In this document: piece by piece, positions 1 through 64,000 of the stretch
Layout of the letters: every line of letters begins with the position of its first letter
Numbering within the stretch: position 1 is the stretch's first letter
Origin: Moorella humiferrea
GTDB taxonomy: Bacteria > Bacillota > DSM-521 > Neomoorellales > Neomoorellaceae
Length of the DNA: 64,000 nucleotides
Direction: 5' to 3'
Assembly: GCF_039233145.1 (NCBI RefSeq)
Contig: NZ_CP136419.1
Span: 1,586,001-1,650,000, forward strand
Program-made: the position numbers and the translations under genes
The notes under the pieces: model-generated
The model's database searches: none
Told to the model about the DNA's origin: nothing
Seen by the model: only the letters and a program-made list of their open reading frames with translations

Positions 1-574
1 CATAAAATTTTAAGCCGTTTTCTTGGATAATCACCTGCGGGTCAAAGGGCCCTTTCAGGAAACCTGACCGTAACTCCAGGCCCTCCAGTTCCCGCACCGG
101 CGCATCGTTGCGCTCATAGATACCCTCGGGCTGGAGTAACTCATCCAGGATTTCTACTAAAGTTTCTTTAAAGCGATCAATTCCTAACGCCAGGGTCTGG
201 ACTACCAGGTAGGGGCCAAATTTGTCGACAATTAACCCGGGCAGAAAGTCCGCTTCCCCAAAGACAACACGATAGGCGTCCGTTCCTGCACCGGCCAAAA
301 CCCTGCGGCGGTAATCCACGGCTGCTGTTAGACGCCGCCGCCAGAAAACTTTATCGATTTTTTCATCACGGTCGTTAGTTAAGATGCGGACAGTAATCAT
401 GGAGGCCGGGTTGATATACCCCCGGCCAATAAACCTGCCGCGGTAGTCCTCTACAGCAACTATGTCTCCAGGTGTGTAAGTACCATGGATGGACGCAATC
501 TCCGTCCGGTAAACCCAGGGATGGCCCCTTTGAAGGCGTCCCTCTTCACCCCGCCGCAGCTGTACTCGTGCCAA
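1..574 (-). CDS. rlmI: Class I SAM-dependent rRNA methyltransferase, RlmI-like (3' end outside window)
   Basis: The reading frame runs off the left edge of the window. The N-terminus carries a PUA-type RNA-binding domain (RGHPWVYRTEI, then GDIVAVEDYRGRFIGRGYINP). An RlmI-type central region follows (FWRRRLTAAVDYRR, FGEADFLPGLIVDKFG). The family methylates a cytosine of 23S rRNA using S-adenosylmethionine; the catalytic Rossmann part lies outside. The only usable start is a TTG at 574, because a TAG lies directly upstream in frame. The protein then begins MARVQLRRG, as expected for a complete N-terminus. It is divided from the recombinase by about 190 bases and is probably the chromosomal edge beside the element. 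Exact subfamily is inferred. Confidence 0.8.
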   Translation of the reverse strand, partial: MARVQLRRGEEGRLQRGHPWVYRTEIASIHGTYTPGDIVAVEDYRGRFIGRGYINPASMITVRILTNDRDEKIDKVFWRRRLTAAVDYRRRVLAGAGTDAYRVVFGEADFLPGLIVDKFGPYLVVQTLALGIDRFKETLVEILDELLQPEGIYERNDAPVRELEGLELRSGFLKGPFDPQVIIQENGLKFY

Positions 575-656
575 CTAAACCACCAGCGTCTTCCATGCAC
601 CCAGCAAAAGGCAAACAGCGGTAGTGCTGGGTAGCTTTAGGATATTACCGCCTATA

Positions 657-692
657 ATTACCGCTCGCCTAAAGGGGAGCGGTAAAATTATA
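657..692 (-). promoter_or_regulatory. Extended -10 promoter for the rlmI-like gene with overlapping hairpin
   Basis: On the minus strand a perfect TATAAT (687-692) is preceded by TGG, giving an extended -10; no good -35 is seen. Directly downstream is a perfect inverted repeat with 9-bp arms, TTACCGCTC and GAGCGGTAA (657-687), close to the expected start of transcription. The hairpin may be an operator or part of the leader; that role is inference. Confidence 0.55.
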
Positions 693-721
693 CCATACCA
701 GCTTACCATTTTCACGGGATT

Positions 722-756
722 TCTGCCGATAAACCTTACTTACACCCTTCGGCAGA
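722..756. repeat. Inverted repeat next to the recombinase gene
   Basis: TCTGCCGA (722-729) and TCGGCAGA (749-756) form 8-bp arms around a 19-base spacer, between the recombinase stop and the rlmI promoter. There is no T-run, so it is a poor terminator. Its place at the likely element edge makes a recombinase-binding or attachment site possible; the far element end is not in the window to compare. Confidence 0.3.
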
Positions 757-763
757 TAGTTCC

Positions 764-2371
764 TTAAGGAGTTTCTGAATGGCCTTTTTCTCGATGTGTG
801 CAAGTTAAAACACTACTGGGAAGTGGTTCCTTTAAGTGTTTCTGAGGGGTTAATATTGTAAGTTCTTCGCAATGATCCGGGAGATTTTTGCCCGGCCCGG
901 TAAAGGGGAGGTTAAAATACCCTTCTATCTCCAGGCTGCCATCAGCATATATTTTTACCCTCTGCACCAGCTCACGGGTGATATTCTGCTTTTGAAAAAA
1001 GTTTAGTTCATCCACCGACCTTGCCAGGTTTTCAGCGTACTGGCGCAGGAATTCTACACCTTTTTGCACCTGTTCCTGGGCGTTAATTACGGCTTCGAGC
1101 CTCTTGATATCTTCTTCTATTCTTACTAGCTCTCCTTCTTGTTCCGCCCGGTAACGCTTGTAGTCTTCTTCGGGCAACGCCTCCAGGATAAAATAAGCCC
1201 GGTCAATTCGCTCGATCACCCGTTGCACTTGCTCTAGCCTCTTCCGCGCTTCCTCCAGGCGCCTCCGGGGTATGCTGGCTGTTTCAAGCTTCTCGCTGGT
1301 AATATACTGGTAAAAAAGCTCCGGGTTCTTAATTATAGAAGCTATAGTATCCCATACTGTCTTATCTATTTCTTCCGTCCGCCAGGGTGGGAGCCCGCAC
1401 CTGCCTACCCGGCCTTGGTCGTCAAACTTGGTTGGGTAACGTCCGGGGCAGGTATAATAGCTATATTTCGCCCTCTGGGGATTGTTATGGGTAACGACCG
1501 TAAGCCTCCTCCCGCACTCCCCGCATACCAGCAGGCGCTGTAGTAAGAATCTTCTCCTGGTAGTTTTAGGGTTAAAACGCTTGGACCTGGCAAGCATCTC
1601 CTGGGCTCTCATAAAGGTTTCCTGGTCAATTATGGCCGGCACAAGGACCGGTTTCCAATCAGGTTGCTCATCCTTGCGCCTCAACCGGCCGGTATATACG
1701 GGATTTTTCAGCATCCGTACCACCGAAGAGTGGACCCACCCCTTGCCCCTGGGACCTTGGGGGTACACCTGGCCCAGCTTCTGGGTAATCTGCCAGGGAG
1801 TTAAGGGTTCCAGGGGGTCCGTTAGCCACTCAAACATTTGCTTGACGATTGCGGCTTCCTGGGGATTAATTACCAGGGTATCCCCCTCGGCGTCCCAGTC
1901 ATAACCAAAAGGCTTGGCGTAGCAGCGGATCTTGCCGCTGGCCGCTTTTTTAGCCTTGCCCCTCTGGGTACGCTCCTTGATGAGCGCGTGCTCGAATTCG
2001 GCAAAGGCCCCCCGCATCTGCAAGAAGAGCATACCCTGGGGCGTCTTTTGCCAGTCAAAGTTAACAAACTCCAACCTTACCCCTGCCTTATCAAATTCCC
2101 GGCAAAGGATGAGCAAATCTGTAAGGTTGCGGGAAAGCCTGTCGGGGTCATAGACAACTACCAGGTCCACTTTTCCGGCAGCTACGAGCTTTCTCACATA
2201 ATCCAGGCTAGGGCGGTTTAATTCCGTACCTGTATAGGCGTCTTCTACGACTTCGACTTCTAAAGCCCCTAAAGCCCTGGCCTTCTTCTCGCAGAGTTCT
2301 TTTTGGGTGGCCAGGGAAAAACCGAGAGCCTGGTCCTGGGTGCTTACCCTAGCGTAAATCACGGCCTTCAT
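764..2371 (-). CDS. Large serine recombinase (site-specific integrase of the element)
   Basis: 535 residues, the usual size of large serine recombinases, which integrate and excise mobile elements through a serine-DNA covalent intermediate. The resolvase domain opens with YARVST (catalytic Ser10) and has YDPDRLSR at 74-81. It is followed by the recombinase domain, a zinc-ribbon region with Cys pairs CGEC, TCPG and RCGL (about 280-330), and a long charged coiled coil (about 355-445). The start codon lies 23 bases inside the preceding small gene (2349-2552), indicating translational coupling. Its position beside rlmI and a cluster of repressors fits an element end. It is intact. Confidence 0.93.
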   Translation of the reverse strand: MKAVIYARVSTQDQALGFSLATQKELCEKKARALGALEVEVVEDAYTGTELNRPSLDYVRKLVAAGKVDLVVVYDPDRLSRNLTDLLILCREFDKAGVRLEFVNFDWQKTPQGMLFLQMRGAFAEFEHALIKERTQRGKAKKAASGKIRCYAKPFGYDWDAEGDTLVINPQEAAIVKQMFEWLTDPLEPLTPWQITQKLGQVYPQGPRGKGWVHSSVVRMLKNPVYTGRLRRKDEQPDWKPVLVPAIIDQETFMRAQEMLARSKRFNPKTTRRRFLLQRLLVCGECGRRLTVVTHNNPQRAKYSYYTCPGRYPTKFDDQGRVGRCGLPPWRTEEIDKTVWDTIASIIKNPELFYQYITSEKLETASIPRRRLEEARKRLEQVQRVIERIDRAYFILEALPEEDYKRYRAEQEGELVRIEEDIKRLEAVINAQEQVQKGVEFLRQYAENLARSVDELNFFQKQNITRELVQRVKIYADGSLEIEGYFNLPFTGPGKNLPDHCEELTILTPQKHLKEPLPSSVLTCTHREKGHSETP

Positions 2372-2552
2372 CTTTCTTCTTCCCCAAAGTAGGTTTCATG
2401 TTTATTTCCTTCAACATATCTTGCTGATTTTCCTGCCTGTCAGGGCAGGCCTGGCGTATAATATCAACCACCCGGGCATAGGCCCTTCTATGATCGGAAA
2501 CATTCCCCACGGGAATAACTCTTATCCTGGGTACAGGCCGCCCTATTTGCAT
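2349..2552 (-). CDS. Small protein coupled to the recombinase
   Basis: 67 residues starting MQIGRPVPRIRVIPVG, chosen because AAAGGGGGAG sits at ribosome-site distance before this ATG. The C-terminus is very charged (KKKDEGRDLR) and its last codons overlap the recombinase start. I do not recognise a domain. A small gene directly before and overlapping a large serine recombinase suggests a partner or regulator such as a directionality factor, but the sequence does not prove it. Confidence 0.6.
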   Translation of the reverse strand: MQIGRPVPRIRVIPVGNVSDHRRAYARVVDIIRQACPDRQENQQDMLKEINMKPTLGKKKDEGRDLR

Positions 2553-2616
2553 AAGCACTCCCCCTTTCCCTATGAAAATATGCACGACGGCTTGTTCGCC
2601 CGGCATGTCCTGAAAA

Positions 2617-2645
2617 ACAAAAAACCGGGTATAACCCGGTATTTT
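2617..2645 (-). terminator. Rho-independent terminator after the HTH gene
   Basis: Perfect 7-bp hairpin ACCGGGT-ata-ACCCGGT (2624-2640), followed on the minus strand by TTTTTTG. It separates the HTH gene (2644-3165) from the small gene and recombinase. Confidence 0.8.
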
Positions 2646-3165
2646 ATGGAAGGATAGGTTTTTTGCCGCCGCCCTTGCCTTTCTTGAACCCGGTGGCTAC
2701 AGGTATATTACCAAGTGCTGATATTTTTAACGGCAGGTCCGCCGGCCGGATTGTCGGCTCCAGTGTGCATATGTATTTATTACGGTTACTGTCAAGTTCA
2801 TATGCGCTCCCTGCCCACTTAAGCCAGTCCCCACCGCCCACCTGCACCCTCCTGGCCGACATCTCTGCGGCGTTTACGGCTTGCTGGTACTGCAGCCAGG
2901 CCATGATAGCGGCCTCTTCTTCGTTGTACGCTACTCCTACCTTCCCATGCCCCCCTACCTTCCTGTTAGCTGGCAAGCCTAAGCGCTTACGCGCTTTAGC
3001 CACTGTTGTCCGCTCCATTCCTATTTCCGCCGCTATCTCACCGTCGGTCATTCCTTTAGTATGGAGTTCTTTGAGTTTTTCGAGGTCTATCACCCGCGGT
3101 CGGCCGCCGGGGTTTTTCACATTTCCCGATGGGCACACTACACCCATATAATGCTCTTCCAGCAA
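2644..3165 (-). CDS. Helix-turn-helix DNA-binding protein, intact member of a local repeat family
   Basis: 173 residues with a TTG start (MLEEHYMGVVCPSG) behind AGGGAGAGG. A resolvase-like or MerR-like HTH lies at about 20-65 (GRPRVIDLEKLKELHTKGMT, DGEIAAEIGMERTTVAKARKRLGL). A central region follows, then a C-terminus (YICTLEPTIRPADLPLKISALG) ending in a Gly/Lys tail GKGGGKKPILP. The function of the C-terminal part is unknown to me. Decayed relatives of this gene, including its leader, occur at 3780-4024, 5884-6012 and 19945-20082. It sits among repressors near the integrase, so regulation of the element is likely. Confidence 0.75.
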   Translation of the reverse strand: MLEEHYMGVVCPSGNVKNPGGRPRVIDLEKLKELHTKGMTDGEIAAEIGMERTTVAKARKRLGLPANRKVGGHGKVGVAYNEEEAAIMAWLQYQQAVNAAEMSARRVQVGGGDWLKWAGSAYELDSNRNKYICTLEPTIRPADLPLKISALGNIPVATGFKKGKGGGKKPILP

Positions 3166-3244
3166 TTTAATCCTCTCCCTAGATATTTTTTTATGCTTTT
3201 AGGCAAATTACCCAGAGGTTTGTTGCCTGTCGTGGAGAATATTA

Positions 3245-3475
3245 TCATTTAATCATTAAATCATGATGTTTTTCCTCTTCCCGTGCCAACAATTTACTGA
3301 CCGGGATACCCAAAAATTGCTCCAAGCATTGGGCCATCTCCCAGGAGGGGTTACGACGACCTGATTCTATATTGGCGTATACATTTTTTGTTATCCCGAT
3401 ATGTTTTGCTGTATGTGATAGCGACATTCCCCGTTTTATGCGTAATTGACGCATTTTTACTACCATATCTATCAC
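3245..3475 (-). CDS. XRE-family transcriptional repressor
   Basis: 76 residues with a Cro/CI-type HTH (LRIKRGMSLSHTAKHIGITK, then NVYANIESGRRNPSWEMAQC) and a short tail. It binds DNA as a small dimeric repressor by family knowledge. It is transcribed divergently from the XRE gene at 3556, with two matching palindromes between them. No clear ribosome site is present before the GTG at 3475; ATGs at 3466 and 3454 are alternatives. Confidence 0.85.
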   Translation of the reverse strand: MIDMVVKMRQLRIKRGMSLSHTAKHIGITKNVYANIESGRRNPSWEMAQCLEQFLGIPVSKLLAREEEKHHDLMIK

Positions 3476-3485
3476 TTTGTGGTGA

Positions 3486-3542
3486 TGTTCTTATAGAACA
3501 CCTACCTAAAGTTATTATAGTGTTCTTGTAGAACACCATCAA
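3486..3542 (-). promoter_or_regulatory. Divergent operator-promoter with two palindromes
   Basis: Two near-identical operators, TGTTCTTATAGAACA (3486-3500) and TGTTCTTGTAGAACA (3521-3535), lie 35 bp apart. On the minus strand TTGATG (3537-3542), a 17-bp spacer and TATAAT (3514-3519) form a strong promoter, and one operator fills the spacer. The other operator lies just after the predicted start. This is the classic arrangement for self-repression by an XRE protein. The half-site order (GTTC..GAAC) differs from the Gram-positive LexA box. Confidence 0.75.
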
Positions 3543-3555
3543 GGAGTAATTTCCG

Positions 3556-3783
3556 GTGTTTAATAAAATTATTTTTGGACAACGGTTACGTTTGCTACGA
3601 AAGGCCAGAAATCTTTCACTCAAAGATGTTGCCGACTCTATCGGCTCACTTAAGAGTACAATCGGTAATCTTGAACGTGGAACAAAAGCACCTAGTATTG
3701 ATATGTTACTTACCTTAGCCGACTTCTTCAATGTCTCCCTCGACTACCTCGTTGGCCGCTCTGATGATCCCCGGCGTTATTAA
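3556..3783 (+). CDS. XRE-family transcriptional regulator
   Basis: 75 residues with a GTG start behind AAGGAG. A whole HTH_3 domain (LRLLRKARNLSLKDVADSIG, IGNLERGTKAPSIDMLLTLA) ends in FFNVSLDYLVGRSDDP, a signature of phage-type repressors without a protease domain. Divergent from 3245-3475 and sharing the palindromic operators, it probably forms a two-regulator switch with it. Confidence 0.87.
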   Translation: MFNKIIFGQRLRLLRKARNLSLKDVADSIGSLKSTIGNLERGTKAPSIDMLLTLADFFNVSLDYLVGRSDDPRRY

Positions 3784-4024
3784 AAACTTTCATATCGTGG
3801 TACTACCATATTCGCCAACCCTACGGTAGCAGTAAGTCCCAGACGTTTTCTGGCCGTAGCTACTGTACTTCGTTTAACTCCTAATTCATCAGCTATTTCA
3901 ACATCGGTCATCCCTGCGGCATGGAAATCTTTAAGCTTCTCTAGGTCTACAAGGAGCGGCCTGCCACGGGGTTTTTCACATTTCCCGATGGGCAGACTAC
4001 GACCATATAGGGCGGGTCCGGCAA
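3780..4024 (-). pseudogene. Frameshifted N-terminal copy of the HTH gene
   Basis: Homologous at DNA level to the 5' half of the intact gene at 2644-3165, including the ribosome site AGGGAGAGG and TTG start (4022-4024). The first codons match (MVVVCPSGNVKNP), then one base is missing at the CCCC run. The shifted frame continues as GRPLLVDLEKLKDFHAAGMT and ARKRLGLTATVG before a stop at 3780. The C-terminal half is absent. It lies directly after the XRE gene at 3556. Confidence 0.75.
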
Positions 4025-4122
4025 TTTAATCCTCTCCCTGATGACATTATGTTTTCCTTTGGAAGGATATGGAACGCGAAACAGCGAATATAACCACAAT
4101 TAAACTCAAGTTGCTTGATTCT

Positions 4123-4374
4123 TTATTTCCCTTCTGTACCAGAGGGAATTAGGGTGCCGTTAGAATTGTGTGTCTCATGCACATCTTCTAGTAAAAAAAT
4201 TTCCTCTACCTGTTTCCCTAGCAAAGATGCTATTTTTATGGCCACATCTACAGTGGGTATTCGAACCCCCCGTTCAATACGCGTATATACTGTTCGGTCT
4301 ATTCCAACTGCGAGGGCTACTTTTTCTTGGGTTAATCCTTTTGCCTTTCTGGCTTTCAAAAGCTCCACTCTCAT
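4123..4374 (-). CDS. XRE-family transcriptional regulator
   Basis: 83 residues from MRVELLKARK; this ATG is preferred because AGGTGA precedes it at 7 bases. The HTH spans KAKGLTQEKVALAVGIDRTV and YTRIERGVRIPTVDVAIKIA, ending GKQVEEIFLLED, the usual end of short XRE regulators. It is divergent from the XRE gene at 4526, with a shared operator region. Regulation of the element's excision or transfer genes is the likely role. Confidence 0.86.
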   Translation of the reverse strand: MRVELLKARKAKGLTQEKVALAVGIDRTVYTRIERGVRIPTVDVAIKIASLLGKQVEEIFLLEDVHETHNSNGTLIPSGTEGK

Positions 4375-4392
4375 ATTTTCATCACCTGTTTC

Positions 4393-4506
4393 TGTGTGCC
4401 TTCTACACATTATTATAGTGTATCATCTGCACAAGTCAATAGCTTTTTTGAAAAAAAGTTTAAGTTTTGCACATAAGTTGTGTGGTTACACAAAAAGATT
4501 TATTAT
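4393..4506. promoter_or_regulatory. Second divergent operator-promoter between XRE genes
   Basis: Minus-strand promoter: TTGACT (4434-4439), 16-bp spacer, TATAAT (4412-4417), reading into 4374. Plus-strand promoter: TTGTGT (4478-4483), 17-bp spacer, TATTAT (4501-4506), reading into 4526. The plus -35 is the left arm of TTGTGTGGTTACACAA (4478-4493), and a related palindrome TGTGT..ACACA lies at 4393-4409 beyond the minus start. Repressor binding would block both. Confidence 0.7.
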
Positions 4507-4525
4507 GCAATTAGAGGTGTGGCTT

Positions 4526-4882
4526 ATGAGCACATTAGGTGATAAGATTAAACAATTAAGAAAGAAAAAGGATTTAACCCAAGATGAATTGGCTTCTATC
4601 ATCCATGTAAATAGAGCCACCTTAGCTAACTGGGAAATTAATAGGGCTGTTCCTGATCCTACCACCCTTCAACTCCTTGCCGACTTTTTTAACGTCAGCG
4701 TGGATTACCTCTTAGGTAGGACAGACGACCCTAACCCTGGCCAGCATCGTTCTACTATAGAAGAAGATTGGCCCGAAGTAACAGACGTGCTGCGACGCTG
4801 CGGGAAGAAACCAACACCTGAAGAACGCCGGCGCATTGCCAGAATCATTAAAGCAGCAATAGAGGATACGGATGATATTTGA
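4526..4882 (+). CDS. XRE-family repressor, first gene of an operon with an ImmA-type protease
   Basis: 118 residues from MSTLGDKIKQ, behind AGAGGTG; a longer frame reaching back to 4115 has no ribosome site. The HTH (LRKKKDLTQDELASIIHVNR, LANWEINRAVPDPTTLQLLA) ends in FFNVSVDYLLGRTDDP. A C-terminal tail of about 50 residues is rich in Arg and Glu. Its stop overlaps the ATG of the ImmA/IrrE-like protease. In ICEBs1-type elements such a repressor (ImmR) is cleaved by its protease partner (ImmA); that pairing is inferred by context. Confidence 0.88.
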   Translation: MSTLGDKIKQLRKKKDLTQDELASIIHVNRATLANWEINRAVPDPTTLQLLADFFNVSVDYLLGRTDDPNPGQHRSTIEEDWPEVTDVLRRCGKKPTPEERRRIARIIKAAIEDTDDI

Positions 4883-5883
4883 TGGGTAAGAAAAGACCAA
4901 GAAGGGTTAGGAAGGCACGGGCGATAGCAGCCGCCAGATTTTTCCGGCAACAACTAGGGTTAGTAGAATACAATGGCATTGACGCCAGGCGGGTTTTAAA
5001 GCGTGTCGCAGTGTTAAAGATTTTTAGCTCTTCCCAAGACCCTGACTTTATTCATGAGGAAGGATTTACCCGCTCCTTGGGAAATGGGAAGTACGAGGTA
5101 TATGTCAATCGCGATCTTCCTGAAGGTCGCGATAATTGGACTTATGGCCATGAAACGGCACATATTGTGCTCAAGCATCATGAAGAATTCGATGTTGACA
5201 ACCTGCTGCCTTTTGAACACTGGATATTAAACCGGGAGGCCAATATATTTACTTCGGAATATTTGATGCCTGAAGATAAATTTCGTCAAGCCGTAAGATT
5301 TCCATTAACTATTAGCGAAATAGCTCGGTTAAAGAATATCTTCAAAGTATCCTGGCAAGCTGTAATAAATCGATTAGATGAACTACATATCTATCCCAAA
5401 GCCAAAATTGAACAGCTATTTTGTGAACAGCAACGCGCCAAAAAGGAACTTGCGATGGCCATAGCTACGGTAGCAGTAGCCGAAGAGAAAGGGCAGGTTT
5501 ATACCATGCAAAAAGACGTATTGAGAATTAACCTTGACGAAAATATGCGATTCACTATTTGCCCTAGATGCGGCAATACGGATTTCTCGGAAGGTGCATC
5601 TTACTGTAAAATGTGCGGGCTATACCTATATAATGATTGTATCGAGTGCCATGCCCACAATGTCGCCGATGCCCGCTACTGCGAATACTGTGGAAACGAA
5701 ACAACACTTTTTAAGGCAGGTATCCTAAAGCCTTGCGATGATGCTACTTTATACATAATGCTGGAGGAACTTCTTTCGCGGGAAGTAGTGACGGAGTTTG
5801 ATCAGGAGGGCAACTTGCTGGCAATAAGAGCAAAAACCGAAGAAGATGACTTACAAATTAGCGAAGAAGATTTACCGTTTTAA
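4882..5883 (+). CDS. ImmA/IrrE-family metallopeptidase with C-terminal zinc ribbons
   Basis: 333 residues; start ATG overlaps the preceding stop (TGATG). The zinc protease motif HETAH is at 90-94, with a glutamate-rich helix following (NREANIFTSEYLMPE). This family cleaves XRE repressors to release conjugation genes from repression. Unusually long for the family: after residue 220 come paired CxxC motifs (CPRCGN, CKMCG, CIEC, CEYCGNE), two double zinc ribbons that may sense a signal or bind a partner. Translational coupling to the repressor at 4526 supports an ImmR/ImmA-like switch. Confidence 0.85.
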   Translation: MGKKRPRRVRKARAIAAARFFRQQLGLVEYNGIDARRVLKRVAVLKIFSSSQDPDFIHEEGFTRSLGNGKYEVYVNRDLPEGRDNWTYGHETAHIVLKHHEEFDVDNLLPFEHWILNREANIFTSEYLMPEDKFRQAVRFPLTISEIARLKNIFKVSWQAVINRLDELHIYPKAKIEQLFCEQQRAKKELAMAIATVAVAEEKGQVYTMQKDVLRINLDENMRFTICPRCGNTDFSEGASYCKMCGLYLYNDCIECHAHNVADARYCEYCGNETTLFKAGILKPCDDATLYIMLEELLSREVVTEFDQEGNLLAIRAKTEEDDLQISEEDLPF

Positions 5884-6012
5884 TTGGAGAGGTTTTTTTG
5901 CCGCCGCCCTTGCCTTTCTTATAACCACTGTAAGTAGGTATGTTACCCAGTGCCGATATTTTTAACGGCAAGTCCGCCGGCCGGCTGGTGGGCTCCAGGG
6001 TGCATATGTATT
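5884..6012 (-). pseudogene. C-terminal fragment of the HTH family gene
   Basis: The minus strand encodes a close match to the end of the 2644-3165 protein: NKYICTLEPTSRPADLPLKI, SALGNIPTYSGYKKGKGGGK. No start or HTH precedes it. Since it lies upstream of the frameshifted N-terminal fragment (3780-4024) in gene direction, the two pieces are not one gene split by an insertion; they are separate leftovers of rearrangement. Confidence 0.75.
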
Positions 6013-6257
6013 TATTTGTCGGTAAGGATTGAGGTCCAGCGAGGGGAGATGCCTAAATTTTTTATAGTTATGCGTGCGGCGGATGAAACGGCAAACAGGT
6101 GTTACCTCATTCTGTTTCTGTCTAAGATTTGAGCCATTCGAGTAGAGCGAGATTAGAGGTGGGCATGAAGTACCCCTTCGAGGATAAAACCAGATTTATG
6201 CCACTTCTTTTGGCCCATAAATAAGGATAAAGTTGAGTTAAAGGCAGGTGTCATTAG
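6013..6257. other. Intergenic stretch without a supported gene
   Basis: About 245 bases between the HTH fragment and the gene at 6258. A short open frame across it (5950-6132) partly reads the antisense of the HTH fragment and has no family features. AGGCAGGTG near 6244 is the ribosome site of the next gene. Confidence 0.5.
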
Positions 6258-6941
6258 TTGCCAAAAAGCTTTGCTATTAGGATAATAAAAAAATACCGGC
6301 CAGAAGAAACCTTTTATTTGCCTGTTCAAGAAGTTATTCCCGGAAGTGATGAAGCTTCAAACGCTAGCTATGAACTTATTAAACCCTCATTTATGGATGG
6401 AGTAGATAAATATAAGGCTCACTACGAATTAAAAGTAATGAAATTTGGACGGGCCAACGGGCAAACATTTAATTTTTACTATGAACCTCACGACTTTCCT
6501 TTTTACCACATCCATAAACATTCATTACTTTATATATGCGCCAAAAAGCATGTTGTACATGGTTTCCTTTCTGATACTGGTTTCGATAAGTATTGGCCAC
6601 CCATTCAAATTAACTATGCAGATATGGCCTCACTTCTTCCACCTATAACTGGAGCATGGTTTTGTGAATTAAAGCAACAATATGTCCATAGTGCAGGTTA
6701 CTTCGGAAACCATGTAGACAAAAGTGAAGAATTTAAAAAGGCCGCCAGCAGCGGTCAAATAAGTGTTCTCTATATCAATACTTCATGGCCCCCAGGAGGT
6801 CCAGAAATTCGAGTAGGTATAACAAAAGAAGGGGCAATCATTATATCTAAAAACTTAGAGTTTGAAGAAGACGAAATATCGCTAGTAACACATGTTTATG
6901 AAACCTTTATTGCTCCTACACAGGCATCTCAGATAGAGTAA
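6258..6941 (+). CDS. Protein of unknown function, TTG start
   Basis: 227 residues, soluble, rich in aromatic residues, with His clusters (YHIHKHSLLY). No domain recognised. It starts at a TTG about 6 bases after AGGCAGGTG. The 3' end overlaps by 26 bases the convergent membrane protein gene at 6916-7662, so the two share a transcription end. AT content is higher than in the flanking conjugation genes, consistent with a cargo gene. Confidence 0.6.
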   Translation: MPKSFAIRIIKKYRPEETFYLPVQEVIPGSDEASNASYELIKPSFMDGVDKYKAHYELKVMKFGRANGQTFNFYYEPHDFPFYHIHKHSLLYICAKKHVVHGFLSDTGFDKYWPPIQINYADMASLLPPITGAWFCELKQQYVHSAGYFGNHVDKSEEFKKAASSGQISVLYINTSWPPGGPEIRVGITKEGAIIISKNLEFEEDEISLVTHVYETFIAPTQASQIE

Positions 6942-7662
6942 GGTATTTACGGGCCTTCTCATTAAGCGTATTAAGAGTTTCTGTCATGATGGTTAACTTT
7001 TGTTTGGATAATTCCAGTGTTCCTTTATTATTATCATTTATTTTAACATGCATCTCAGAAATGTTTTTTTGATGTAAGCGCCTCATATATAATCCAAAAT
7101 ATGGATTCAGTTCCCCAAAATAAACAGTTAGCCAGTATTTTTTGGTAATAACAGCCAAGTCATTTTCAAGGTTTTCTATAATAGGTAATATCCGCTCTTC
7201 AATTGTTCTTTGGGACCCCCGAAACGAAACAGGAATTTTACTAAAAAGAACTTCTATAGTTGAATTATCCATGTCAAAATAAATTTCAATATTAAGTTCA
7301 TCAGCTTTAACTTCAAACCGGTTTAAGCTTAATGTTCTAATAATTGCTCTATCTAGGATAGCAGCTTTTGTAATATGCTTTTGTAGCGTAGATATAGTAA
7401 TAGGATCTATTTTTTTCACACTATATCTTATTGATAAATCCCAAGTTGTATCTGGATTTATAATAGTATATTTGCCTTTTTGGACTAACCAGTAAATTTG
7501 ATCCACATGATAATAAAGCCAATTAAAAAGAAAAAGTATCCACCCTAGTAATAGTGTTCCATTTTCCAGGAACCAATGAGGATAACGCGTTATTAGAATT
7601 ACTAACCCTAAAATAATTGTTATAGCCACGACATAAATGCTTCTTTTTTTTAAAGCATTCAT
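6916..7662 (-). CDS. Membrane-anchored protein of unknown function
   Basis: 248 residues from MNALKKRSIY; this ATG has AAGGAGG at 8 bases. Two hydrophobic helices lie near the N-terminus (VVAITIILGLVILI; LLLGWILFLFNWLYY). A soluble, mixed alpha/beta cytoplasmic part of about 180 residues follows. No motif known to me. Convergent and overlapping with 6258-6941; a membrane plus soluble gene pair in the cargo zone may act together, but orientation does not show an operon. Confidence 0.6.
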   Translation of the reverse strand: MNALKKRSIYVVAITIILGLVILITRYPHWFLENGTLLLGWILFLFNWLYYHVDQIYWLVQKGKYTIINPDTTWDLSIRYSVKKIDPITISTLQKHITKAAILDRAIIRTLSLNRFEVKADELNIEIYFDMDNSTIEVLFSKIPVSFRGSQRTIEERILPIIENLENDLAVITKKYWLTVYFGELNPYFGLYMRRLHQKNISEMHVKINDNNKGTLELSKQKLTIMTETLNTLNEKARKYLTLSEMPV

Positions 7663-7831
7663 TGCCCTGGCCTCCTTAACCTTTTTCATTTAGTTTAATA
7701 TAAGCGAGCTAAATTGTCACCCTTAATTTTTACCTTATTGAAGTATATATGTTTAGTTAGGGGAATATTTTATGTTACCAGAAGTGAATTTCTTATATTT
7801 TTTTATAGAAAAGCCGCCTGTATTTTGGCCT

Positions 7832-8221
7832 TTATTTTGCCCGCCTTCTTCTTGCCGATTTACCTAGCCCCAAAGAAAGGAGATAAATAGCCATTTGATT
7901 AAGGCTAACACCATCTTCTTGCGCCTTGGCGGCAATAGCCCTGTGGAGGGATTTAGGAAGGCGTACAGTAAACTTACCGCTATATTTTTCATTGTTATCC
8001 GGTTCGGGAATATCTCGTTGTAACGCCAAAGCGGTTTCTATCCAACCCCTTTTGGCATCCTCCAGATTAGCCAGGGCCTCAGCCGGAGTTTCCCCGTCCG
8101 ACATACAACCTGGCAAAAGGGGTATGCTGGCCAGCCATCCGCCGCCCTCCTCCTCTTTAAGGCGGCGAAGGGATACCTCATAGTTGAGGTTAAGATAGTA
8201 ATCTAATGTTTTATCACGCAT
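7832..8221 (-). CDS. HicB-like protein (orphan antitoxin or regulator)
   Basis: 129 residues from MRDKTLDYYL with GGAAGG at 8 bases. N-terminal HicB fold (YEVSLRRLKEEEGGGWLASI, PLLPGCMSDGETPAEALANL) and a C-terminal ribbon-helix-helix (FTVRLPKSLHRAIAAKAQED, GVSLNQMAIYLLSLGLG). In HicAB pairs it neutralises the HicA RNase and represses its own operon. No HicA-like small double-stranded-RNA-binding gene is visible next to it. The relic of an IS605 right end abuts its ribosome site. Confidence 0.85.
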   Translation of the reverse strand: MRDKTLDYYLNLNYEVSLRRLKEEEGGGWLASIPLLPGCMSDGETPAEALANLEDAKRGWIETALALQRDIPEPDNNEKYSGKFTVRLPKSLHRAIAAKAQEDGVSLNQMAIYLLSLGLGKSARRRRAK

Positions 8222-8235
8222 CAGATTTCCCTTCC

Positions 8236-8362
8236 GTGAACTATCCCTCCCAAACACATCCGTGGTTAGGGAGGGGTTTCGGTAGTAACTCCCGCTTCAT
8301 CGTAACCCCAACGGGTTAGCTCCACAGGCGTAACGTCCCGAGGTTCCCACGATAGGAAAGCT
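8236..8362 (-). mobile_element. Relic of IS200/IS605 right end with TnpB guide-RNA (reRNA/omega RNA) scaffold
   Basis: On the minus strand the block reads GTGGGAACCTCGGGACGTTA, then CGCCTGTGGAGCTAACCCG, GTTACGATGAAGCGGGAGTT. It ends with the hairpin CCCTCCC..GGGAGGG and ATAGTTCAC. This is the typical right end of tnpB-bearing IS605 elements, from which the TnpB guide RNA is made. No tnpB or tnpA is present. The base after GTTCAC begins the ribosome site and start of the HicB-like gene, so a guide copied from here would match that start region. Confidence 0.7.
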
Positions 8363-8430
8363 TAAAAAATTTTCCATCGCTCAGTCTACTTTTGCCGGCA
8401 CTGATGGCTTTATGTGTTATTTCAATGACA

Positions 8431-8451
8431 AAGCACCGGCGCACCGGTACT
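8431..8451 (-). terminator. Possible terminator after the HEPN gene
   Basis: GTACCGGTGCGCCGGTGC on the minus strand can fold and is followed by TTTG, directly after the HEPN stop. The T-run is short, so termination is uncertain. Confidence 0.35.
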
Positions 8452-8853
8452 TTATTCATCTCTCAAATTCTCGGAAATGTTGTTGTAAATGGCTTCCGCC
8501 ATTTCAATGGCCTTTTTTGCATCTTCTTGAGTTGCTTCAGGCCAGTCGCCAGGGTAACGTCCTTCAGTAACCCAGTTACTTAGCCATTCAAGTTCCATTT
8601 CGGAAAAGGCAGCCTTATTTTCAGCCGGTAAAATTTCGACAAGATACTCCAGGTCATGTTTATATGAAAACTTTATCCCCATGCTGATAAGAATTGCTTT
8701 CAGGCTCTTTTCAGCGCACTGTTGCGCCAGGTAGCAGGCCAAACCATATTCAGGCCCTTCCTCATCCCCTAATGTTAGCCTTGCTACCCGTAAGTCTCCC
8801 TTGGCCCTTTTCAACCATCTAAGGGCTTCCTGTTTCCTTTCCTCATTGTTCAT
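8452..8853 (-). CDS. HEPN-domain protein (toxin partner of MNT)
   Basis: 133 residues starting MNNEERKQEA; the ATG overlaps the end of the MNT gene by 11 bases. HEPN fold signatures: QQCAEKSLKAILISMG, YKHDLEYLVEIL and EGRYPGDWPEAT. HEPN proteins of this kind are RNases held in check by an adjacent minimal nucleotidyltransferase that AMPylates them. Co-directional and coupled with 8843-9157. Confidence 0.87.
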   Translation of the reverse strand: MNNEERKQEALRWLKRAKGDLRVARLTLGDEEGPEYGLACYLAQQCAEKSLKAILISMGIKFSYKHDLEYLVEILPAENKAAFSEMELEWLSNWVTEGRYPGDWPEATQEDAKKAIEMAEAIYNNISENLRDE

Positions 8854-9157
8854 ACAGCACCACCCCTTCTTTAAGGGCTGGATGATAAACGGTCCACCAC
8901 GAGTCTTTATGCCTGCTAATATCAGCAGGATTGGCAACTATAATATCTTTAGGCACTTTAAAATCCCGTAGTTCTTTACGAATTGCCACTTGCATCTGCC
9001 GTTTTTGTTCCCGGGCGCAGTCCATAACGACCAGAATATCTACGTCGCTGTCAGGTCCAGTTTCTCCCCTCGCCCAGGAGCCGAAAACTATTATCTTTTC
9101 GGGATTAAATTTCTCCTGTATACGTTTCACCATAGACTGTACTAATTTTTCATCCAT
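8843..9157 (-). CDS. Minimal nucleotidyltransferase (MNT antitoxin)
   Basis: 104 residues from MDEKLVQSMV behind GGGAGGG. The polymerase-beta-like active site is GSWARGETGPDSDVDILV, with the GSxARG and SDxD motifs; C-terminal EGVVLYEQ. Family members add AMP to the partner HEPN toxin. It is first in a two-gene operon driven by the promoter at 9208-9236. Confidence 0.88.
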   Translation of the reverse strand: MDEKLVQSMVKRIQEKFNPEKIIVFGSWARGETGPDSDVDILVVMDCAREQKRQMQVAIRKELRDFKVPKDIIVANPADISRHKDSWWTVYHPALKEGVVLYEQ

Positions 9158-9207
9158 AATTGTTCCCTCCCAGGCCAGGAGCATTAAGTGCAACCTCTCT
9201 CATCACC

Positions 9208-9236
9208 ATTTTACCCCAGGTCTACCAGTTTATCAA
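9208..9236 (-). promoter_or_regulatory. Promoter of the MNT/HEPN operon
   Basis: Minus strand: -35 TTGATA (9231-9236), 17-bp spacer starting AACTGGTAG, -10 TAAAAT (9208-9213). The start codon lies about 50 bases downstream. The same -35, -10, spacing and spacer start occur upstream of the HerA operon at 18235-18263. Confidence 0.75.
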
Positions 9237-9324
9237 CATTACCTCAACGTTACCTGCTATACTCCCCTGATCTTATAAACCCCTGCCTTTTACCATCCAT
9301 TCTCCCATCCAAGCCTTCAGTCCT

Positions 9325-9466
9325 TTGCTTCCGGCCTTAACTGTAAAATTTGCCGCCCGGCCGTGAGGCAATGGCGACCCAGCACTCAAGGAAATTTAGT
9401 GCTGGGCCGGGCCGAGGTATAAATGGAGGGGACCCACCCGGAGTGCGGGGCGGAGGCCGTTTATGC
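9325..9466. repeat. GC-rich dispersed repeat, copy A (left part, split by IS66)
   Basis: Matches the copies at 18490, 37255 and 42003, with shared cores CTTCCGGCCTTAAC, TGCCGCCCGGCCG, GAGGNATAAATGGAGGGG and CGGAGGCCGTTTATGC. It stops exactly at GTTTATGC, the 8-bp duplication of the IS66 insertion, and resumes at 13433. This copy also holds an extra GCCCAGCACTAAATTTCC-type hairpin. Confidence 0.8.
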
Positions 9467-9541
9467 GTAAGCGTCAAATACAACCCACCTTTTGCCGAAG
9501 AATAAATAACCCCCACCTTGCCTAAGTGGGGGCAAACAAGC

Positions 9542-10727
9542 TTAATTATCCATCCGGCAGACATGAGGCAGGGTTTTCGACCACGGTAGGAGTTCATCCA
9601 GGGCATCTTTGTCCTTAATGTCCATGTTGGGAAGTCTTTCAAAGAGGTAAATGAGGTAGTGGAATGGATTTAACCCGTTTTCCTTGGCCGTTTCTATAAT
9701 GCTGTAGGTAATGGCACTGGCTTTAGCACCCCGCGGGGTGTTGGCAAACAACCAGTTCTTGCGGCCGATGACAAAGGGCTTGATGGAGCGTTCGCTGCGG
9801 TTGTTGTCGAGTTCCAGACGCCCGTCCTGTAAAAAGGCGACGAGTTTATCCCATTGGTCCAGACAATAGTAAACCGCCCGCCCAAAGGCACTTTTAGGCA
9901 GCACCTGCGCTTTCTGCTTCTTAAGCCATGTTAAAAATTCGTCCAGGACGGGTTTACTGCGCACCTGGCGGAGATGATGGCGTTCTTCCGGAGTTTTGTC
10001 TTTAAGTTCGTGCTCTATGGCAAAAAGGCGATTACAGAACTCCAGCCCCTCCCGGGCGGCTACCGGTTTGTTACGTTTATCTTCCGGTAGAGCCTTTAGA
10101 GCTTCGTCGAACTTGCGCCGGGCATGGGCCCAGCAACCCACCAGGGTGACATTGGTAAGTCCATTGTAGCCGTCATAGCCGTCAACGTGTAAGTAGCCCT
10201 TAAAACCTTTGAGAAACCGGCAGGGGTGTTTGCCCGCCCGGGTGGTCTGGTAATCATAAAGGACAATTGACGGTCCTTCCCGCCCGGTACGGTAAAGCCA
10301 GAGATATGATTTGGTGGTGGCTTCCCGCCCGGGTTCCTGCAGCACCTGTAAGGTGGTCTCGTCGGCATGGAGGATGTCTCTTGTAAGCAGGTGTTCATGG
10401 AGACGGTCGTAAATAAGGGTTAAGTAGGTGTTAGCTCCATGAAGTACCCAGTTGGCCATTGTCTGCCGGGAAAGGTCTATACCCAAACCTTTAAACTGTT
10501 GCTCCTGGCGGTAGAGGGGTAAGCCTACCCCGTATTTCTGGGTCATGATATAGGCCAGGAGGGAGGGAGATAAGGGGCTTCCGGGAAGTACAGGCGCCGG
10601 CATCGGTGCCGTGACAACGGGGGTACTTATCTCTTCTTTCTCGCAGCGGCGGCAGGAATAGACGTAGCGCACATGTTTGACCACTTTCACCTGGGCCGGG
10701 ATAATTTTGAGCTCTTGCCGCACCTCG
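9542..10727 (-). pseudogene. tnpC: IS66 transposase TnpC, C-terminal part (disrupted)
   Basis: The frame from about [20 protein letters not shown] onward encodes the zinc finger (CRRCEKEE) and the DDE catalytic core: [20 protein letters not shown], and [20 protein letters not shown] holding the final Glu. The N-terminal part lies at 12177-12593. The IS3 insertion with CGAG duplication separates them, so the protein is not made whole. A start within the IS3 end (to 10759) could produce the isolated C-terminal part. Confidence 0.92.
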
Positions 10728-10834
10728 CGGATTAACCCCCGCAGATTGGACATATGCACCCGACATTAAGCTCTCTCGCAATTTTTCTTCAAGTTTTAAA
10801 GGGGCAAAGGCTTTCGAATACGCACCAATTTACG

Positions 10835-11719
10835 TCACACCCTCACGGGATGTCTGGGCTGCAATCCTGTCTCGATATGACGACGGTAAAACTTGGCCGG
10901 CGACAGGTAGTGCAAACTGGAGTGCAACCGGCGGTTGTTGTAACGGCTAACGAATTCTACGACCGCCTGATATGCCTCCGCATAGGTCCCAAACTCGCCC
11001 ATCGACAAGCATTCATCCTCAAGAAGCCGATGGTACGATTCGATATATGCGTTCATATTCGGTGTCTTGGGCGGTATTCTCTCGTGTAGGACATTCCATC
11101 GCTCACACTCCGATTCAAACAGATGACTTACAAACTGGGGTCCATTATCCGAACGGATGATGGGTAATGGTAAATTCCTTTGAAGAATCTGACGTTTCCA
11201 TAATGCTGCTCGAAAAGTTTCAACGGCATGTCTGGCTTCACAGGTTAGACCAATATGATAGCCCACAATCTGCCTGTCATAGACGTCAATGTACGACAGC
11301 ACAAAGAAAAACCGGTCTTCTCCTGCAATGTACCCGTACTTCACATCGACCTCCCAGAGCTGGTTTGGCGCTGTGATAGTGCGGTTCTGGGCCAAATTCC
11401 GCGGGTGTTTCCGACGGAGGTTCCGTTGTGGCCGCAGAATATCCAGTTCCTTACACAGGCGGTATACCTTTTTCTCGTTCACCACCAGCTCATGATCTTG
11501 TCGAAGCATATGAGTGAGCTTACGGTACCCGTAGGCGTAACCATCACCGGAAATAGACTCCATAATCCATTCCTTAATCTGTTCATCACTTACCTTGCGG
11601 CCGCCCATAGTCAGTGAATGACCAGGAAACGGACGTCCACCTGAAGTGGTATGCGGTTTTGGTTCATTTGTTAATTGATAATAATAGGTGGATCGGGAAA
11701 CCCCCACTATGCGCAGCAC
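10835..11719 (-). CDS. IS3-family transposase OrfB (integrase core), copy 1
   Basis: 294 residues as an independent frame. The rve/DDE core shows WEVDVKYGYI (Asp), IRSDNGPQF (Asp) and NAYIESYHRLLEDE (Glu); an HTH_21 region precedes it (SGDGYAYGYRKLTHMLRQDH). The same frame extends upstream past MLRIVGVS, so the active product is probably OrfAB made by -1 frameshifting at the A7 run near the end of orfA. Confidence 0.93.
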   Translation of the reverse strand: MLRIVGVSRSTYYYQLTNEPKPHTTSGGRPFPGHSLTMGGRKVSDEQIKEWIMESISGDGYAYGYRKLTHMLRQDHELVVNEKKVYRLCKELDILRPQRNLRRKHPRNLAQNRTITAPNQLWEVDVKYGYIAGEDRFFFVLSYIDVYDRQIVGYHIGLTCEARHAVETFRAALWKRQILQRNLPLPIIRSDNGPQFVSHLFESECERWNVLHERIPPKTPNMNAYIESYHRLLEDECLSMGEFGTYAEAYQAVVEFVSRYNNRRLHSSLHYLSPAKFYRRHIETGLQPRHPVRV

Positions 11720-11763
11720 GAGAGTAGCGTTGTACCCGGCTGTGATCCACTTGTGCGCAATGG

Positions 11764-12105
11764 CTACTTTATCTGCAAGTGAGGGTTGGCTTTTTTTAAT
11801 AGGTCACGTAATATAGCAATTTCAAGGTCTTTTTCGCCCAGAAGTTGCTTTAGATGGGTATTCTGTTTGTCTAACTCACGGTTCTCTGCAACGAGTCGGG
11901 CGTGTTCCTGCTGAGTAACGTGGGTGGCGTTTCCCTTTGGGCTACTGCCTTGCATGGGTTGGCCGGCTTTGTACTGACGAACCCATCGGCTGACAATATT
12001 CGGCCGGATATCATACTTCCGAGCAACGACAGAATTATTTCCGGCAGCGATGGCCTGTTCGACGACCTGGCGCTTGAACTCTAGGGTAAATTTCCGACGT
12101 TCCAC
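11764..12105 (-). CDS. IS3-family OrfA (HTH protein), copy 1
   Basis: 113 residues. N-terminal HTH_Tnp_1 (MERRKFTLEFKRQVVEQAIA, SVVARKYDIRPNIVSRWVRQ) and a C-terminal leucine zipper (LVAENRELDKQNTHLKQLLG). It binds IS ends and supplies the N-terminus of the OrfAB fusion. TTA AAA AAA GCC near the end is a slippery site at which a -1 shift leads into SQPSLADKVA and then OrfB. Confidence 0.93.
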   Translation of the reverse strand: MERRKFTLEFKRQVVEQAIAAGNNSVVARKYDIRPNIVSRWVRQYKAGQPMQGSSPKGNATHVTQQEHARLVAENRELDKQNTHLKQLLGEKDLEIAILRDLLKKANPHLQIK

Positions 12106-12176
12106 TTGAACAACCTCCTGACCTTATAGTCTCATGAATTTGGAAGATTGTCCAATCTAATTTCGGGGCTTAAGAG

Positions 12177-12593
12177 CTCGGTGCTCATCTCATGTAAAGG
12201 ACCGCCACAGGCAGGACAGACCTGCTCTTCTTCCGGCAGGCGGTGCTCTACTACTTCTACCGGCAGATCTTCCAGGTTCATCTCCCGGCGGGTACGCCCT
12301 TTACGGCGCTGGTAGGTGATGGTTTCTAAATCAGGTTCTCTTTCTTCCGGCCGGGCTTCCACTTCCGCCTCATTAAAAAGCAAGAGCTGCTCAGGTAAAG
12401 GTTCAGTCCGTTCGCTGGAAACACCGAATTGCCGCTTTTTACTCAAACGAAACTGTTCCATAAACCAGTTTAGCTTGGCGGTCAGTTCCGCGTTTTGTTG
12501 TTCCAGCTGCATACATAGCTTTTCCAGCTGAACACAGCGCTCTTGCAGCTCTTCTATAGTCATGGCAGCGATAGATTGCGAAGTAGTATTCAT
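12177..12593 (-). pseudogene. tnpC: IS66 transposase TnpC, N-terminal part (disrupted)
   Basis: The frame starts MNTTSQSIAAMTIEELQERC and holds the coiled coil LEKLCMQLEQQNAELTAKLN, FRLSKKRQFGVSSERTE and the zinc finger CPACGGPLHEM. IS66 sequence ends at STE; residues after that (LLSPEIRLDNLPNS) come from the IS3 end. A longer frame to 12641 adds residues translated from a terminator-like hairpin and lacks support. Confidence 0.9.
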
Positions 12594-12601
12594 AAATAAA
12601 A

Positions 12602-12624
12602 AATTCGACGAAACTCGTCGAATT
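12602..12624 (-). terminator. Hairpin just before tnpC inside IS66
   Basis: AATTCGACGA-gtt-TCGTCGAATT has 10-bp arms and is followed on the minus strand by TTTTTATTT, then the tnpC ATG 9 bases on. It has the form of an intrinsic terminator between tnpB and tnpC and could limit transposase synthesis. Confidence 0.6.
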
Positions 12625-12673
12625 CCTCTAGAATCAACCACAAAGTGAAAATATTTCTTTCTGGCGATTCCTA

Positions 12674-13030
12674 TTACACGATGGTGCGTGCTTTTACCTC
12701 GGGATGGGCTTTAGGCTGTTTTAAGGGGAGACCGTCAAGCAGCCAGCGGAGTTCCCGGCGGCTTATGGTGATGGTGGAAGAAGCGGTTCCTCCCGGCCAT
12801 AGGAATTTGCCCTTCTCCAGCCGGCGGTAATAAAGCCAGAACCCATTGTGCTCCCAGTGGAGGATCTTTAGTTTATCCCTATTGCGGTTACAGAAAACGA
12901 AAAGGCAAGAAGAGAAGGGGTCCAGCTCGAACCCTTCCTTGACCAGCACCGCTAACCCGTCAATGGACTTGCGTAAATCTGTGGCACCGCAGGCGAGATA
13001 AACCCGGTCGATGCCTGTTTCGTTTAGCAT
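12674..13030 (-). CDS. tnpB: IS66 accessory protein TnpB
   Basis: 118 residues, the normal IS66 Orf2 size. Typical opening YLACGATDLRKSIDGLAVLV, central LFVFCNRNRDKLKILHWEHN and GFWLYYRRLEKGKFLWP. It is required for IS66 transposition by unknown mechanism. Its start overlaps the end of tnpA by 7 bases, indicating coupling. This IS66 TnpB is unrelated to the IS605 nuclease of the same name. Confidence 0.95.
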   Translation of the reverse strand: MLNETGIDRVYLACGATDLRKSIDGLAVLVKEGFELDPFSSCLFVFCNRNRDKLKILHWEHNGFWLYYRRLEKGKFLWPGGTASSTITISRRELRWLLDGLPLKQPKAHPEVKARTIV

Positions 13031-13344
13031 AATGCTATCAGCGCCTTAATCACCTGAGAAAGCAGGGTGGGATCAAAGCCGGGTCTTACCTCAATGGTGG
13101 CCGGTCCTATTTTGACCAATAGAGCTTGTTCTCGGGAACCTTTCTGGCTTATTTCTACCGGCAGCCACCGGTTTGTTATCACCGGGGAAACTTCATTCTG
13201 GTTTTTATATTTCCGCAGCCAGTACCATAATTGCCTGGGGCTGACGCCTTCTTGTGTGGCGCACCACTCCTTGACACTCTGTCCGCTCTTCTGGTACGCG
13301 GTTATCCGGTCCTCCCACAACTTTTGCCGTTCGGCTTTGGTCAT
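13024..13344 (-). CDS. tnpA: IS66 accessory protein TnpA
   Basis: 106 residues: HTH-like N-terminus with WEDRITAYQKSGQSVKEWCA and SPRQLWYWLRKY, then a small beta domain (LLVKIGPATIEVRPGFDPTL). First gene of the IS66 operon, ribosome site AGGAGG ahead. Probably binds the element ends. Confidence 0.93.
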   Translation of the reverse strand: MTKAERQKLWEDRITAYQKSGQSVKEWCATQEGVSPRQLWYWLRKYKNQNEVSPVITNRWLPVEISQKGSREQALLVKIGPATIEVRPGFDPTLLSQVIKALIALC

Positions 13345-13432
13345 AATAAATAACCTCCTCAGAGTATTTTCTGAAGAGGATTATCTCCTAAAGTTGGGTA
13401 TGATGCCAAGGTGGGTTGTATTTGACGCTTAC

Positions 13433-13560
13433 GTTTATGCCGCAGGCCGTACCCTTGCCGGACCGGCCAGGGCGGCGGTATAATCCGAGGCCAGCCGGAA
13501 GGCCAGGCTTTAAATTAAGGCAGCATGTACGCTTTAGCGTTCCTGCTGCCAACCGCGTCA
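13433..13560. repeat. GC-rich dispersed repeat, copy A (right part)
   Basis: Begins with the GTTTATGC duplication, then CGCAGGCCGTACCCTTGCCG, GGGCGGCGGTATAAT and the hairpin GCAGCATGTACGC-TTTA-GCGTTCCTGCTGC. The last part of the full repeat (second hairpin) is missing; the sequence passes into the 3' end of the methyltransferase gene. Confidence 0.8.
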
Positions 13561-14667
13561 ATCTGTTAGAATTAAATCTACCTCACCCGGCTTTGGTCCG
13601 TGATCCCCGAAGAGAGCTGTTTGAGGTTGACGCATAAATGGCTCATGCATCCGGTGGATACGCTTTCTAGAAAAAATTTCCCGCAGTACTTCTTCTGTTA
13701 CCTGCAAAGTGAACTCTCTGGCATCTGTACGCACATAGATGACAGCATCTGGGGCAAGAAGTTCTGCCGCGGCCGCAAATACAGTTTGCAGAAGTTCGCG
13801 GTACTTTTTTTGGTTGTTATACCGGCTTTCTTTTGCCCACTGCTCGCTGACCTCCCTAGGAAACTGTGGCCCTCCCAGCAACCAGTATCGAAGCCAGTGG
13901 TCGTAGTAATAACAGGTAAGGCCGTAATATGGAGGCGAGGTAAGCAATAAGCGATACCTTCTTCCTGGAGGAGGGGTGTGAGCTGGTAGGACATCGCGCG
14001 CGTCCCCCAATTGAATTTCGCCTGTGCCGTACCCTTTAAGCGTGCCCCACGCGTAGCGCCACCGAATACGCTTAGCCAAGAATTCCACTGGTTCAAACTG
14101 AGGAGGTTGCATCCCACGCTCTTTCCACCAGCGAATCGAGTAATCCGGTGCCATGGATTTTTGCTGGCGCATCTGGTTAGAAAGAGCTTGGCCGCGCTTG
14201 CCGTGGAGGTAAAGAAGTATAAAGGCCATTAAGGTGCAATCAACGGGATCTTCCCTCCATATGAGAAGATCCCGGGCCGCTAAGAGAAAACGACGAACGG
14301 GCGCTGAAAAACACCAATGATAAAACTCGGGTAGTGCCTCTGCCTGTTCCTCGTATTCTCCCGCCTTCATCCCCACCTCTTCAAGACGCCGAATAACTGC
14401 TTCAACATCCGCAGGAGCAATTTTAACCCTACCGTATAACCATCCAACCGGGTTGATTTCCACACCGAACCCCCAACGTCCCAATGCCATAGCTACAGAT
14501 ACACTTGTCCCCCGCCCGGCAAAAGGGTCAAGAACCCCGTCTCCTGGTGCAGTGTAGGAATGCACAATTCTTAATACGAAGTCCACCGGAAACATCGCGT
14601 AATAGGGGCCGAAAGAAAGCCAACGTGCAGCGCTACGTGGTACAGTTGGCGTTTCTAGTCTAGTCAT
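13558..14667 (-). CDS. DNA methyltransferase of the HerA-NurA operon
   Basis: 369 residues. The SAM-binding motif LDPFAGRGTSVSVA is near the N-terminus (about 46-59), followed by FGVEINPVGWLYGR. The catalytic motif TSPPYYGLTCYY comes late (about 235-250), a SPPY type expected of amino-methylating (N4-cytosine or N6-adenine) enzymes. No target-recognition domain could be named. The start overlaps the NurA stop by 8 bases, so it is the last gene of a coupled three-gene operon. It may protect host DNA from the HerA-NurA complex; that is inference. Confidence 0.87.
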   Translation of the reverse strand: MTRLETPTVPRSAARWLSFGPYYAMFPVDFVLRIVHSYTAPGDGVLDPFAGRGTSVSVAMALGRWGFGVEINPVGWLYGRVKIAPADVEAVIRRLEEVGMKAGEYEEQAEALPEFYHWCFSAPVRRFLLAARDLLIWREDPVDCTLMAFILLYLHGKRGQALSNQMRQQKSMAPDYSIRWWKERGMQPPQFEPVEFLAKRIRWRYAWGTLKGYGTGEIQLGDARDVLPAHTPPPGRRYRLLLTSPPYYGLTCYYYDHWLRYWLLGGPQFPREVSEQWAKESRYNNQKKYRELLQTVFAAAAELLAPDAVIYVRTDAREFTLQVTEEVLREIFSRKRIHRMHEPFMRQPQTALFGDHGPKPGEVDLILTD

Positions 14668-16024
14668 GACTGCACACCAACCCCCTAACTAACTCCTCTA
14701 GGACGCGCATTCCTAGTCCCCTAGCAATTGTTGCCCGTGCATGTGCTTCTACGAGCGGTACCAGAGCATCAGGATATCGTGACGACACCAGAAGGTCTAG
14801 CAACGCAAGTACCTCTCCAAGTCTCGGAAACTGCTCAGCGCGGGCCACCGAAAGATCGGCGTCAGCTTCCCGGAAAAATGGTGTCATTCCAACAATCCGC
14901 GCCCCCGAACGCGTTTTATAAAAGAACTTCCTACCAAAGTAAGTCTGGTATCCATACGGCCGCTCACTCCCGGATAGGACTATATGAGTTTTAATATATC
15001 GGTCGGTCAGAAGCAAGGCTGTTCCTGGAGGAAATAGTCCCGGTGAGCCGCCGACGTGTGTATCTAGACGGATAAAATGGTCCATGAAAGCACCGGATTT
15101 CTCGATTCCCAAGAGCAAAAGATCAAAGCCAGTAACTTTTTTAACCACTTCGTTTATTCGCCGAAGTTCCTTAGTAATTGCATCTTTCAACCAGGCCGGA
15201 TGCCCGAATACCGCGAGTGGTCCGTCGATTATAAGAGCGATCTGAGACAAACTATCTAGCCAGCCCTTTTGCTCCAAAGTTCTCAGGAAGTTAACCAGAA
15301 GAAGCCGTTCCACAACCTGCATAACCTCGCCATATGCTTCGCCACTTGGCCCTGTGGGATTAAAGGCTTCATGGATCCGAAGTCCATCCGTAGAATAAAG
15401 GGGACGATTTAAGCTACAGGAGCATACGTAGGCACCGGGCTTACGTTCCAACGTCCGATCCTCTTTCTTACAATCTTCATATGGACACTGAGCATCTCTG
15501 GTGTAGCTTTTATACTCAAGTAGAGCTTGATAGGTTTCGAGTAAGGACTCGCCTTCTTCAACCGTCCGTATATCATTCAATGCCTCGAAAAGCTGGCGAC
15601 GAAAAGAGTGTTTGGGGTCCAGATCGTCCCTGCGGTGCACATTGCAGCCAGGTAATACAAACTCACCTGCTCCCGTTCGCACCGTTCGATCGACTCTTGG
15701 CGGCGGCGGAAACTTTTCCTCGGACAAATACTTAATTTGTTCAAGATCCAAAAGGACCAAAGCTATCGATACAAAGCCTACTTCCGCTCCTGGAAAGCCG
15801 TTTTCTACAGGTACCCTCGTTGAGCTTCCATCAATTGCAACAACAAAACGCGGAAGGCACTCGGGATGCAACCCTTCTACACGAGTTAATCCTTCCGCAT
15901 TATCTGCAAGTGCTCTTTGCTCAGGCGGGCGAACAATACACTGCCCAAGAAATCCTTGAACCTTTTCGCTGTTAGCTATTCTCGAGAGAGCGATATAACT
16001 AGTGTGTTCGCTCTCGTAAGGCAT
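14660..16024 (-). CDS. nurA: NurA-domain nuclease
   Basis: 454 residues from the ATG at 16024 (AGGAG upstream; a GTG two codons earlier is possible). NurA motifs: FVVAIDGSSTRVPV (first metal-binding Asp), IALIIDGPLAVFG (second), LLLGIEKSGAF and YGYQTYFGRKFFYKT. NurA is a Mn-dependent 5'-3' exonuclease/endonuclease that works inside the HerA ring. An inserted Cys cluster (CPYEDCKKED..YVCSC, about 190-215) may bind zinc and is unusual. It follows HerA by 57 bases and overlaps the methyltransferase. Confidence 0.87.
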   Translation of the reverse strand: MPYESEHTSYIALSRIANSEKVQGFLGQCIVRPPEQRALADNAEGLTRVEGLHPECLPRFVVAIDGSSTRVPVENGFPGAEVGFVSIALVLLDLEQIKYLSEEKFPPPPRVDRTVRTGAGEFVLPGCNVHRRDDLDPKHSFRRQLFEALNDIRTVEEGESLLETYQALLEYKSYTRDAQCPYEDCKKEDRTLERKPGAYVCSCSLNRPLYSTDGLRIHEAFNPTGPSGEAYGEVMQVVERLLLVNFLRTLEQKGWLDSLSQIALIIDGPLAVFGHPAWLKDAITKELRRINEVVKKVTGFDLLLLGIEKSGAFMDHFIRLDTHVGGSPGLFPPGTALLLTDRYIKTHIVLSGSERPYGYQTYFGRKFFYKTRSGARIVGMTPFFREADADLSVARAEQFPRLGEVLALLDLLVSSRYPDALVPLVEAHARATIARGLGMRVLEELVRGLVCSHD

Positions 16025-16081
16025 TACCACTCAACTCCTGCTTAAAATACTTGTACTCCCGGTTTCTTCCTAACCCACCCT

Positions 16082-18157
16082 TTAAGGTACTGTGAACCGG
16101 TCAACCTGAATCGGTACTACGTAAGGGTTAGAGAGCGTCTTAAGCCGCAGAAAACCCTGATCCTGCGCCCTCAGGATGGACGCCTGAAAATCTGCAAAGT
16201 CATAAAACTTCGCCAGTTCCCTTACTTCTTCAGTGTTATTGAGATGCCCGATAAACCAATTACTGGTATTTTTTAGAACACTCTTGTGGATATTCGAAAC
16301 TTCCTGTGTCGCATAGGCCAACCCTATATGTAACTTTGCCCCCTCTTTAGCCACACGGAGCCATATGCTCCGTGGGTCCTGCGGGTCAAACTCTGCACCG
16401 CTCGGCAGAAGGTTATGTGCTTCTTCCACATATACAATTACATCTGGCGGATTTTTACCCGTGGAAAAAATTTGCTGGTGAATTCGAAAGAGGCTCTCCA
16501 TTACGCGGTCAGCTTGCCTTTGGTTAAACTCAGGGTTACCAAGAGATTGGTCAATAATTACCAGCCGTCCTTTGTGGAGGTCATCTATAATCATTTCCGC
16601 AAAGTCTCGGTCAACAGTATCAGTATGGAACTTCATGGCACGGCGAACCAACATTGGACCATTCTTCTGTGCAAACATTCCTAGAATCCCGAGAAGGTCC
16701 TCTTCCGCCCAAGCAGAACCTGAGGAGCTTTTATTTATATACTCATTGTTGAAGGTCTTATATATCGGATCATGCACAATAAACTCGTACAGAAAAATCA
16801 GTGCTTCGGCAAGTTGCTCCCAGGTAACTCTATCACCTCTGCTAACATTTTCAAGCACCGTCGCGGCAAATTTCGCAATTTGCTCTTTCTCGCTCTGCTT
16901 CATAGCTTTAATAAAATCGCTTCCGAATAATCCTTTTCCACGGGGAATATGATTTCTGGGGACAGCGAATCCAGCCTTAGCGAGTAGAGCACGATATGCC
17001 AAACACCGGCGTCGGTACCTAGTCACCGTACCGGGATCAGCTCCCTCTCTTGGTTCCTCCAGCGATGCACTTCTAAAAGCCTCTACGTAGCGTATCCCTT
17101 TCTCACTGGCTAGTTCGTTATCAATAATCGATTTTCCCAAAGCAAGCATCCTATCCTCATAAAAATTTACTTTCATCAACCGCCTATCAGAGTCGTTAGG
17201 ATGAGCTTCAGTACCATACGTTACGATGTCTTCTCTTACACCACTTGGATGAAGTTGCCATAGGTTCTTTAGCGCCCCACGGTCCTGAACGTTTTCGTTC
17301 GCATACTCTCCGTTATAGTCAAAGATAATTTGGCCGATTCTGCCATGATCCAGATTCCTGTACCGTAGCTCGAACACTGATCTAACCATGATTTTAACGG
17401 TATTTGATTTGCCCGAACGCGTCATACCAAAGAGAGCGGTTTTTTGACGGAGCAAATCCGTCGGATTGAGGTTGACCCTTACCTCATCAATCCCATGTCC
17501 CTTGCGGTCTGAAGATGCGTATCTAACTCTTCCAATCTCCACTTTCTCCTCGCGAAGTGGGTGATCAGCAAGACGGGTTGGATCGCGGTAGTTGGCAATA
17601 ATCTCAAGAGCCTTTTTTGTAGCTTTGTAGACTTTCAGGGCATACGCGGCGTAGTAATTAGAAATATCTGAGCCAAAACGCCGTACCAGATCGCCGTTAT
17701 CTAGGCGGTCCACGTAAAATGTACCCAGTACCCGGCACTTTAAACCTGCAAAAGATAGTATATTTCGCGTATGTAAATCAACCTGATCGCGATCCCAGTA
17801 ACGTTCCTGCTCAGCTGTTCGCTGGGCCGCCTCAACCCGGATCTTAAAAGCTTCTGAGTCGTGCGGTAAAGAAGCGGGGCCTTGAACCCGGAGTAAAATT
17901 ACACTCGCATCTTCATTGTTCCATTCGTAGGTAGGCCCCAGTTGTTTTCTTGTAGCCACCAGGAAACACTGACTTGGCAAACCACCTACTTGCTCTCGGT
18001 AATGGTCGTGAACTTGTACAATTGCCTCATCATATGATAGGGAAACAACTTCTCCTACATAGCAGTCGTTCTGGATTAAAGGGTCTAGAAGTTCAGCTAC
18101 TCGCCTTTTTTCACGCTCTTCCCTTGCTTCTTCAATAGCCTTAATAACATCGGACAA
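16082..18157 (-). CDS. herA: HerA-family DNA translocase ATPase
   Basis: 691 residues, TTG start behind GGGAGG. N-terminal beta-barrel of the HerA/ATP-synthase type (CYVGEVVSLSYDEAIVQVHD). Walker A FGMTRSGKSNTVKI at 243-256; Walker B VIVYVEEAHNLLPS; then WLRVAKEGAKLHIGLAYATQ, typical of HerA/FtsK hexameric DNA pumps. In archaea HerA with NurA resects DNA ends. Here it leads an operon with NurA and a methyltransferase, transcribed from 18235-18263. Confidence 0.92.
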   Translation of the reverse strand: MSDVIKAIEEAREEREKRRVAELLDPLIQNDCYVGEVVSLSYDEAIVQVHDHYREQVGGLPSQCFLVATRKQLGPTYEWNNEDASVILLRVQGPASLPHDSEAFKIRVEAAQRTAEQERYWDRDQVDLHTRNILSFAGLKCRVLGTFYVDRLDNGDLVRRFGSDISNYYAAYALKVYKATKKALEIIANYRDPTRLADHPLREEKVEIGRVRYASSDRKGHGIDEVRVNLNPTDLLRQKTALFGMTRSGKSNTVKIMVRSVFELRYRNLDHGRIGQIIFDYNGEYANENVQDRGALKNLWQLHPSGVREDIVTYGTEAHPNDSDRRLMKVNFYEDRMLALGKSIIDNELASEKGIRYVEAFRSASLEEPREGADPGTVTRYRRRCLAYRALLAKAGFAVPRNHIPRGKGLFGSDFIKAMKQSEKEQIAKFAATVLENVSRGDRVTWEQLAEALIFLYEFIVHDPIYKTFNNEYINKSSSGSAWAEEDLLGILGMFAQKNGPMLVRRAMKFHTDTVDRDFAEMIIDDLHKGRLVIIDQSLGNPEFNQRQADRVMESLFRIHQQIFSTGKNPPDVIVYVEEAHNLLPSGAEFDPQDPRSIWLRVAKEGAKLHIGLAYATQEVSNIHKSVLKNTSNWFIGHLNNTEEVRELAKFYDFADFQASILRAQDQGFLRLKTLSNPYVVPIQVDRFTVP

Positions 18158-18234
18158 CTTACTCCCTCCCTATGCATAACGTTTCATTGCTTATGCAATT
18201 TCCTCCGGCACTGCGCTCCCCTATCTTTACCTCC

Positions 18235-18263
18235 ATTTTAGCCAAAGGCTACCAGTTTATCAA
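18235..18263 (-). promoter_or_regulatory. Promoter of the HerA-NurA-methyltransferase operon
   Basis: Minus strand: TTGATA (18258-18263), 17-bp spacer starting AACTGGTAG, TAAAAT (18235-18240). Start codon about 75 bases downstream. It shares both hexamers, spacing and spacer start with the MNT/HEPN promoter at 9208-9236. Confidence 0.75.
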
Positions 18264-18489
18264 GCTTCCTTAAATTCCCTAATCGTCAAGGACGTTATCC
18301 CGCACCTACAGTCTGAAACTTTCCTACCTCACTTCTTACACGCAAGCTTCTTAACCTGGGTAGAGTGTCGGCCTCCATTACTAACTTCCTACCTGCTAAA
18401 GTCCCGCACCTCATACTTAGCCATGTTAGATACCCCCCTTCTTGTTTTGGCTTTCGACCTATGACCTTCCAGTCTTAAATGCAAAGTAC
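18264..18489. other. Intergenic stretch upstream of the HerA promoter
   Basis: About 225 bases with no gene, hairpin or strong palindrome that I can support. It separates the shared promoter from repeat copy C. Confidence 0.5.
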
Positions 18490-18733
18490 AGTCGGCCAAC
18501 GGGGAGGTAAGGGCAGCCCGCATGGCCGGGCCGAGGAATAAATGGAGGGGACCAGCCCGGAGGGCGGGGCGGAGGCCGTTTATGCCGCAGGCCGCACCTT
18601 TGCCGGACTGGCCAGGGCGGCGGTATAATCTAAGGCTGGCCGGAAGGCCCGGAGGCTAAAATTAAGGCAGCAGGTGCGCGCAAGCCGCTCCTGCTGCCCA
18701 CCGCTGTTGCCTTACAAAAGGGCTCCCGCTACG
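18490..18733. repeat. GC-rich dispersed repeat, copy C
   Basis: Core GAGGAATAAATGGAGGGGAC, CGGAGGCCGTTTATGCCGCA, TTTGCCGGACTGGCCAGGGC and GGCGGTATAAT, then hairpin GCAGCAGGTGCGC..GCTCCTGCTGC. A diverged second hairpin has inner stem GGCC-gaa-GGCC where copy D has GCCC-gtaa-GGGC. The end touches the 3' end of the CpaE-like gene. Confidence 0.8.
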
Positions 18734-19882
18734 TCAGGCCGAAGGCCGTTTAGACGTTACGGCGACCACCCTCCACCTTACCCAAAACGGTTTCTTTTTC
18801 TCCCTGGCCTGGGGCAATACCGGCCGCAAAAGTTCTGTAAGTATTTCATCCGGCATACAGAAAGGATCGGGATGGTACGGCATCACATATGCTTTTAACT
18901 CCGGGATTCTCCTTATTTCCTTTACATCCCGTTCCGCCGGGGCAACCAGGGCCAGGCGGAATGAAGATAACGGCTCAATTTTTAGCAAGTCGCCCCAGCG
19001 CCACCTGGCGGCGCTAGCTACCAGGACGGCCAGGTTGGATCTAAAAGCCTCCCTGGCCCTCTTTTTGTCAGCTACACCTAAATCGCGGACAATATATTCA
19101 TACCTCCCGGCGCTCAACTCCGCCAAAAGCTCATCAAATATAAAATTACCATCCCCTTCTATGAATTTGTCAACCTCGGTTTTAGCAAAAGGAAACACAT
19201 CAAAGCCTTTTATACGCCAGGCTTTGCTTACCCGCCCGGGTCCTGCCTTGATAATTTTTAGGTAATCCTGCATTACCGGCTCCTGGCTGTCTTCCACCAG
19301 GGCTACATTATGGCCCTGCCTGGCTAAAAAAGCGCTTATGGCCAGGGCGGTATGGGTGCAGCCTAAACCCGGCGCGGCCCCGGCCACGGCAATAGTCACC
19401 ACCCCTACCGGTCGCTGCTCTATGACCACTTTTTCCTTTACCTGTTCTTCTTCAGTTAAGCCAGTCATGATATGCCACCTGGCAGCCTGGGCATAAGTAG
19501 CCGGGGTATTAGTAAGAGACTGAGCGACTAAATCTCCCCAGTCGGCCTCAACCGGGCCGTCTATTATGTCATACACCCCCAGCCCGACAAGCCTTGCCAC
19601 CGTCGCATCCCCCGGCTGCCTGCCGGGCGCCAGCAAGAATATCCTTGTATAGGGCCTGGCTATGCGGTAACCCTGGACAGCGGCCACCAGGTCCGGCCCC
19701 GGGCCGGCATCTATATCGAGGATCAGGGCGTCAGCCGCCACCCTGGCGGCAGATTGGAGGGCATTACGAATGCCAAAGGAATCCATAGTCCCGGCCTGGT
19801 CGTATACCACTTCGCCGTGTTCTTTCACGGCTTTTCTCACCTGCTCCGCCCTGGCCGGGGTAAGGATTAAAGCAAGTATCAT
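18734..19882 (-). CDS. CpaE/TadZ- or ParA-like P-loop ATPase
   Basis: 382 residues from MILALILTPA (AAAGGAG at 8 bases; the earlier ATG is inside that site). N-terminal receiver-like domain (ADALILDIDAGPGPDLVAAV, IFLLAPGRQPGDA). The C-terminal MinD/ParA domain has a degenerate Walker A, AGAAPGLGCTHTALAIS, lacking the usual GKGG lysines. The layout matches CpaE/TadZ, which place Tad pili. The Tad locus at 48-64 kb shows no CpaE, so this gene may serve it or a partition role. Its last residues read into repeat copy C. Confidence 0.72.
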   Translation of the reverse strand: MILALILTPARAEQVRKAVKEHGEVVYDQAGTMDSFGIRNALQSAARVAADALILDIDAGPGPDLVAAVQGYRIARPYTRIFLLAPGRQPGDATVARLVGLGVYDIIDGPVEADWGDLVAQSLTNTPATYAQAARWHIMTGLTEEEQVKEKVVIEQRPVGVVTIAVAGAAPGLGCTHTALAISAFLARQGHNVALVEDSQEPVMQDYLKIIKAGPGRVSKAWRIKGFDVFPFAKTEVDKFIEGDGNFIFDELLAELSAGRYEYIVRDLGVADKKRAREAFRSNLAVLVASAARWRWGDLLKIEPLSSFRLALVAPAERDVKEIRRIPELKAYVMPYHPDPFCMPDEILTELLRPVLPQAREKKKPFWVRWRVVAVTSKRPSA

Positions 19883-19944
19883 AATAACTACTCCTTTCAT
19901 TCACCTAAATTAACATCAAAAAATAATAAAGCCCGGTAAAAACC

Positions 19945-20082
19945 TGTATCTTCGGATAGGCACTATAGCCATATAGGGTTGCTCCGGCACTTTTACCATT
20001 TCCCTAGAGGTTTTTTATTTTCTCTGGTAGGATGTGGAACGATGAATGACGAATATAATTAAATAAGTCTTTTATTTACGTG
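19945..20082 (-). pseudogene. 5' end remnant of the HTH family gene
   Basis: The minus strand resembles the leader and first codons of 2644-3165 and 3780-4024: GTTCCACATCCTACCAGAG, then GTGCCGGAGCAACCC and TATATGGCTATAGTGCC, reading MPEQPYMAIVPI before the frame ends. The HTH is missing. It adjoins the flank of IS3 copy 2. Confidence 0.5.
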
Positions 20083-20157
20083 TTTCCTCTTAAGCCCCGA
20101 AATTAGATTGGACAATCTTCCAAATTCATGAGACTATAAGGTCAGGAGGTTGTTCAA

Positions 20158-20499
20158 GTGGAACGTCGGAAATTTACCCTAGAGTTCAAGCGCCAGGTCG
20201 TCGAACAGGCCATCGCTGCCGGAAATAATTCTGTCGTTGCTCGGAAGTATGATATCCGGCCGAATATTGTCAGCCGATGGGTTCGTCAGTACAAAGCCGG
20301 CCAACCCATGCAAGGCAGTAGCCCAAAGGGAAACGCCACCCACGTTACTCAGCAGGAACACGCCCGACTCGTTGCAGAGAACCGTGAGTTAGACAAACAG
20401 AATACCCATCTAAAGCAACTTCTGGGCGAAAAAGACCTTGAAATTGCTATATTACGTGACCTATTAAAAAAAGCCAACCCTCACTTGCAGATAAAGTAG
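20158..20499 (+). CDS. IS3-family OrfA (HTH protein), copy 2
   Basis: 113 residues identical to the OrfA of copy 1, with ribosome site AGGAGG. HTH then leucine zipper. The run of seven A near 20465-20471 (TTA AAA AAA GCC) is the likely -1 frameshift site for OrfAB. Confidence 0.94.
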   Translation: MERRKFTLEFKRQVVEQAIAAGNNSVVARKYDIRPNIVSRWVRQYKAGQPMQGSSPKGNATHVTQQEHARLVAENRELDKQNTHLKQLLGEKDLEIAILRDLLKKANPHLQIK

Positions 20500-20543
20500 C
20501 CATTGCGCACAAGTGGATCACAGCCGGGTACAACGCTACTCTC

Positions 20544-21428
20544 GTGCTGCGCATAGTGGGGGTTTCCCGATCCACCTATTATTATCAATTAACAAATGAA
20601 CCAAAACCGCATACCACTTCAGGTGGACGTCCGTTTCCTGGTCATTCACTGACTATGGGCGGCCGCAAGGTAAGTGATGAACAGATTAAGGAATGGATTA
20701 TGGAGTCTATTTCCGGTGATGGTTACGCCTACGGGTACCGTAAGCTCACTCATATGCTTCGACAAGATCATGAGCTGGTGGTGAACGAGAAAAAGGTATA
20801 CCGCCTGTGTAAGGAACTGGATATTCTGCGGCCACAACGGAACCTCCGTCGGAAACACCCGCGGAATTTGGCCCAGAACCGCACTATCACAGCGCCAAAC
20901 CAGCTCTGGGAGGTCGATGTGAAGTACGGGTACATTGCAGGAGAAGACCGGTTTTTCTTTGTGCTGTCGTACATTGACGTCTATGACAGGCAGATTGTGG
21001 GCTATCATATTGGTCTAACCTGTGAAGCCAGACATGCCGTTGAAACTTTTCGAGCAGCATTATGGAAACGTCAGATTCTTCAAAGGAATTTACCATTACC
21101 CATCATCCGTTCGGATAATGGACCCCAGTTTGTAAGTCATCTGTTTGAATCGGAGTGTGAGCGATGGAATGTCCTACACGAGAGAATACCGCCCAAGACA
21201 CCGAATATGAACGCATATATCGAATCGTACCATCGGCTTCTTGAGGATGAATGCTTGTCGATGGGCGAGTTTGGGACCTATGCGGAGGCATATCAGGCGG
21301 TCGTAGAATTCGTTAGCCGTTACAACAACCGCCGGTTGCACTCCAGTTTGCACTACCTGTCGCCGGCCAAGTTTTACCGTCGTCATATCGAGACAGGATT
21401 GCAGCCCAGACATCCCGTGAGGGTGTGA
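20544..21428 (+). CDS. IS3-family transposase OrfB, copy 2
   Basis: 294 residues identical to copy 1 OrfB: HTH_21 region plus the rve core with Asp, Asp, Glu (WEVDV; IRSDNG; YIESYHRLLEDE). The open frame continues upstream into the overlap with orfA, so it is probably expressed as an OrfAB fusion. Both copies being intact and identical suggests recent activity. Confidence 0.94.
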   Translation: MLRIVGVSRSTYYYQLTNEPKPHTTSGGRPFPGHSLTMGGRKVSDEQIKEWIMESISGDGYAYGYRKLTHMLRQDHELVVNEKKVYRLCKELDILRPQRNLRRKHPRNLAQNRTITAPNQLWEVDVKYGYIAGEDRFFFVLSYIDVYDRQIVGYHIGLTCEARHAVETFRAALWKRQILQRNLPLPIIRSDNGPQFVSHLFESECERWNVLHERIPPKTPNMNAYIESYHRLLEDECLSMGEFGTYAEAYQAVVEFVSRYNNRRLHSSLHYLSPAKFYRRHIETGLQPRHPVRV

Positions 21429-22086
21429 CGTAAATTGGTGCGTATTCGAAAGCCTTTGCCCCTTTAAAACTTGAAGAAAAATTGCGAGAGAGCTTAATGT
21501 CGGGTGCATATGTCCAATCTGCGGGGGTTAATCCGTTTCCAGGAAAATGCATTATACAGGCCATATTAACACCCGCGCAAAAAGATCCTGTTATTACTTG
21601 GGAATATCCTTTTTCCGCCCATAACCCCAGCGGTAAAGGCGTCTTAGAACTAAAAAACCAGCACTCTGTAAAGGCGCCGTCCTTAAAGCGTTTAAGGAAA
21701 AAGTTATCTATGGGTATTGGACATATAGCGAACGCCGGAAAAGCCAATATTCGCGAACGCTTCCATAATGCCAACAAAACCCTTGCCTTATTTTCATCCA
21801 TTACGCTTTCCGGTTCAATTAAGAAAATAAAAGCGTTACTTGGGTGGGTGTCGTCGATATACCTTAAAAAGTTTTCTAAAGTAAACTCATGGTTGGCAAA
21901 AGTAATTTTTTTTGCTGTGGAAGCAATCAAAGGAACCTGGTTTTCACAAGCGTATTGGGTTATTGTCTGTTTTAGAGTTGGCATCACTTTACCAAGCAAA
22001 TCATCTTCAATACAGCAAAATACCCGATGGGTAGCTCTGTTCCAGCCAATGCTAACTTCGCCTATAAAAATCTCGCCCAACTTCAC
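21313..22086 (-). CDS. Unknown protein whose last codon was replaced by IS3 copy 2
   Basis: GTG start at 22086 with GGAGGTGA at 4 bases. The native part is about 183 residues (MKLGEIFIGEVSIGWNRA..NMACIMHFPGN), with no domain known to me. At 21536 it enters the IS3 element and reads on for 74 foreign residues. Joining the two flanks across the TTTC duplication restores ..HFPGNT and a stop, so only the last codon and stop were displaced. Function of the tailed protein is uncertain. Divergent from the GNAT-like gene. Confidence 0.65.
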   Translation of the reverse strand: MKLGEIFIGEVSIGWNRATHRVFCCIEDDLLGKVMPTLKQTITQYACENQVPLIASTAKKITFANHEFTLENFLRYIDDTHPSNAFIFLIEPESVMDENKARVLLALWKRSRILAFPAFAICPIPIDNFFLKRFKDGAFTECWFFSSKTPLPLGLWAEKGYSQVITGSFCAGVNMACIMHFPGNGLTPADWTYAPDIKLSRNFSSSFKGAKAFEYAPIYVTPSRDVWAAILSRYDDGKTWPATGSANWSATGGCCNG

Positions 22087-22716
22087 TTTGTCACCTCCAG
22101 GGAGGAATTAAATATTTTTAAGGATACTTTCAAAAAACTGGTTGCGAAAGTTTTAGGCCTTTATACTGAGCAAGATCTTTTTACCAAAACCTATGAAGCC
22201 TCTTTTAAGTGTCGATTAGAAGAAAGAGCCAAATATACTAAGGAAGTCGCCGTACTATTTAAAGAGGCGACCGAAAAACTATTGAAGAACAGCTTTTCTT
22301 GGTTTCATTTCTATGGAATTTTCCCATTCACAGATAAGCAAGGAACCCTATATCTCGCAATTGTAAAGATCGGCCATCCAAACACTCCATCCTATTTTGA
22401 CGATTGTGAAGTCGAAGTAATTAACCCACTTTTCCCCTCACAAAGGGTAGGCCAGTTATATTTCGAGATCGCTGGAGAAACTGTTCACATCATAGATCTT
22501 GTTGTTACAAAGCAGGGGGTAGGAATAGGAAGTTTCTTGCTGAATCTAATGGAACAAATAGTCAGTAATTTCGGCGTTAAAAAGATTACTGGTTGGCTAT
22601 CCCCTGCCGACATTGAAAACCGTGATATTCAGATTCACTTCTACAAAAAAAACGGGTATTCTTGTAAGTTCAGTGATTCCATGCGGCAATCGGGGTCAAT
22701 CAAAAAATTACTATGA
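22027..22716 (+). CDS. GNAT-like N-acetyltransferase domain protein
   Basis: Up to 229 residues. The C-terminal half has GNAT features: VHIIDLVVTKQGVGIGSFLL (acetyl-CoA loop QGVGIG), then LNLMEQIVSNFGVKKITGWL and HFYKKNGY. The start is unclear. The ATG at 22027 lies inside the divergent gene and lacks a ribosome site. GGGAGG at 22100-22105 points instead to a rare ATT at 22114 (IFKDTFKK). Substrate unknown. Confidence 0.65.
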   Translation: MGSSVPANANFAYKNLAQLHFVTSREELNIFKDTFKKLVAKVLGLYTEQDLFTKTYEASFKCRLEERAKYTKEVAVLFKEATEKLLKNSFSWFHFYGIFPFTDKQGTLYLAIVKIGHPNTPSYFDDCEVEVINPLFPSQRVGQLYFEIAGETVHIIDLVVTKQGVGIGSFLLNLMEQIVSNFGVKKITGWLSPADIENRDIQIHFYKKNGYSCKFSDSMRQSGSIKKLL

Positions 22717-22725
22717 ATTTAACCC

Positions 22726-23076
22726 CTACAACTCCCTTCTTTCCCTTTCTATAAGCCTTTTCACCACCGTAATTACCCTTTCCGTGCTATACCCCTGCCC
22801 TACGGCAACCGCCCCGGCCAGTAGGGCCAATTCCGGAGTGATAACCTGCCGGGAGACCTCCCGGTTCCCTCCAAAAAGAATTTCCGCCAGCAGCAAAAGG
22901 CGCTGAGCCTTGAGCAAGGCATATTCCTTTATAGGCACCTTCAGCGCCAGGTTTCCTGGGTCTACAAGGGCCAGGGCCTGCCTGGCCACTTCGGCGTTTT
23001 TCCTGGCAAGGTCTACCGCCTCCAGATGGGCGGCATAAACCTGGACGGTATGTTCATATTTGCTTGCCTCATTCAT
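22726..23076 (-). CDS. Small protein at the end of the conjugation operon
   Basis: 116 residues from MNEASKYEHT, chosen for GGAGGGTGAG directly upstream; a longer frame to 23148 overlaps the peptidase. Mostly helical, rich in Ala, Leu and Arg (LARKNAEVARQALALVDPGN; LLLLAEILFG). No domain recognised. It follows the M23 peptidase by 20 bases and is probably co-expressed with the secretion genes. Confidence 0.65.
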   Translation of the reverse strand: MNEASKYEHTVQVYAAHLEAVDLARKNAEVARQALALVDPGNLALKVPIKEYALLKAQRLLLLAEILFGGNREVSRQVITPELALLAGAVAVGQGYSTERVITVVKRLIERERREL

Positions 23077-23095
23077 CTTCTCACCCTCCATTCGT

Positions 23096-24043
23096 TTACT
23101 TAAAGTAATTAATCGGGTTGACCGGCTGGCCGTGTACCCTGACCTCAAAATGCAGGTGCGGCCCTGTGCTCTTGCCCGTGCTGCCGCTGTAAGCGATCAC
23201 GTCGCCGGCTTTGACCTGCTGCCCCCTCTGGACGGCTATTTGGGACAGGTGGGCGTAGATGGTTACCATGTCACCGTGCTCAATGTAGATAGCATAACCG
23301 AAGTTCCCCATCCACCCGGCCACTACCACTACACCGTCGGCGGCGGCATGGACTGGTGTCTCAAGGGGCGCGGCGATGTCCACTCCGGTGTGGAAGCTGC
23401 CATTGCCGTTTACAGGATCTATCCTGTAGCCGAAAGGCGAAGTGATGGTGTTGATGCCCGGCGCAGGCCACTTGAGGCTTCCCTCCACTGGCGTCCACCC
23501 GGACGGTACATCCGGCTCCGTACCCAGGAGGAAGGAAAGGTCCACCTGCAGGATGTTCTTCACCTTCTCCCGCTGCTTGGCGTTAAACCTTAAATCATCC
23601 AGGACTTCATCCAGAGAACGCAGCCGGTAGGTCGGGTAGCTGGTACAACTCGGCGAGTCGCCGCCGTCGCACACCTGGCAGCTCCCGGACTTTTCGATAA
23701 ACATCCGGGCCAATTCTTCCGCCCTGCCGGAATTGGCCTTGCGGAAGTCCTGATCCAACCGCACCGCATCAATGGCTAGCAAAGGCTGCCAGTCTACGGT
23801 AACCCCCGGGTCGCAGGGGGATTTAGTGCTGTCGCTTACCACCTTGGCCGCATTAACGTAAATCATCACCTGCTCCGGGGAAGCGATGGGCACCCGTTCC
23901 CAAATAGTGATTGGCCCTGCAAAAAACAGGGTCAATATGGCAACCGGCACAAGAATTATAACTAGCACCCACTTGACGGCCTTCTCCGGCTCCGGCAGGA
24001 GGGCCAGGGCCGCCCGGGCAATCATCCCCGCCGGGGCGGCCAT
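23096..24043 (-). CDS. M23-family peptidase of the conjugation apparatus
   Basis: 315 residues; ATG overlaps the VirB4 stop (TGATG). One membrane helix near the N-terminus (WVLVIILVPVAILTLFFAG), a long middle region with Cys pair CQVC, then a LytM domain. Zinc ligands are visible in GSFHTGVDIAAP and GPHLHFEVRVHG. Such enzymes cut peptidoglycan cross-links so the transfer channel can cross the Gram-positive wall (VirB1/CwlT role). Confidence 0.9.
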   Translation of the reverse strand: MAAPAGMIARAALALLPEPEKAVKWVLVIILVPVAILTLFFAGPITIWERVPIASPEQVMIYVNAAKVVSDSTKSPCDPGVTVDWQPLLAIDAVRLDQDFRKANSGRAEELARMFIEKSGSCQVCDGGDSPSCTSYPTYRLRSLDEVLDDLRFNAKQREKVKNILQVDLSFLLGTEPDVPSGWTPVEGSLKWPAPGINTITSPFGYRIDPVNGNGSFHTGVDIAAPLETPVHAAADGVVVVAGWMGNFGYAIYIEHGDMVTIYAHLSQIAVQRGQQVKAGDVIAYSGSTGKSTGPHLHFEVRVHGQPVNPINYFK

Positions 24044-25845
24044 CACTGGCCGCCTCCCGTGAGGTAGGGCATCTCGTAAGGCGCGGCCTCGATCCGCACC
24101 TGCACCCGCTGGGTCCCGGCCACCAGTAAGCCCTCGCCGCGCTTGGCCGAAGCCAGAAGGTCATGCTCCGCTTCCGAGAGGTTCATCAGGGTGGTGATGG
24201 CTTCCAGGTCCTTTTCCCCCTGAGCCAATAGCAGCTTATAGGTAGGGTTATCAAGCAGCGCCTGGCCGTGGCGGGCCACCTCCGGGGCCAGAAAGTCGAT
24301 CACGTTCTGAGAGATGACCACCAGGCCGCCCATGTACTTGCGGATGCGTTTCGAGGTGTCCCGCAGGAAGGCCAGGGCCTGGGGCGTCTGGGGATCCACC
24401 AACAGCCAGGCTTCATCCACGATCAGTAGGGTCCTTTCCTGGCGGTCCTTTTCAATCTGGTGCCAGGCAAAGGACAGGACGTTGAAGTACTGCGCCCGGC
24501 GGACGGCATCATCCGCGTTCTGCAGGTCGTGGACATCCAGGATGATCAGGTCGCTGTCGGCAGATGCCGTGGTCGGCCCGGCCCATAAGGAAGCGTCGGC
24601 CCCTTCTGCCGCCCGGCGCAGGAGTACCGCCAGGCGGCCGTAAGTATCCGGGCTTTCTCCCGCTCGGGCGGCGACATAGGCGTAAAGTTCCCTGGTGGTG
24701 GGCCATTTCTCCGCGGGTATATCCGCCGGGTCGGTCTGCCAGCCGATACCCGTCTGGCGGTAGACCTCTACCAGGGCTTCTTCCAGGGCCGCCCTCTCCA
24801 GGTCGTTTAAATCCCGCAGGTAGAGGGAAAAGAAGGTCCGCAGAGTCTGCAGGTGCAGGGCCAGGGGTCCCCTGGCGGTCACCCTTTCTTCCTCCCCTTC
24901 TTCGTCGTCCAGGGGTACCGGCCGTACCTGCAGGGGATTGATGCGCCCTTTCCCCCCGGCGCAGTTGATCCAGGCCCCATCCAGGAGGCGGCACATCTCC
25001 CGGTACTCCCGTTCCGGGTCGATGATGATCACCCTGGCCCCCCGGGCCAGTTCTCGCAAAATGAGCATCTTCACCGCAAAAGATTTACCCGCCCCGGGCT
25101 TGGCCAGGACGGTCCAGTTGGAATTCGTCCTGTCACCGCCCCGCTGCCAGATGTCCACCAGCACCAGTCCGCCGTCCCGGTCGCGGCCCAGGACCACGCC
25201 GCTGACGTCGTTAATGCCGGAAGCAGTAAAAGGAAAACTGGCGGCCACCGTCTCCGCCGGCATGTTTCTCGCCCCGGCGTCTTTGATGCCTGGAGGCAAT
25301 AAAGCCCAAGGCCCTACCGCCTTCAATCCTTCTTCCTGCCGGAATACGGCCACCCTTCCCCGCATCCCGGCGGCGGCCAAGGCCGCTTCCACTTGCCTGG
25401 TCCTCCGGTCCAGGGCTTCCTGGTCCGGGGCCAGGACCAGGAGAACAACAGTCACGTAGAAAACCTGCTGCTGTTCCTGGTCAATCTTTCTAAGCAGCTC
25501 CTGGGCGTCCTTCAGAGCCTGCTCCGTGCGCTGCATCACCAGGGCGTTGCCCCCCAGCTCCAGCCGACCAGTGTACTCGCCTATGGCCCTGTTGATGCTT
25601 AATACCAGGTTCGCCGGGTCGGTAGGGGTCACGTGGATGGAAGCCACCACTCCCGGCATCCCAGCCACCCGGGCCAGCCACGCCGGGCCTACCCGCGGGG
25701 GATAATCAGTTATGACCATCACCCTGGCCAGCTGCTCACCGAAAGTTATTTGCCTGGGACCAAAGTCAAGCGCCTGTGGAGCCAGAACATCAAGAAGACC
25801 AAAGAATGTGGGCGCTTGTTGGGTTTGCGCTTTATACTTGCTCAT
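24043..25845 (-). CDS. virB4: VirB4/TraC-like ATPase of type IV secretion (C-terminal motor part)
   Basis: 600 residues. Walker A LAKPGAGKSFAVKM (about 240), ARVIIIDPEREYREM, Walker B TLLIVDEAWLLVDP, and the VirB4 motif LRDTSKRIRKYMGGLVVISQ. It powers assembly of the transfer channel at the inner face of the membrane. The usual VirB4 N-terminal domain seems to be encoded by 26568-27197, with a vapBC-like pair inserted between. Start ATG has GGGGTGA upstream. Confidence 0.92.
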   Translation of the reverse strand: MSKYKAQTQQAPTFFGLLDVLAPQALDFGPRQITFGEQLARVMVITDYPPRVGPAWLARVAGMPGVVASIHVTPTDPANLVLSINRAIGEYTGRLELGGNALVMQRTEQALKDAQELLRKIDQEQQQVFYVTVVLLVLAPDQEALDRRTRQVEAALAAAGMRGRVAVFRQEEGLKAVGPWALLPPGIKDAGARNMPAETVAASFPFTASGINDVSGVVLGRDRDGGLVLVDIWQRGGDRTNSNWTVLAKPGAGKSFAVKMLILRELARGARVIIIDPEREYREMCRLLDGAWINCAGGKGRINPLQVRPVPLDDEEGEEERVTARGPLALHLQTLRTFFSLYLRDLNDLERAALEEALVEVYRQTGIGWQTDPADIPAEKWPTTRELYAYVAARAGESPDTYGRLAVLLRRAAEGADASLWAGPTTASADSDLIILDVHDLQNADDAVRRAQYFNVLSFAWHQIEKDRQERTLLIVDEAWLLVDPQTPQALAFLRDTSKRIRKYMGGLVVISQNVIDFLAPEVARHGQALLDNPTYKLLLAQGEKDLEAITTLMNLSEAEHDLLASAKRGEGLLVAGTQRVQVRIEAAPYEMPYLTGGGQ

Positions 25846-25905
25846 TTACCGAATCACCCCTGTATGTTATACTAAATGTATAGCAAATTCCCGGGAGGTC
25901 TTAAT

Positions 25906-26190
25906 ATGACCGAAAAAACACGTCTCAAAGCTATAAGATTTCCCGAATACCTCGTCCGGGACTTAAGCAAGCACGTTAGACGGGGCAAACAAAGCGACTT
26001 CATTATCAGGGCCACCGAAGAAGCTCTCCTGCGGTTGAAGCAGGCGAAAGCCCTTAAGGAGTACCAGGGTGTATTTACCCCTGACGAATACCCTGAATTT
26101 AGAGACCGGGAAAGCATCGAAGCATGGGTAAGAAACTTGCGCCAGGAAGCAGAAGAAAGGCTGGCCAGGTGGTCGCGAGATGAAAAATAA
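25906..26190 (+). CDS. VapB-like antitoxin
   Basis: 94 residues from MTEKTRLKAI with GGGAGG at 7 bases. Ribbon-helix-helix start (RLKAIRFPEYLVRDLSKHVR, QSDFIIRATEEALLRL), then a charged tail. It overlaps the PIN-domain toxin gene by 11 bases, the usual antitoxin-first order. Transcribed against the surrounding conjugation operon. Confidence 0.8.
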   Translation: MTEKTRLKAIRFPEYLVRDLSKHVRRGKQSDFIIRATEEALLRLKQAKALKEYQGVFTPDEYPEFRDRESIEAWVRNLRQEAEERLARWSRDEK

Positions 26191-26578
26191 AACCCCGGTC
26201 AAAGGCTTTTTGCTGGACACTACGGCCTTAATTGATTTCTTGCGCGGCGACAAACACACCATCGCCCTTCTTGAAGTCCTCAAAGATAAGGCTCCCTTGG
26301 CCGCCTGCCCCATAACTGTGGCCGAAGTTTTTTCCGGGGCCCGGGAAAAGGAGCTCCTCGTAGTAGAACGGTTTCTCTCCAGCCTGAAGTTTTACCCCAT
26401 AGACTACGAATCCTCCCGCCTGGCCGGCCGCTGGCGTTACACTTATGCCAGAAAAGGCATCACCCTTAGCCTGCCCGATACCCTCATAGCGGCCGTAGCC
26501 CTCCGCAACAACCTGGCTCTGGTAACGGCAAATGACAGGCATTACCCCATGGAGGAACTGATTATCATCACCCACTAA
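26180..26578 (+). CDS. vapC: VapC-like PIN-domain ribonuclease toxin
   Basis: 132 residues. PIN-domain acidic residues are present: FLLDTTALIDFLRG, ITVAEVFSGARE, LSLPDTLIAAVAL and LVTANDRHYPM. PIN toxins cut RNA (often tRNA or rRNA) unless bound by VapB. The 3' end overlaps the convergent VirB4 N-terminal gene by 11 bases. The pair may stabilise the element. Confidence 0.9.
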   Translation: MKNKTPVKGFLLDTTALIDFLRGDKHTIALLEVLKDKAPLAACPITVAEVFSGAREKELLVVERFLSSLKFYPIDYESSRLAGRWRYTYARKGITLSLPDTLIAAVALRNNLALVTANDRHYPMEELIIITH

Positions 26579-27197
26579 GCACTGGCGGCAGGTAGGGACC
26601 GGCGAATAGAGGCGGCCGCTCAAAAGCCGCCTGGGCAGGATGGGTAAAAACAAAGAGCAGGTCAATGATTTCCTGGTCGCTGCATACCCTTACCTTTAAG
26701 CCGGACCGTTCCAGGTTGCTTGCCAGTTCATGCGCCCTTTGCAGGACTTCTACCTGCTCCTTCCCCGGAAGCAAAATGTAATATCTTCTTTCCAGCGCCT
26801 CCCCGCTGGCCACTAGAGTAGCCACGTAGCGGGTATATTCCTGCAGGAGCTTCTTCCGCGCCGGGTTGCCAGTCTCCCGGGCCAGGTCCTGCAAGCCTTT
26901 GAGGTAGGCGTCCAGGTCCACCGGCCGGCCCAGGGAAAGGATTTGGAAGGCCTCCCGCTGGCCGTTCAGGGCTTCGTGGACAGCGGTAATGACGCGCATC
27001 TTCTCGTTCTCCGATTTCAAGGCCAGGTTGAAGGGCTCAACCTTCAAGACCGCCACCACCTGGCCGTCTTTCCTGGTTATTACCCCGCCGGCAATGTCCT
27101 TCCAGGGCAGCCAGTCCTGGACCGCTTTCCTGGCCGCCGTATTATCAACCTGTTGCTGTTTGGGAGGTTTCTTTTTCACCGGTAGTTTGAAAGCCAT
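26568..27197 (-). CDS. VirB4 N-terminal-domain protein (TraC-like)
   Basis: 209 residues starting MAFKLPVKKKPPKQQQVD behind AGGAGAG. It has the features of the VirB4/TrsE N-terminal domain: WLPWKDIAGGVITRKDGQVV, AVLKVEPFNLALKSENEK, RYYILLP, and a C-terminal LLFVFTHPAQAAFERPP. No ATPase motif. It lies in the VirB4 place directly after PrgI, and the motor part follows at 24043-25845 beyond vapBC. A split VirB4 working in trans is likely. Confidence 0.78.
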   Translation of the reverse strand: MAFKLPVKKKPPKQQQVDNTAARKAVQDWLPWKDIAGGVITRKDGQVVAVLKVEPFNLALKSENEKMRVITAVHEALNGQREAFQILSLGRPVDLDAYLKGLQDLARETGNPARKKLLQEYTRYVATLVASGEALERRYYILLPGKEQVEVLQRAHELASNLERSGLKVRVCSDQEIIDLLFVFTHPAQAAFERPPLFAGPYLPPVLSG

Positions 27198-27201
27198 ATC
27201 C

Positions 27202-27495
27202 TCACTCTCCTTTGGTCACGTATAGATACCGCCGCTGGGCCATAGACCAGCGCCGCCACTGCTGGATGAGGTCCAGGAGGCTCAGGCCGTTCGGCCCCTG
27301 TTTGGTGACGAAGAAGGCCAGTCCCGGCGGCAGGACGAAGAGGACGAAGCGGACTACGGATTTGGTAAACAAGCCGGAAAGGAAAAACAACGCCAAACCC
27401 ACTAAAGCCCCGGCAACTACTGCCGCCAGCTCAAACCAGCCGAAGCCGGGGAAAAACTCGAATTTAGCCGATACATTTCTGGGTATCAGGTACAT
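27202..27495 (-). CDS. PrgI-family (VirB3-like) membrane protein
   Basis: 97 residues; AGGAGGTG about 12 bases before the ATG. Opening MYLIPRNVSAKFEFFPGFGW is the PrgI hallmark, followed by two membrane helices (LAAVVAGALVGLALFFLSGL; FVLFVLPPGLAFFV) and a charged tail. VirB3-like subunits sit with VirB4 in the inner membrane complex; this one directly precedes the VirB4 N-terminal gene by 4 bases. Confidence 0.88.
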   Translation of the reverse strand: MYLIPRNVSAKFEFFPGFGWFELAAVVAGALVGLALFFLSGLFTKSVVRFVLFVLPPGLAFFVTKQGPNGLSLLDLIQQWRRWSMAQRRYLYVTKGE

Positions 27496-27527
27496 GCGTT
27501 AAATTAACACCTCCTGCCTTTAAACTT

Positions 27528-27917
27528 TTACATTACTCCCCATGCCTTGCCCCATAACCTGCCTATCAGCAAGCCCAGGGCCAGGCCTGGCAAGGCTGCC
27601 GAAAAGCGCCACACCCATTCTTTAAACCTGATGCCGCAGTATTTAGCGCCCGCGCTGGCACATGCAACGTAGTGTGAGCTAAGACCACCTGAAGCGACAG
27701 TAAGCCAGCTGTAGACAAATTGGCCGGGACCAAAGGAATAATTCATTAAATCAAAGAAAACGGCGCCTAATACCATCCAGAAAGAGGCAAAAAGCCCGTC
27801 AAAGAATATACGCATGATAGAGGTGCTGTAACGGTAGAGGGAATAACCCGGGAGTAAAGATATTCCAGCAACAAAAATCAGGTATAATAGAGCGCCCGCG
27901 CCGAAAAGAGCAGTCAT
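27528..27917 (-). CDS. Small membrane protein of the conjugation operon
   Basis: 129 residues with three to four predicted membrane helices (LLYLIFVAGISLLPGYSLY; LFASFWMVLGAVFFDLM; AALPGLALGLLIGRLWG). No family recognised. Spaced 7 bases after the VirB6-like gene and before PrgI, it is most likely a structural part of the transfer machine. Confidence 0.7.
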   Translation of the reverse strand: MTALFGAGALLYLIFVAGISLLPGYSLYRYSTSIMRIFFDGLFASFWMVLGAVFFDLMNYSFGPGQFVYSWLTVASGGLSSHYVACASAGAKYCGIRFKEWVWRFSAALPGLALGLLIGRLWGKAWGVM

Positions 27918-27924
27918 CGCTAAT

Positions 27925-28782
27925 CTACCCCCTCATGAACACCCTCCGCATGATATACATGGTCCCTGCCGTCTGGCCGGCGTGGCTCATAGCCCCTCCT
28001 AAACCGGTATGGTAGGCGAACTGCCGCAGGACGGCAGGGGTCTTGAAGGCCACCCAAAGCCAGCCGATCAGAAGGAACAACTTCAACACGTCGGAGTTAA
28101 AGGTAAAGGTCATGGTGGTCGCGAGAAACCCCTTCATCATGAAGGTCTGCAGGGCCTGGGAACTGGACAGGACCACCAATTCCCGCCACCACACCGCCGC
28201 CACCCCTTCATCGGCCCTGGTCAAACCCACCGCCATAATCGGTCCCACGGCGGCTAGGGCGGCCACCTCGACCGCCCGGATGCCGGTCTGGATGAGGATC
28301 AAGGCCCAAATAACGATAGCAGCGATAGCGGTAATCATGATCAGGAAGGGCGTCGTGCCCACGGAAACGATGGTGTCGATAAAGTTGGCCGGGTTGGGAT
28401 TCACTGCCGAGAGGTTGGCCACGCTCTGGGCCAGGTCGTTGCCCCAGGTGTAAACGGTCTTCACCAGCCAGGGCCCGGCGCCGATGACGGCTGCAGCCAT
28501 GGCGGTGCGCTTTAACAGCCCTCCCGGGTCTGCCCCCGGATCGCCGTGGGTATGCAGGATATAGACTTGTAATGCTTCGGCCCCCACCTTGACGGCCAGC
28601 AGGCTCCCGGCTACTGCCTGGGCCAGGTGGACGGCGCTCTGCACGTATACCGAGTCTAAAATCTGTAACGCCAGGGCCATCTCATTGCCAGCAAAGGCGG
28701 CGAAGGTAGTCAGGGCGTTCTCCATGATACCTGCCAGGAACTTATTGATGGCATTGATAATGAGGTTAGCGACTATATCCAA
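27925..28782 (-). CDS. VirB6/TrbL-like polytopic membrane protein
   Basis: 285 residues from the TTG at 28782, favoured because GGGAGGGAG lies just before it; an ATG at 28800 sits ahead of that site. Many helices: LLKRTAMAAAVIGAGPWLVK; PFLIMITAIAAIVIWALILI; VAALAAVGPIMAVGLTRADE. The end VFMRG follows a conserved FAYHTGLGGAMSHAG. It is thought to form the channel in the membrane in Gram-positive elements. Confidence 0.85.
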   Translation of the reverse strand: MDIVANLIINAINKFLAGIMENALTTFAAFAGNEMALALQILDSVYVQSAVHLAQAVAGSLLAVKVGAEALQVYILHTHGDPGADPGGLLKRTAMAAAVIGAGPWLVKTVYTWGNDLAQSVANLSAVNPNPANFIDTIVSVGTTPFLIMITAIAAIVIWALILIQTGIRAVEVAALAAVGPIMAVGLTRADEGVAAVWWRELVVLSSSQALQTFMMKGFLATTMTFTFNSDVLKLFLLIGWLWVAFKTPAVLRQFAYHTGLGGAMSHAGQTAGTMYIMRRVFMRG

Positions 28783-28805
28783 ACTCTCTCCCTCCCCCAT
28801 AAAGG

Positions 28806-28833
28806 GAACAGGCCCGGTATCGCCGGGCCTGCG
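28806..28833 (-). terminator. Hairpin between VirB2-like and VirB6-like genes
   Basis: GCAGGCCCGGCGATACCGGGCCTG on the minus strand has 10-bp arms. Only a short T-run follows, so it may reduce rather than end transcription, giving more pilin message than downstream message. Confidence 0.5.
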
Positions 28834-28843
28834 CTATATAAAC

Positions 28844-29191
28844 CTAACCCTGGAAATAACTTAAAAAGACCTTGGTGATACCCACCGCCGATTCGCCAAT
28901 GGCGCCGCCAATTAAAACGTTCCGCATAGCCCGGTTGTGGGCGGCGGCCGTGGCCGGGTCACCGTCGGACATCTGCTTCATCAGGGCGTGGTAGCCGATG
29001 GCCGCCCCGGACCCGGCAGGGATAATGCCTAGCAGCCAGGAAGTAACGTCGTTAAGCAGGTTTATTGCTCCGGTGACAATCTGGGGCTGGCCACCGCTGG
29101 TGGCGGCAAAGGCGGCTTTGGCAAAGGCAAGCAGGATGACGGGCACATACGGGCCGGCTTTCTTTAGGACACCGGCAAGCTTTTCCAACAT
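28844..29191 (-). CDS. VirB2/TrbC-like pilin protein
   Basis: 115 residues with signal-like first helix (YVPVILLAFAKAAFAATSGG) and a second helix (LLGIIPAGSGAAIGYHALMK), then AHNRAMRNVLIGGAIGESAV, a pattern typical of Firmicute VirB2-like subunits. AAAGGGGG upstream. It sits between VirD4 and VirB6, the usual order. Confidence 0.82.
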   Translation of the reverse strand: MLEKLAGVLKKAGPYVPVILLAFAKAAFAATSGGQPQIVTGAINLLNDVTSWLLGIIPAGSGAAIGYHALMKQMSDGDPATAAAHNRAMRNVLIGGAIGESAVGITKVFLSYFQG

Positions 29192-29208
29192 GGTTTCTCG
29201 TCCCCCTT

Positions 29209-31047
29209 TTAGAGATTAGAGATAACATCTGCGTCATTGTCCCCGGGGTCAACTGTAACGGCCTCTTGCCTCCCCGCCATCGGCCCGGGTAACCACACCG
29301 GCGGGGCCGTTATCACCCCCTGATCAGGTTTTTCTGTAGCGGCAGGCGTTAAATAGCCAGCAATGGGCCAGGCCGAGAGGTCCAGCAAGGGCAATCGAGC
29401 CGGGTTTTCCCTGGCCTGAAGAATTAAAGCCCATCCCTTTGGCCAGCGCCGCACCTCGTCGGGCAGGAGCAAAGGCCTGCCGGTTAAAGCTTCCGTAGTC
29501 CCGGAAGAGTAATCAGCGGCCCGCACCTGGCTGGAGTAGCTTTCCGTCCGCACCGTGTATTTGCCCGTCATATTGCTGATTGTCTCGGCAGTCTTTTCAT
29601 CGGTCGTAGATAAATAAACCCAGGTAGCGCAATTGCCGGTAATGGTCCCGGCCGCCTCTTTGTACTTGGTCTTAATCTGGGATAAATCCTGGATGGCCAG
29701 GAGGAAACGCATCCCCCGCCCGGCCGCAACCGTGAGCCGGTGGTCAAAATCAGGTACAGGAGGTAGGTTTCCTATCTCGTCCAGGAGGAAATTAACCCGG
29801 ACCGGGAGCCTGCCGCCGCAACTATAGGCGGTATCCACCAGGGCCTGGTAAACCTGGCTGATGTACAGGGTGGCCAGGACGTTCCTGGTGCTCCTCTCGT
29901 CGGGCACCACCAGGAACACCGCTGCTTTTTCCAGCCCGAGGATAGTTATGTCGTGGTCCTGAGCTGCTGTCAGCCAGGCCACCTCCGGGTCGGCCCAAAG
30001 CCTCAACTGTGCCGCCGTGCCGGTAAAGATGCTGGAACGCAGCCGGTCCTCGGACAGGGCCGCCACGCCGTAGGCCGCCCGGGCCGGGTGGCCCTGGGGG
30101 AAACGCCGGAAGTATTCGTCCAGCTTTTCTCCACCGCCACTGCCAAGTTCCGTCAGCAGGGCGTAGGCGCTGGCCAGGTGCTTGGTTCCTTCGGGGGCCT
30201 GGTCCGCCACCGCCAGGGCCAGGGCCGCCGTCAGGCTCTCCTGGGCCTGGGGCCAGATGCTGTCCCCGTAGTGGGGCTGCTGGTGGGTGATTATATTGCC
30301 TATATCCCAGGCCGCCTGGCTGGCGGCCGGGATATTCCCCTCCCGGAGGGCCTTGCTCACCGGCTCCAGCGGGTTCCACCTGCTGCCGCGGTAAGGCTGG
30401 CGCAAGTCGATAAGTACTACCCTGTAACCCTGGCGCTTCAGATACCCGCTAGTCATGGTATGAAGCTCTCCCTTGGGATCGGTGACCAGCATTGATTGCC
30501 CAGCATTGGCCAGGGTCCAGATGGTGGGCATAATGATCCGCCGGGATTTGCCGCTCCGGGTGGCCCCGATGACCAGACAGTGGGTATCACCAGCGTCCAG
30601 CCAAGCGATAAACCCCTTCCCCTCTTCCGCCCCTACCACGAAGCCGCCCGGAGATTTGCCGGTTAGATCCCAGAGGGTCAAAGTGGTGGCGATCTCCTTC
30701 CTGGTCCGCCACCGGGCTGTGCCGTGCTGGCCCTGGCCGGCCGCCTCCGGGCCGCCTATATCATTTCTGGCTTTACTTTTCCGCCTGGTAGCCGGCCACA
30801 AAATGGATATGGCTGCAGCGCCAAAAGCGGGCTGCAGCCATATCCAGGTGTTACGCATCTTTTCATCCTTCACCAGTATTGCCGGCCCGGCCAGGGGGCG
30901 GGCCAGGGTTTCTTTCTTCCAGGCTTCCAGGCCGGGCTTAAAGCCCTGGACTTTGATAAATAAGGGCAGCTTTAGCACCAACGGAACCAATAGCAGGTCC
31001 AATAAAACCAGGAGCAATAAAATGACATGGCGGAATTTAATTTTCAC
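29209..31047 (-). CDS. virD4: VirD4/TraG-type coupling ATPase
   Basis: 612 residues, GTG start overlapping the relaxase stop. Two N-terminal membrane helices (VILLLLVLLDLLLVPLVL; TWIWLQPAFGAAAISILWPA). Walker A VIGATRSGKSRRII, then SMLVTDPKGELH and VNFLLDEIGNLPPVPDF (Walker B). Couples the relaxase-DNA complex to the secretion channel. Confidence 0.95.
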   Translation of the reverse strand: MKIKFRHVILLLLVLLDLLLVPLVLKLPLFIKVQGFKPGLEAWKKETLARPLAGPAILVKDEKMRNTWIWLQPAFGAAAISILWPATRRKSKARNDIGGPEAAGQGQHGTARWRTRKEIATTLTLWDLTGKSPGGFVVGAEEGKGFIAWLDAGDTHCLVIGATRSGKSRRIIMPTIWTLANAGQSMLVTDPKGELHTMTSGYLKRQGYRVVLIDLRQPYRGSRWNPLEPVSKALREGNIPAASQAAWDIGNIITHQQPHYGDSIWPQAQESLTAALALAVADQAPEGTKHLASAYALLTELGSGGGEKLDEYFRRFPQGHPARAAYGVAALSEDRLRSSIFTGTAAQLRLWADPEVAWLTAAQDHDITILGLEKAAVFLVVPDERSTRNVLATLYISQVYQALVDTAYSCGGRLPVRVNFLLDEIGNLPPVPDFDHRLTVAAGRGMRFLLAIQDLSQIKTKYKEAAGTITGNCATWVYLSTTDEKTAETISNMTGKYTVRTESYSSQVRAADYSSGTTEALTGRPLLLPDEVRRWPKGWALILQARENPARLPLLDLSAWPIAGYLTPAATEKPDQGVITAPPVWLPGPMAGRQEAVTVDPGDNDADVISNL

Positions 31048-32324
31048 AACATCCCCATCTCCCTTCCTTCTTCCCTTGCCCGGCGCCGGCGGCGTTCCAG
31101 GTCCCTTTCCGCCAAAAGCTGCGCCTGGGCCTCAGCCCGGGTGCGCTCGCGCTCCAGGGCCCGCCAGGCGGCCTTCCAGACGCTGTTGGCTATCCGGCTT
31201 TTTTCAACCTGGATTTGCCTGCTTTCCCCTTTTTCTTTGAACTCTAATTCCCTCTCCAGGCGGTTTATAGCAGCCGCGCCTTTCAACACCACCTGGGCCA
31301 CACGGTCACGGATATCTTCATAAGCCTTCCGGGCCGCCTCGTCCAGAGCTTCAGGTTTTAAGGTATAATGGGAGGCGATTTGCCTGGCTAATTCCTGGTA
31401 GCGCCCAGCGGATTGGCTAAAACCGGGCTGCTTCAGTATCCAGTCGGCGATTTCCCTGGCCTGGGCTTTCACCTCGGCGGGCATATAGGCTAGGGCTATA
31501 CGGCCCTTACCGGGCATAATCCTGGCCAGGTCCTGCAGCATCCTCACCAGCAATTCTTCTCTACCGGGGGTAAGGACGGGCGGCATCTTGGGGCTGGAGC
31601 CCAAAAAAGCCCTGGCTTCCAGTCGGGCCATTTGCACCTCTTGCATAAACCCTGTCACTTTCGTTATATCATTACCTACCAGCTCCCTGATCGCGTCCCT
31701 GATGGCCGTCTTTTCTGCCGTAAGGCGGTCCCTTTCCTCGCGGAAAACCTCCCGGGCAAAGGAACGGAAAACCCCTTTTCTTTCTCCCGGCTCCAGGTAG
31801 CCCTGCCTCCTGGCGGTGCCATGTTCTTCCTCCCAAATAACCACATGACAATGGGGATGACCCTCTTTGCGGTGGAAGGCCGCCACCCAGCGGGCATGAT
31901 CCGGGTCCAGGTGCATGGCCTTGATGGCGTTGTTAACGCCGTTCTCAATGGCAGCCTGCCACTTTTCCCGCTCCACCAGGCCCAGGCGTTCCGCGTCGTC
32001 CTGCCGCAGGGAAACTATCACCCGCCAGACAGGCAGGTTATGCCTGTCCAGCTTGCTCCCTACTTCCTGCCAGTCGGGAACCGGCTCTCCTTCCGGTCCG
32101 AAAAGGCCGGAACTCCCGGGCCTTTCCGCCGCGTACTTTACATGTCCGGCAGCGGTGCCCAGTTCGACAGGGAAATCTTCATCCCCGACGCGGTAGGCTT
32201 CCGGATCGCCCCGGTCCGCTTCGGGCTTGGTGGCAATATACCGGATATGGTTATAATTACAGGCCATCTTTTTGGTGCCAGGCTGGTAGTACGCCACGTT
32301 GACGATGACCACGCTTTTGCTCAT
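31044..32324 (-). CDS. MOBP-type relaxase (MobP3-like)
   Basis: 426 residues. Catalytic Tyr candidates in the N-terminal YYQPGTKK region, then YIATKPEAD, KYAAERPGSSGLFG, and the metal-binding three-His motif HPHCHVVIW at about 170. The C-terminus is a long charged coiled coil (ERERTRAEAQAQLLAERDLE). It nicks oriT and stays bound to the transferred strand. Its ATG overlaps the stop of the XF1762 gene, while a decayed second relaxase start remains at 32880-32966. Confidence 0.9.
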   Translation of the reverse strand: MSKSVVIVNVAYYQPGTKKMACNYNHIRYIATKPEADRGDPEAYRVGDEDFPVELGTAAGHVKYAAERPGSSGLFGPEGEPVPDWQEVGSKLDRHNLPVWRVIVSLRQDDAERLGLVEREKWQAAIENGVNNAIKAMHLDPDHARWVAAFHRKEGHPHCHVVIWEEEHGTARRQGYLEPGERKGVFRSFAREVFREERDRLTAEKTAIRDAIRELVGNDITKVTGFMQEVQMARLEARAFLGSSPKMPPVLTPGREELLVRMLQDLARIMPGKGRIALAYMPAEVKAQAREIADWILKQPGFSQSAGRYQELARQIASHYTLKPEALDEAARKAYEDIRDRVAQVVLKGAAAINRLERELEFKEKGESRQIQVEKSRIANSVWKAAWRALERERTRAEAQAQLLAERDLERRRRRAREEGREMGML

Positions 32325-32830
32325 CCGTTAACCCCGCCGCCTTCCTCGGGTAAAAGTAAATCTCCTATTGGACCATCAGATACTTCCCACCGTAACTTCT
32401 GTTGTAACGGATGCTTGTCTACGCGGGGCCTGCTCGGGCGATTCCAACTCCCGCCTCCAGCCTGTCCCATACAACGCCAACCAGCTGCGCGAAGACTTGT
32501 ACCCGGCTCAGTAGTAAGAATATATGTTACTAATCGCCGATATCCCATCGCCCGTGTTGCCCGCCATGCCGCTGCATAAAGGGCGGAACAAGCGTTTTTA
32601 CATCCATCTGTAGCCAGCCGTCTAACTTCCAAAGTCCATCCATCATCAAGTACCCGTGATACTGGCCTCCCTATTATGGCCACACCCCGGATATTGTTTT
32701 TCTCATCAGCTACTGCGATAGAAAATTTATGTCCTTTAACTGGTCCATGATGACGATGGTATTGCTTGATAAAAGCGTTAGCCTCATCAAGTGTGCAGGG
32801 TACTATTATGAGTTTTGGTTGTCGGTTCAT
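32321..32830 (-). CDS. XF1762-family GNAT-like protein
   Basis: 169 residues closely matching the family pattern: TLDEANAFIKQYHRHHGPVK, GHKFSIAVADEKNNIRGVAI, GRPVSRVLDDGWTLEVRRLA, TTEPGTSLRAAGWRCMGQAG and RPSRPRVDKHP. The family is common in phages and mobile elements; its reaction is not established. It lies between the RHH accessory gene and the relaxase, placed there by an event that duplicated the relaxase start. Confidence 0.88.
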   Translation of the reverse strand: MNRQPKLIIVPCTLDEANAFIKQYHRHHGPVKGHKFSIAVADEKNNIRGVAIIGRPVSRVLDDGWTLEVRRLATDGCKNACSALYAAAWRATRAMGYRRLVTYILTTEPGTSLRAAGWRCMGQAGGGSWNRPSRPRVDKHPLQQKLRWEVSDGPIGDLLLPEEGGGVNG

Positions 32831-32879
32831 GTTAGCACCACCAATCTAACCCTTCTCTTTTTAGTTAGGAACCGGCTCT

Positions 32880-32966
32880 CCACCGGATATAGTTATAGTT
32901 GTCGCCCACCTTTTTAATCCCGAACTGGTAATAGGCCACGGTGACAACAACCACGTTCTTGCTCAT
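32880..32966 (-). pseudogene. Remnant of the original relaxase 5' end
   Basis: The ATG at 32966 overlaps the stop of the RHH gene and reads MSKNVVVVTVAYYQFGIKKV and GDNYNYIR, close to the relaxase start MSKSVVIVNVAYYQPG. It then jumps to GGAGAGCCGGTTCC, which in the intact relaxase encodes GEPVP about 50 codons later, and stops. So it is an internally deleted leftover of a relaxase copy. Confidence 0.8.
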
Positions 32967-33346
32967 GGTTGGTCAACCTCACTATCATTTTCAGGTAGAC
33001 GTAGATATTCAACCGCTTTCTTCCTGGCAATATGGTAAATATCGGCAGCGTCGCGTTTGCCCAGGTCATTAAGTACCTGGACATTAAGGAACATGGCCGT
33101 GGCCCCGGCCATGGTGGATTTGACCAACAGTCCGGCCAGCCGGTCTACATCCTTTTTGATGGCCCGGCGTATCGCCCGGTCAAGGGCCTCGCGGCCGTCG
33201 ATGGCGGCTTCTTCGTTAAGGGCTTTTTCTAAAATATCCCTGACTAAAACTGCAACCGACAATTCCCTCCTGGTAGCTTCAGCACGCAATCGCTTATCCA
33301 GGTCGTCTGTAACCCTAATTTGGATAATTTTAGAAAACCTGCTCAT
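32963..33346 (-). CDS. Ribbon-helix-helix relaxosome accessory protein (MobC-like)
   Basis: 127 residues, GGAGGTG upstream. N-terminal RHH (KIIQIRVTDDLDKRLRAEAT, RRELSVAVLVRDILEKALNE) and a helical C-terminus (MAGATAMFLNVQVLNDLGKR). Its stop overlaps the remnant relaxase start, showing that relaxase once followed directly. Such proteins bind oriT and aid nicking and also repress the operon. Confidence 0.8.
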   Translation of the reverse strand: MSRFSKIIQIRVTDDLDKRLRAEATRRELSVAVLVRDILEKALNEEAAIDGREALDRAIRRAIKKDVDRLAGLLVKSTMAGATAMFLNVQVLNDLGKRDAADIYHIARKKAVEYLRLPENDSEVDQP

Positions 33347-33459
33347 GTATTCGCACCTCCATTACAAAAAATCTGTGGAACACAAAAATTTGACAGGCGA
33401 AATGTAGTACAAAGAAAAGACAGAAACCACAAAAAGAAATACAAAAAGCATTACACGAA

Positions 33460-33690
33460 TTATAAATAACTGCCAGGCTCTGCCTGGCATGTGTAATCGC
33501 GGGCGACTGCCCGCTTAACCTGCCTTCAGGGAGGAGCGCGCCGGCATCGCCGGAAAGTAACGCTCCTCCCTGGTAGTTAGGTGACCCGCTAGAATCAGGA
33601 AGGCCTGCGTTAGCAGGCCAACCTTTGGTAACGTGATCCTGGTCAATTTGGGTGTCCATTATTGGCGGGTCCTGCCCCGCACAATAAAGT
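33460..33690. other. oriT: Candidate origin of transfer (oriT) with serial hairpins
   Basis: Gene-poor stretch upstream of the relaxosome accessory gene. It contains TGCCAGGCTCTGCCTGGCA, GCGGGCGACTGCCCGC, GGGAGGAGCG..CGCTCCTCCC enclosing CCGGCATCGCCGG, and GGCCTGCGTTAGCAGGCC. Inverted repeats upstream of accessory and relaxase genes are the usual oriT arrangement. The nick site cannot be identified from sequence alone. A frame across it (33330-33659) has no protein features. Confidence 0.5.
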
Positions 33691-33705
33691 CCCTTTGGAG
33701 AAAAT

Positions 33706-33738
33706 AAAACACCCCGCAGGTTTACACCTACCGGGTGC
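33706..33738 (-). terminator. Terminator after the solo MNT gene
   Basis: Minus strand: CACCCGGTAGGTGTAAACCT then GCGGGGTG and TTTTATTTT; GCACCC pairs with GGGGTG. It directly follows the MNT stop. Confidence 0.65.
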
Positions 33739-33739
33739 T

Positions 33740-34081
33740 TTACAGGTGGTACTCTATTGTTTCCGGTTGGGTCAAGATATGGCGGATAAAGTTTCCTTCC
33801 CGTTTCATTAAGGCTTCAATTTCTTCGGGAGTATAGGCTAATGGTTCTACCGGCTCCATGATGCGGGCAACAGCTTTACCAAGGACCTCCCACCTGCGCC
33901 AGGCCGGCATTTTAGAAAAATCACGGGAGATTACTATAATGTCTATGTCGCTATTCTCGTTGGCCTCGCCCCTTGCGTGGGATCCGTAAAGGAAAGCCCT
34001 GTCTACTTTAATGCCTTGCGAGGTTACCGCCTGGAGGAAGTCCTTTATTATCTTCTCGACTGCAGTTCTATCTTGAGACAT
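33740..34081 (-). CDS. Minimal nucleotidyltransferase (solo MNT)
   Basis: 113 residues. Active site FLYGSHARGEANENSDIDII with GSxARG and SDID. C-terminal HILTQPETIEYHL. No HEPN gene adjoins it. The upstream sequence is a copy of the 3' end of the HAD gene at 41422 plus its flank, so the locus seems to be a partial duplicate of the MNT locus at 40948-41313. Confidence 0.85.
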   Translation of the reverse strand: MSQDRTAVEKIIKDFLQAVTSQGIKVDRAFLYGSHARGEANENSDIDIIVISRDFSKMPAWRRWEVLGKAVARIMEPVEPLAYTPEEIEALMKREGNFIRHILTQPETIEYHL

Positions 34082-34130
34082 TGCATCACTTCCCTGGTTG
34101 ATTTGTTCTGCCTATCCCCCTGCTTTCATG

Positions 34131-34292
34131 AATATACTATACTGATAACATATTTTTCCACCATCAAATGTTATAGTACCTTATGGTGCCGCAGATGGCA
34201 ATAGCTATGGTTTTGTATATCCTTCCAAGACCAAGAGGTAAACCTCTGTATGTAACGGCCCTTAACGTTTTTGTTGTAGTACCAGGCCGGCA
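34131..34292 (-). pseudogene. 3' remnant of a HAD-phosphatase gene
   Basis: About 150 bases nearly parallel to 41390-41545: AACATATTTTTCCACC, GTTATAGTACC, CCGCAGATGGCAAT, GGTAAACCTCTGTATGTAAC and CCAGGCCGGCA. In the second place this is the end of the HAD gene and its downstream flank. The rest of the gene is missing here. Confidence 0.75.
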
Positions 34293-34308
34293 ACCTTACA
34301 CCTAGCAA

Positions 34309-34341
34309 AATAAAAACACTCGGCAGGTTTTACTACCAGGT
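34309..34341 (-). terminator. Terminator after the HEPN/MNT pair
   Basis: Minus strand GCACCTGGTAG-taaaac-CTGCCGAGTG followed by TTTTTATTTT, just after the MNT stop at 34345. Very similar in design to the terminator at 33706-33738. Confidence 0.7.
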
Positions 34342-34344
34342 GCA

Positions 34345-34665
34345 TTACAATATTACTTTTCCTTTGCTTATGATTTCATCATGCAGGAACTCCCCCTGCT
34401 TGGCATTACGGTATTGTTCAAGGGAATACGGGCGGGGAGACAGGTCGTAATCAATTTGTTCCGCGAGCTTCTTTAGCATAATGGTTTCTTCTATCCTGTC
34501 TTTCCCCAAGTCAGGGCTAATAATGGCCACATCGATATCGCTATCTTCGCCGGCGCGGCCCTCTGCATAAGAGCCAAAAAGGATGGCGGTAGCGACGTTA
34601 ATCTTGCTTTTCCTGAGTAATTTTACATACTCTTTTACCGTCAATTCAACTTGCTTGCCAGCCAT
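34345..34665 (-). CDS. Minimal nucleotidyltransferase paired with HEPN
   Basis: 106 residues. Active site LFGSYAEGRAGEDSDIDVAI (Glu replaces Arg in the GSxARG motif). C-terminal Tyr-rich part DYDLSPRPYSLEQYRN. It overlaps the upstream HEPN gene by 25 bases, so the order is HEPN first, opposite to the pair at 8452-9157. Confidence 0.87.
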   Translation of the reverse strand: MAGKQVELTVKEYVKLLRKSKINVATAILFGSYAEGRAGEDSDIDVAIISPDLGKDRIEETIMLKKLAEQIDYDLSPRPYSLEQYRNAKQGEFLHDEIISKGKVIL

Positions 34666-35030
34666 TGAAACACTTCCTCCGCCTTTTTAATAATGTCTCG
34701 GGTATGTTCTTCTGTGCATTTGGCGCTTAATTCGGCCTTTTCTTCGGGGTAACGAGCTTCAATATAATATACCGTTAATCGTCGTAAATAATCGATCATG
34801 TCGTTATCGCATTCCTCAAGAAGGCCGGCGGCTTTTGCAAGAGCTACCAGGTCATGTTTGCGCGGCGGCACTTTCCCATACCGCTCATAATATACCGCTT
34901 TCAACGCTTTCTCAAGGGCTTGTTGACAGAGGAATATTGCCCATAAATATCGTTTCCCCTCAAAGTTATATTTTGCGGTATCTAAATCCTCTGCGGCAAT
35001 TTTTAACCATGCTTCGGCTTGCTTTTTCAT
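34641..35030 (-). CDS. HEPN-domain protein
   Basis: 129 residues with HEPN marks: IAAEDLDTAKYNFEGKRYLW, CQQALEKALKAVYYERYG, PRKHDLVALAKAAG and EARYPEEKAELS. Likely RNase toxin or nucleotidyltransferase partner. Coupled to the MNT at 34345-34665. Confidence 0.88.
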   Translation of the reverse strand: MKKQAEAWLKIAAEDLDTAKYNFEGKRYLWAIFLCQQALEKALKAVYYERYGKVPPRKHDLVALAKAAGLLEECDNDMIDYLRRLTVYYIEARYPEEKAELSAKCTEEHTRDIIKKAEEVFQWLASKLN

Positions 35031-35106
35031 AAAATCACCTGTCCAGGTTTATATACAGCTTTTTCCACTCCAAAAACATAGTACCATATGATATCGCCAA
35101 AATCAA

Positions 35107-36120
35107 TCAAACAACTCTTATCTCCAGCCCTGCCACCAGGGCGTCGTCTATCCCTTTTTCCTCTTTCGACGTGGCTCTCCATGTCGCCTCCCGGACCGTT
35201 ATACCCAGTTTCTTTAATTCTGCCGCCAGCATTCTTTTGCCCCTGGCCACTTCTTTGTTGGTTTCCTGGTCCCTGTCGTAGGCGATAACTACTTCTTTTG
35301 CCCCCAGTTCCAGCACCTCCGGGACCACCGGTTTCCAGGAAGTGGCGCCCTGGGCGCCTATGACCACCGCGCCGAGGTAGGCCGCGGCAATATCCGCCTT
35401 TAACTGTCCTTCGGTAATCCATACCCGGCTGTCCTTTACTTCTATAGGCCTGGCTACATGGGCGGGAGTACCGCAGGAGCAGCCGCCCTGATCACTGTGG
35501 CCGCTAAACAGCATATATTTCCCGTTTCTGATGTCGTCCATCCGCCGCTGGAGGGCCTGGATCCGCCCTTGGGCATCCCGGATGGGAATAAAGTAACCTG
35601 GGGACGAATTGAACGTCCAGTAACTGCCGCCGTATTTGCTTTCGGCCCGGTAAAATCCGGGTATGCCGGCTAAGTCCAAACCGCTGTGGATTAACTTCTT
35701 GCATATTATCCAGGGATTTACATGCTCGGGTATGGATTTATAACCATTTCTCTTGATATCCTCCTCCTTTAAACCGCGGCGCAACAGTTCCTTTTTGTGC
35801 CGGGGATACAGGTCCAACAGCCTTAAAAAATGGCGGTAAACCCTGTCGCGCGCTTCTACCGGCGCCGGCTGGACTTGCGGGTTTAAAAATTCCTCCCATT
35901 GCTTGCCGGGAGCGACCCTTCCCGGCTCCAGCCGGTGCAGGTGGGCCACTTGGCCGTTGCTGAGGATGATATGTTTAAAAGCTCCTTCGCTTACCCTCAT
36001 GCAGCTGCAAAGGTAGCTGTTAAACCCGCACCAGTCCGTTTTGCCGCATATTGGGCAGGGCTCGCGACGCGATGCTTTTCTAAAACTCTCATACTCTAGC
36101 TCTAGCCTGGCCGCTCCCAT
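35107..36120 (-). CDS. DUF3854/Toprim-like primase-related protein
   Basis: 337 residues. N-terminal zinc-finger region CPICGKTDWCGFNSYLCSC (about 22-40). Middle part has GYFIPIRDAQGRIQALQRRM, like DnaG-type catalytic cores. Toprim-like end: VWITEGQLKADIAAAYLGAV with Glu, then EVVIAYDRDQETNKEVARGK with the DxD. GGAGGAGAGGAG precedes the ATG. Plasmid and ICE proteins of this kind are thought to prime the transferred strand; polymerase activity is not shown here. Confidence 0.78.
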   Translation of the reverse strand: MGAARLELEYESFRKASRREPCPICGKTDWCGFNSYLCSCMRVSEGAFKHIILSNGQVAHLHRLEPGRVAPGKQWEEFLNPQVQPAPVEARDRVYRHFLRLLDLYPRHKKELLRRGLKEEDIKRNGYKSIPEHVNPWIICKKLIHSGLDLAGIPGFYRAESKYGGSYWTFNSSPGYFIPIRDAQGRIQALQRRMDDIRNGKYMLFSGHSDQGGCSCGTPAHVARPIEVKDSRVWITEGQLKADIAAAYLGAVVIGAQGATSWKPVVPEVLELGAKEVVIAYDRDQETNKEVARGKRMLAAELKKLGITVREATWRATSKEEKGIDDALVAGLEIRVV

Positions 36121-36147
36121 TTCTCCTCTCCTCCTTTGCTTACGGCT

Positions 36148-36309
36148 TTATCTGTCAACCTTTCTGGCTTTAAGGGAGGTAACGCCGCACCAGTAATCTG
36201 AAGGCTTGATGCCCCACTTCTTGCAGGCCAGGCGTTTCGCTTGGCTGGAATCCTTGGCTTCCACAACCAGTTTTCTCCCGCTCGGAGCCTTGACTTCGTA
36301 CTGTGGCAT
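36148..36309 (-). CDS. Small conserved-looking protein, 53 residues
   Basis: Starts MPQYEVKAPSGRKLVVEAKD with AAAAGGAGG at good distance. Continues SSQAKRLACKKWGIKPSDYW. Looks like a compact beta-alpha fold, perhaps nucleic acid-binding. It lies between the ArdC-like and Toprim genes in the same direction; no name can be given. Confidence 0.7.
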   Translation of the reverse strand: MPQYEVKAPSGRKLVVEAKDSSQAKRLACKKWGIKPSDYWCGVTSLKARKVDR

Positions 36310-36394
36310 TGTTGCTACCTCCTTTTTAGTCCCTGTATCCCGGGCGGTAGGCTGTTTGCCCGGGAGGCAAGGGTTTGGTCCGGCCTGCTATTTT

Positions 36395-37234
36395 TTATGC
36401 CACCTTATCCGCCGCCATGCCCGCCGCGTTGAATATGCGCTCCAGCACTTCTTCCACTTCGCTTAAGACTGCCATGATCGCCTTCAGGGCCGCCTTTGGG
36501 TCCCGGCCGGCGTAATGCTTGATGTACTCCCACCCGTGCCAGAGGTACCCTTTCGCCCCGTATAGCTCGCATAAAACGCAGGCCACCGTTTCCGCAATTA
36601 TCTCCTGGTCCTGGTGCTGGCCTCCTTTTAGCGGCCGGATGGTGTTATGGACCGCATGGGCCAGTTCGTGGAAGAATACGTCTACGTCGTGGGAATAAAG
36701 GATTACCTGCTTCTGCCCGGGCCGGAAAGCGCCGACGGCCTGGCCGGCAAAGGGTTGGTATTTCACCTCTAACCCGAACCGCCTGGCCACTTCATAAAGG
36801 GGCGGCAGTTCCGGCGGGGAATAATCAGCTTGCGGCAACGGCTCCCCTTCCGTATCTTCGTACCTAAAGACCGGCACTCCCCGGAAGCCGGTTACGATTA
36901 TTTTTTCCTCCTGTTTTTCTTCCCCGGTTTCCGGATCTATCACTTTCTGGATAACCTTCCTGGTCATCGGCGCCAGAATGTAAAAGGCCCTGGCTCCCTT
37001 CTTCACCTGCCTGCCGGCCTCCCGCCACTGCTGGTAGCCCCGGGCGTCCTCCGTCCCGGCGATGAGCATCAGCAGCCGGTTGCCCAGGCTCCACTTATCG
37101 CTCGGTTTGCCGTAGCCCGCCCGGGCGTTGATAAAGGTCCGCGCCGCCTTCTCCGGCAGTTCCCCACTCTGAAACATGGCCAGTAAACTATTCACTGCCT
37201 GCTTGACCTTGCTTTCCTCCAGTTTTACAGCCAT
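36395..37234 (-). CDS. ardC: ArdC-like antirestriction protein (ssDNA-binding domain plus zincin)
   Basis: 279 residues. N-terminal ArdC domain: FINARAGYGKPSDKWSLGNR, GTEDARGYQQWREAGRQVKK, GARAFYILAPMTRK. The C-terminal metallopeptidase-like part has FFHELAHAVHNTIR (HExxH) and EIIAETVACVLCELYG. ArdC proteins protect incoming single-stranded DNA during conjugation. Its ribosome site AAGGAGGCG is the edge of repeat copy D, so that repeat forms its leader. Confidence 0.9.
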   Translation of the reverse strand: MAVKLEESKVKQAVNSLLAMFQSGELPEKAARTFINARAGYGKPSDKWSLGNRLLMLIAGTEDARGYQQWREAGRQVKKGARAFYILAPMTRKVIQKVIDPETGEEKQEEKIIVTGFRGVPVFRYEDTEGEPLPQADYSPPELPPLYEVARRFGLEVKYQPFAGQAVGAFRPGQKQVILYSHDVDVFFHELAHAVHNTIRPLKGGQHQDQEIIAETVACVLCELYGAKGYLWHGWEYIKHYAGRDPKAALKAIMAVLSEVEEVLERIFNAAGMAADKVA

Positions 37235-37254
37235 CCGTATCGCCTCCTTATCTT

Positions 37255-37586
37255 TTTGGCCTTTCGGCCCTTGGCCTTCCGGCCTTAACAGACAAGCTTG
37301 CCGCCCGGCCGGGAGGCAAGGGCGGCCCGCAGGGCCGGGCCGAGGAATAAATGGAGGGGACCCGACCGGAGGGCGGGGCGGAGGCCGTTTATGCCGCAGG
37401 CCGGACCCTTGCCGGACCGGCCAGGGCGGCGGTATAATTCGAGGTTGGCCGGAAGGCCTGGAGGCTTAAAATCAAGGCAGCAGGTGCGCTTTAGCGCTCC
37501 TGCTGCCTACCGCTGTTGTCTTTATGATAAGGCCGCCGCTACGTTAGCCCGTAAGGGCTTAGGCGTTGCGGCGGCCCCCTATCCTC
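37255..37586. repeat. GC-rich dispersed repeat, copy D (longest)
   Basis: Contains CCTTCCGGCCTTAACAGACA, GCCGCCCGGCCGGGAGG, GAGGAATAAATGGAGGGGAC, CGGAGGCCGTTTATGCCGCA and TTGCCG-18-TATAAT (plus strand). Then hairpin GCAGCAGGTGCGC-ttta-GCGCTCCTGCTGC, and a long hairpin GGCCGCCGCTACG..CGTTGCGGCGGCC with inner GCCC-gtaa-GGGC. The left edge is the ArdC ribosome site; the right edge touches the small Cys-rich gene. Confidence 0.85.
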
Positions 37587-37764
37587 CCTTATCCCCTTGC
37601 TCTTTAAAAAACCGGCAGGCTGCCCCGTAAGGGTTAACTTTTCTGGATGCAATCTCGCAATGTCCGCGTTTTTTGCCCCAGTAATGCCGGCAGGCAGCGC
37701 ATACTTTGGCCCCCGGTGCTTGTAAAGCCTTTGCAGTACCCCCGGGTCCAGTTTTTGTGTCCAT
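37579..37764 (-). CDS. Small cysteine-rich protein
   Basis: 61 residues from MDTKTGPGGT (GGAGGTGG upstream). Four Cys in VCAACRHYWGKKRGHCE and GAACRFFKE suggest one zinc site. Its start overlaps the methyltransferase gene upstream, so the two are co-expressed. No known name. Confidence 0.62.
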   Translation of the reverse strand: MDTKTGPGGTAKALQAPGAKVCAACRHYWGKKRGHCEIASRKVNPYGAACRFFKEQGDKGG

Positions 37765-37789
37765 GTCCCGCCACCTCCATGGGCTTTGA

Positions 37790-38806
37790 TCAAGTAGCAA
37801 CTGTTTCTAGCCTTTTTCCCCATATCACCTCGTAAGTGTGGGTGGCAAACAACTCCTGCACTTCAAACTGCATCCTCTTGACCGCCATTTCCAGGTAGGC
37901 GGGGTTCAGGTCAATATAAATGCTGTTTCTCCCCAACTGCTTTGCCGCCAGGGATGTGGTCCCGGACCCGCCGAAGGGATCCAGGACCGTGCCTCCAGGG
38001 GGACAACCTGCTAAGATACACGGTTTGATCAGGTCGAGAGGATAAACAGCAAAGTGGGCTTCCGAAAAAGGTTTGGTCGGTACAATCCACACTGAGCGTT
38101 TATTGCGCTTTTCCCTGGGTTGATACCGGGCATTGAAGCCGGTATAACGACGGTTACCTGTTTCAGCTTGTGTCCTGCGGCCGTTGTGGGGAATGCCTAT
38201 CACCGCTGCCGAACCCCGCGGGCTGTCGGGATCCCCGCTGACGGCATCTTCCTGGATAGCCTCGTAGTCGTAGTAATACCTCTCGGATTTGCTCAGGAGG
38301 AAGAGGTATTCGTGAGCCTTGGTAGGCCTGTCAACCACGCTTTCAGGCATGGCGTTGGGCTTGTACCAGATAATATCGCTGCGGAGGTACCAGCCGGCAT
38401 TGCGGAGGGCGAAGGCCACCGCCCAGGGAATACCCGCCAGGTCTTTGTTTTTCAGACCAGGAACCCTGCCCCTGTTCGCCTGCATATGATAGAGACGGCG
38501 CCCGGTCCCCTTCTGGCACCTCTTTTCATCCCACTTTCCCTCTTTACCCGGGCTGGCGTAGCAGTCGCCCAGGTTTAACCAGAGAGTCCCGTCTGGCCGG
38601 AGCACCCGCCTGACCTCGGAAAAAATACCTACTAGCCTAGCAATATATTTTTCCGGGGTTTCTTCCCCTCCCACCTGGCCCTCCATCCCATAATCGCGCA
38701 GTCCCCAGTAGGGCGGGGAAGTAACGCAACAGTTGACGCTTTCTGCCGGCAGCCCTTTAAGGATCTCCAGGGCATCACCAAGGAAGAACTTGTGATGGGT
38801 ATTCAT
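37790..38806 (-). CDS. Site-specific DNA methyltransferase, orphan (N4-cytosine or N6-adenine)
   Basis: 338 residues from MNTHHKFFLGDALEILKGLP (ribosome sites at GGAGG upstream; an ATG seven codons earlier is possible). Catalytic CCVTSPPYWGLRDYG near residue 30, SAM-binding VLDPFGGSGTTSLAAKQLGR near residue 280: IV before I, a beta-class order. No restriction enzyme nearby; such orphan enzymes on conjugative elements guard against host restriction. Only 4 bases follow the gene at 38831. Confidence 0.92.
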   Translation of the reverse strand: MNTHHKFFLGDALEILKGLPAESVNCCVTSPPYWGLRDYGMEGQVGGEETPEKYIARLVGIFSEVRRVLRPDGTLWLNLGDCYASPGKEGKWDEKRCQKGTGRRLYHMQANRGRVPGLKNKDLAGIPWAVAFALRNAGWYLRSDIIWYKPNAMPESVVDRPTKAHEYLFLLSKSERYYYDYEAIQEDAVSGDPDSPRGSAAVIGIPHNGRRTQAETGNRRYTGFNARYQPREKRNKRSVWIVPTKPFSEAHFAVYPLDLIKPCILAGCPPGGTVLDPFGGSGTTSLAAKQLGRNSIYIDLNPAYLEMAVKRMQFEVQELFATHTYEVIWGKRLETVAT

Positions 38807-38830
38807 CCTCCTTACACCTCCCGCCATAAA

Positions 38831-39754
38831 TTAGACTAATCTGTATAATTCCCGGTACTTGTCATGCTCTTTGCCGGTTCCCGGCGGCCTGGGCAACTTC
38901 CCTTTTCCCTTCCTGACCGGTTTCGGCCCCGGCAAATACCGATAGTCCTCCCGGCAGGCCTCCAGCAGCCAGCCCACCGTATTTGCTTTTTCTTTGCCGC
39001 TCTCAAGCATCTTGATTTTCTGCTCCACGTATCCCGGCGGGTAACCTACCAGTTCGTTAAGTACGGCTTCAGGCAATGGGTACCCTACGGTTTTTATAAA
39101 TAAATCTTGTATTTTGACTTTGGCATCCGCTTCCAGGACCACCGGGCTTTCCGGCCGAGCTTGGCAGCCGACGGGAATTTCTGGCTTCTTCTCGGTTCCT
39201 TCGGCATTTACGGGGAAAACCTCCGGCCCCCCAGTTCCGGAACCTCCAGCTACGCCAGTTCCCGTACTAACGCATTTAGCAATTTCTTGTTGGCCTCCCT
39301 CGCCAGCCGGGTTTTGACCGGAGGCCGCCTTAACAACAACAACATATTCTTCATCTGAGTATTCTTTATGCCCAAGCTGCTGTGCATCTTGATGCACAAG
39401 TCCTTGTGCATCCGGATGCACACCTACGTGTGCATCCTTTATTTTCAAGGCTTGAGAGGGATCATGCAGGTAATATATATTCGTCTGGTTTAACCCCCGC
39501 CGCTTCCAGCTTACTAAACCGGCGGTCCTAAGTTCTTTCAGGTATTTCTCTATTGTGTTTCTATGGCAGCCGGCAATCTGGGCCAACCGCTCGTGCCCTG
39601 GCCAGCACTCATTTTCTTGCCAGGCGAAAGACAAAAGAATGATATAAAGCCATCGCGCCCCTATTGACAGGGAAGAATCGTATAAAACTGCATTAGGCGC
39701 CGAAGTAAAGCCTTTCTTGAGTACGGGACTGTCGATTATTAAGGTCTTTTCCAA
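38831..39754 (-). CDS. Helix-turn-helix protein, replication-initiator-like
   Basis: 307 residues. Opens KGFTSAPNAVLYDSSLSIGA, RWLYIILLSFAWQENECWPG, then a winged HTH ERLAQIAGCHRNTIEKYLKE and GLVSWKRRG, common in plasmid and phage replication or DnaD-like proteins. The middle (about 110-190) is low complexity, Gly- and Glu-rich, with HPDAQ, HQDAQ and HKE repeats. The C-terminus resembles a DnaD-type end (YPPGYVEQKIKMLESGKEKA). Replication role is inference. Confidence 0.65.
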   Translation of the reverse strand: MEKTLIIDSPVLKKGFTSAPNAVLYDSSLSIGARWLYIILLSFAWQENECWPGHERLAQIAGCHRNTIEKYLKELRTAGLVSWKRRGLNQTNIYYLHDPSQALKIKDAHVGVHPDAQGLVHQDAQQLGHKEYSDEEYVVVVKAASGQNPAGEGGQQEIAKCVSTGTGVAGGSGTGGPEVFPVNAEGTEKKPEIPVGCQARPESPVVLEADAKVKIQDLFIKTVGYPLPEAVLNELVGYPPGYVEQKIKMLESGKEKANTVGWLLEACREDYRYLPGPKPVRKGKGKLPRPPGTGKEHDKYRELYRLV

Positions 39755-39785
39755 ATTGCCCCCTCCTTGTCCGCTGCCTGCAATA

Positions 39786-39818
39786 AAAAAAGCCGGCGGC
39801 TTTTAGGCCACCGGCAAG
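39786..39818 (-). terminator. Rho-independent terminator after the YgiT-type gene
   Basis: Minus strand GCCGGTGGC-ctaaaa-GCCGCCGGC followed by TTTTTTTATTG. Strong stem and T-run between 39834 and the HTH gene start. Confidence 0.85.
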
Positions 39819-39833
39819 GAGGAGGTTACTTTC

Positions 39834-40085
39834 TTAAGCTTGGGCAATATGGCGGAAAGGCAATACCGGTACATTAATTTGTTTAATTGGCTTGATATCC
39901 GAATCCAATAGAGCCTCTATATCCTTGGAAGTCCTGGCGGAAATTAATTGTTCGCCGCAGTCTTTACAAACCTGGGCCGGTACTCCTTCTATCACGATTA
40001 GCCGGCCTTTATAACGAAAATCAAGCTGGATAGATTTCTCTTCAAAAGTTCCACCACATATGGGACAAATGTTCAGTTCGTTCAT
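39834..40085 (-). CDS. YgiT-type zinc-finger protein
   Basis: 83 residues with ICPICGGTFEE and VCKDCGEQLISARTS, the two CxxC zinc pairs of YgiT/MqsA N-terminal domains, and a short tail instead of the MqsA HTH. Often found as antitoxin beside a small toxin (MqsR or DUF4258 type). No such partner is visible; the only upstream frame is a 21-codon ORF (40159-40224 region). Confidence 0.82.
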   Translation of the reverse strand: MNELNICPICGGTFEEKSIQLDFRYKGRLIVIEGVPAQVCKDCGEQLISARTSKDIEALLDSDIKPIKQINVPVLPFRHIAQA

Positions 40086-40219
40086 TTCGGCTGCTGCTCC
40101 TTACGCCCGACTTTGTGACTACCTGCTGCGCCCTTTGAAAGCCCATTCCGCTTCATCTCAGGCTTCCCATGCCTTTTCCATTTTAGCCCGGGCAAATAAT
40201 TTTTTCAGGTCGCTATCGG

Positions 40220-40564
40220 TCATAAAATATTAATCCCTTCCCGGCTTATATTTTGATAAAAGGGCCCGGCCCGGAACAGGGGAGATTGAAACTCTTGGAG
40301 ATCATATACAAGGGCTATTACCGGTATATCTTCTTTAAGGCTAATTTCGAATGCTTCGTCTATGATAGTTTCACGGATTTTTTTATCAAGCTTTTCAGTA
40401 ACCACAAGAACATCAATATCAGAGTCCGGTTCGTAGTCTCCCCTTGCCTGGGAGCCGAAAAGGATTACCGACTTAACGGGGAGGTTCTTCCTTCTCAAAG
40501 TTTCTGCATATAGTTTAACAATATCTATAGCTTTCTTGCTAGGTTTACCATACATGCCAGTCAT
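40220..40564 (-). CDS. Minimal nucleotidyltransferase, second MNT of a MNT-HEPN-MNT cluster
   Basis: 114 residues from MTGMYGKPSK behind GGGGGG. Active site ILFGSQARGDYEPDSDIDVL. The C-terminal Tyr-rich region differs from the other MNTs. It follows the HEPN gene by 22 bases; a HEPN flanked on both sides by MNT genes is uncommon. Confidence 0.86.
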   Translation of the reverse strand: MTGMYGKPSKKAIDIVKLYAETLRRKNLPVKSVILFGSQARGDYEPDSDIDVLVVTEKLDKKIRETIIDEAFEISLKEDIPVIALVYDLQEFQSPLFRAGPFYQNISREGINIL

Positions 40565-40586
40565 TGTGGCCCCCCCAAAACGATAT

Positions 40587-40985
40587 TCAATCTCTTGATT
40601 TGATAAAGTCTTGGATTTGCTTGGCAATATCAAAAGCTCTTTGGGCGTCGGCTTCATTAGGCAAGCCCTCAGGTAAACTACCAACCGGAGCATTTGGGTA
40701 CCTGGTAGGAATATAATACATATCAAGCATCAGGGCATTTTGCTGAAGCCCTTCAAATTCCCCCGCTATTTGCCGGCACAAGCTTATCAATGTGGGCAAT
40801 TTGTGAATCCTGGGAGGGTTAACTTTATGCCTGACGAGAAAGGCTTTCAAGTATTTCTCGGCAGCTTGATGCGCGTGAAAGCAAGCCAAATTGTATAACC
40901 CCGCCTTGATAAGTTCAGCCGCAGCCCTGAGATCGTCGTCGGCATACTTAAGCCATGCTTCGTATTCTTGTTCCCGCCCTGTCAT
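40587..40985 (-). CDS. HEPN-domain protein
   Basis: 132 residues from MTGREQEYEAWLKYADDDLR. HEPN motifs: HAHQAAEKYLKAFLVRHKV, IHKLPTLISLCRQI and IPTRYPNAPVGSLPEG. Overlaps the upstream MNT gene by 38 bases. Likely toxin half of a toxin-antitoxin set. Confidence 0.88.
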   Translation of the reverse strand: MTGREQEYEAWLKYADDDLRAAAELIKAGLYNLACFHAHQAAEKYLKAFLVRHKVNPPRIHKLPTLISLCRQIAGEFEGLQQNALMLDMYYIPTRYPNAPVGSLPEGLPNEADAQRAFDIAKQIQDFIKSRD

Positions 40986-41313
40986 ATACCACAACTCCCC
41001 TTTTTTCTACCTCTTCCCTCAAGAACAGGTTGTCATTCTCCAGCATCCGCCTGTACTCCTCCGGTGTATATACCAGGAAATCTACTCCTACCCGGGGATT
41101 GGTAAGTTTCGCCAAGAACAATAACCTGTCCATAAATCTCATATCTGTGTCCATGACAACCACTAGATCGAGATCGCTGTACTCATTAGCTTTCCCGCGT
41201 GCCAGGGAACCGAAAAGAATAATCTTTTCCGGCCGGCAATTTTCAATTATAATCCCGCTTATGCGGTCCAGTTCTTTTTTGAGATATTGGCTGTAAGCAG
41301 CCCCTCCATCCAT
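40948..41313 (-). CDS. Minimal nucleotidyltransferase, first MNT of the cluster
   Basis: 121 residues from MDGGAAYSQY with AAGGAGGG upstream. Active site ILFGSLARGKANEYSDLDLV. A longer frame to 41373 lacks a ribosome site. Sequence before it (GAACTGATAACATATTTTTC) recurs before the solo MNT at 33740. Confidence 0.87.
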   Translation of the reverse strand: MDGGAAYSQYLKKELDRISGIIIENCRPEKIILFGSLARGKANEYSDLDLVVVMDTDMRFMDRLLFLAKLTNPRVGVDFLVYTPEEYRRMLENDNLFLREEVEKRGVVVYDRAGTRIRSMA

Positions 41314-41421
41314 ATCGAAAAATCCCTCCTTCCTCTTCGTTACTGCCCCGGCTATGGCTCTGCCTATTTCCATGTCTCATATGCATATCGAACTGATAAC
41401 ATATTTTTCCACCCTCATACG

Positions 41422-41988
41422 TTATAGTACCATACGGAGCCGCAGATGGCAATCGCTATGGTTTTGCATATCCTTCCATGAGGTAAACCTCTGTATGTAA
41501 CGTTCCCTAACATTCCTGTTGTAGGGCCAGGCCGGCATATAGACCTGCCCTACTGCTTCCTGAAGTCCCGCCGCCTCTATAGGGTCGTCTTCAAAGAACA
41601 GTCCTATCCCATAATGAGTCGCAAACACTTTTTTATATCCCCTGGGCAGGAAAACAATAGAACCGCGCGGGAAGCCGTGGACCGCAAGCCATTCTCGGGT
41701 TATATTTGCTGCTATGACCGGCCTGCTGGTAATGTATATAATCTCGTGTCCATGAAGTGCGTAATTCTTCAGAACTTCCACCGCGCCAGCAAGGGGTTTC
41801 GCCCGGGCCAACAGCGTTAGCCCCTCTGGGGTGGAGAAAAAGCCTGCCGGCAGCTCAGGGAAAGGATATACCTCCAGGGATACATCATAGCTTCTCAAAA
41901 TTTCCGCGTTGACATTGGCAATGGTATTGCAAATGTCAACCCCTATCCTCATCCTGCCCGGTCCTTCCATCCATTTACTTGCCAACAT
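41422..41988 (-). CDS. HAD-like 5'-nucleotidase/phosphatase
   Basis: 188 residues from MLASKWMEGPGRMRIGVDIC (GGGAGGCG at 8 bases). HAD motif I GVDICNTIANV, motif II IIYITSRPV, motif III region KKVFATHYGIGLFFEDDPIE. It resembles the NT5C-type family that dephosphorylates nucleotides. The second motif-I Asp is replaced (DICNT), so activity is uncertain. Repeat copy E ends at its ribosome site. A partial copy of its 3' end is at 34131-34292. Confidence 0.78.
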   Translation of the reverse strand: MLASKWMEGPGRMRIGVDICNTIANVNAEILRSYDVSLEVYPFPELPAGFFSTPEGLTLLARAKPLAGAVEVLKNYALHGHEIIYITSRPVIAANITREWLAVHGFPRGSIVFLPRGYKKVFATHYGIGLFFEDDPIEAAGLQEAVGQVYMPAWPYNRNVRERYIQRFTSWKDMQNHSDCHLRLRMVL

Positions 41989-42002
41989 TTTAATCGCCTC
42001 CC

Positions 42003-42331
42003 TATTTTTTATCCGGCCTTCGGCCCCTGGCCTTCCGGCCTTAACAGACAAGCTTGCCGCCCGGCCGGGAGGCAAGGGCGGCCCGCAGGGCCGGGCCGAG
42101 GAATAAATGGAGGGGACCCGCCCGGAGGGCGGGGCGGAGGCCGTTTATGCCGCAGGCCGGACCCTTGCCGGACCGGCCGGGGCGGCGGTACAAGCCTGGG
42201 CCGGCCGGAAGGCCAGGCTTTAAATCAAAGCAGCAGGTACGCTCTATCGTTCCTGCTGCTAACCTCTGCTGCCTTTTACGGGACCGCCGCTACGCTAGCC
42301 CGTAAAGGCGTAAACGTTGCGGCGGCCCCCA
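42003..42331. repeat. GC-rich dispersed repeat, copy E
   Basis: Almost the same as copy D through GGAGGCCGTTTATGCCGCAG and GGACCCTTGCCGGACCGGCC. The -10-like TATAAT is changed to TACAAG. Hairpin GCAGCAGGTACGC..GTTCCTGCTGC has A-T where copy D has G-C. The second hairpin keeps CGCCGCTACG..CGTTGCGGCGG with inner GCC..GGC. It forms the leader of the HAD gene. Confidence 0.85.
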
Positions 42332-42342
42332 TGGTTCCACCG

Positions 42343-43122
42343 TCAAACCCCGCCGGCCATAACGCAAACCTTCCCCCAGCCAGGTTGCGGTTTACCCAAT
42401 AGATAGCCCTGTCCGTACTCTACGCCCAGGTCCCTTAATGCTTTTAACTCGCCCGGCTTTTCGATACCCTCAGCAATTACCTCTGCCCCCAGGTAACGGC
42501 ATACCTCCAGAACCTGGGCCAGCAGCAGGCGGTTGGAAGCATTGCAGTCGCAACCCCTCACCAGTGAACGGTCTATTTTTACAAAATCAGGCCGCAGGTG
42601 CAGCGCCGCCCTAAGCTGGCCTATATCCGGCCCAACATCGTCTATGGCTATCATTGCTCCCTTTCCCCGCCAGGCGCTCAAAGTTCCCGTCAATTGCTGT
42701 ATATCTCTGCAGCCATACTCGGTTAACTCGATGACCAGGCGGGGGTTCGCATAGTCGCCAGCGTCAATATCAACCAACCCTGCCGCCGTCACGTTAACAC
42801 TTAAGTAACCCTCCGGCGGGTAGCCGCCGGCCAGGACCGCCTTAAAGCAGGCCGTATCAAGCTCTCCCAAAAGCCCCCAGGCCGCGACGCTTTTAAAGAG
42901 CCGCCCCGGTTTGGTAAGAATTCCCTCACCCCGTACCAAAGCCTCATATCCCCAAAGCCGCCCGGACGTAAGGTTCACCACCGGCTGGTAGTAGACCCGT
43001 ATCCTTTCGGGGTGCCTTATTACCGCTTCGACGTCTCCTTTTTTGAGCAAAGGAATCACCGCCTTCCCGCCAGGGGCTGTACAGTTTCCGTTCGCCGGCA
43101 AAGTATTCTTCCACCTTTTCAA
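42343..43122 (-). CDS. EAL-domain cyclic-di-GMP phosphodiesterase
   Basis: Up to 259 residues. EAL signatures all present: YYQPVVNLTSGRLWGYEALV, SVNVTAAG, VIELTEYG, AMIAIDDVGPDIGQLRA, DFVKIDRSLVRG, EVIAEGIEKPGEL and YGQGYLLGKP. Expected to hydrolyse c-di-GMP. The start is unclear: the TTG at 43122 has no ribosome site and the gene overlaps 42944-43258 by 179 bases in another frame. Coupling or a frameshift at CAAAAAAGG may be used. It could link element transfer or pilus function to c-di-GMP. Confidence 0.85.
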   Translation of the reverse strand: MKRWKNTLPANGNCTAPGGKAVIPLLKKGDVEAVIRHPERIRVYYQPVVNLTSGRLWGYEALVRGEGILTKPGRLFKSVAAWGLLGELDTACFKAVLAGGYPPEGYLSVNVTAAGLVDIDAGDYANPRLVIELTEYGCRDIQQLTGTLSAWRGKGAMIAIDDVGPDIGQLRAALHLRPDFVKIDRSLVRGCDCNASNRLLLAQVLEVCRYLGAEVIAEGIEKPGELKALRDLGVEYGQGYLLGKPQPGWGKVCVMAGGV

Positions 43123-43258
43123 TCTGGGCGGGACCGATATAGTAAACCGTTACGGGCGGCTGCCCGGGCAGCTTCATTACCATAATCTCGCTTTCTGGTA
43201 TAAGGACCAGCCCCGATACCTGCACATGTACCGGCACAAACGGGTTCTTCTCCCCCAC
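42944..43258 (-). CDS. Small protein overlapping the EAL gene
   Basis: 104 residues, GTG start. The first 75 residues look real (VPVHVQVSGLVLIPESEIMV, PPVTVYYIGPAQIEKVEEYF). The last part is Arg-rich and lies antiparallel in style to the EAL N-terminus, suggesting the native frame continues in the EAL frame. It follows the ParR-like gene by 16 bases. Confidence 0.5.
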   Translation of the reverse strand: MGEKNPFVPVHVQVSGLVLIPESEIMVMKLPGQPPVTVYYIGPAQIEKVEEYFAGERKLYSPWREGGDSFAQKRRRRSGNKAPRKDTGLLPAGGEPYVRAALGI

Positions 43259-43274
43259 ATTCGTCCACCACCTC

Positions 43275-43526
43275 TCACAAGTCTAGAAATAAACCGGGGT
43301 CAATAGCTGTTTCCTTCTCCACTGCTTGTTGTACCGGCGGGTTCCCGGCACCATGTTCCAGTACCGCATCGATTTTTTCTTCCAGCCTTGCCAGGCGCGT
43401 CTCCAGCATTGCGGCAATGTCCAGCCATTCCCTGGCCTTTTTTGCTCTCAAGCCCGGCAGGTAATCCCATATAGGATGGTTGTACGGAAGCCATATGTCC
43501 AGTCTTTTCATGCCTTCACGGACCAT
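43275..43526 (-). CDS. ParR-like partner of the actin-like ParM protein
   Basis: 83 residues, AGGAGGGG 5 bases before the ATG. Starts MVREGMKRLDIWLPYNHPIW, with a helix-rich body (KAREWLDIAAMLETRLARLE) and acidic end. Size, place right after ParM and upstream palindromes suit a ParR DNA-binding adaptor; no direct family match is claimed. Confidence 0.55.
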   Translation of the reverse strand: MVREGMKRLDIWLPYNHPIWDYLPGLRAKKAREWLDIAAMLETRLARLEEKIDAVLEHGAGNPPVQQAVEKETAIDPGLFLDL

Positions 43527-43537
43527 TTTTGCCCCTC

Positions 43538-43648
43538 CTGTACGTACACCGTCACCCGGCCTGCCAGCCCCCCGCTATTTGTACGTTTTTTAAGCCATGA
43601 AATAAGGCTTAAAACATTGAGATACTTGGACTTGTGCTGTACGTACAG
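43538..43648. promoter_or_regulatory. Palindromes between parM and parR, possible centromere
   Basis: TGTACGTACA occurs at 43539-43548 and 43638-43647, with a partial TGTACG at 43580. All lie in the gap between the ParM stop and the ParR start. Repeats beside parMR genes often serve as parC and operator. Only two full copies are seen. Confidence 0.45.
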
Positions 43649-43653
43649 GCCTA

Positions 43654-44700
43654 TTATCCTGCCAGTCCCCGCGCTACTTTTAAGAACCCCAGGGCGTTGG
43701 CCCACTGGGGATCGGGCAGCACCGCAGCCGTCGGAAACATATTTTCTAAATCCGGCAAGTCTAATACTCCGCCGCCGGCCAGGTATACTTTCCTGACAAA
43801 GTCGGCCCTCTCGCCCCACCCGGCCAGCACCTGGTCGGCTATGGCCCGGGCTATCTCCGCCCGGGCCTTGTTAATCGTCGGGGTCATATCAACCTGCTTG
43901 CCTCGGTACCAGAGGGAACCGCTTTTTACCGTCTCCCAGGCCTGCTGGGGCGGCAGGGGCGCCCCGGTCCGCCGCCGGAATTCCTCCCGTACAGCTTCCA
44001 CCAGGGCCGCCATGCCTTTATTGATGCTGAAGCACATGGTTTTCACCAGCCTCTGCCGGCCGCCCGCAATCTCTATCGCCGCGCTGTCGGTGGTTTTCTG
44101 CCCCACGTCTACCAGGGCCACGATGCCGCTATCGGGAAGATCGGGGACGGTTAGGAAAGCGCCGGCCGCTTGGGGGTAGACATAAACCCTGCTGAAGGTC
44201 ACCCGTACCGGGTCATTCCTGTTGACGCTCACCTCGGCTACCAATCCCGCCAAGTGCTTCTTCAAACCTTCCCGCTGCAGCTCGTCGCGCCAGATATCCA
44301 CCGGCAGCCCTACTACCAGGGCAGGGTTGCTGATCCCCATTATGCCGCTACCGGCCCGGGGCCAGTTCCAGGTTAAAACAGCGGCGGCCAGCAATACGGC
44401 GTCATGGGCCGGGTGGCTGTGTTTCTCCCAGTCCTGGAAATACTGCACCTCCCGCCCCTCCTTCAGGGCCAGTTCGCCTACCAGCCATTCCTCTACAGGA
44501 CCGTCTATACCCTTTTTAATCCTTACCCGGTAGCCGGTATCGCTTTTATCCAGCCTGTCAAAGGCGTCGGGAGAACTTGCCGGGGCGACAACTGAAGGGA
44601 AAATAACTTTACCGCCTGCTGAAGATACCGCTTTGGTATAACCGAAGCCAACGTCGATGGCCAGGGCCGCCGGTTGAGGGTCGGTTTGAATTGCAAGCAT
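43654..44700 (-). CDS. parM: ParM/StbA-like actin-family protein
   Basis: 348 residues. Actin-fold motifs: phosphate 1 LAIDVGFGYTKAVS, middle VALVDVGQKTTDSAAIEIAG (phosphate 2), and KVYLAGGGVLDLP (adenosine). Filaments of such proteins push DNA copies apart. In integrated elements they protect the excised circular form from loss. AGGAGCG precedes the ATG. Confidence 0.87.
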   Translation of the reverse strand: MLAIQTDPQPAALAIDVGFGYTKAVSSAGGKVIFPSVVAPASSPDAFDRLDKSDTGYRVRIKKGIDGPVEEWLVGELALKEGREVQYFQDWEKHSHPAHDAVLLAAAVLTWNWPRAGSGIMGISNPALVVGLPVDIWRDELQREGLKKHLAGLVAEVSVNRNDPVRVTFSRVYVYPQAAGAFLTVPDLPDSGIVALVDVGQKTTDSAAIEIAGGRQRLVKTMCFSINKGMAALVEAVREEFRRRTGAPLPPQQAWETVKSGSLWYRGKQVDMTPTINKARAEIARAIADQVLAGWGERADFVRKVYLAGGGVLDLPDLENMFPTAAVLPDPQWANALGFLKVARGLAG

Positions 44701-44744
44701 CAAATCACGCTCCTTTAAAGTATCTAACGGCCTCCTAAAATAAA

Positions 44745-44772
44745 GAAACCGGGAACTCGATCTCCCGGCTTG
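44745..44772 (-). terminator. Terminator after the secreted Ig-domain protein
   Basis: Minus strand GCCGGGA-gatcgag-TTCCCGG then TTTCTTTATTTT, 7 bases after the stop at 44779. Confidence 0.8.
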
Positions 44773-44778
44773 AAAATT

Positions 44779-46734
44779 TTAGTACGTATTTCTTCCCTGT
44801 AGCACCACAAACCAATCACTGTAGGCGGTGTCTGAGATGACGGCCACGCCGTCCGCGTAAGGCGGCAGCCCGAAATTGACGGCCCCTCCGTCCGCGCCGC
44901 GACCGTCAAGCTGCATCTTAACTATTATCCCGTCAGGTACAACGGCCTTGCTGGCGTCCGTCCAGAACTCGATCAGCCAGGTCTTATTGGTCCCAATACA
45001 GCTCGTCACCCGCGGCGTCCCGCTGCCTACGACGGCTGTCCGATTCAGGTATGGGAACACAGCCGAGACAAGGGAATCGATCCCTATGCCGTCAACCTCA
45101 ACGCCCACTTTACTACCGGCCTGAATCCTCGGCAGATTTGCGGCTCTGGTGCCAGGCGCGATCAAGATTGGGCCGGAAAGTGTCGGCGCCGTTTGCCCGG
45201 GCGGAGGATTGACTATCTCGACTACCCGCGGCCGCTCGAAAGCCGTAACGCAGAACCCGGCCGGGGCCGACCACCCTGATGCGTAGCCGGCGGCGTTCCA
45301 CGCCCGCACCTGGACGGTGAAGCGGTAGTCGCCGCTGGCCCAGAGTACACCCGGTGGCACGTTGAAGGAATTCTGGCTGCTTATGACTTTGCCGGTGTCG
45401 TAAACAACGTTACCGCTACTCGAACGGATTACCGCTTGATAGGCACTCTGCGGCTGTGAGAAAGTCCAGCTTATTCTGGGCGTAGGCGTGGTGTAGCACG
45501 AACCTCCACCATCGATTATGGGCGGCGGCACGTCGAGGACGTCGAACGAGGCGTAGGCCGGGGCAGATTCTGTACCGTGCGAGTCCTTGACGATCAATTT
45601 AACGTTCCACTGGCCGCTCACGTCTGGATTTAACGTCCAGGTGAGGCCGGAAGACCCCTGGACGCTCTGCGTCACCGGTCCGACCCAATTACCGCCAGGC
45701 TTCTGATAATACCACATGGCGACGGCGATGGCGTCTCCGGGATCAGGGTCATAGGATCCTGTGCCGTCGGTCGTGACCGTACCTCCTGCATATATAGCCG
45801 GAGTTGCTATCTTCAACACTGCCACGGGCGGGCGGTTGGCCGTGACGGTCACTGTTGCGTTAGCTGGCGAGCTCCATTTGCCGTAAATATCTTGCGCCTG
45901 AGCCGATATGCTGTGCTGCCCTGGCGTTGCCCAAGAAATATCTATATAAGGCGTTTGGGTACTCGACGTGTCTTTGCCATCTATAATCCATTTGTAGGAA
46001 TTTATCGGGTCACCGTCCGGATCCGTTGCGGTAGCCCATATTCTTATAACCTGTCCTGAATAAGCTGAAGATGGCGCCTGAAGTGAAAGCGTCGGAGCGT
46101 TATTGTAAATTGTGATGGTCTTATTAGTCGCCGCTAAAGTGTCGTAATATTCCGTTTCTGTGCCCCCAAAATAGGAGTCTGATGGGACATCGTAACTTCC
46201 AGCCCAATAAAAGAGAATGCTGTAATTCCCTTCAGGCATATAACTTGGAATTAAAAGCTGAACATCACACCAGCCGCTGGCGTCATAGGGCGTTAGCGGT
46301 ACATAACAGGTCCCATTATCTTCCATATTAAAAGAATAAAACATATTGCCATCGTACCATCTGGCTTCCAGGTCATATCTAAAAGTATCTTTTCCGTGTG
46401 AAGAATAACTGTAGTTATTAAAGTAAGGCATGCACCAATACCCCAGCCAGGGGTTATAAGTGCAGCTTTCACAATACTGCATCACATAAATAGTTATTTC
46501 GACATCCCAGGAATAACGCATAGAAATTCTGTCTCCAAAATGGGCACGGGATGGTCCAGAAACGTCTGCAAAAATAAGAGGAATAGCCATTACCGAAGGT
46601 GGATAACAACTAGCCCAGGCGAGAGAAGGCATTTGTAAAAGCAAAAGTAAAGCAACAAAAAAAGAAACTAAAGTCCGGGCCAGCTTCTTTAATTTTAGGT
46701 AAAAAAATTCATAGCACCACTCCTTTCCGCTCAT
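44779..46734 (-). CDS. Secreted multidomain protein with PKD/Ig-like repeats
   Basis: 651 residues. Signal peptide LVSFFVALLLLLQMPSLAWA. A Cys- and Tyr-rich N-terminal domain (CESCTYNPWLGYWCMPYFNN) precedes PKD/Ig-like modules: LSLQAPSSAYSGQVIRIWAT, ATDPDGDPINSYKWIIDGKD; KIATPAIYAGGTVTTDGTGS; and a fibronectin-like part VQVRAWNAAGYASGWSAPAG. Likely displayed outside, perhaps a pilus-tip or adhesin protein because it ends the tad operon. It overlaps the membrane gene by 4 bases. Confidence 0.8.
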   Translation of the reverse strand: MSGKEWCYEFFYLKLKKLARTLVSFFVALLLLLQMPSLAWASCYPPSVMAIPLIFADVSGPSRAHFGDRISMRYSWDVEITIYVMQYCESCTYNPWLGYWCMPYFNNYSYSSHGKDTFRYDLEARWYDGNMFYSFNMEDNGTCYVPLTPYDASGWCDVQLLIPSYMPEGNYSILFYWAGSYDVPSDSYFGGTETEYYDTLAATNKTITIYNNAPTLSLQAPSSAYSGQVIRIWATATDPDGDPINSYKWIIDGKDTSSTQTPYIDISWATPGQHSISAQAQDIYGKWSSPANATVTVTANRPPVAVLKIATPAIYAGGTVTTDGTGSYDPDPGDAIAVAMWYYQKPGGNWVGPVTQSVQGSSGLTWTLNPDVSGQWNVKLIVKDSHGTESAPAYASFDVLDVPPPIIDGGGSCYTTPTPRISWTFSQPQSAYQAVIRSSSGNVVYDTGKVISSQNSFNVPPGVLWASGDYRFTVQVRAWNAAGYASGWSAPAGFCVTAFERPRVVEIVNPPPGQTAPTLSGPILIAPGTRAANLPRIQAGSKVGVEVDGIGIDSLVSAVFPYLNRTAVVGSGTPRVTSCIGTNKTWLIEFWTDASKAVVPDGIIVKMQLDGRGADGGAVNFGLPPYADGVAVISDTAYSDWFVVLQGRNTY

Positions 46735-47594
46735 TTGGTTGCTCGGCTGCCGCTCGAAAGCACTTTATCCCAAAGCTCCAGCATGCCATTGACTGACGAA
46801 GCAGTGTTTGCCGCCATAAGCTCATTGTTATAGACGTAAAGAAAGGCCGGCGTTCCTTTGAAAGGCGGCGGCTCTAGCATAAAGTACACTTCCGAACCTT
46901 TAGCAAAATCATTGATTTTTTCTTCCAGTTTCTGCATATCTGCATGAAGATTTTTCTGATCCAAATATACTCCTACGATATAAGGTCTTTTATCTGCATC
47001 AATACTGCCAATACGCTGCAAAATTTTATCGCTTTCATCACTCCAAGGCGCAATTAGGATTGCCGGTTTTTGGCGCAGATCAAGGGAAAATGGGTCACCC
47101 TGCGCCGTAATTACAGGCAAAACCTGGATTATACCATGTTTAACATCAACAGATTGATTTCCAGTAGCTGTATCTGTTGTAGGTATGTAACCTCCACAAA
47201 AAGCCACCAAAATTAAAAATGCGGCAGCCGGCAGAGCTTGCCACTTTTTATTGCAGGACGAATCCTCAACCCAAAGAAACCAGCCTGCTAGCCCCCCAAA
47301 ACACACGCAGATGCTAAGCAAAAACTTATAAATGGGAAAAACCGGATGAAACATTTTCATCGCCAATAACGGCAAAGACGATATTAGCCATGCAACAGCA
47401 AACACCGCAGCAGCTTTTTTCTTCTTGCCAAATACCAGCAAAACTACCAACAATAAACCGGCAAAAATCGAATTTATGACATTAACATACAGCTGCCATG
47501 AAACCAGATGAAGAAAACCATTAAAAAATGTATTAAGAGTAATTGTCAATATAGCGCTTATACACAGTAAAAGCTGGCTAATACTTAAGCGCAC
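46731..47594 (-). CDS. Membrane protein with degenerate thioredoxin-like domain
   Basis: 287 residues from GTG at 47594 (AAAGGGGG upstream). Four to five membrane helices, then a periplasm-side domain: KPAILIAPWSDESDKILQRI, GVYLDQKNLHADMQKLEEKI, PPPFKGTPAFLYVYNNELMA. This parallels the VKOR-Trx protein at 56603 (ALFVAWWCPHCDEAL; EPPEGVKGVPALVFLDNG) but has lost the CxxC (APWSDES) and the VKOR CxxC. A structural or regulatory paralog is likely. Confidence 0.72.
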   Translation of the reverse strand: MRLSISQLLLCISAILTITLNTFFNGFLHLVSWQLYVNVINSIFAGLLLVVLLVFGKKKKAAAVFAVAWLISSLPLLAMKMFHPVFPIYKFLLSICVCFGGLAGWFLWVEDSSCNKKWQALPAAAFLILVAFCGGYIPTTDTATGNQSVDVKHGIIQVLPVITAQGDPFSLDLRQKPAILIAPWSDESDKILQRIGSIDADKRPYIVGVYLDQKNLHADMQKLEEKINDFAKGSEVYFMLEPPPFKGTPAFLYVYNNELMAANTASSVNGMLELWDKVLSSGSRATK

Positions 47595-47623
47595 GACCTC
47601 ATCCCCCTTTGAGTGAACAATTT

Positions 47624-48271
47624 TTACGGCCTGCATCTTCCATTGGGGCAAACTATTTTCGCCGCCGCCCATCTTACCGGCGTGATTGAACTTTTGCCTA
47701 AAATCTTGGTGACAGAGGTATTGATAACAGCTACTACTCCCGGCATATCCAGAGAAGTTTGCAAAGTGCCTCCGCCTCCAGGCAAAACATCGCTGGAGGT
47801 AATCCCGAAAGTATAGGGAAACCCAGCGGCTGCCATCACGCCGCCCGTTAGGCCGCCGCTGAAAACATACTTATAGGCCGCCAGCGCCCCGCCGGCGGCA
47901 TAAGCATCATCGCCGTTATAAACCACCAGCACGTAGTCCGGCCTTGTTTTCATAGCCGAACCTTTTAAAGGTGTTAGGGTATTGGGGTCCAGGCCCAGGT
48001 TTTCGGCAAGTTTTCTTCTAAAAACAGCGTGGGCCGCCGCCGTGTTTATCCGCGGTCGCCCATTCGCCTGGCTGTCCGGGGTCACCTGCATGGCCGCGGC
48101 CCGGACGGCCATCTCCAGCGCCCGCTGCACGTCGATGTCGCTTTCCGTCGTCGCCTGGATATAGTCGGTCAAATAGGCCATCGCCAGCATTAGTAGGGGT
48201 AAAAAGATCAAGAACCATATCAACGCCGCGCCGTACCTGTCTTTTAACAACCGCTTCAGCATATCGGCCAC
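47624..48271 (-). CDS. Pseudopilin-like Tad protein (TadE/F type)
   Basis: 215 residues: MADMLKRLLKDRYGAALIWF, one membrane helix (FLIFLPLLMLAMAYLTDYI), then an extracellular domain. The start matches the other TadE proteins here, but the Glu after the cleavage region is replaced (ALIWF for LEF). Ends CPNGRCRP. Part of the lower tad gene group. Confidence 0.7.
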   Translation of the reverse strand: MADMLKRLLKDRYGAALIWFLIFLPLLMLAMAYLTDYIQATTESDIDVQRALEMAVRAAAMQVTPDSQANGRPRINTAAAHAVFRRKLAENLGLDPNTLTPLKGSAMKTRPDYVLVVYNGDDAYAAGGALAAYKYVFSGGLTGGVMAAAGFPYTFGITSSDVLPGGGGTLQTSLDMPGVVAVINTSVTKILGKSSITPVRWAAAKIVCPNGRCRP

Positions 48272-48294
48272 TCCCCTTCCAATCGCGTCCGTGG

Positions 48295-48750
48295 TTACGG
48301 GCTGACCCGCTCGCTTAAAGCCGATCCCCCCACTTTAATCGTAAACCCGCCCGGCACAATCCCGCCGATAATCCTGCCGATAAGCAGCGGCTGGGGCTCC
48401 GGCCTGCAGGTGACCTGAAGGGAGAGGGTACTGGCGTCCAGGTCGGCCAGATTCCTCAACACCCTGGCCGCGCCCTGGGACTGCCGCGGCCCCTGGATAT
48501 CCTGCACCGGGCAGGAAAAGGCGTTAAACCTGGCCTTTAAATCGTTTTCGTCGGCAATCGAGAGGTAACCCTCAACCTCCATACGCTGAAGGTAGTAATT
48601 GACCAGGTGTTCTGCGTACTGGTGCTTGGTCAGGATGACCCAGTAATCCACCCCGCCGAAGGTCAGGAATACCAGGACAAGGAACACGATCAAAAATTCC
48701 AGCAGGACAGATCCCCGGACATCCTTTAAAAGCCGCCGCCCGTCAAGTTT
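48295..48750 (-). CDS. TadE-like pseudopilin without a clear start codon
   Basis: The family pattern RRLLKDVRGSVLLEFLIVFL begins near 48740 and continues to SALSERVSP, but the frame holds no ATG, GTG or TTG near it; the nearest is a GTG at 48909 reading through antisense-like residues. The upstream prepilin-like gene ends in GGC TTT TAA in the +1 frame. A -1 slip there or a sequence error would join them. TadE proteins are minor pilins processed by the tad peptidase. Confidence 0.6.
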   Translation of the reverse strand, partial: KLDGRRLLKDVRGSVLLEFLIVFLVLVFLTFGGVDYWVILTKHQYAEHLVNYYLQRMEVEGYLSIADENDLKARFNAFSCPVQDIQGPRQSQGAARVLRNLADLDASTLSLQVTCRPEPQPLLIGRIIGGIVPGGFTIKVGGSALSERVSP

Positions 48751-48911
48751 TGAATAGTATTGACGGCCGAGTTGTGGGTCGCCGCCAGCTGGCCCTTCAA
48801 CGCCGCGGTTATGGCCAGTGCCGCTCCGCCTACTATCAATCCAATGATTAAAGCTTCCAGCAAAGTAAAGCCCCGGTTGTCTTTTACTACACTTTTTAAG
48901 CGCCGCCACAT
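48726..48911 (-). CDS. Small prepilin-like protein
   Basis: 61 residues: MWRRLKSVVKDNRGFTLLEA then LIIGLIVGGAALAITAAL, a type IV prepilin-like leader (Gly-Phe cleavage and Glu+5) with a hydrophobic helix. It lies right after the prepilin peptidase and overlaps the TadE-like gene. Confidence 0.72.
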   Translation of the reverse strand: MWRRLKSVVKDNRGFTLLEALIIGLIVGGAALAITAALKGQLAATHNSAVNTIQNLTGGGF

Positions 48912-49472
48912 CTAAATTCCCCCTGCTAGGTAAAGATAGATATGCAACAACGTTACAGCCAGGGCGCCGCCGAAAACGAATATCGCCCCCGGGACCACAG
49001 GCAGGTCCGTATTGGCCCCGGCCATTTCTCCCGCCTGTTGAAACACCCTGAAGTTCTTATATCCCAGGGCTGGCACACACCCCAGACGGATTTCGCTGAT
49101 CCAGGTGCCTTTCACCATGGCCGCGACATTCCAGTCATAAATCTTTAGCCTGACGGCCAGGGCCGTAACCAATCTCGCCAGGCCAGCGCCTACAAAATAC
49201 ACCGGCATCAGTTCCGACCCCAGCCAAACCCCCATGCCGGCGGCCAGCTTGATGTCACCCTCGCCAGGGTTTAGAAAGATAAAGGTGGCCGGGATGGCAG
49301 CCAGCCCGGCCATCAGGGCCGGTAGTACGCCGGGACCGATAAGGACAGCTTTCACCAGCCCGGCAAGGAAGAAGGGAATGGTCAGCCAGTTTTTGATCAG
49401 GCCGGTCTTTAAATCCGTATACAGCGCAGTCGCCGCAACAGCTATTATTATGAAGTTCGGCCACCAGATCAT
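48912..49472 (-). CDS. Prepilin peptidase, A24 family (TadV-like), second copy
   Basis: 186 residues from MIWWPNFIII (GAGGTG at 9 bases). A24 aspartates: first in ATALYTDLKTGLIKNWLTIP, second in LNPGEGDIKLAAGMGVWLG (GxGDxKL). It cuts Flp and pseudopilin leaders at the membrane. A second such enzyme is at 53835-54377. Confidence 0.85.
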   Translation of the reverse strand: MIWWPNFIIIAVAATALYTDLKTGLIKNWLTIPFFLAGLVKAVLIGPGVLPALMAGLAAIPATFIFLNPGEGDIKLAAGMGVWLGSELMPVYFVGAGLARLVTALAVRLKIYDWNVAAMVKGTWISEIRLGCVPALGYKNFRVFQQAGEMAGANTDLPVVPGAIFVFGGALAVTLLHIYLYLAGGI

Positions 49473-49681
49473 AACTGGCTGCACCTCGGATCGTTGGCAT
49501 AGGCCGGATCAGAGCATTTGATGAACAGCACGTTCTTGCCGGCCAGCCCCCGCAGGGCGGCCGAAACGCCGTATCCCACTCCCGCGGCAGCCCCTGCAAT
49601 TACAAGCGCCCAGATGATGTTTTCCATTGTTAAAATTGCGCCCCTTTCGCCCAGCAAAAAATTCTTAACAGCCCTGAACAT
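49469..49681 (-). CDS. Flp/Fap-type pilin
   Basis: 70 residues from MFRAVKNFLLGERGAILTME (GGGAGGTG at 8 bases). The ERGA-ME site precedes the helix IIWALVIAGAAAGVGYGVSA. It has a Cys pair in its tail (CSDPAYANDPRC), unlike the neighbouring pilin. It overlaps the peptidase gene. Confidence 0.75.
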   Translation of the reverse strand: MFRAVKNFLLGERGAILTMENIIWALVIAGAAAGVGYGVSAALRGLAGKNVLFIKCSDPAYANDPRCSQL

Positions 49682-49704
49682 CTCGAAAACACCTCCCATC
49701 AAAA

Positions 49705-49738
49705 AGAAAAGCCCCTCCTTTTCAGGGAGGGGCCCGCA
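49705..49738 (-). terminator. Terminator after the main Flp pilin
   Basis: Minus strand GCCCCTCCCTGAAAAGGAGGGGC followed by TTTTCTTTTT. It would uncouple the abundant pilin transcript from downstream genes. Confidence 0.8.
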
Positions 49739-49745
49739 GTTAAGT

Positions 49746-50015
49746 TTAGTTTCCAGTGGCACCCGTGGCAATTCCGGTGGCGCTGTCGGTAGTAAGGGTG
49801 GCGCTGTAAGTCGAGGTGTCACTCACCGCCCCGCTCATCGCCTTCATGTTCTTTACAGCATTGAAAATAGCCCCGGCCTTGCCCCGGAAGAGGGCCGTGG
49901 CGCCAAAGCCCACCAGAGCCACCCCTCCAGCGATAATCAGGCTGTAGCCGATAAGCTCGGTGGTAGTCACCGCTCCCCTCTCGCCTTTCAAAAACTCGAC
50001 AATGCCTTTAAGCAT
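49746..50015 (-). CDS. flp: Flp/Fap-type major pilin candidate
   Basis: 89 residues: MLKGIVEFLKGERGAVTTTE, LIGYSLIIAGGVALVGFGAT, then a Thr/Ser-rich tail. Short leader with ERGA, Glu and hydrophobic helix as in Tad pilins. AGGAGG upstream and a strong terminator after it suggest high expression. Confidence 0.82.
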   Translation of the reverse strand: MLKGIVEFLKGERGAVTTTELIGYSLIIAGGVALVGFGATALFRGKAGAIFNAVKNMKAMSGAVSDTSTYSATLTTDSATGIATGATGN

Positions 50016-50040
50016 GTTAAAAATACCTCCTCTTTAAAAT

Positions 50041-50820
50041 TTAACCAACACGCAAACTGTTGATCATGCTGATGGCCCTGAAGGCCAGGGGCCCCAGCAG
50101 CATCCCCACCAGCGCGGCTACCGGCAGGAAGATGTACACCGTCGAGTAAACAGGCTTGGCCGCGATCCGCATTTCGCCTAGGCTCTGCCGCAGTTCGTCC
50201 AGGCGAAGCGCTTCTTCTTCCATTACCCCCGTGAGTTTCGCCACCCCCCCTTCCACTATTTGCATTAAAACTGCAATCAGAACATCAGCCTCTTTGAGGT
50301 TAATGTCGTTGCCCAGCTGCTCAATGGCCCTAAGCGCGCCGCCGCTCCAACTGGCAATGCACCTCTCCACCGCCGGCCTCAAAAGGGTAAGCAGCGGCAA
50401 ACTGAGCTCCATGGCCTGGCGGGGAGTAAAACCCGCCCGGGTGAAGAGGTCGATGCTTTCATAAAGCACCGCGGCTTCCCGCAGTCTCTGGAAATGCGTG
50501 CGGCTCCGGTACAGCTTGACGGCCAGCTTGCCGGCCAGAAAACCAAGGGCCGCTCCTACCGGCACGGCAGCCAGCATGTAGGGCATCCTGCCGGCAATCA
50601 AGCCCGAAAAAACCGCCCCGCCCAGGGTGGGGACGATAAACCGGCGGCCGCCGCCTTCTTCCTTCTTTTTAGCCGTTATTCCCGGCTTCCTGGCCACTAC
50701 CAGACCAGACAGCCGGGCTTTAAGCCGGGCTGAAGGGGTCAGGCGAAGAATTAGCAGCAAAAGCGCTCCCGCCGCCAGGCCGATGCCGCCGCCGAAAAAG
50801 GCGGGTAAAACAAGGCTCAC
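50041..50820 (-). CDS. tadC: TadC-like pilus platform protein
   Basis: 259 residues, T2SS-F domain: YESIDLFTRAGFTPRQAMEL and DVLIAVLMQIVEGGVAKLTG, with helices at the start and end (VYIFLPVAALVGMLLGPLAF). Inner membrane platform for TadA. ATG overlaps the TadB stop. Confidence 0.88.
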   Translation of the reverse strand: MSLVLPAFFGGGIGLAAGALLLLILRLTPSARLKARLSGLVVARKPGITAKKKEEGGGRRFIVPTLGGAVFSGLIAGRMPYMLAAVPVGAALGFLAGKLAVKLYRSRTHFQRLREAAVLYESIDLFTRAGFTPRQAMELSLPLLTLLRPAVERCIASWSGGALRAIEQLGNDINLKEADVLIAVLMQIVEGGVAKLTGVMEEEALRLDELRQSLGEMRIAAKPVYSTVYIFLPVAALVGMLLGPLAFRAISMINSLRVG

Positions 50821-51764
50821 GTTTCCACCCCGCTTAACGCCCGGTCCAGAAGCATCCCCACCAGGATGGACAGGAAGCAGACCACCACCAAGAGCCTGCC
50901 TATGGGGTTGTAGACCAGGAAATATCCCGTTTCGGGGATCAGGGAACGCATGAGCAAAAACTCCGGCAGGATCAGGGCATTGACGAACATCCCCATAAAC
51001 CTGCTGTAGGCCATCCCGGAAGCGTTTTTGTAGATTAACCCCTGAAGGTTAGAGATCCGCCCGGCCAGGCGGGTAAACAGCGGCCGCACGGCCGCGTCGT
51101 CCCAGGCAAGCCTTAAAAGCTGGACGAACATCCTGCCGTATTCAAAGTCCAGCTCTTTCATAAGGAAAAGACAAACTTCGTCTATGCTTTTCCCGGCCGC
51201 CAGGTCCGTGTCGGCCTGCCGCAAGATATCCCCCAGGGGAGAAGGCACCTTCCTGGCGGTAATGCTTAAAGCCCGGGGCACCTGGGGGGTGTCGCCGAAC
51301 TCGGCGGCAAAAATTCTCACAGCCACTGCCAGCTGCTCGATGATTTTGTTGCGCCTGTTCTGCACCCGGCCGATAAGCACCACGTCCGGGGCCAGGGCGA
51401 TGACCAGGGCCAGGATAACGGCCGCCGGCAGGTTTTTCATCAGGATTACGCCGGCAACAAAGCCACCAACACCACCGACCAGGAGCCCCACTAGATAGCG
51501 CATCACTGGGATCCGTACTCCCGAGCGCTTGAGCATAAAGCTTGTCCTTTCCGACCAACGCTTCAGCCACGGAGGAAGTTCGTCTTCCTCATTCTCTTTG
51601 CTCAAAAAACGGCGCAGGACCAGCGGCATTTCCTCCCTTTCCCGCCGCGGCAGGGCCAGGTGCGGAATTTTCGCCAGGCGCAGGATATAGTAGCTGAAAA
51701 CGCCGGCGCTCAAACCCAGCCCGGCGCCAAAAACGGTCGCCGCGGCAAGTCGCATGTAATCCAT
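50817..51764 (-). CDS. tadB: TadB-like pilus platform protein
   Basis: 315 residues from MDYMRLAAATVF, whose ATG overlaps the TadA stop (TGATG). T2SS-F features: IFAAEFGDTPQVPRALSITA, SIDEVCLFLMKELDFEYGRM and several membrane helices. Works with TadC below the pilus. Confidence 0.88.
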   Translation of the reverse strand: MDYMRLAAATVFGAGLGLSAGVFSYYILRLAKIPHLALPRREREEMPLVLRRFLSKENEEDELPPWLKRWSERTSFMLKRSGVRIPVMRYLVGLLVGGVGGFVAGVILMKNLPAAVILALVIALAPDVVLIGRVQNRRNKIIEQLAVAVRIFAAEFGDTPQVPRALSITARKVPSPLGDILRQADTDLAAGKSIDEVCLFLMKELDFEYGRMFVQLLRLAWDDAAVRPLFTRLAGRISNLQGLIYKNASGMAYSRFMGMFVNALILPEFLLMRSLIPETGYFLVYNPIGRLLVVVCFLSILVGMLLDRALSGVET

Positions 51765-53131
51765 CAGGCCACCCCCGCCCTGGCAGGAAACTGGGAAATG
51801 TTTACCCCGAACATGCGCAGCTTCTCCTTCAAGCGCTCGCTGGGAGGGTTGACAAATTCCCAATCGCCGTCAAAATAGTCATATTTGCCGGGCCGCCAGA
51901 CGACTAGATCGCGAAACTTGACGCCTGCCTTCTCCGTCCACACTTCGGTGACCTGGACGATCTTTTTCATCCCTTTGGTGGTGTCGGCGAACATCTGGAT
52001 AATCACATCAAAAGCGTCGGCCACCCAGGTCTCGGCTATCTCCAGGGGAAGGTTCAGTCCTTCCTCCAGCATCATCTTGGCGCAGCCAGTCACGGCTTCA
52101 TATGGCGAACTGAAATGGATCGTCGCCATGGAGCCGTGATGGCCCCGGGTGCAGGCTTTGATGGCCTCCACCGCCTCGCCCATACCCCGGATCTCGCCCA
52201 CCATGATGATGTCCGGAGAGTAACGCAGGGTCGTCCGGAAAAGCTTTTTCATATCGCAGTTTAAATCGGCGTGTTCCTCAAGCTCGATTATGTCCCGGCC
52301 GCAGTAGTGCTCGCATAGGCGCAGTTCCACGTCTGTTTCCAGAGTTACTAATCGCAATGCCTCGGGGATATAGTTGATCAAAAAGCGCATCAAGGAAGTT
52401 TTGCCGCTGCCGACGCCGCCGGAGATAAGGATGTTGGCCCGGCCCTTGACCAGGGTGATCAAGAGGTCCAGCAGTTCCTGGTTCAAAGTGCCTGCCCTGA
52501 TGAGGTTTTCCGGGGTCATTTTGAAGGTGTCGTGCTTCCTTAAGACCATGGTCCACTCCCGGGTTACGGGCGGGCAGGTGGCCGTCAGCCTGGTGCCGTC
52601 CTTACGGATGGACTCGACTATGGGCGTTGAGGCCGTCAGGGCTACGCCCCGGTCGTGGAACAGGAGCCTTGCGATGATCTTTTTGACGTGCTCGGTATCT
52701 TTAAATTTAATGCCGGTCTTTAAGTTTTTACCCCGCTTCTGGATAAAAACGGCAGAAGGACCGTTGACCCGGATCTCGTCCACTTCGGGGTCGTAGTACA
52801 CCGGCTCCAGCACGTCCAGCCCCCAGGCATAGCTGAATATTTCCCTGGCCAGTTGCTCCCTCGTCATCCCCTCTACTTCCACCTGGTACTTTTCCAGGAT
52901 TTCTTGTATAAGCTTCCTGGCCTTTTCTATCGCCCCGGGTAGCCCTGCCTGGGCGTCTTCAAGTATTTCTTTATGCCGGAAGGCTTCTTCTCCCCACACC
53001 TCGCTGTTGGTAATGACGTCCTGGACGAATTTCGTAGCCTCTTTCAAAGTGCGTTTGCCCAGCCTGAACTCCTGTCTCTTCTCTTTTTCCTCCGCTTTCT
53101 CAACCCTCTCGCCTCTAAAAATGCCAAGCAT
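51764..53131 (-). CDS. tadA: TadA/CpaF secretion ATPase
   Basis: 455 residues. Walker A LISGGVGSGKTSLMRFL, Asp box LVTLETDVELRL, Walker B PDIIMVGEIRGMGEAVEAI, His box GHHGSMATIHFSSP. Start ATG at 53131 with AGGTGG; the GTG at 53140 lies inside that site. Powers pilus extension, and in CpaF also retraction. Confidence 0.95.
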   Translation of the reverse strand: MLGIFRGERVEKAEEKEKRQEFRLGKRTLKEATKFVQDVITNSEVWGEEAFRHKEILEDAQAGLPGAIEKARKLIQEILEKYQVEVEGMTREQLAREIFSYAWGLDVLEPVYYDPEVDEIRVNGPSAVFIQKRGKNLKTGIKFKDTEHVKKIIARLLFHDRGVALTASTPIVESIRKDGTRLTATCPPVTREWTMVLRKHDTFKMTPENLIRAGTLNQELLDLLITLVKGRANILISGGVGSGKTSLMRFLINYIPEALRLVTLETDVELRLCEHYCGRDIIELEEHADLNCDMKKLFRTTLRYSPDIIMVGEIRGMGEAVEAIKACTRGHHGSMATIHFSSPYEAVTGCAKMMLEEGLNLPLEIAETWVADAFDVIIQMFADTTKGMKKIVQVTEVWTEKAGVKFRDLVVWRPGKYDYFDGDWEFVNPPSERLKEKLRMFGVNISQFPARAGVA

Positions 53132-53141
53132 CTTTTCCACC

Positions 53142-53822
53142 TCACGGTTTCATTTTTTTGACCAGAACAATCCCTTTCGACCCGGTGGCCGCCCCCCGGA
53201 CTACCTGGGCAACGTCTGAAGGGTTTACCGCAAGCACGGCGACGGCCGGCGTCTTCGGCGCCTGCGCCGCCTGCTGCAGCAGCCCCGCCTGCTGGTTGGG
53301 AACAATAGGGTTACCCTGGACGTCTACTAACTGGAGAAGCCTGGCGTTGCTTGCCAGCATGGCCCCGGGCACATTTTCCGTCTCCGCAAAGTACACGTCC
53401 ACCAGGTCTCCGGGAGAGAAATATCCCCCGCCGCTCCTGGCCAGGTCAATATTGACGGCGATCACCTGCCTGTCTTCATTAGCAGCTTCTCCTACCCGTT
53501 CCAGGCGCACCTGCTCGCCCTGGTACAGCTCCGCCAAAGCCACCTTGCCGATCAGATCGTCCGGTTTTCGCGCCGTTCCAGGCTCAACGGCGCCCACCGG
53601 TACCTGTCGCCAGGTAAGATCGCCGGCTTTGATCAGGCTGTAGGCGTTGATGTTGTGGGCCGGAACTATAACCTGGGTCATCGCCTGGTGGGTGTTGATG
53701 TACCGCTGGTAATATAACCCCGAAGTTACGGCCACCCCCAGGCCGAAAATAATGGCCAGGATAACCGGGACAGGTATCGAACGCCCGGAACCGTAATTTT
53801 TGTTCCTGCCGAAGATTTTCAA
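53142..53822 (-). CDS. cpaB: CpaB/RcpC-like Tad pilus assembly protein
   Basis: 226 residues. One N-terminal membrane helix (VPVILAIIFGLGVAVTSGLY), then a SAF domain (VIVPAHNINAYSLIKAGDLT, WRQVPVGAVEPG) and RcpC part (VNIDLARSGGGYFSPGDLVD). Follows CpaA and precedes TadA. Confidence 0.9.
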   Translation of the reverse strand: MKIFGRNKNYGSGRSIPVPVILAIIFGLGVAVTSGLYYQRYINTHQAMTQVIVPAHNINAYSLIKAGDLTWRQVPVGAVEPGTARKPDDLIGKVALAELYQGEQVRLERVGEAANEDRQVIAVNIDLARSGGGYFSPGDLVDVYFAETENVPGAMLASNARLLQLVDVQGNPIVPNQQAGLLQQAAQAPKTPAVAVLAVNPSDVAQVVRGAATGSKGIVLVKKMKP

Positions 53823-53834
53823 CCACCTCCCACG

Positions 53835-54377
53835 CTAAAATGAAGCCAGAAACATAAACACCCACAACCCGGCCGCCAGGCAGGTCCCAAAAGGAATGGC
53901 ATCTTCGGGTATAGGAGCGTTTATATCTTCGGGTATTTTTTCTAGCGCCAGGGCTCCTTTTATGCCCCCCACAAAGGTAAGATAGGCTCCCTGAATTAAA
54001 TAGAGCAGGCGCTCTTTGAGAGCCCCCTGCTTTGCCAGCTTGCCCAATCCCCAGACCGCCCCGATGCAGGAAGCTATGAAGATAACGGCCAGGGCGCCGT
54101 GTAATCCAAGCCAGGCCCCAATGGCGGCCATGAGCTTGACATCACCCCCTCCCATGCCGCCCAGAGCAAACATAACCAGGCCCAGGAGAAAGCAAGCTGA
54201 TGCGCCAATAAGGCTTGCAACCCAGTTGCCCGCCCATACATGATAAAGAAACCCCGCCCCCAGTAAGGGCAGGGTAATGTAGTTAGGGACGTAGTGGCTA
54301 ATAAAGTCGGTTACGCCGACTAGCGTGACTGCTAAAAAAAATAGCCATGCCGGCCAGGTCAATTGATCCACCCCCAA
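53835..54377 (-). CDS. cpaA: Prepilin peptidase, A24 family (CpaA-like)
   Basis: 180 residues with six helices. Catalytic Asp in VGVTDFISHYVPNYITLPLL and in GMGGGDVKLMAAIGAWLG. First gene of the tad core run. It differs from the second peptidase at 48912, so each may serve its own pilins. Confidence 0.88.
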   Translation of the reverse strand: MGVDQLTWPAWLFFLAVTLVGVTDFISHYVPNYITLPLLGAGFLYHVWAGNWVASLIGASACFLLGLVMFALGGMGGGDVKLMAAIGAWLGLHGALAVIFIASCIGAVWGLGKLAKQGALKERLLYLIQGAYLTFVGGIKGALALEKIPEDINAPIPEDAIPFGTCLAAGLWVFMFLASF

Positions 54378-54448
54378 AATATGATTTTTCTTCCTATCAA
54401 CAGAAGAGAATTTCTAGCATACGCAGAAGAAAATCATATTATCTTTTT

Positions 54449-54527
54449 ACGTTGGGGTTACGATGAAGCAGGAAGCTATACCGAATCCTCTCCCTAACCC
54501 GGAGGGGTTAGGGAGAGGGTAGTTCAC
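54449..54527 (+). mobile_element. Relic of IS200/IS605 right end (TnpB guide-RNA scaffold 3' part)
   Basis: GTTGGGGTTACGATGAAGCA and GGAAGC, then hairpin CCTCTCCCTAACCC..GGGTTAGGGAGAGG and GTAGTTCAC. This matches the element end at 8236-8362 in motif order. Only the last ~75 bases remain and no tnpB is present. It ends within the stop codon of the gene at 54524, and sequence beyond it is that gene's last codons. Confidence 0.7.
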
Positions 54528-55264
54528 AAATCGCGAGCTTTAGTGTATTTTTCTTCAACTTCGTCTCCATATCCAGGATGCATAAGGTTGAGCAATTCTC
54601 TCACCTTAGAGTCAATCAACCCGCAATCAGATGGCACACCAGGATTTTTAAACGTTACTGCTTTGACATGGTGCAAAGAGACCCAAGTCACGGTTTGGGG
54701 AAAATCCATGTCGGCCAAAAGAATGCCTGGCTTTATCCCGCAGCTTACTTTCAGCACTTCTCCGTCTATTGAACCTGAAGCGTTCTCGCCTCCATCCAGC
54801 GTAACGCTGATTATCGGCCTTTTACCTATCGCGCGATAACACAAAAACATATCCCAGAACATGTCTTCTCGGGGAGAAACCTCAATAACAGCATCGCCCA
54901 TCAGAAAACGCCACCACGCACGGCTGGCCTTCAAAGAGAAGACAAAACGCAAATAACCCAAATGGTTCGCTAATCCTGTAAATACAGCAGGAAGATAGAA
55001 GACAGCCATCCACCCTATCAATCGTAACCAAGTCAATTCCGCCAATTCTCCCGATAAAATATTTAAAAGGGTCCTGTACTTTTCAGGGAAAAATATCAAG
55101 ACTACAAGAGTAACCAAACCAAAATTTATTACCCCTTTATATAGCGCTGGATAAAACCTCTGTCGCGCTTCTTCTAATTTGCCCTCCGCCCACAATCCCG
55201 CATATCCCGGAATTAATACAAAAAGAAAGGATAAAGCTAACGACAGCGTTAAACCCTCCATCAA
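54524..55264 (-). CDS. Membrane protein of unknown function
   Basis: 246 residues. Three or four N-terminal helices (LSLALSFLFVLIPGYAGLWA; VINFGLVTLVVLIFF; LIGWMAVFYLPAVFTGL). The soluble end has beta-strand pattern (KRPIISVTLDGGENASGSID; ILLADMDFPQTV). It may belong to the DUF6338-like group; not certain. Coupled with 55265-55624 by direct abutment. Its stop lies in an IS605 relic, so its original end may be slightly changed. Confidence 0.62.
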   Translation of the reverse strand: MMEGLTLSLALSFLFVLIPGYAGLWAEGKLEEARQRFYPALYKGVINFGLVTLVVLIFFPEKYRTLLNILSGELAELTWLRLIGWMAVFYLPAVFTGLANHLGYLRFVFSLKASRAWWRFLMGDAVIEVSPREDMFWDMFLCYRAIGKRPIISVTLDGGENASGSIDGEVLKVSCGIKPGILLADMDFPQTVTWVSLHHVKAVTFKNPGVPSDCGLIDSKVRELLNLMHPGYGDEVEEKYTKARDL

Positions 55265-55624
55265 TCAACCAAACCCCCTAAAATCAATATACCTTCCCAA
55301 TCTTTCCCTTAAAGTCAATTTATGAATTTTCGTTTTGGCTCCGGGAATTCCTGCCATATTATGTGTTACTACAGTAAACCATATTACAGCACAGGCGACC
55401 ACCACAATAGCCAGCGCCAGTAAAGCCACCAATATCGCTACACCTAAAATATGTAAAAAAATACGCAAAAGAAACGAACGCCAATCGATAGCAGCTTCCG
55501 GCCAAGGCAATGCCAGCAAAAAGATAGGCATAAAAAAAAGCCATAACAAGAGGATCCATACGCCCTGGTCCCTTACAAACTCCCGGTAGCTTTTATGCTC
55601 TTTGTAACCGTATTTTGGCATCAA
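55265..55624 (-). CDS. Small membrane protein
   Basis: 119 residues: YREFVRDQGVWILLLWLFFM and a long second hydrophobic region ILGVAILVALLALAIVVVAC. It directly precedes 54524-55264 and probably works with it. No domain known. Confidence 0.6.
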   Translation of the reverse strand: MMPKYGYKEHKSYREFVRDQGVWILLLWLFFMPIFLLALPWPEAAIDWRSFLLRIFLHILGVAILVALLALAIVVVACAVIWFTVVTHNMAGIPGAKTKIHKLTLRERLGRYIDFRGFG

Positions 55625-55663
55625 ATAAAACCCCTCCTTGGCAACCTATTTTGTACCCCCAAC

Positions 55664-55702
55664 TTACATCCTCCCCTATTCAGGGGTGGGGAGGATGTCA
55701 CC
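55664..55702 (+). mobile_element. Possible IS605-type right-end hairpin relic
   Basis: ACATCCTCCCC-(11 bases)-GGGGAGGATGT followed by CAC. A GGGGAGGATGTCAC end after a long hairpin is common at right ends of IS200/IS605 elements. No other element sequence remains. It lies just before the duplicated thioredoxin fragment. Confidence 0.45.
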
Positions 55703-55716
55703 CTAACCAATCATTT

Positions 55717-55842
55717 TTCCTCAATGGCTTTAGCCCCCTCGACGTGGCTTACCTGGCCGTTATCCAGGAACACCAGGGCGGGAACCCCCTTAACACCTTT
55801 AGGAGGCTCTGAAGCCAGGTACACCGTCGCGCCTTCTAATCT
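55717..55842 (-). pseudogene. Duplicated C-terminal fragment of the VKOR-thioredoxin gene
   Basis: Nearly the same bases as 56613-56738: CCCTCGACGTGGCTTACCTG, GCCGTTATCCAGGAACACCA, GGGCGGGAACCCCCTTAACA. They encode the last ~40 residues (GVPALVFLDNGQVSHVEG). No start or CxxC part. The break lies at GCCTTCTAATC. Confidence 0.82.
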
Positions 55843-55843
55843 T

Positions 55844-55990
55844 CTATCTAATCGCTTGAAATATTATCCAGGTAAAGCCAATCACGACAGCTAACATGAA
55901 TAAACTAAACATAAATTCATCATCCTCTTTCACCGCTTCTTTCCATAAGGGAACTTTAGCCAGAAATCTTTTTAACGATTTAAAAAACAT
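55844..55990 (-). CDS. Small membrane protein, 48 residues
   Basis: MFFKSLKRFLAKVPLWKEAV then an acidic turn and one helix FMFSLFMLAVVIGFTWIIFQ. GGGAGGGG precedes the ATG at a good distance. Function unknown. Confidence 0.6.
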   Translation of the reverse strand: MFFKSLKRFLAKVPLWKEAVKEDDEFMFSLFMLAVVIGFTWIIFQAIR

Positions 55991-56044
55991 TATTTATCCC
56001 CTCCCGAAATATGTTATTTTTATAAAAAGGGGTGGTAACACATA

Positions 56045-56491
56045 ATGGATACTATCGTAAATACATTGTTAATTGCTATTTCACAAATATCCGCCACGCT
56101 TACTGGACTGGCTTTTGTGGCTTTCTCTTTTCACTTTAAAAATCCGGATAAGATTAAAGAAAACACAAGCACTCCTTTTTCATTTATGTTTACAAACCTC
56201 TTTTCCCCCACCATACTCAGCTTGCTAGCAGTTTTAAATCCTCAAACCACCAAACTACTTATATATGTTCAACCCCTATTGTTTAATCTGGCCTCTATGC
56301 TCGCATTAGTTACAATAAAAAAAAGAAGGATTTCCCACTATATCGTATTTTTAATGCCATTAATCCTTTTTCCCCTTATATTAGTTAGTATTAACGAACA
56401 AACGCAACTACCAATAATCCTGGTAGCTATTTCACTTTTCCAGATTCTTGTTTCAACAAATCAAGCATGGGTCATATATAGAAACCTTTGA
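56045..56491 (+). CDS. Four-helix membrane protein
   Basis: 148 residues, AAGGGGTGG upstream. Helices ISQISATLTGLAFVAFSF, FSPTILSLLAVLNP, LLFNLASMLALVTI and YIVFLMPLILFPLILVSI. AT-rich and opposite to the tad genes, so probably a separate cargo gene. No family name. Confidence 0.65.
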   Translation: MDTIVNTLLIAISQISATLTGLAFVAFSFHFKNPDKIKENTSTPFSFMFTNLFSPTILSLLAVLNPQTTKLLIYVQPLLFNLASMLALVTIKKRRISHYIVFLMPLILFPLILVSINEQTQLPIILVAISLFQILVSTNQAWVIYRNL

Positions 56492-56602
56492 ATAACATCC
56501 CCTCCATCAGAGGTCTATTTTTGGAAGTAAAAACCCGACGCGCCACCAAGGCAAATCAGCATATTTTCCTGCATCATAATTTTTCATCTATCGGCTTTAC
56601 CC

Positions 56603-57556
56603 TCAATCAAATTTCTCCTCAACAGCTTTAACGCCCTCGACGTGGCTTACCTGGCCGTTATCCAGGAACACCAGGGCGGGAACCCCCTTAACACCTTCAG
56701 GAGGCTCTGAAGCCAGGTACACCGTTGCCCCTTCTAATCCGTTTCTTTTAAGCTTCGCCTTAATATCCCCCTGATCATTTCCCCGCAGGTAAGTAAACAC
56801 CAGGTAAGGCTGCCTGTCTTCCGGCAGCTGCGCCATCTCCTGAAGGGCCTCGTCGCAGTGTGGGCACCACCAGGCGACAAAGAGAGCCGGGCGCGCGGCA
56901 AGGTCCAGGGTTACCGGCCTGTTATCCATTGTTGTGACCACAAGGCCGGGATGCTTATTTGTATCAGTTTTAACGCTGGATGGAAGGCTTTTTGAGCCTG
57001 TTGATATCTTTTTTTCTACAAAGTCCTGCTTTGGCAGACTAGCCGTCTCCTCTTTTTCAGCCGGTACGGAAGAAATGACTTTCTCCGGCGGCACAGCAGG
57101 CGCGGCCGCGGCAGGGACCACCCGGGGATTAAAAGCCAAAAGGCCTGCAACCATTATCAGCCCGGCCCCAGCAAGAACGGCAGGCACCAGAAAAACGCGC
57201 CTGGGAGGGTAAATCGTAACATAAACAGCCAGAAGGACTTCTACCAGCAGGAATTTCAGACAGACAGGGCAGAGCTCCCCCGTCCCCCGCCAGGCCAGGA
57301 AAAGAAGTAAGGCATGGGCGGCCGCCCCACCGTAGATAATTGCAAGTGCGGCCTTCTTTTTAGTCGCAGTAAAACCGCCGAAGCAGAGGACGGCGGAGAG
57401 GGAATAATAAGCCGCCCCCCAGAGAAGCAGGGGGCGGCCGAAGATATAGCTTACGGCACTGCAGGCCGAGGATGGGCAACTATAAGGGTTAAAACCGATT
57501 GACCATAAGCAAAAAGAACCCAGAGTTAAAAGCAGGTAAATTAATCCAGAAAGCAT
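56603..57556 (-). CDS. VKOR-like membrane protein fused to thioredoxin domain
   Basis: 317 residues. VKOR part: four helices with CPSSACSAVSYIFG and the redox pair GTGELCPVCLKFLLVEV. A linker rich in Ala, Pro, Lys and Ser follows. The thioredoxin-like end has ALFVAWWCPHCDEALQEMA and GVPALVFLDNG. VKOR-Trx fusions form disulfide bonds in secreted proteins with quinone as acceptor, useful for the Cys-rich TadG and surface proteins nearby. Confidence 0.87.
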   Translation of the reverse strand: MLSGLIYLLLTLGSFCLWSIGFNPYSCPSSACSAVSYIFGRPLLLWGAAYYSLSAVLCFGGFTATKKKAALAIIYGGAAAHALLLFLAWRGTGELCPVCLKFLLVEVLLAVYVTIYPPRRVFLVPAVLAGAGLIMVAGLLAFNPRVVPAAAAPAVPPEKVISSVPAEKEETASLPKQDFVEKKISTGSKSLPSSVKTDTNKHPGLVVTTMDNRPVTLDLAARPALFVAWWCPHCDEALQEMAQLPEDRQPYLVFTYLRGNDQGDIKAKLKRNGLEGATVYLASEPPEGVKGVPALVFLDNGQVSHVEGVKAVEEKFD

Positions 57557-57756
57557 TTTGTATTCCCCCTAATTTTGGCAGGAAAAAGGTCTTAATAGGA
57601 GTATTAAAAATAAAAAAGTTTCTTATCTGCTCTATAACATTGCTTTAAGAAGATAGTAACAGTAAACCAAGATAATAAAAGAAACACCCGCGCAAAGAAG
57701 TGCCCATCCTATCAAAATGTCATATACTGATATCCATTCAAGGAGGCGTTTTGATA

Positions 57757-58402
57757 ATTGTTTAAGATTTTGTGGCCTTTTGTGGTCATAATCCCCTTGA
57801 TCGTTCCTATGCCTATTGTCCTCTTGGTGCTCACGATTTTGATCATTATTAGTCCTATAATAATGTTTCGTTATAGTCATCAAAAAAAGGTTTTTCTTAA
57901 ACGCACGGATGTAAAATGGTGGGTATCTACCATATTTACTTTGGGCCTGATATGTACTTTGGGGTTGTTCTTTGCAACCTGCAAAGGAATTATCTACAGG
58001 GGAAATATACTTCGCTTTTCTTTCTGGCTGATAAACGTCGGATTGCTTTTGCATTTACATTCTCTCCTTACCCTTAAACAAATGTTCCATGCTGAACCAG
58101 CGATATTAGAGCGACAAACCATAGTATCCGATGGACCATATCAATTAGTACGGCACCCTATTTATCTTGCATACATATTGCTTCATCTTGGAATGAGCCT
58201 TACTACGGGCAGGGTATTTATTGGGCTATTGCTAACCACCCCCACAGTATTCTGGGCTATTCAAAGGGCAATGCTAGAAGAAACGCTCCTTGCAGACGGG
58301 GAGACAAAGGATTCATATCTGTCTTACGCTTCTTCGACACCAATGCTATTTCCTACAGCGCGTAGTATAATAAGGTTTCTACAAAAAACCTATGGTAGTT
58401 AA
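57757..58402 (+). CDS. Isoprenylcysteine carboxyl methyltransferase-like membrane protein
   Basis: Reads from TTG at 57758; 214 residues, AAGGAGG about 11 bases earlier. Five or so helices and the family end pattern: SDGPYQLVRHPIYLAYILLH, LGMSLTTGRVF, and AMLEETLL, seen in ICMT/PEMT-type membrane methyltransferases. The substrate in bacteria is not known. Transcribed against the tad genes. Confidence 0.75.
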
Positions 58403-58404
58403 AA

Positions 58405-59115
58405 TCACCAGCAGGCATCCTGGGGAGCGCTGTTCCTGCCCAGGAGCCAACCGTTCCTTATAACCGAATAAAAAGTTCCCGCCTGCCCGCAGCGGCTTGA
58501 ACTTACATCCTGAATACCGGCCAGCTTGAGAAACGTCGTTTTAATCATACCGGCAGCCCTGACCACAACCGAAGGGTAATAAGGGCCGCTGCTGTAAACA
58601 TCTATTTTGCTATCAAGCTTGCTACCGCCGTATTCCGGGCTCATAAAGCGCGGCCAGTTTATATCCAGGACTGAATTGGCAACTGCGGTGGTATTAGATG
58701 GATATTCGATCCACCTGGCTTCGTATCCTAAAAAACGGTCACAGCAAGTGCCGCGTCTCCAGCCGCCTTCCTCAACCAGCTTCTTTTCCGGCCCGGTGAG
58801 GGTCACCGGGGGATCGCACACGCAGCAGCAGGAACACCCATCAAGACCGCAGCATGTCTCACAATGGCCATATCCCACGGTAATGGTCACATAGCGCACC
58901 CCCTGGGTGGACCCCGCCAGGGCCGCCGCGTCCACCGCCGTCTGCAGATCTTCCCTGGCCACGTAAAGCCTGGCAAAATCAGTAGCCAGTCCCGCCAGGA
59001 GAAGAAGAAGGGCTATGATCATCACGGTCATCAGCAGCACCACGCCGCGCTCATCGTTCTTCAGGGTTCGTATCTGAATACTGCGGACCCGCTTACCTTT
59101 ATGCTCTTTTCCCAT
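58405..59115 (-). CDS. tadG: TadG-like pseudopilin with cysteine-rich insert
   Basis: 236 residues. N-terminal part KNDERGVVLLMTVMIIALLL, LLAGLATDFARLYVAREDLQ and TAVDAAALAGSTQG is typical TadG/TadE-Flp. An insert CETCCGLDGCSCCCVCDPP (about 84-102) has ten cysteines, and more follow (GTCCDRF). This suggests metal binding or dense disulfides, matching the VKOR-Trx gene close by. Confidence 0.85.
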   Translation of the reverse strand: MGKEHKGKRVRSIQIRTLKNDERGVVLLMTVMIIALLLLLAGLATDFARLYVAREDLQTAVDAAALAGSTQGVRYVTITVGYGHCETCCGLDGCSCCCVCDPPVTLTGPEKKLVEEGGWRRGTCCDRFLGYEARWIEYPSNTTAVANSVLDINWPRFMSPEYGGSKLDSKIDVYSSGPYYPSVVVRAAGMIKTTFLKLAGIQDVSSSRCGQAGTFYSVIRNGWLLGRNSAPQDACW

Positions 59116-59471
59116 GGAGCACCTCCTAAAAGCGCCGTTATCCCGGGCAGGAAAACTGGAGAATCGCAGGCAACTTCGGCGGTCACCAGGTTTTGCCCGG
59201 GAGAGTTAGGCGTAAGAACCACCTGCGCCCTGGCCGGGCTTATCCCCGCCGCGCTTAAAACTTCATACCCCACCTGGGAGGCCTTATTTGCATTCAACGT
59301 CACGGCATAAGTACGCCCAGCTTCCCTGGCCGCCGCCACCGCCCCCAGCTTGTCTTTTAGCAGGAGAGAAACGTTTACCATACCCATCAAAATGACGATA
59401 AGGAGGATACAGGAAAGAACAAACTCCAGCATCACGGGACCCCGGCAGTCTTTATAAAGACGCTTCAGCAT
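59061..59471 (-). CDS. TadE/TadF-like pseudopilin
   Basis: 136 residues from MLKRLYKDCRGPVMLEFVLS; longer frames are not supported. A hydrophobic helix (CILLIVILMGMVNVSLLL) and soluble domain (AAREAGRTYAVTLNANKASQ). Overlaps TadG by 55 bases and starts next to the stop of the other TadE, so three minor pilins are coupled. Confidence 0.83.
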   Translation of the reverse strand: MLKRLYKDCRGPVMLEFVLSCILLIVILMGMVNVSLLLKDKLGAVAAAREAGRTYAVTLNANKASQVGYEVLSAAGISPARAQVVLTPNSPGQNLVTAEVACDSPVFLPGITALLGGAPWEKSIKVSGSAVFRYEP

Positions 59472-59472
59472 T

Positions 59473-59946
59473 TTACCAGCACTCTCCACTGCAGGAGCAT
59501 CCCACGCAAACGGGCCTGGTACGATCTGGCTCCGTCCGGTTGCGGTACTCCACATAATAGCTGCTCTGCTGCTCCAGGGTGATTTCGTTGTCCATCGCTT
59601 TGCCGCCAAGAAAGGCGGCGATCCCCGGCGCAAATACCGGAGTTCTGTATGTAACCGTTGCCGTCACCCTTTCGTTTCGGCTTCCCAGGCCAGACACACG
59701 GACATCTCCCTTCCCCTGTCCCAATCCTGCCGCTTCAAGGATTTTTTGCCCTTTGCTCAAGGCGTCCGCCAGCCTGCCGGTGACTGCCGCCGTCCGCCCA
59801 GCATCCCTGGCGGCAGAGGCCGCCACAATGTGGTTGTTGAGCAGGATGGCGAAATTGATTGTCCCCAGGACCAGGGCAATAAATATAGGGAAAACCAGAG
59901 CAAATTCCAGTATCACGTTGCCGCGCTCATCTTTATGCAGTCTCAT
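59473..59946 (-). CDS. tadE: TadE-like pseudopilin
   Basis: 157 residues: MRLHKDERGNVILEFALVFP, helix IFIALVLGTINFAILLNNHI, then VAASAARDAGRTAAVTGRLA. Ends with four cysteines (CVGCSCSGEC). First of the TadE-TadE-TadG group. Confidence 0.85.
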   Translation of the reverse strand: MRLHKDERGNVILEFALVFPIFIALVLGTINFAILLNNHIVAASAARDAGRTAAVTGRLADALSKGQKILEAAGLGQGKGDVRVSGLGSRNERVTATVTYRTPVFAPGIAAFLGGKAMDNEITLEQQSSYYVEYRNRTEPDRTRPVCVGCSCSGECW

Positions 59947-59963
59947 AAAATCCCTCCCATCAA

Positions 59964-59992
59964 AAAAGGCCGCCTTGTGGCGGCCCGGATAA
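59964..59992 (-). terminator. Terminator between the CARDB-like protein and TadE
   Basis: Minus strand GGGCCGCCACAAGGCGGCC followed by TTTTTTG. Separates the surface protein gene from the tadE group. Confidence 0.82.
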
Positions 59993-60003
59993 AGAAGGAA
60001 CTC

Positions 60004-61917
60004 CTAGCTTATCAACTCCACACTTATCTTGCTGTCCGGCGGGTTGAAGCCGGGCAGGCTGCCTACGGGAACTGTTACCGTGTCGCTGTTGTTTCCCGGC
60101 CTGCAGTCTTCTACCCCTATGGGAGCAGCAGTCACTTTAAAAGTATAACTGCCTGCCGTGTTGGGCCTGATCACCCAGCTCAATGTTGTGCTGCCGCCCC
60201 GGTTCAGGGAAATATATTTGGTGTCATATATGCCGTTGCCGGATATGGTGACCTTTACCTGCACCGGCCCGGCCGGGCCTTCATTGTCCCGGCTGATTGT
60301 AGCAACCAGGGCGGTATTCATGCCGGCATACCTCTGCTGGCGGGGAGAATAGGTCAAAGATGCGCTTATATCCGTACACTGCGCCGCCGGCGGCACGTAG
60401 GTTTCTTTCTTGTTGTTACTCCAATCCCTGTCATCCGGCGGGTTCACCGGGTGGATTTTTGCCACCAGGGTATTGCCGTTGGCATCCCCGTGCCATGTGA
60501 AGGTGAAGGTCTTTTCTTCGCCAGGCTGGAACTCCACCGGCACCTGGTCGTTCAAGGGCGTACCGTTGGATGCCGTCGCGTAGTAGCCGTTATTAGTCAA
60601 CGATAAAGTCGCCTTGACCGGCACAGGGTAGTCCGCGGCCAACCCGTAGACTACAGTCCCGGTGTATGCTTTACCCGGCTCGGCTTCCGAAGCGCCGGGG
60701 TCCAACAATTTAACGTACATATCGGGGGCGATGGGTTTAACAGTAACGTCCACGTAATTGTCTTTATAGGTGGATTCCAGCAATTCCCCAAAGGGATTCA
60801 CCGCCACCCGTACTTTATACGGCTTATCCTCTACTTTAAACTTTAACGTTACTTGAGTTTTGTCCCATGCCTTCACCGGAACACCGGCCGCAGCCGTGAC
60901 GTACGTGCCGCCTTCACGCTTCACCGCCACGTCAGGCGCCAGGTCAGCGGAGCTTTCATTCGTAATTGTGTACTGGGCTTCTTTTTCTTCTCCCGGAGCA
61001 CCGGTTATTTCAACCGGACCCTCCAGCTTTAAGTTCGCCCACGGCGTTACCGCCCCGATGAAGCCCGGCACCGACGCAGGACTGTTTTTCAGCTGGTCGC
61101 TCCAGTCTTTGCCGCGGTAAAATCCTATCCCGTCCGGGGCGTTTTCGTCATAATTGGGGCTGGTCTCTGCCGCCACGGCCCAGTTGGCACTCTGCGGCCC
61201 GGGATTAAGAAGCAGATGGTAGTAAAAAGTAGCGCCGTGGTCGAAAGCGTCTAAGGCCCGCAGGTATTGCGTACTCCCGTCGGCGGAAGGTATCAACCCG
61301 TCAGAATATGCCTTGTTTGCCAAATAGGGCTTCCACTTCGCCGCTAAAGAATCGTTCATTCCCGCCTCTTGTGCCAAGAAGTCTTCCCGTGACGGCATGG
61401 GGACATTCACGAATATGCCCGAAGAAGCGTCTCCGGCCCAGGCGTTGCCTTTGTCTATATAACGTACTTGCGGTAACACATCAAAATAATCCGCCAGGAA
61501 ATTCACAACGTCGGGGTCGTCAAAATCTGCGTCGGGGAGGATGACTTTTTTCGTCCCGGACGCCGGGGCCGGGGTCATGTTGGAGTTAATAGGGATGTAA
61601 AGCTCGTTCAGGCCGTACCGGCTTCCCTCCTGCGCCCATCCCGGCTTGGTCCAAAGCTCACCCCAAACCAGATCCACGTCGCTCAGGCTGATTTCACCCT
61701 TATTTCCCTCCAGACTGGCGGTAACGGAATTGGGGTTATACAGCAGCACCGGCACGCGGCGGACGAACCAGGTCATGCCGTTGGAGAGGGGGGCCTGGGA
61801 GTCGGAAGGGGCGCCTTTAGAATATCCTTCACCCTCAACGAAAGCAAAAGCCGGGCTGGCCAATGCCGCCATGAGAAGCAAAAAGAAAAAAGCCCTGAAA
61901 AAGGCTTTACGCAGCAT
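60004..61917 (-). CDS. Secreted protein with CARDB/Ig-like repeats
   Basis: 637 residues. Signal peptide AFFRAFFFLLLMAALASPAF then AFVEGEG. Unknown N-terminal domain (about 30-300), then three CARDB-type modules: DLAPDVAVKREGGTYVTAAA, VPVKATLSLTNNGYYATASN, and ISASLTYSPRQQRYAGMNTA. The end has a Cys (VEDCRPGNNSDTVTV). Likely surface or pilus-linked, between the SLH protein and the Tad pseudopilins. Confidence 0.78.
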   Translation of the reverse strand: MLRKAFFRAFFFLLLMAALASPAFAFVEGEGYSKGAPSDSQAPLSNGMTWFVRRVPVLLYNPNSVTASLEGNKGEISLSDVDLVWGELWTKPGWAQEGSRYGLNELYIPINSNMTPAPASGTKKVILPDADFDDPDVVNFLADYFDVLPQVRYIDKGNAWAGDASSGIFVNVPMPSREDFLAQEAGMNDSLAAKWKPYLANKAYSDGLIPSADGSTQYLRALDAFDHGATFYYHLLLNPGPQSANWAVAAETSPNYDENAPDGIGFYRGKDWSDQLKNSPASVPGFIGAVTPWANLKLEGPVEITGAPGEEKEAQYTITNESSADLAPDVAVKREGGTYVTAAAGVPVKAWDKTQVTLKFKVEDKPYKVRVAVNPFGELLESTYKDNYVDVTVKPIAPDMYVKLLDPGASEAEPGKAYTGTVVYGLAADYPVPVKATLSLTNNGYYATASNGTPLNDQVPVEFQPGEEKTFTFTWHGDANGNTLVAKIHPVNPPDDRDWSNNKKETYVPPAAQCTDISASLTYSPRQQRYAGMNTALVATISRDNEGPAGPVQVKVTISGNGIYDTKYISLNRGGSTTLSWVIRPNTAGSYTFKVTAAPIGVEDCRPGNNSDTVTVPVGSLPGFNPPDSKISVELIS

Positions 61918-61938
61918 GAGAAATCCGCTCCTTTAAAG

Positions 61939-62937
61939 TTATTTCATATAGCCTACTTGCCGCAGGTATTTTAAATCCCTGTTATCAGGCGTCCCGCCTT
62001 GGGTCAACATCCAACGACCGTCAATTTTCTTTAAACGTGCGATAATAATGCCTTTATAACCACTCTCATTTTCTATTTTGCAAACGGCGTAAGCGATAGC
62101 ATTATGTTTTTCAGCCACTTTGGTTTCGTCAATTTTACCCTGATAATTTTTCCTCCCATCATTTCGGTTGTCATACATAAACCTCCGTGCGCCCTCAAAG
62201 TAAGCCCTGGTCACCCGTTTGTAGGGCAGCTTATCATAAAAACTCAAATCTACATTACGCCGGGCTTCAAAGTCTGCTATATCAGCGTTAACGTCTCCTA
62301 TAGCTTCCATCATCGCCTGCTTCAACTCATCGTCACTCGGCAAATTATTATCCACGCTCTTAGCCACCCTGAGCAGCAGGACCGCCGCTTCGCCCCTGAG
62401 CAGGTTCTGGTCGGCACCCAGGACGCCAGGGCTGATACCCTTCATTAGCCCGGTTTTGTTTGCGTAAATGGCGTCCGCGTCGGAGGTGTCGCTGAAAGTC
62501 GCGCCCTGGTCCTTCACCGCCACCTGGTAGACTTTAGCCAGGCGGCCCAGCCACTGCGCCGCCTCCAGCCGGGTAATAGCGGCATCCCAATTCCCGCTTT
62601 TGTCGGGGATCACCCCGGCCTTCACTAGGCCGTCTACGGCCCCGTCGTACCAGTTCGGCCCGGGAGTACCGCCCGCGTCCACTATGCGGTTCAATACGGC
62701 CGCGAACTCCGCCCGGGTCATGTTGTTGTTGAGCCCCAGGGTGTGATCCGGATAACCGGCGTAAAGCTCAAAGTCGATGGCTTCAATGATGTCGTCCTGG
62801 CCCCAGGAAAAGTCTTTCGTGATGGTATCCTTATCGCTGAAACGGTACTCCATCTCGGCATGGGCTGGAACGATAAAGGAGAACAGCATTACCACTAGGG
62901 CGGCAAAAAAGGCCAGCTTCTTGAACATGGAAATCAA
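61939..62937 (-). CDS. S-layer homology (SLH) domain protein
   Basis: 332 residues. Signal peptide FKKLAFFAALVVMLFSFIVP AHA. SLH modules: ELYAGYPDHTLGLNNNMTRA, EFAAVLNRIV; AGVIPDKSGNWDAAITRLEA, AQWLGRL; and GISPGVLGADQNLLRGEAAV. SLH domains anchor to pyruvylated wall polymer. The C-terminal domain (YFEGARRFMYDNRNDGRKNY) may be a sensor or carrier. Start overlaps the small gene upstream. Confidence 0.88.
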   Translation of the reverse strand: MISMFKKLAFFAALVVMLFSFIVPAHAEMEYRFSDKDTITKDFSWGQDDIIEAIDFELYAGYPDHTLGLNNNMTRAEFAAVLNRIVDAGGTPGPNWYDGAVDGLVKAGVIPDKSGNWDAAITRLEAAQWLGRLAKVYQVAVKDQGATFSDTSDADAIYANKTGLMKGISPGVLGADQNLLRGEAAVLLLRVAKSVDNNLPSDDELKQAMMEAIGDVNADIADFEARRNVDLSFYDKLPYKRVTRAYFEGARRFMYDNRNDGRKNYQGKIDETKVAEKHNAIAYAVCKIENESGYKGIIIARLKKIDGRWMLTQGGTPDNRDLKYLRQVGYMK

Positions 62938-63059
62938 CTCCTTTTAGTTATTTTAGATGGATTTTGGGGCATATTTGTTCCCTCGCCGAACCTTTTATTT
63001 ACTTCCCGCAAAATTTCTTCCACTTCTTCCGACGTCAGAACTTCTTTTTGCAAAAACAT
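62934..63059 (-). CDS. Small protein upstream of the SLH gene, 41 residues
   Basis: MFLQKEVLTSEEVEEILREV then NKRFGEGTNMPQNPSKITKR. Charged helix. GGGGGGTG is immediately before the ATG, closer than ideal. Ends with a 4-base overlap with the SLH gene, suggesting coupled translation. Confidence 0.5.
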   Translation of the reverse strand: MFLQKEVLTSEEVEEILREVNKRFGEGTNMPQNPSKITKRS

Positions 63060-63072
63060 CACCCCCCATGTA

Positions 63073-63099
63073 AATAAAAAAACCGGCCTGCAACCGGAT
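63073..63099 (-). terminator. Terminator of the type I toxin transcript
   Basis: Minus strand CCGGTTGCAGGCCGG then TTTTTTTATTT. It lies about 190 bases after the toxin stop, giving a long 3' untranslated region. Confidence 0.7.
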
Positions 63100-63145
63100 T
63101 GCTTTCTACGATTGCTGCCGTACCAATAATTTTTGCGAAACATCC

Positions 63146-63282
63146 TTGACTAAGATGACCCAATTGAGGATAATCTTTAGTAGAAGGGGAACAAAAATAA
63201 CCGGAGTGACCTTCAGGGAGCCCCACCAACCGGGGTTCATCTACAACCCTTGAAGCTGCGGCAACAGCCTCAAGGGTTTTCA
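63146..63282 (+). ncRNA. Predicted antisense RNA antitoxin
   Basis: Plus-strand promoter TTGACT (63146-63151), 17-bp spacer, GATAAT (63169-63174); expected start near 63181. A strong terminator follows, AACCCTTGA (63245-63253) pairing with TCAAGGGTT (63270-63278) and ending in TTTT. The RNA of about 100 bases is complementary to the 3' untranslated region of the toxin mRNA, as in the txpA/RatA arrangement. Confidence 0.65.
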
Positions 63283-63283
63283 A

Positions 63284-63373
63284 TTACTTCCGCAGCATGG
63301 TGATAGCCACCATCAGGGTCAGAAGAGACAGCAGAGTTCCGATGATTTGAAGCATCTCGGATACTGTAATCAC
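63284..63373 (-). CDS. Putative holin-like type I toxin, 29 residues
   Basis: GTG start behind GGAGGTGGGG. Reads MITVSEMLQIIGTLLSLLTL then MVAITMLRK: one membrane helix with a basic tail, the pattern of short holin-like toxins of the TxpA/BsrG type. Such peptides damage the membrane and are controlled by antisense RNA, which is predicted here at 63146-63282. Confidence 0.72.
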   Translation of the reverse strand: MITVSEMLQIIGTLLSLLTLMVAITMLRK

Positions 63374-63538
63374 CGGCCCCACCTCCCTTCGGGAAAATAT
63401 CCCCCGGCAGGTAGGGCCTTTTTTTCTCCGGTTTATCGTTCCCCTCGAACAGTATTCTACCTTATGTAACACATCTTGCCAATATTTTTCTCTCCTTCCT
63501 TTTGCGCTGTTCTGCACACCCCTTCCAACCAAAAAGAA

Positions 63539-63568
63539 AAACCCGGCAGTATTGACCCGCCGGGCAAA
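63539..63568 (-). terminator. Terminator after the right-hand Flp pilin
   Basis: Minus strand GCCCGGCGGGTCAATACTGCCGGGT followed by TTTTCTTTTT. Located 9 bases after the pilin stop. Confidence 0.78.
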
Positions 63569-63576
63569 AAAACCGC

Positions 63577-63744
63577 TCAGTGCCCAAGTTTACCTTTGAT
63601 ATCATTGAAAACATTGCCGACGCTAACACCTAATGCCTGGGTTATACCCCAGATTGCAAGAAGTACCAGCACTGCCATACCAGCATATTCTAATATAGTA
63701 GGGCCGCGCTGGTCAAAATACAGCCGCTTCAAGATGTTTCGCAT
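63577..63744 (-). CDS. Flp-type pilin
   Basis: 55 residues with GGAGGTAA upstream: MRNILKRLYFDQRGPTILEY then AGMAVLVLLAIWGITQALGV. QRGPTILEY shows the prepilin cleavage region with Glu and Tyr, as in Flp pilins. It follows a TadC-like gene, implying that a second tad core lies to the right. Confidence 0.8.
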   Translation of the reverse strand: MRNILKRLYFDQRGPTILEYAGMAVLVLLAIWGITQALGVSVGNVFNDIKGKLGH

Positions 63745-63788
63745 AAGCTATTACCTCCATCCTTAAAATTTTGCTTTTAAATTTAAGG

Positions 63789-64000
63789 TCATCGTAATAT
63801 CTGGCTAAATTGGACTGCCGCCGGAAAAATCAACAAAAAAAGCAAGGGGCCTATAATAAACACCAGCAAAGGTAAAGTCATCTTAACCACGGCTTCGCCT
63901 GCCTGTTTTTCGGCGGCGTATCGCCTCAAAACCCGCATCTGGGCGGCATGCTCGCTGATCGCCTCGGCTATAGGCGTTCCGTAGCGGTCAGCCTGGATAA
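63789..64000 (-). CDS. TadC-like protein, C-terminal part (gene continues past the window)
   Basis: The visible 70 residues read ADRYGTPIAEAISEHAAQMR, VLRRYAAEKQAGEAVVKMTL, PLLVFIIGPLLFLLIFPAAV and end QFSQILR. This is the T2SS-F end region of TadC. It is distinct from the TadC at 50041-50820, so two sets of platform genes exist. Confidence 0.85.
   Translation of the reverse strand, partial: IQADRYGTPIAEAISEHAAQMRVLRRYAAEKQAGEAVVKMTLPLLVFIIGPLLFLLIFPAAVQFSQILR

Follow-up and report, generated by a model that had tools for sequence, protein, structure and literature searches.

The stretch of DNA analysed here, hereafter called the window, is 64,000 nucleotides long and belongs to Moorella humiferrea. 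It carries the genes for a HerA-family DNA translocase, a NurA-family nuclease and a DNA amino-methyltransferase (MTase), which form one operon on the minus strand (Table 1). The ORF list and Pfam searches showed all motifs to be intact, and the matches of the trio to DUF87, NurA and N6_N4_Mtase were all above the curated cut-offs. For NurA, two start codons came into consideration. Alignment of relatives showed the ATG, corresponding to M3 of 'MPY', to be the family-conserved start; this codon was therefore taken as the start of the gene, yielding a gap of 57 bases between HerA and NurA. The overlap between NurA and the MTase gene was exactly 8 bases. The initial annotation, made from this single copy, had described three genes coupled by such a gap and overlap, and the ORFs agree with it as long as the ATG start is used. 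It had also placed the operon under one promoter. A promoter-like site is indeed present upstream of HerA, but such matches occurred at chance frequency (7 found versus 5.4 expected from shuffled sequence), so that the single promoter is unproven. Scans for promoters and terminators gave no signal above chance, and no RNA element was detected by Rfam search of positions 8000-20000.

Table 1. Features of the HerA-NurA-MTase locus, numbered from the first nucleotide of the window
Feature	Position	Strand	Remarks
HerA-family hexameric DNA translocase	16082..18157	-	691 aa, TTG start, RBS GGGAGGG; Pfam DUF87 4.5e-11
NurA-family nuclease with four-Cys ribbon-like insert	14660..16030	-	454 aa from ATG 16024; 456 aa from GTG 16030; Pfam NurA 4.5e-10
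Alpha-type DNA amino-methyltransferase	13558..14667	-	369 aa, DPFxGxG then SPPY; Pfam N6_N4_Mtase 1.1e-15
Zinc-ribbon-like insert of NurA with four Cys (residues ca. 182-207)	15410..15487	-	Cys conservation across loci
Promoter-like site TTGATA-17-TAAAAT, upstream of HerA	18235..18263	-	10/12 consensus matches, not above shuffled expectation
Dispersed element repeat, upstream border of trio	18502..18772		copies 37311-37580 and 42067-42275; 85-86% identity, blastn
Partial copy of dispersed repeat, downstream border of trio	13432..13556		84.5% over 129 alignment columns, blastn

The motifs read from the single copy were found to be conserved over the 56 complete loci described below. For HerA, the intact Walker motifs comprise G244, K250 and S251 (Walker A) and E578/E579 (Walker B), among which G244, K250, E578 and E579 were present in 56/56 loci. 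The acidic motifs claimed for NurA are represented by D67 (56/56) and D269 (55/56). In the MTase, DPFxG and SPPY were invariant, D47, S244, P245, P246 and Y247 all being present in 56/56. The Cys cluster of NurA, previously regarded as unusual, proved to be real and a trait of the family, with four Cys residues mostly conserved among the sequences having the respective column (C182 in 52/56, C187 in 51/55, C203 in 56/56 and C205 in 41/41).

The order of domains in the MTase, with the SAM motif followed by a central region and then SPPY, is that of the alpha type, and the best PDB match of its structural model (pLDDT 90.4) was E. coli Dam. In an alignment of 36 sequences, 43 residues were invariant. 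The central region, including 'LSNQMRQ', W180-W181 and W203-Y205, was conserved like the remainder of the protein. Across some 20 phyla, strong conservation was seen for residues 141-205 (window positions 14053-14247), the expected place of a variable recognition domain. The MTase alignments gave no sign of a hypervariable target-recognition region, which is unusual for a restriction-modification system. As judged from this conservation, the MTases of the trio family may share one target motif.

The window represents a conjugative element, with genes for a large serine recombinase (764-2371), TrbL, a VirB4/TraG-like protein and a coupling protein. Two genomes of the same genus, G302 and G212, carry the recombinase and the T4SS transfer backbone in collinear order at 85-95% identity, but neither has the stretch containing the trio, in agreement with the cargo position previously proposed. 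Copies of a repeat, at most about 270 bases long and dispersed in the element, border its cargo segments and may be recombination sites for cargo exchange. The trio has such copies on both sides, with others elsewhere in the element, and is thus a cargo cassette. The genes next after the trio are those of an IS66 element, read from its ORFs as described before, and a CpaE-like gene. A two-ORF IS3-type element is present in two copies with identical translations (10835-12105 and 20158-21428), one of which sits inside the IS66 transposase gene adjoining the trio. The HEPN/MNT pair noted nearby was confirmed, HEPN by Pfam and MNT by NTP_transf_2. The element also carries a second DNA MTase, of the beta class (37790-38827), near a gene for an ArdC-like anti-restriction protein (36398-37234). 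HerA of the window's kind was found in 1/11 genomes of the genus, and the NurA gene in 6/299 genomes of the phylum. More distant HerA genes were observed in other settings. In G098 of the same genus (L120:7296-11652), an operon encodes DruA (Pfam DruA 1e-92), a protein of 385 aa and a distant HerA whose best solved relative is TdpA (1e-24); the 385 aa protein has NurA-like motifs by eye and no profile match, and the operon could be a further HerA-NurA module linked to modification or defence. In G261 (L121:2813-12846), a more distant HerA lies between ORFs that by eye resemble a type I restriction-modification locus.

Recurrence of the three-gene order in other genomes had been named beforehand as a check on the defence proposal, and its absence as a refutation; the trio proved to recur widely. 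By a HerA profile scan of 84,980 species genomes, 326 relatives were identified, of which the best 80 were fetched; ORFs were called in these and other loci, and then searched with the HerA, NurA and MTase profiles. In the clade of the window, the third gene belongs to the same MTase family, and HerA, NurA and MTase were found in identical order and on the same strand in 56/56 complete loci, covering about 20 phyla plus a plasmid of a haloarchaeon; with the same order in every one, a chance neighbourhood was rejected. The spacing between NurA and MTase was most often -4 bases. Wherever the locus continued, NurA adjoined HerA of the window's kind. The identity matrices of the three proteins correlated with each other (0.91 for HerA-NurA, 0.81 for NurA-MTase and 0.77 for HerA-MTase), indicating that the three genes have for the most part been passed on together. 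The tblastn search with NurA gave plasmid matches in a haloarchaeon (with HerA-NurA-MTase in the order of the window), in Nostocales cyanobacteria and in Deferribacter (with the order MTase-HerA-NurA), and also matches on Vibrio phages. A single-sequence NurA search of viral contigs gave no match, and alignment-based searches found more. In one Deferribacter locus (L015:3141-6939), HerA is split by an IS200/IS605 TnpB element, and the adjoining MTase and NurA remain. Branches of the tree mixed phyla, and the HerA proteins of L040 (Poribacteria) and L046 (Gammaproteobacteria) were 96% identical, which reflects horizontal transfer or, in the case of metagenome bins, possibly misbinning.

Outside the clade of the window, HerA-NurA was associated with MTases of other classes. 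A D12/Dam-class MTase, located upstream or in convergent direction, adjoins HerA-NurA at 18 loci, and a beta-class N6_N4 MTase lies upstream at 7 loci, both classes being confirmed by Pfam on examples. These sister-clade loci indicate that some MTase is nearly always present, and that its type is replaceable. At least four changes of MTase class were counted on the HerA tree (97 rows), with clustering stronger than in all shuffles, the number of changes being soft because the tree was a quick one and some rows had long branches. Loci in which no MTase was detected were mostly cut by a contig end, and intact HerA-NurA pairs with no MTase nearby were those of the cyanobacterial plasmids L012-L014 and of L082. 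In L012, L013 and L014, where no MTase was found, the gene for a small HTH regulator precedes HerA-NurA, and the pair may depend on an MTase of the host or be controlled in another way. HerA or NurA was split and the MTase intact in L015, L016, L067, L073, L080, L087 and L113. That broken copies have mostly lost HerA or NurA and kept the MTase fits the logic of restriction-modification; metagenome frameshifts may contribute.

As to solved structures, the best PDB match of HerA was TdpA (8wet), with an E-value of 1.1e-29 by profile and 1.7e-15 by single sequence, the next relative giving 2.6e-18 by profile. Sequence searches with NurA, single or profile, detected no credible solved relative, and the TdpAB nuclease was recognized only via the predicted fold. 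For the AlphaFold model of NurA (pLDDT 89), the first-ranked Foldseek match was 8wfd_G, the nuclease chain of TdpAB. VIA-align gave a Z score of 19.8 with 303 residues aligned for this chain, versus 12.9 for Sulfolobus NurA and 11.9 for Deinococcus NurA, all repair NurAs being at or below 12.9. Among solved structures, motor and nuclease are thus both closest to TdpAB, the part of the phosphorothioate-based Tdp system that carries out restriction. In Tdp, self DNA is reported to be marked by TdpC, and phage DNA that has no phosphorothioate to be degraded by the TdpAB complex. Searches of plasmid and viral sequences with a TdpA fragment gave general HerA matches only, or none.

The trio is unnamed in PADLOC 2.0, NCBIfam 20 and PHROGs 4. 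PADLOC gave only generic HerA and MTase_II matches, with none for NurA at E-values up to 1; NCBIfam gave no match near the cut-offs for the trio proteins, and PHROGs none for NurA. Membership in BREX, DISARM, MADS or Dnd was rejected, as no partner genes of these systems were seen. The cognate effectors of DUF4297-HerA, SIR2-HerA and other PADLOC systems were not found beside the HerA of the trio, whose partner is NurA. In the literature searched, no description of the trio as a defence system was found; earlier mention of such operons is possible, above all in the survey of HerA neighbourhoods that Iyer et al. reportedly made in 2004. In other genomes, the 140 ORFs flanking the trio matched 89 PADLOC families, versus 5 for 115 control ORFs from random regions of Bacillota; these counts are of families, not proteins, and the enrichment is indicative only because the families matched by a protein overlap and the control comes from Bacillota alone. 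The matches include Kiwa, Septu, type II and type III restriction and other defence families. By Pfam, no recurrent transfer genes were detected in the flanks in other genomes.

Taken together, the trio is most likely a Tdp-like system, based on methylation and absent from the catalogues searched. The reading as restriction-modification-like defence, in which HerA-NurA would degrade DNA without the mark of the MTase, was proposed from one copy; it is now supported by the recurrence, the replacement of the MTase, the kinship to TdpAB, the cargo position on a conjugative element and the defence-gene neighbours, and we estimate its probability at about 0.72. The linkage of a nuclease to a DNA MTase with intact motifs, as in restriction-modification, was found in 56/56 loci. 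The MTase would methylate host DNA, at adenine N6 or cytosine N4, within a presumed target. HerA, as a hexameric ring, would form a complex with a NurA dimer and pump double-stranded DNA into it, and the putative nuclease would degrade the pumped DNA unless the methyl mark were sensed. Foreign DNA without the mark would be destroyed, and this predicted restriction should act against phages or plasmids. The trio would then be the methylation counterpart of Tdp. Sensing of the mark by the HerA motor during pumping is suggested, because the trio lacks a specificity subunit and its engine is found with unrelated MTases and, in Tdp, with a sulfur mark. More tentatively, and with somewhat less than an even chance, HerA-NurA could be a general 'read-while-pumping' restriction engine, its motor sensing marks on backbone or bases of the threaded DNA; hence its association with at least three unrelated MTases and with the phosphorothioation of Tdp, neither a sequence-specific endonuclease nor a specificity subunit being needed.

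Other functions of the same genes were considered. HerA-NurA might prepare or pump DNA for donation, a role proposed for NurA-TdtA of ICETh1, with the MTase protecting the moving DNA. On ICETh1 of Thermus thermophilus, tdtA and nurA are needed for DNA donation, and the operon encodes a type IIG enzyme, a NurA-like nuclease, the HerA/FtsK-like TdtA and an N4/N6 methylase (PMC5365140, PMC7767461); the trio of the window is also located within a conjugative element. This function is, however, weakened by the related elements of G302 and G212, which keep their T4SS backbone at 85-92% identity without the trio, and by the trio flanks elsewhere, which are not tied to transfer genes. The trio operon also has no type IIG gene. 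Donation, for which ICETh1 is the nearest experimental precedent, is kept as the main alternative, at a low probability. A role in the repair of DNA breaks, by end resection of the archaeal type with methylation guiding or protecting the repair, would agree with the proven resection activity of HerA-NurA in archaea and Deinococcus (PMC9960219, PMC12977600). The initial annotation had taken archaeal HerA-NurA as the precedent; the two families are indeed the same, but the nearest relative is Tdp, not archaeal repair HerA-NurA. Archaeal repair was rejected as the main reading on account of the TdpAB-like nuclease, nearer to TdpAB than to any repair NurA, the accessory distribution within the genus and the coupling to an MTase. 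Furthermore, the trio has spread horizontally across phyla, and no mre11/rad50-like gene was recognized by inspection among the ORFs of the window. Repair is thus quite improbable.

DUF4297-HerA and SIR2-HerA act by triggered effectors (PMC11291478, PMC11514479), and similarly infection might trigger HerA-NurA for killing of the cell or degradation of all DNA, the MTase being a regulator or an antitoxin-like guard. Against such abortive or regulated defence, NurA has the fold of a DNA nuclease, not that of an NAD or other toxin effector, and the close association with three unrelated DNA MTases suggests that the guard is a mark on the DNA; its probability is as low as that of repair. Least probable, with a very remote chance, is modification-dependent defence of type IV-like mode, in which HerA-NurA would attack DNA bearing certain marks and the MTase would have another role. 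A fixed mark could be written by a conserved MTase that lacks a hypervariable region, but the presence of such an enzyme in the operon would turn self DNA into a target.

If the restriction-modification-like reading is correct, the catalogues searched lack a broad class of ATP-driven restriction systems, distributed over about 20 phyla on chromosomes, plasmids, phages and conjugative elements. The MTases of this class would figure there as solitary or type II enzymes, and its nuclease among the repair genes. The recurrence of HerA-NurA beside unrelated modification enzymes would then be explained, and the sensing of marks on DNA by a translocating ring would become directly testable. The trio is also relevant to the transfer of DNA into its many hosts.

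The trio can be compared with several known systems. By published description, ICETh1 is likewise a conjugative element that combines a NurA-like nuclease with a HerA/FtsK-like ATPase and an N4/N6 methylase; it differs in including the type IIG enzyme, in the order NurA-TdtA-methylase and in a NurA of 377 aa (PMC5365140, PMC7767461). DUF4297-HerA and SIR2-HerA share with the trio a HerA-family motor employed in phage defence; their effector partners are unrelated to NurA, they have no MTase, and their HerA is more distant in sequence. The archaeal and Deinococcus HerA-NurA have both protein families in common with the trio, and presumably the same ring-plus-dimer machine, but theirs are repair genes without an MTase, whereas the trio is accessory cargo and not part of the core genes of its lineage; their NurA is also the more distant in structure by the Z scores given above. 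The logic of a nuclease and a DNA MTase is that of type II and type III restriction-modification. The trio differs from these in having no stand-alone site-specific endonuclease of known restriction fold, its nuclease being of the NurA/RNase H-like fold and coupled to an ATP-driven HerA ring, and in having no separate specificity gene. Tdp (TdpABC) is a phosphorothioate-based anti-phage system of thermophiles, its three genes forming a compact module with a single modification enzyme. The trio resembles Tdp in its motor and nuclease and in this compact organization. The HerA of the trio is longer (691 versus 586 aa), and its NurA has the additional four-Cys insert and exceeds the solved chain by about 100 aa. 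No phosphorothioation gene of the TdpC type, as judged by Pfam and by the modelled fold of the third protein, was seen in the trio operon; the third gene encodes instead an N6_N4_Mtase with a Dam-like fold, so that the modification enzyme is a SAM-dependent DNA amino-methyltransferase in place of a phosphorothioation enzyme.
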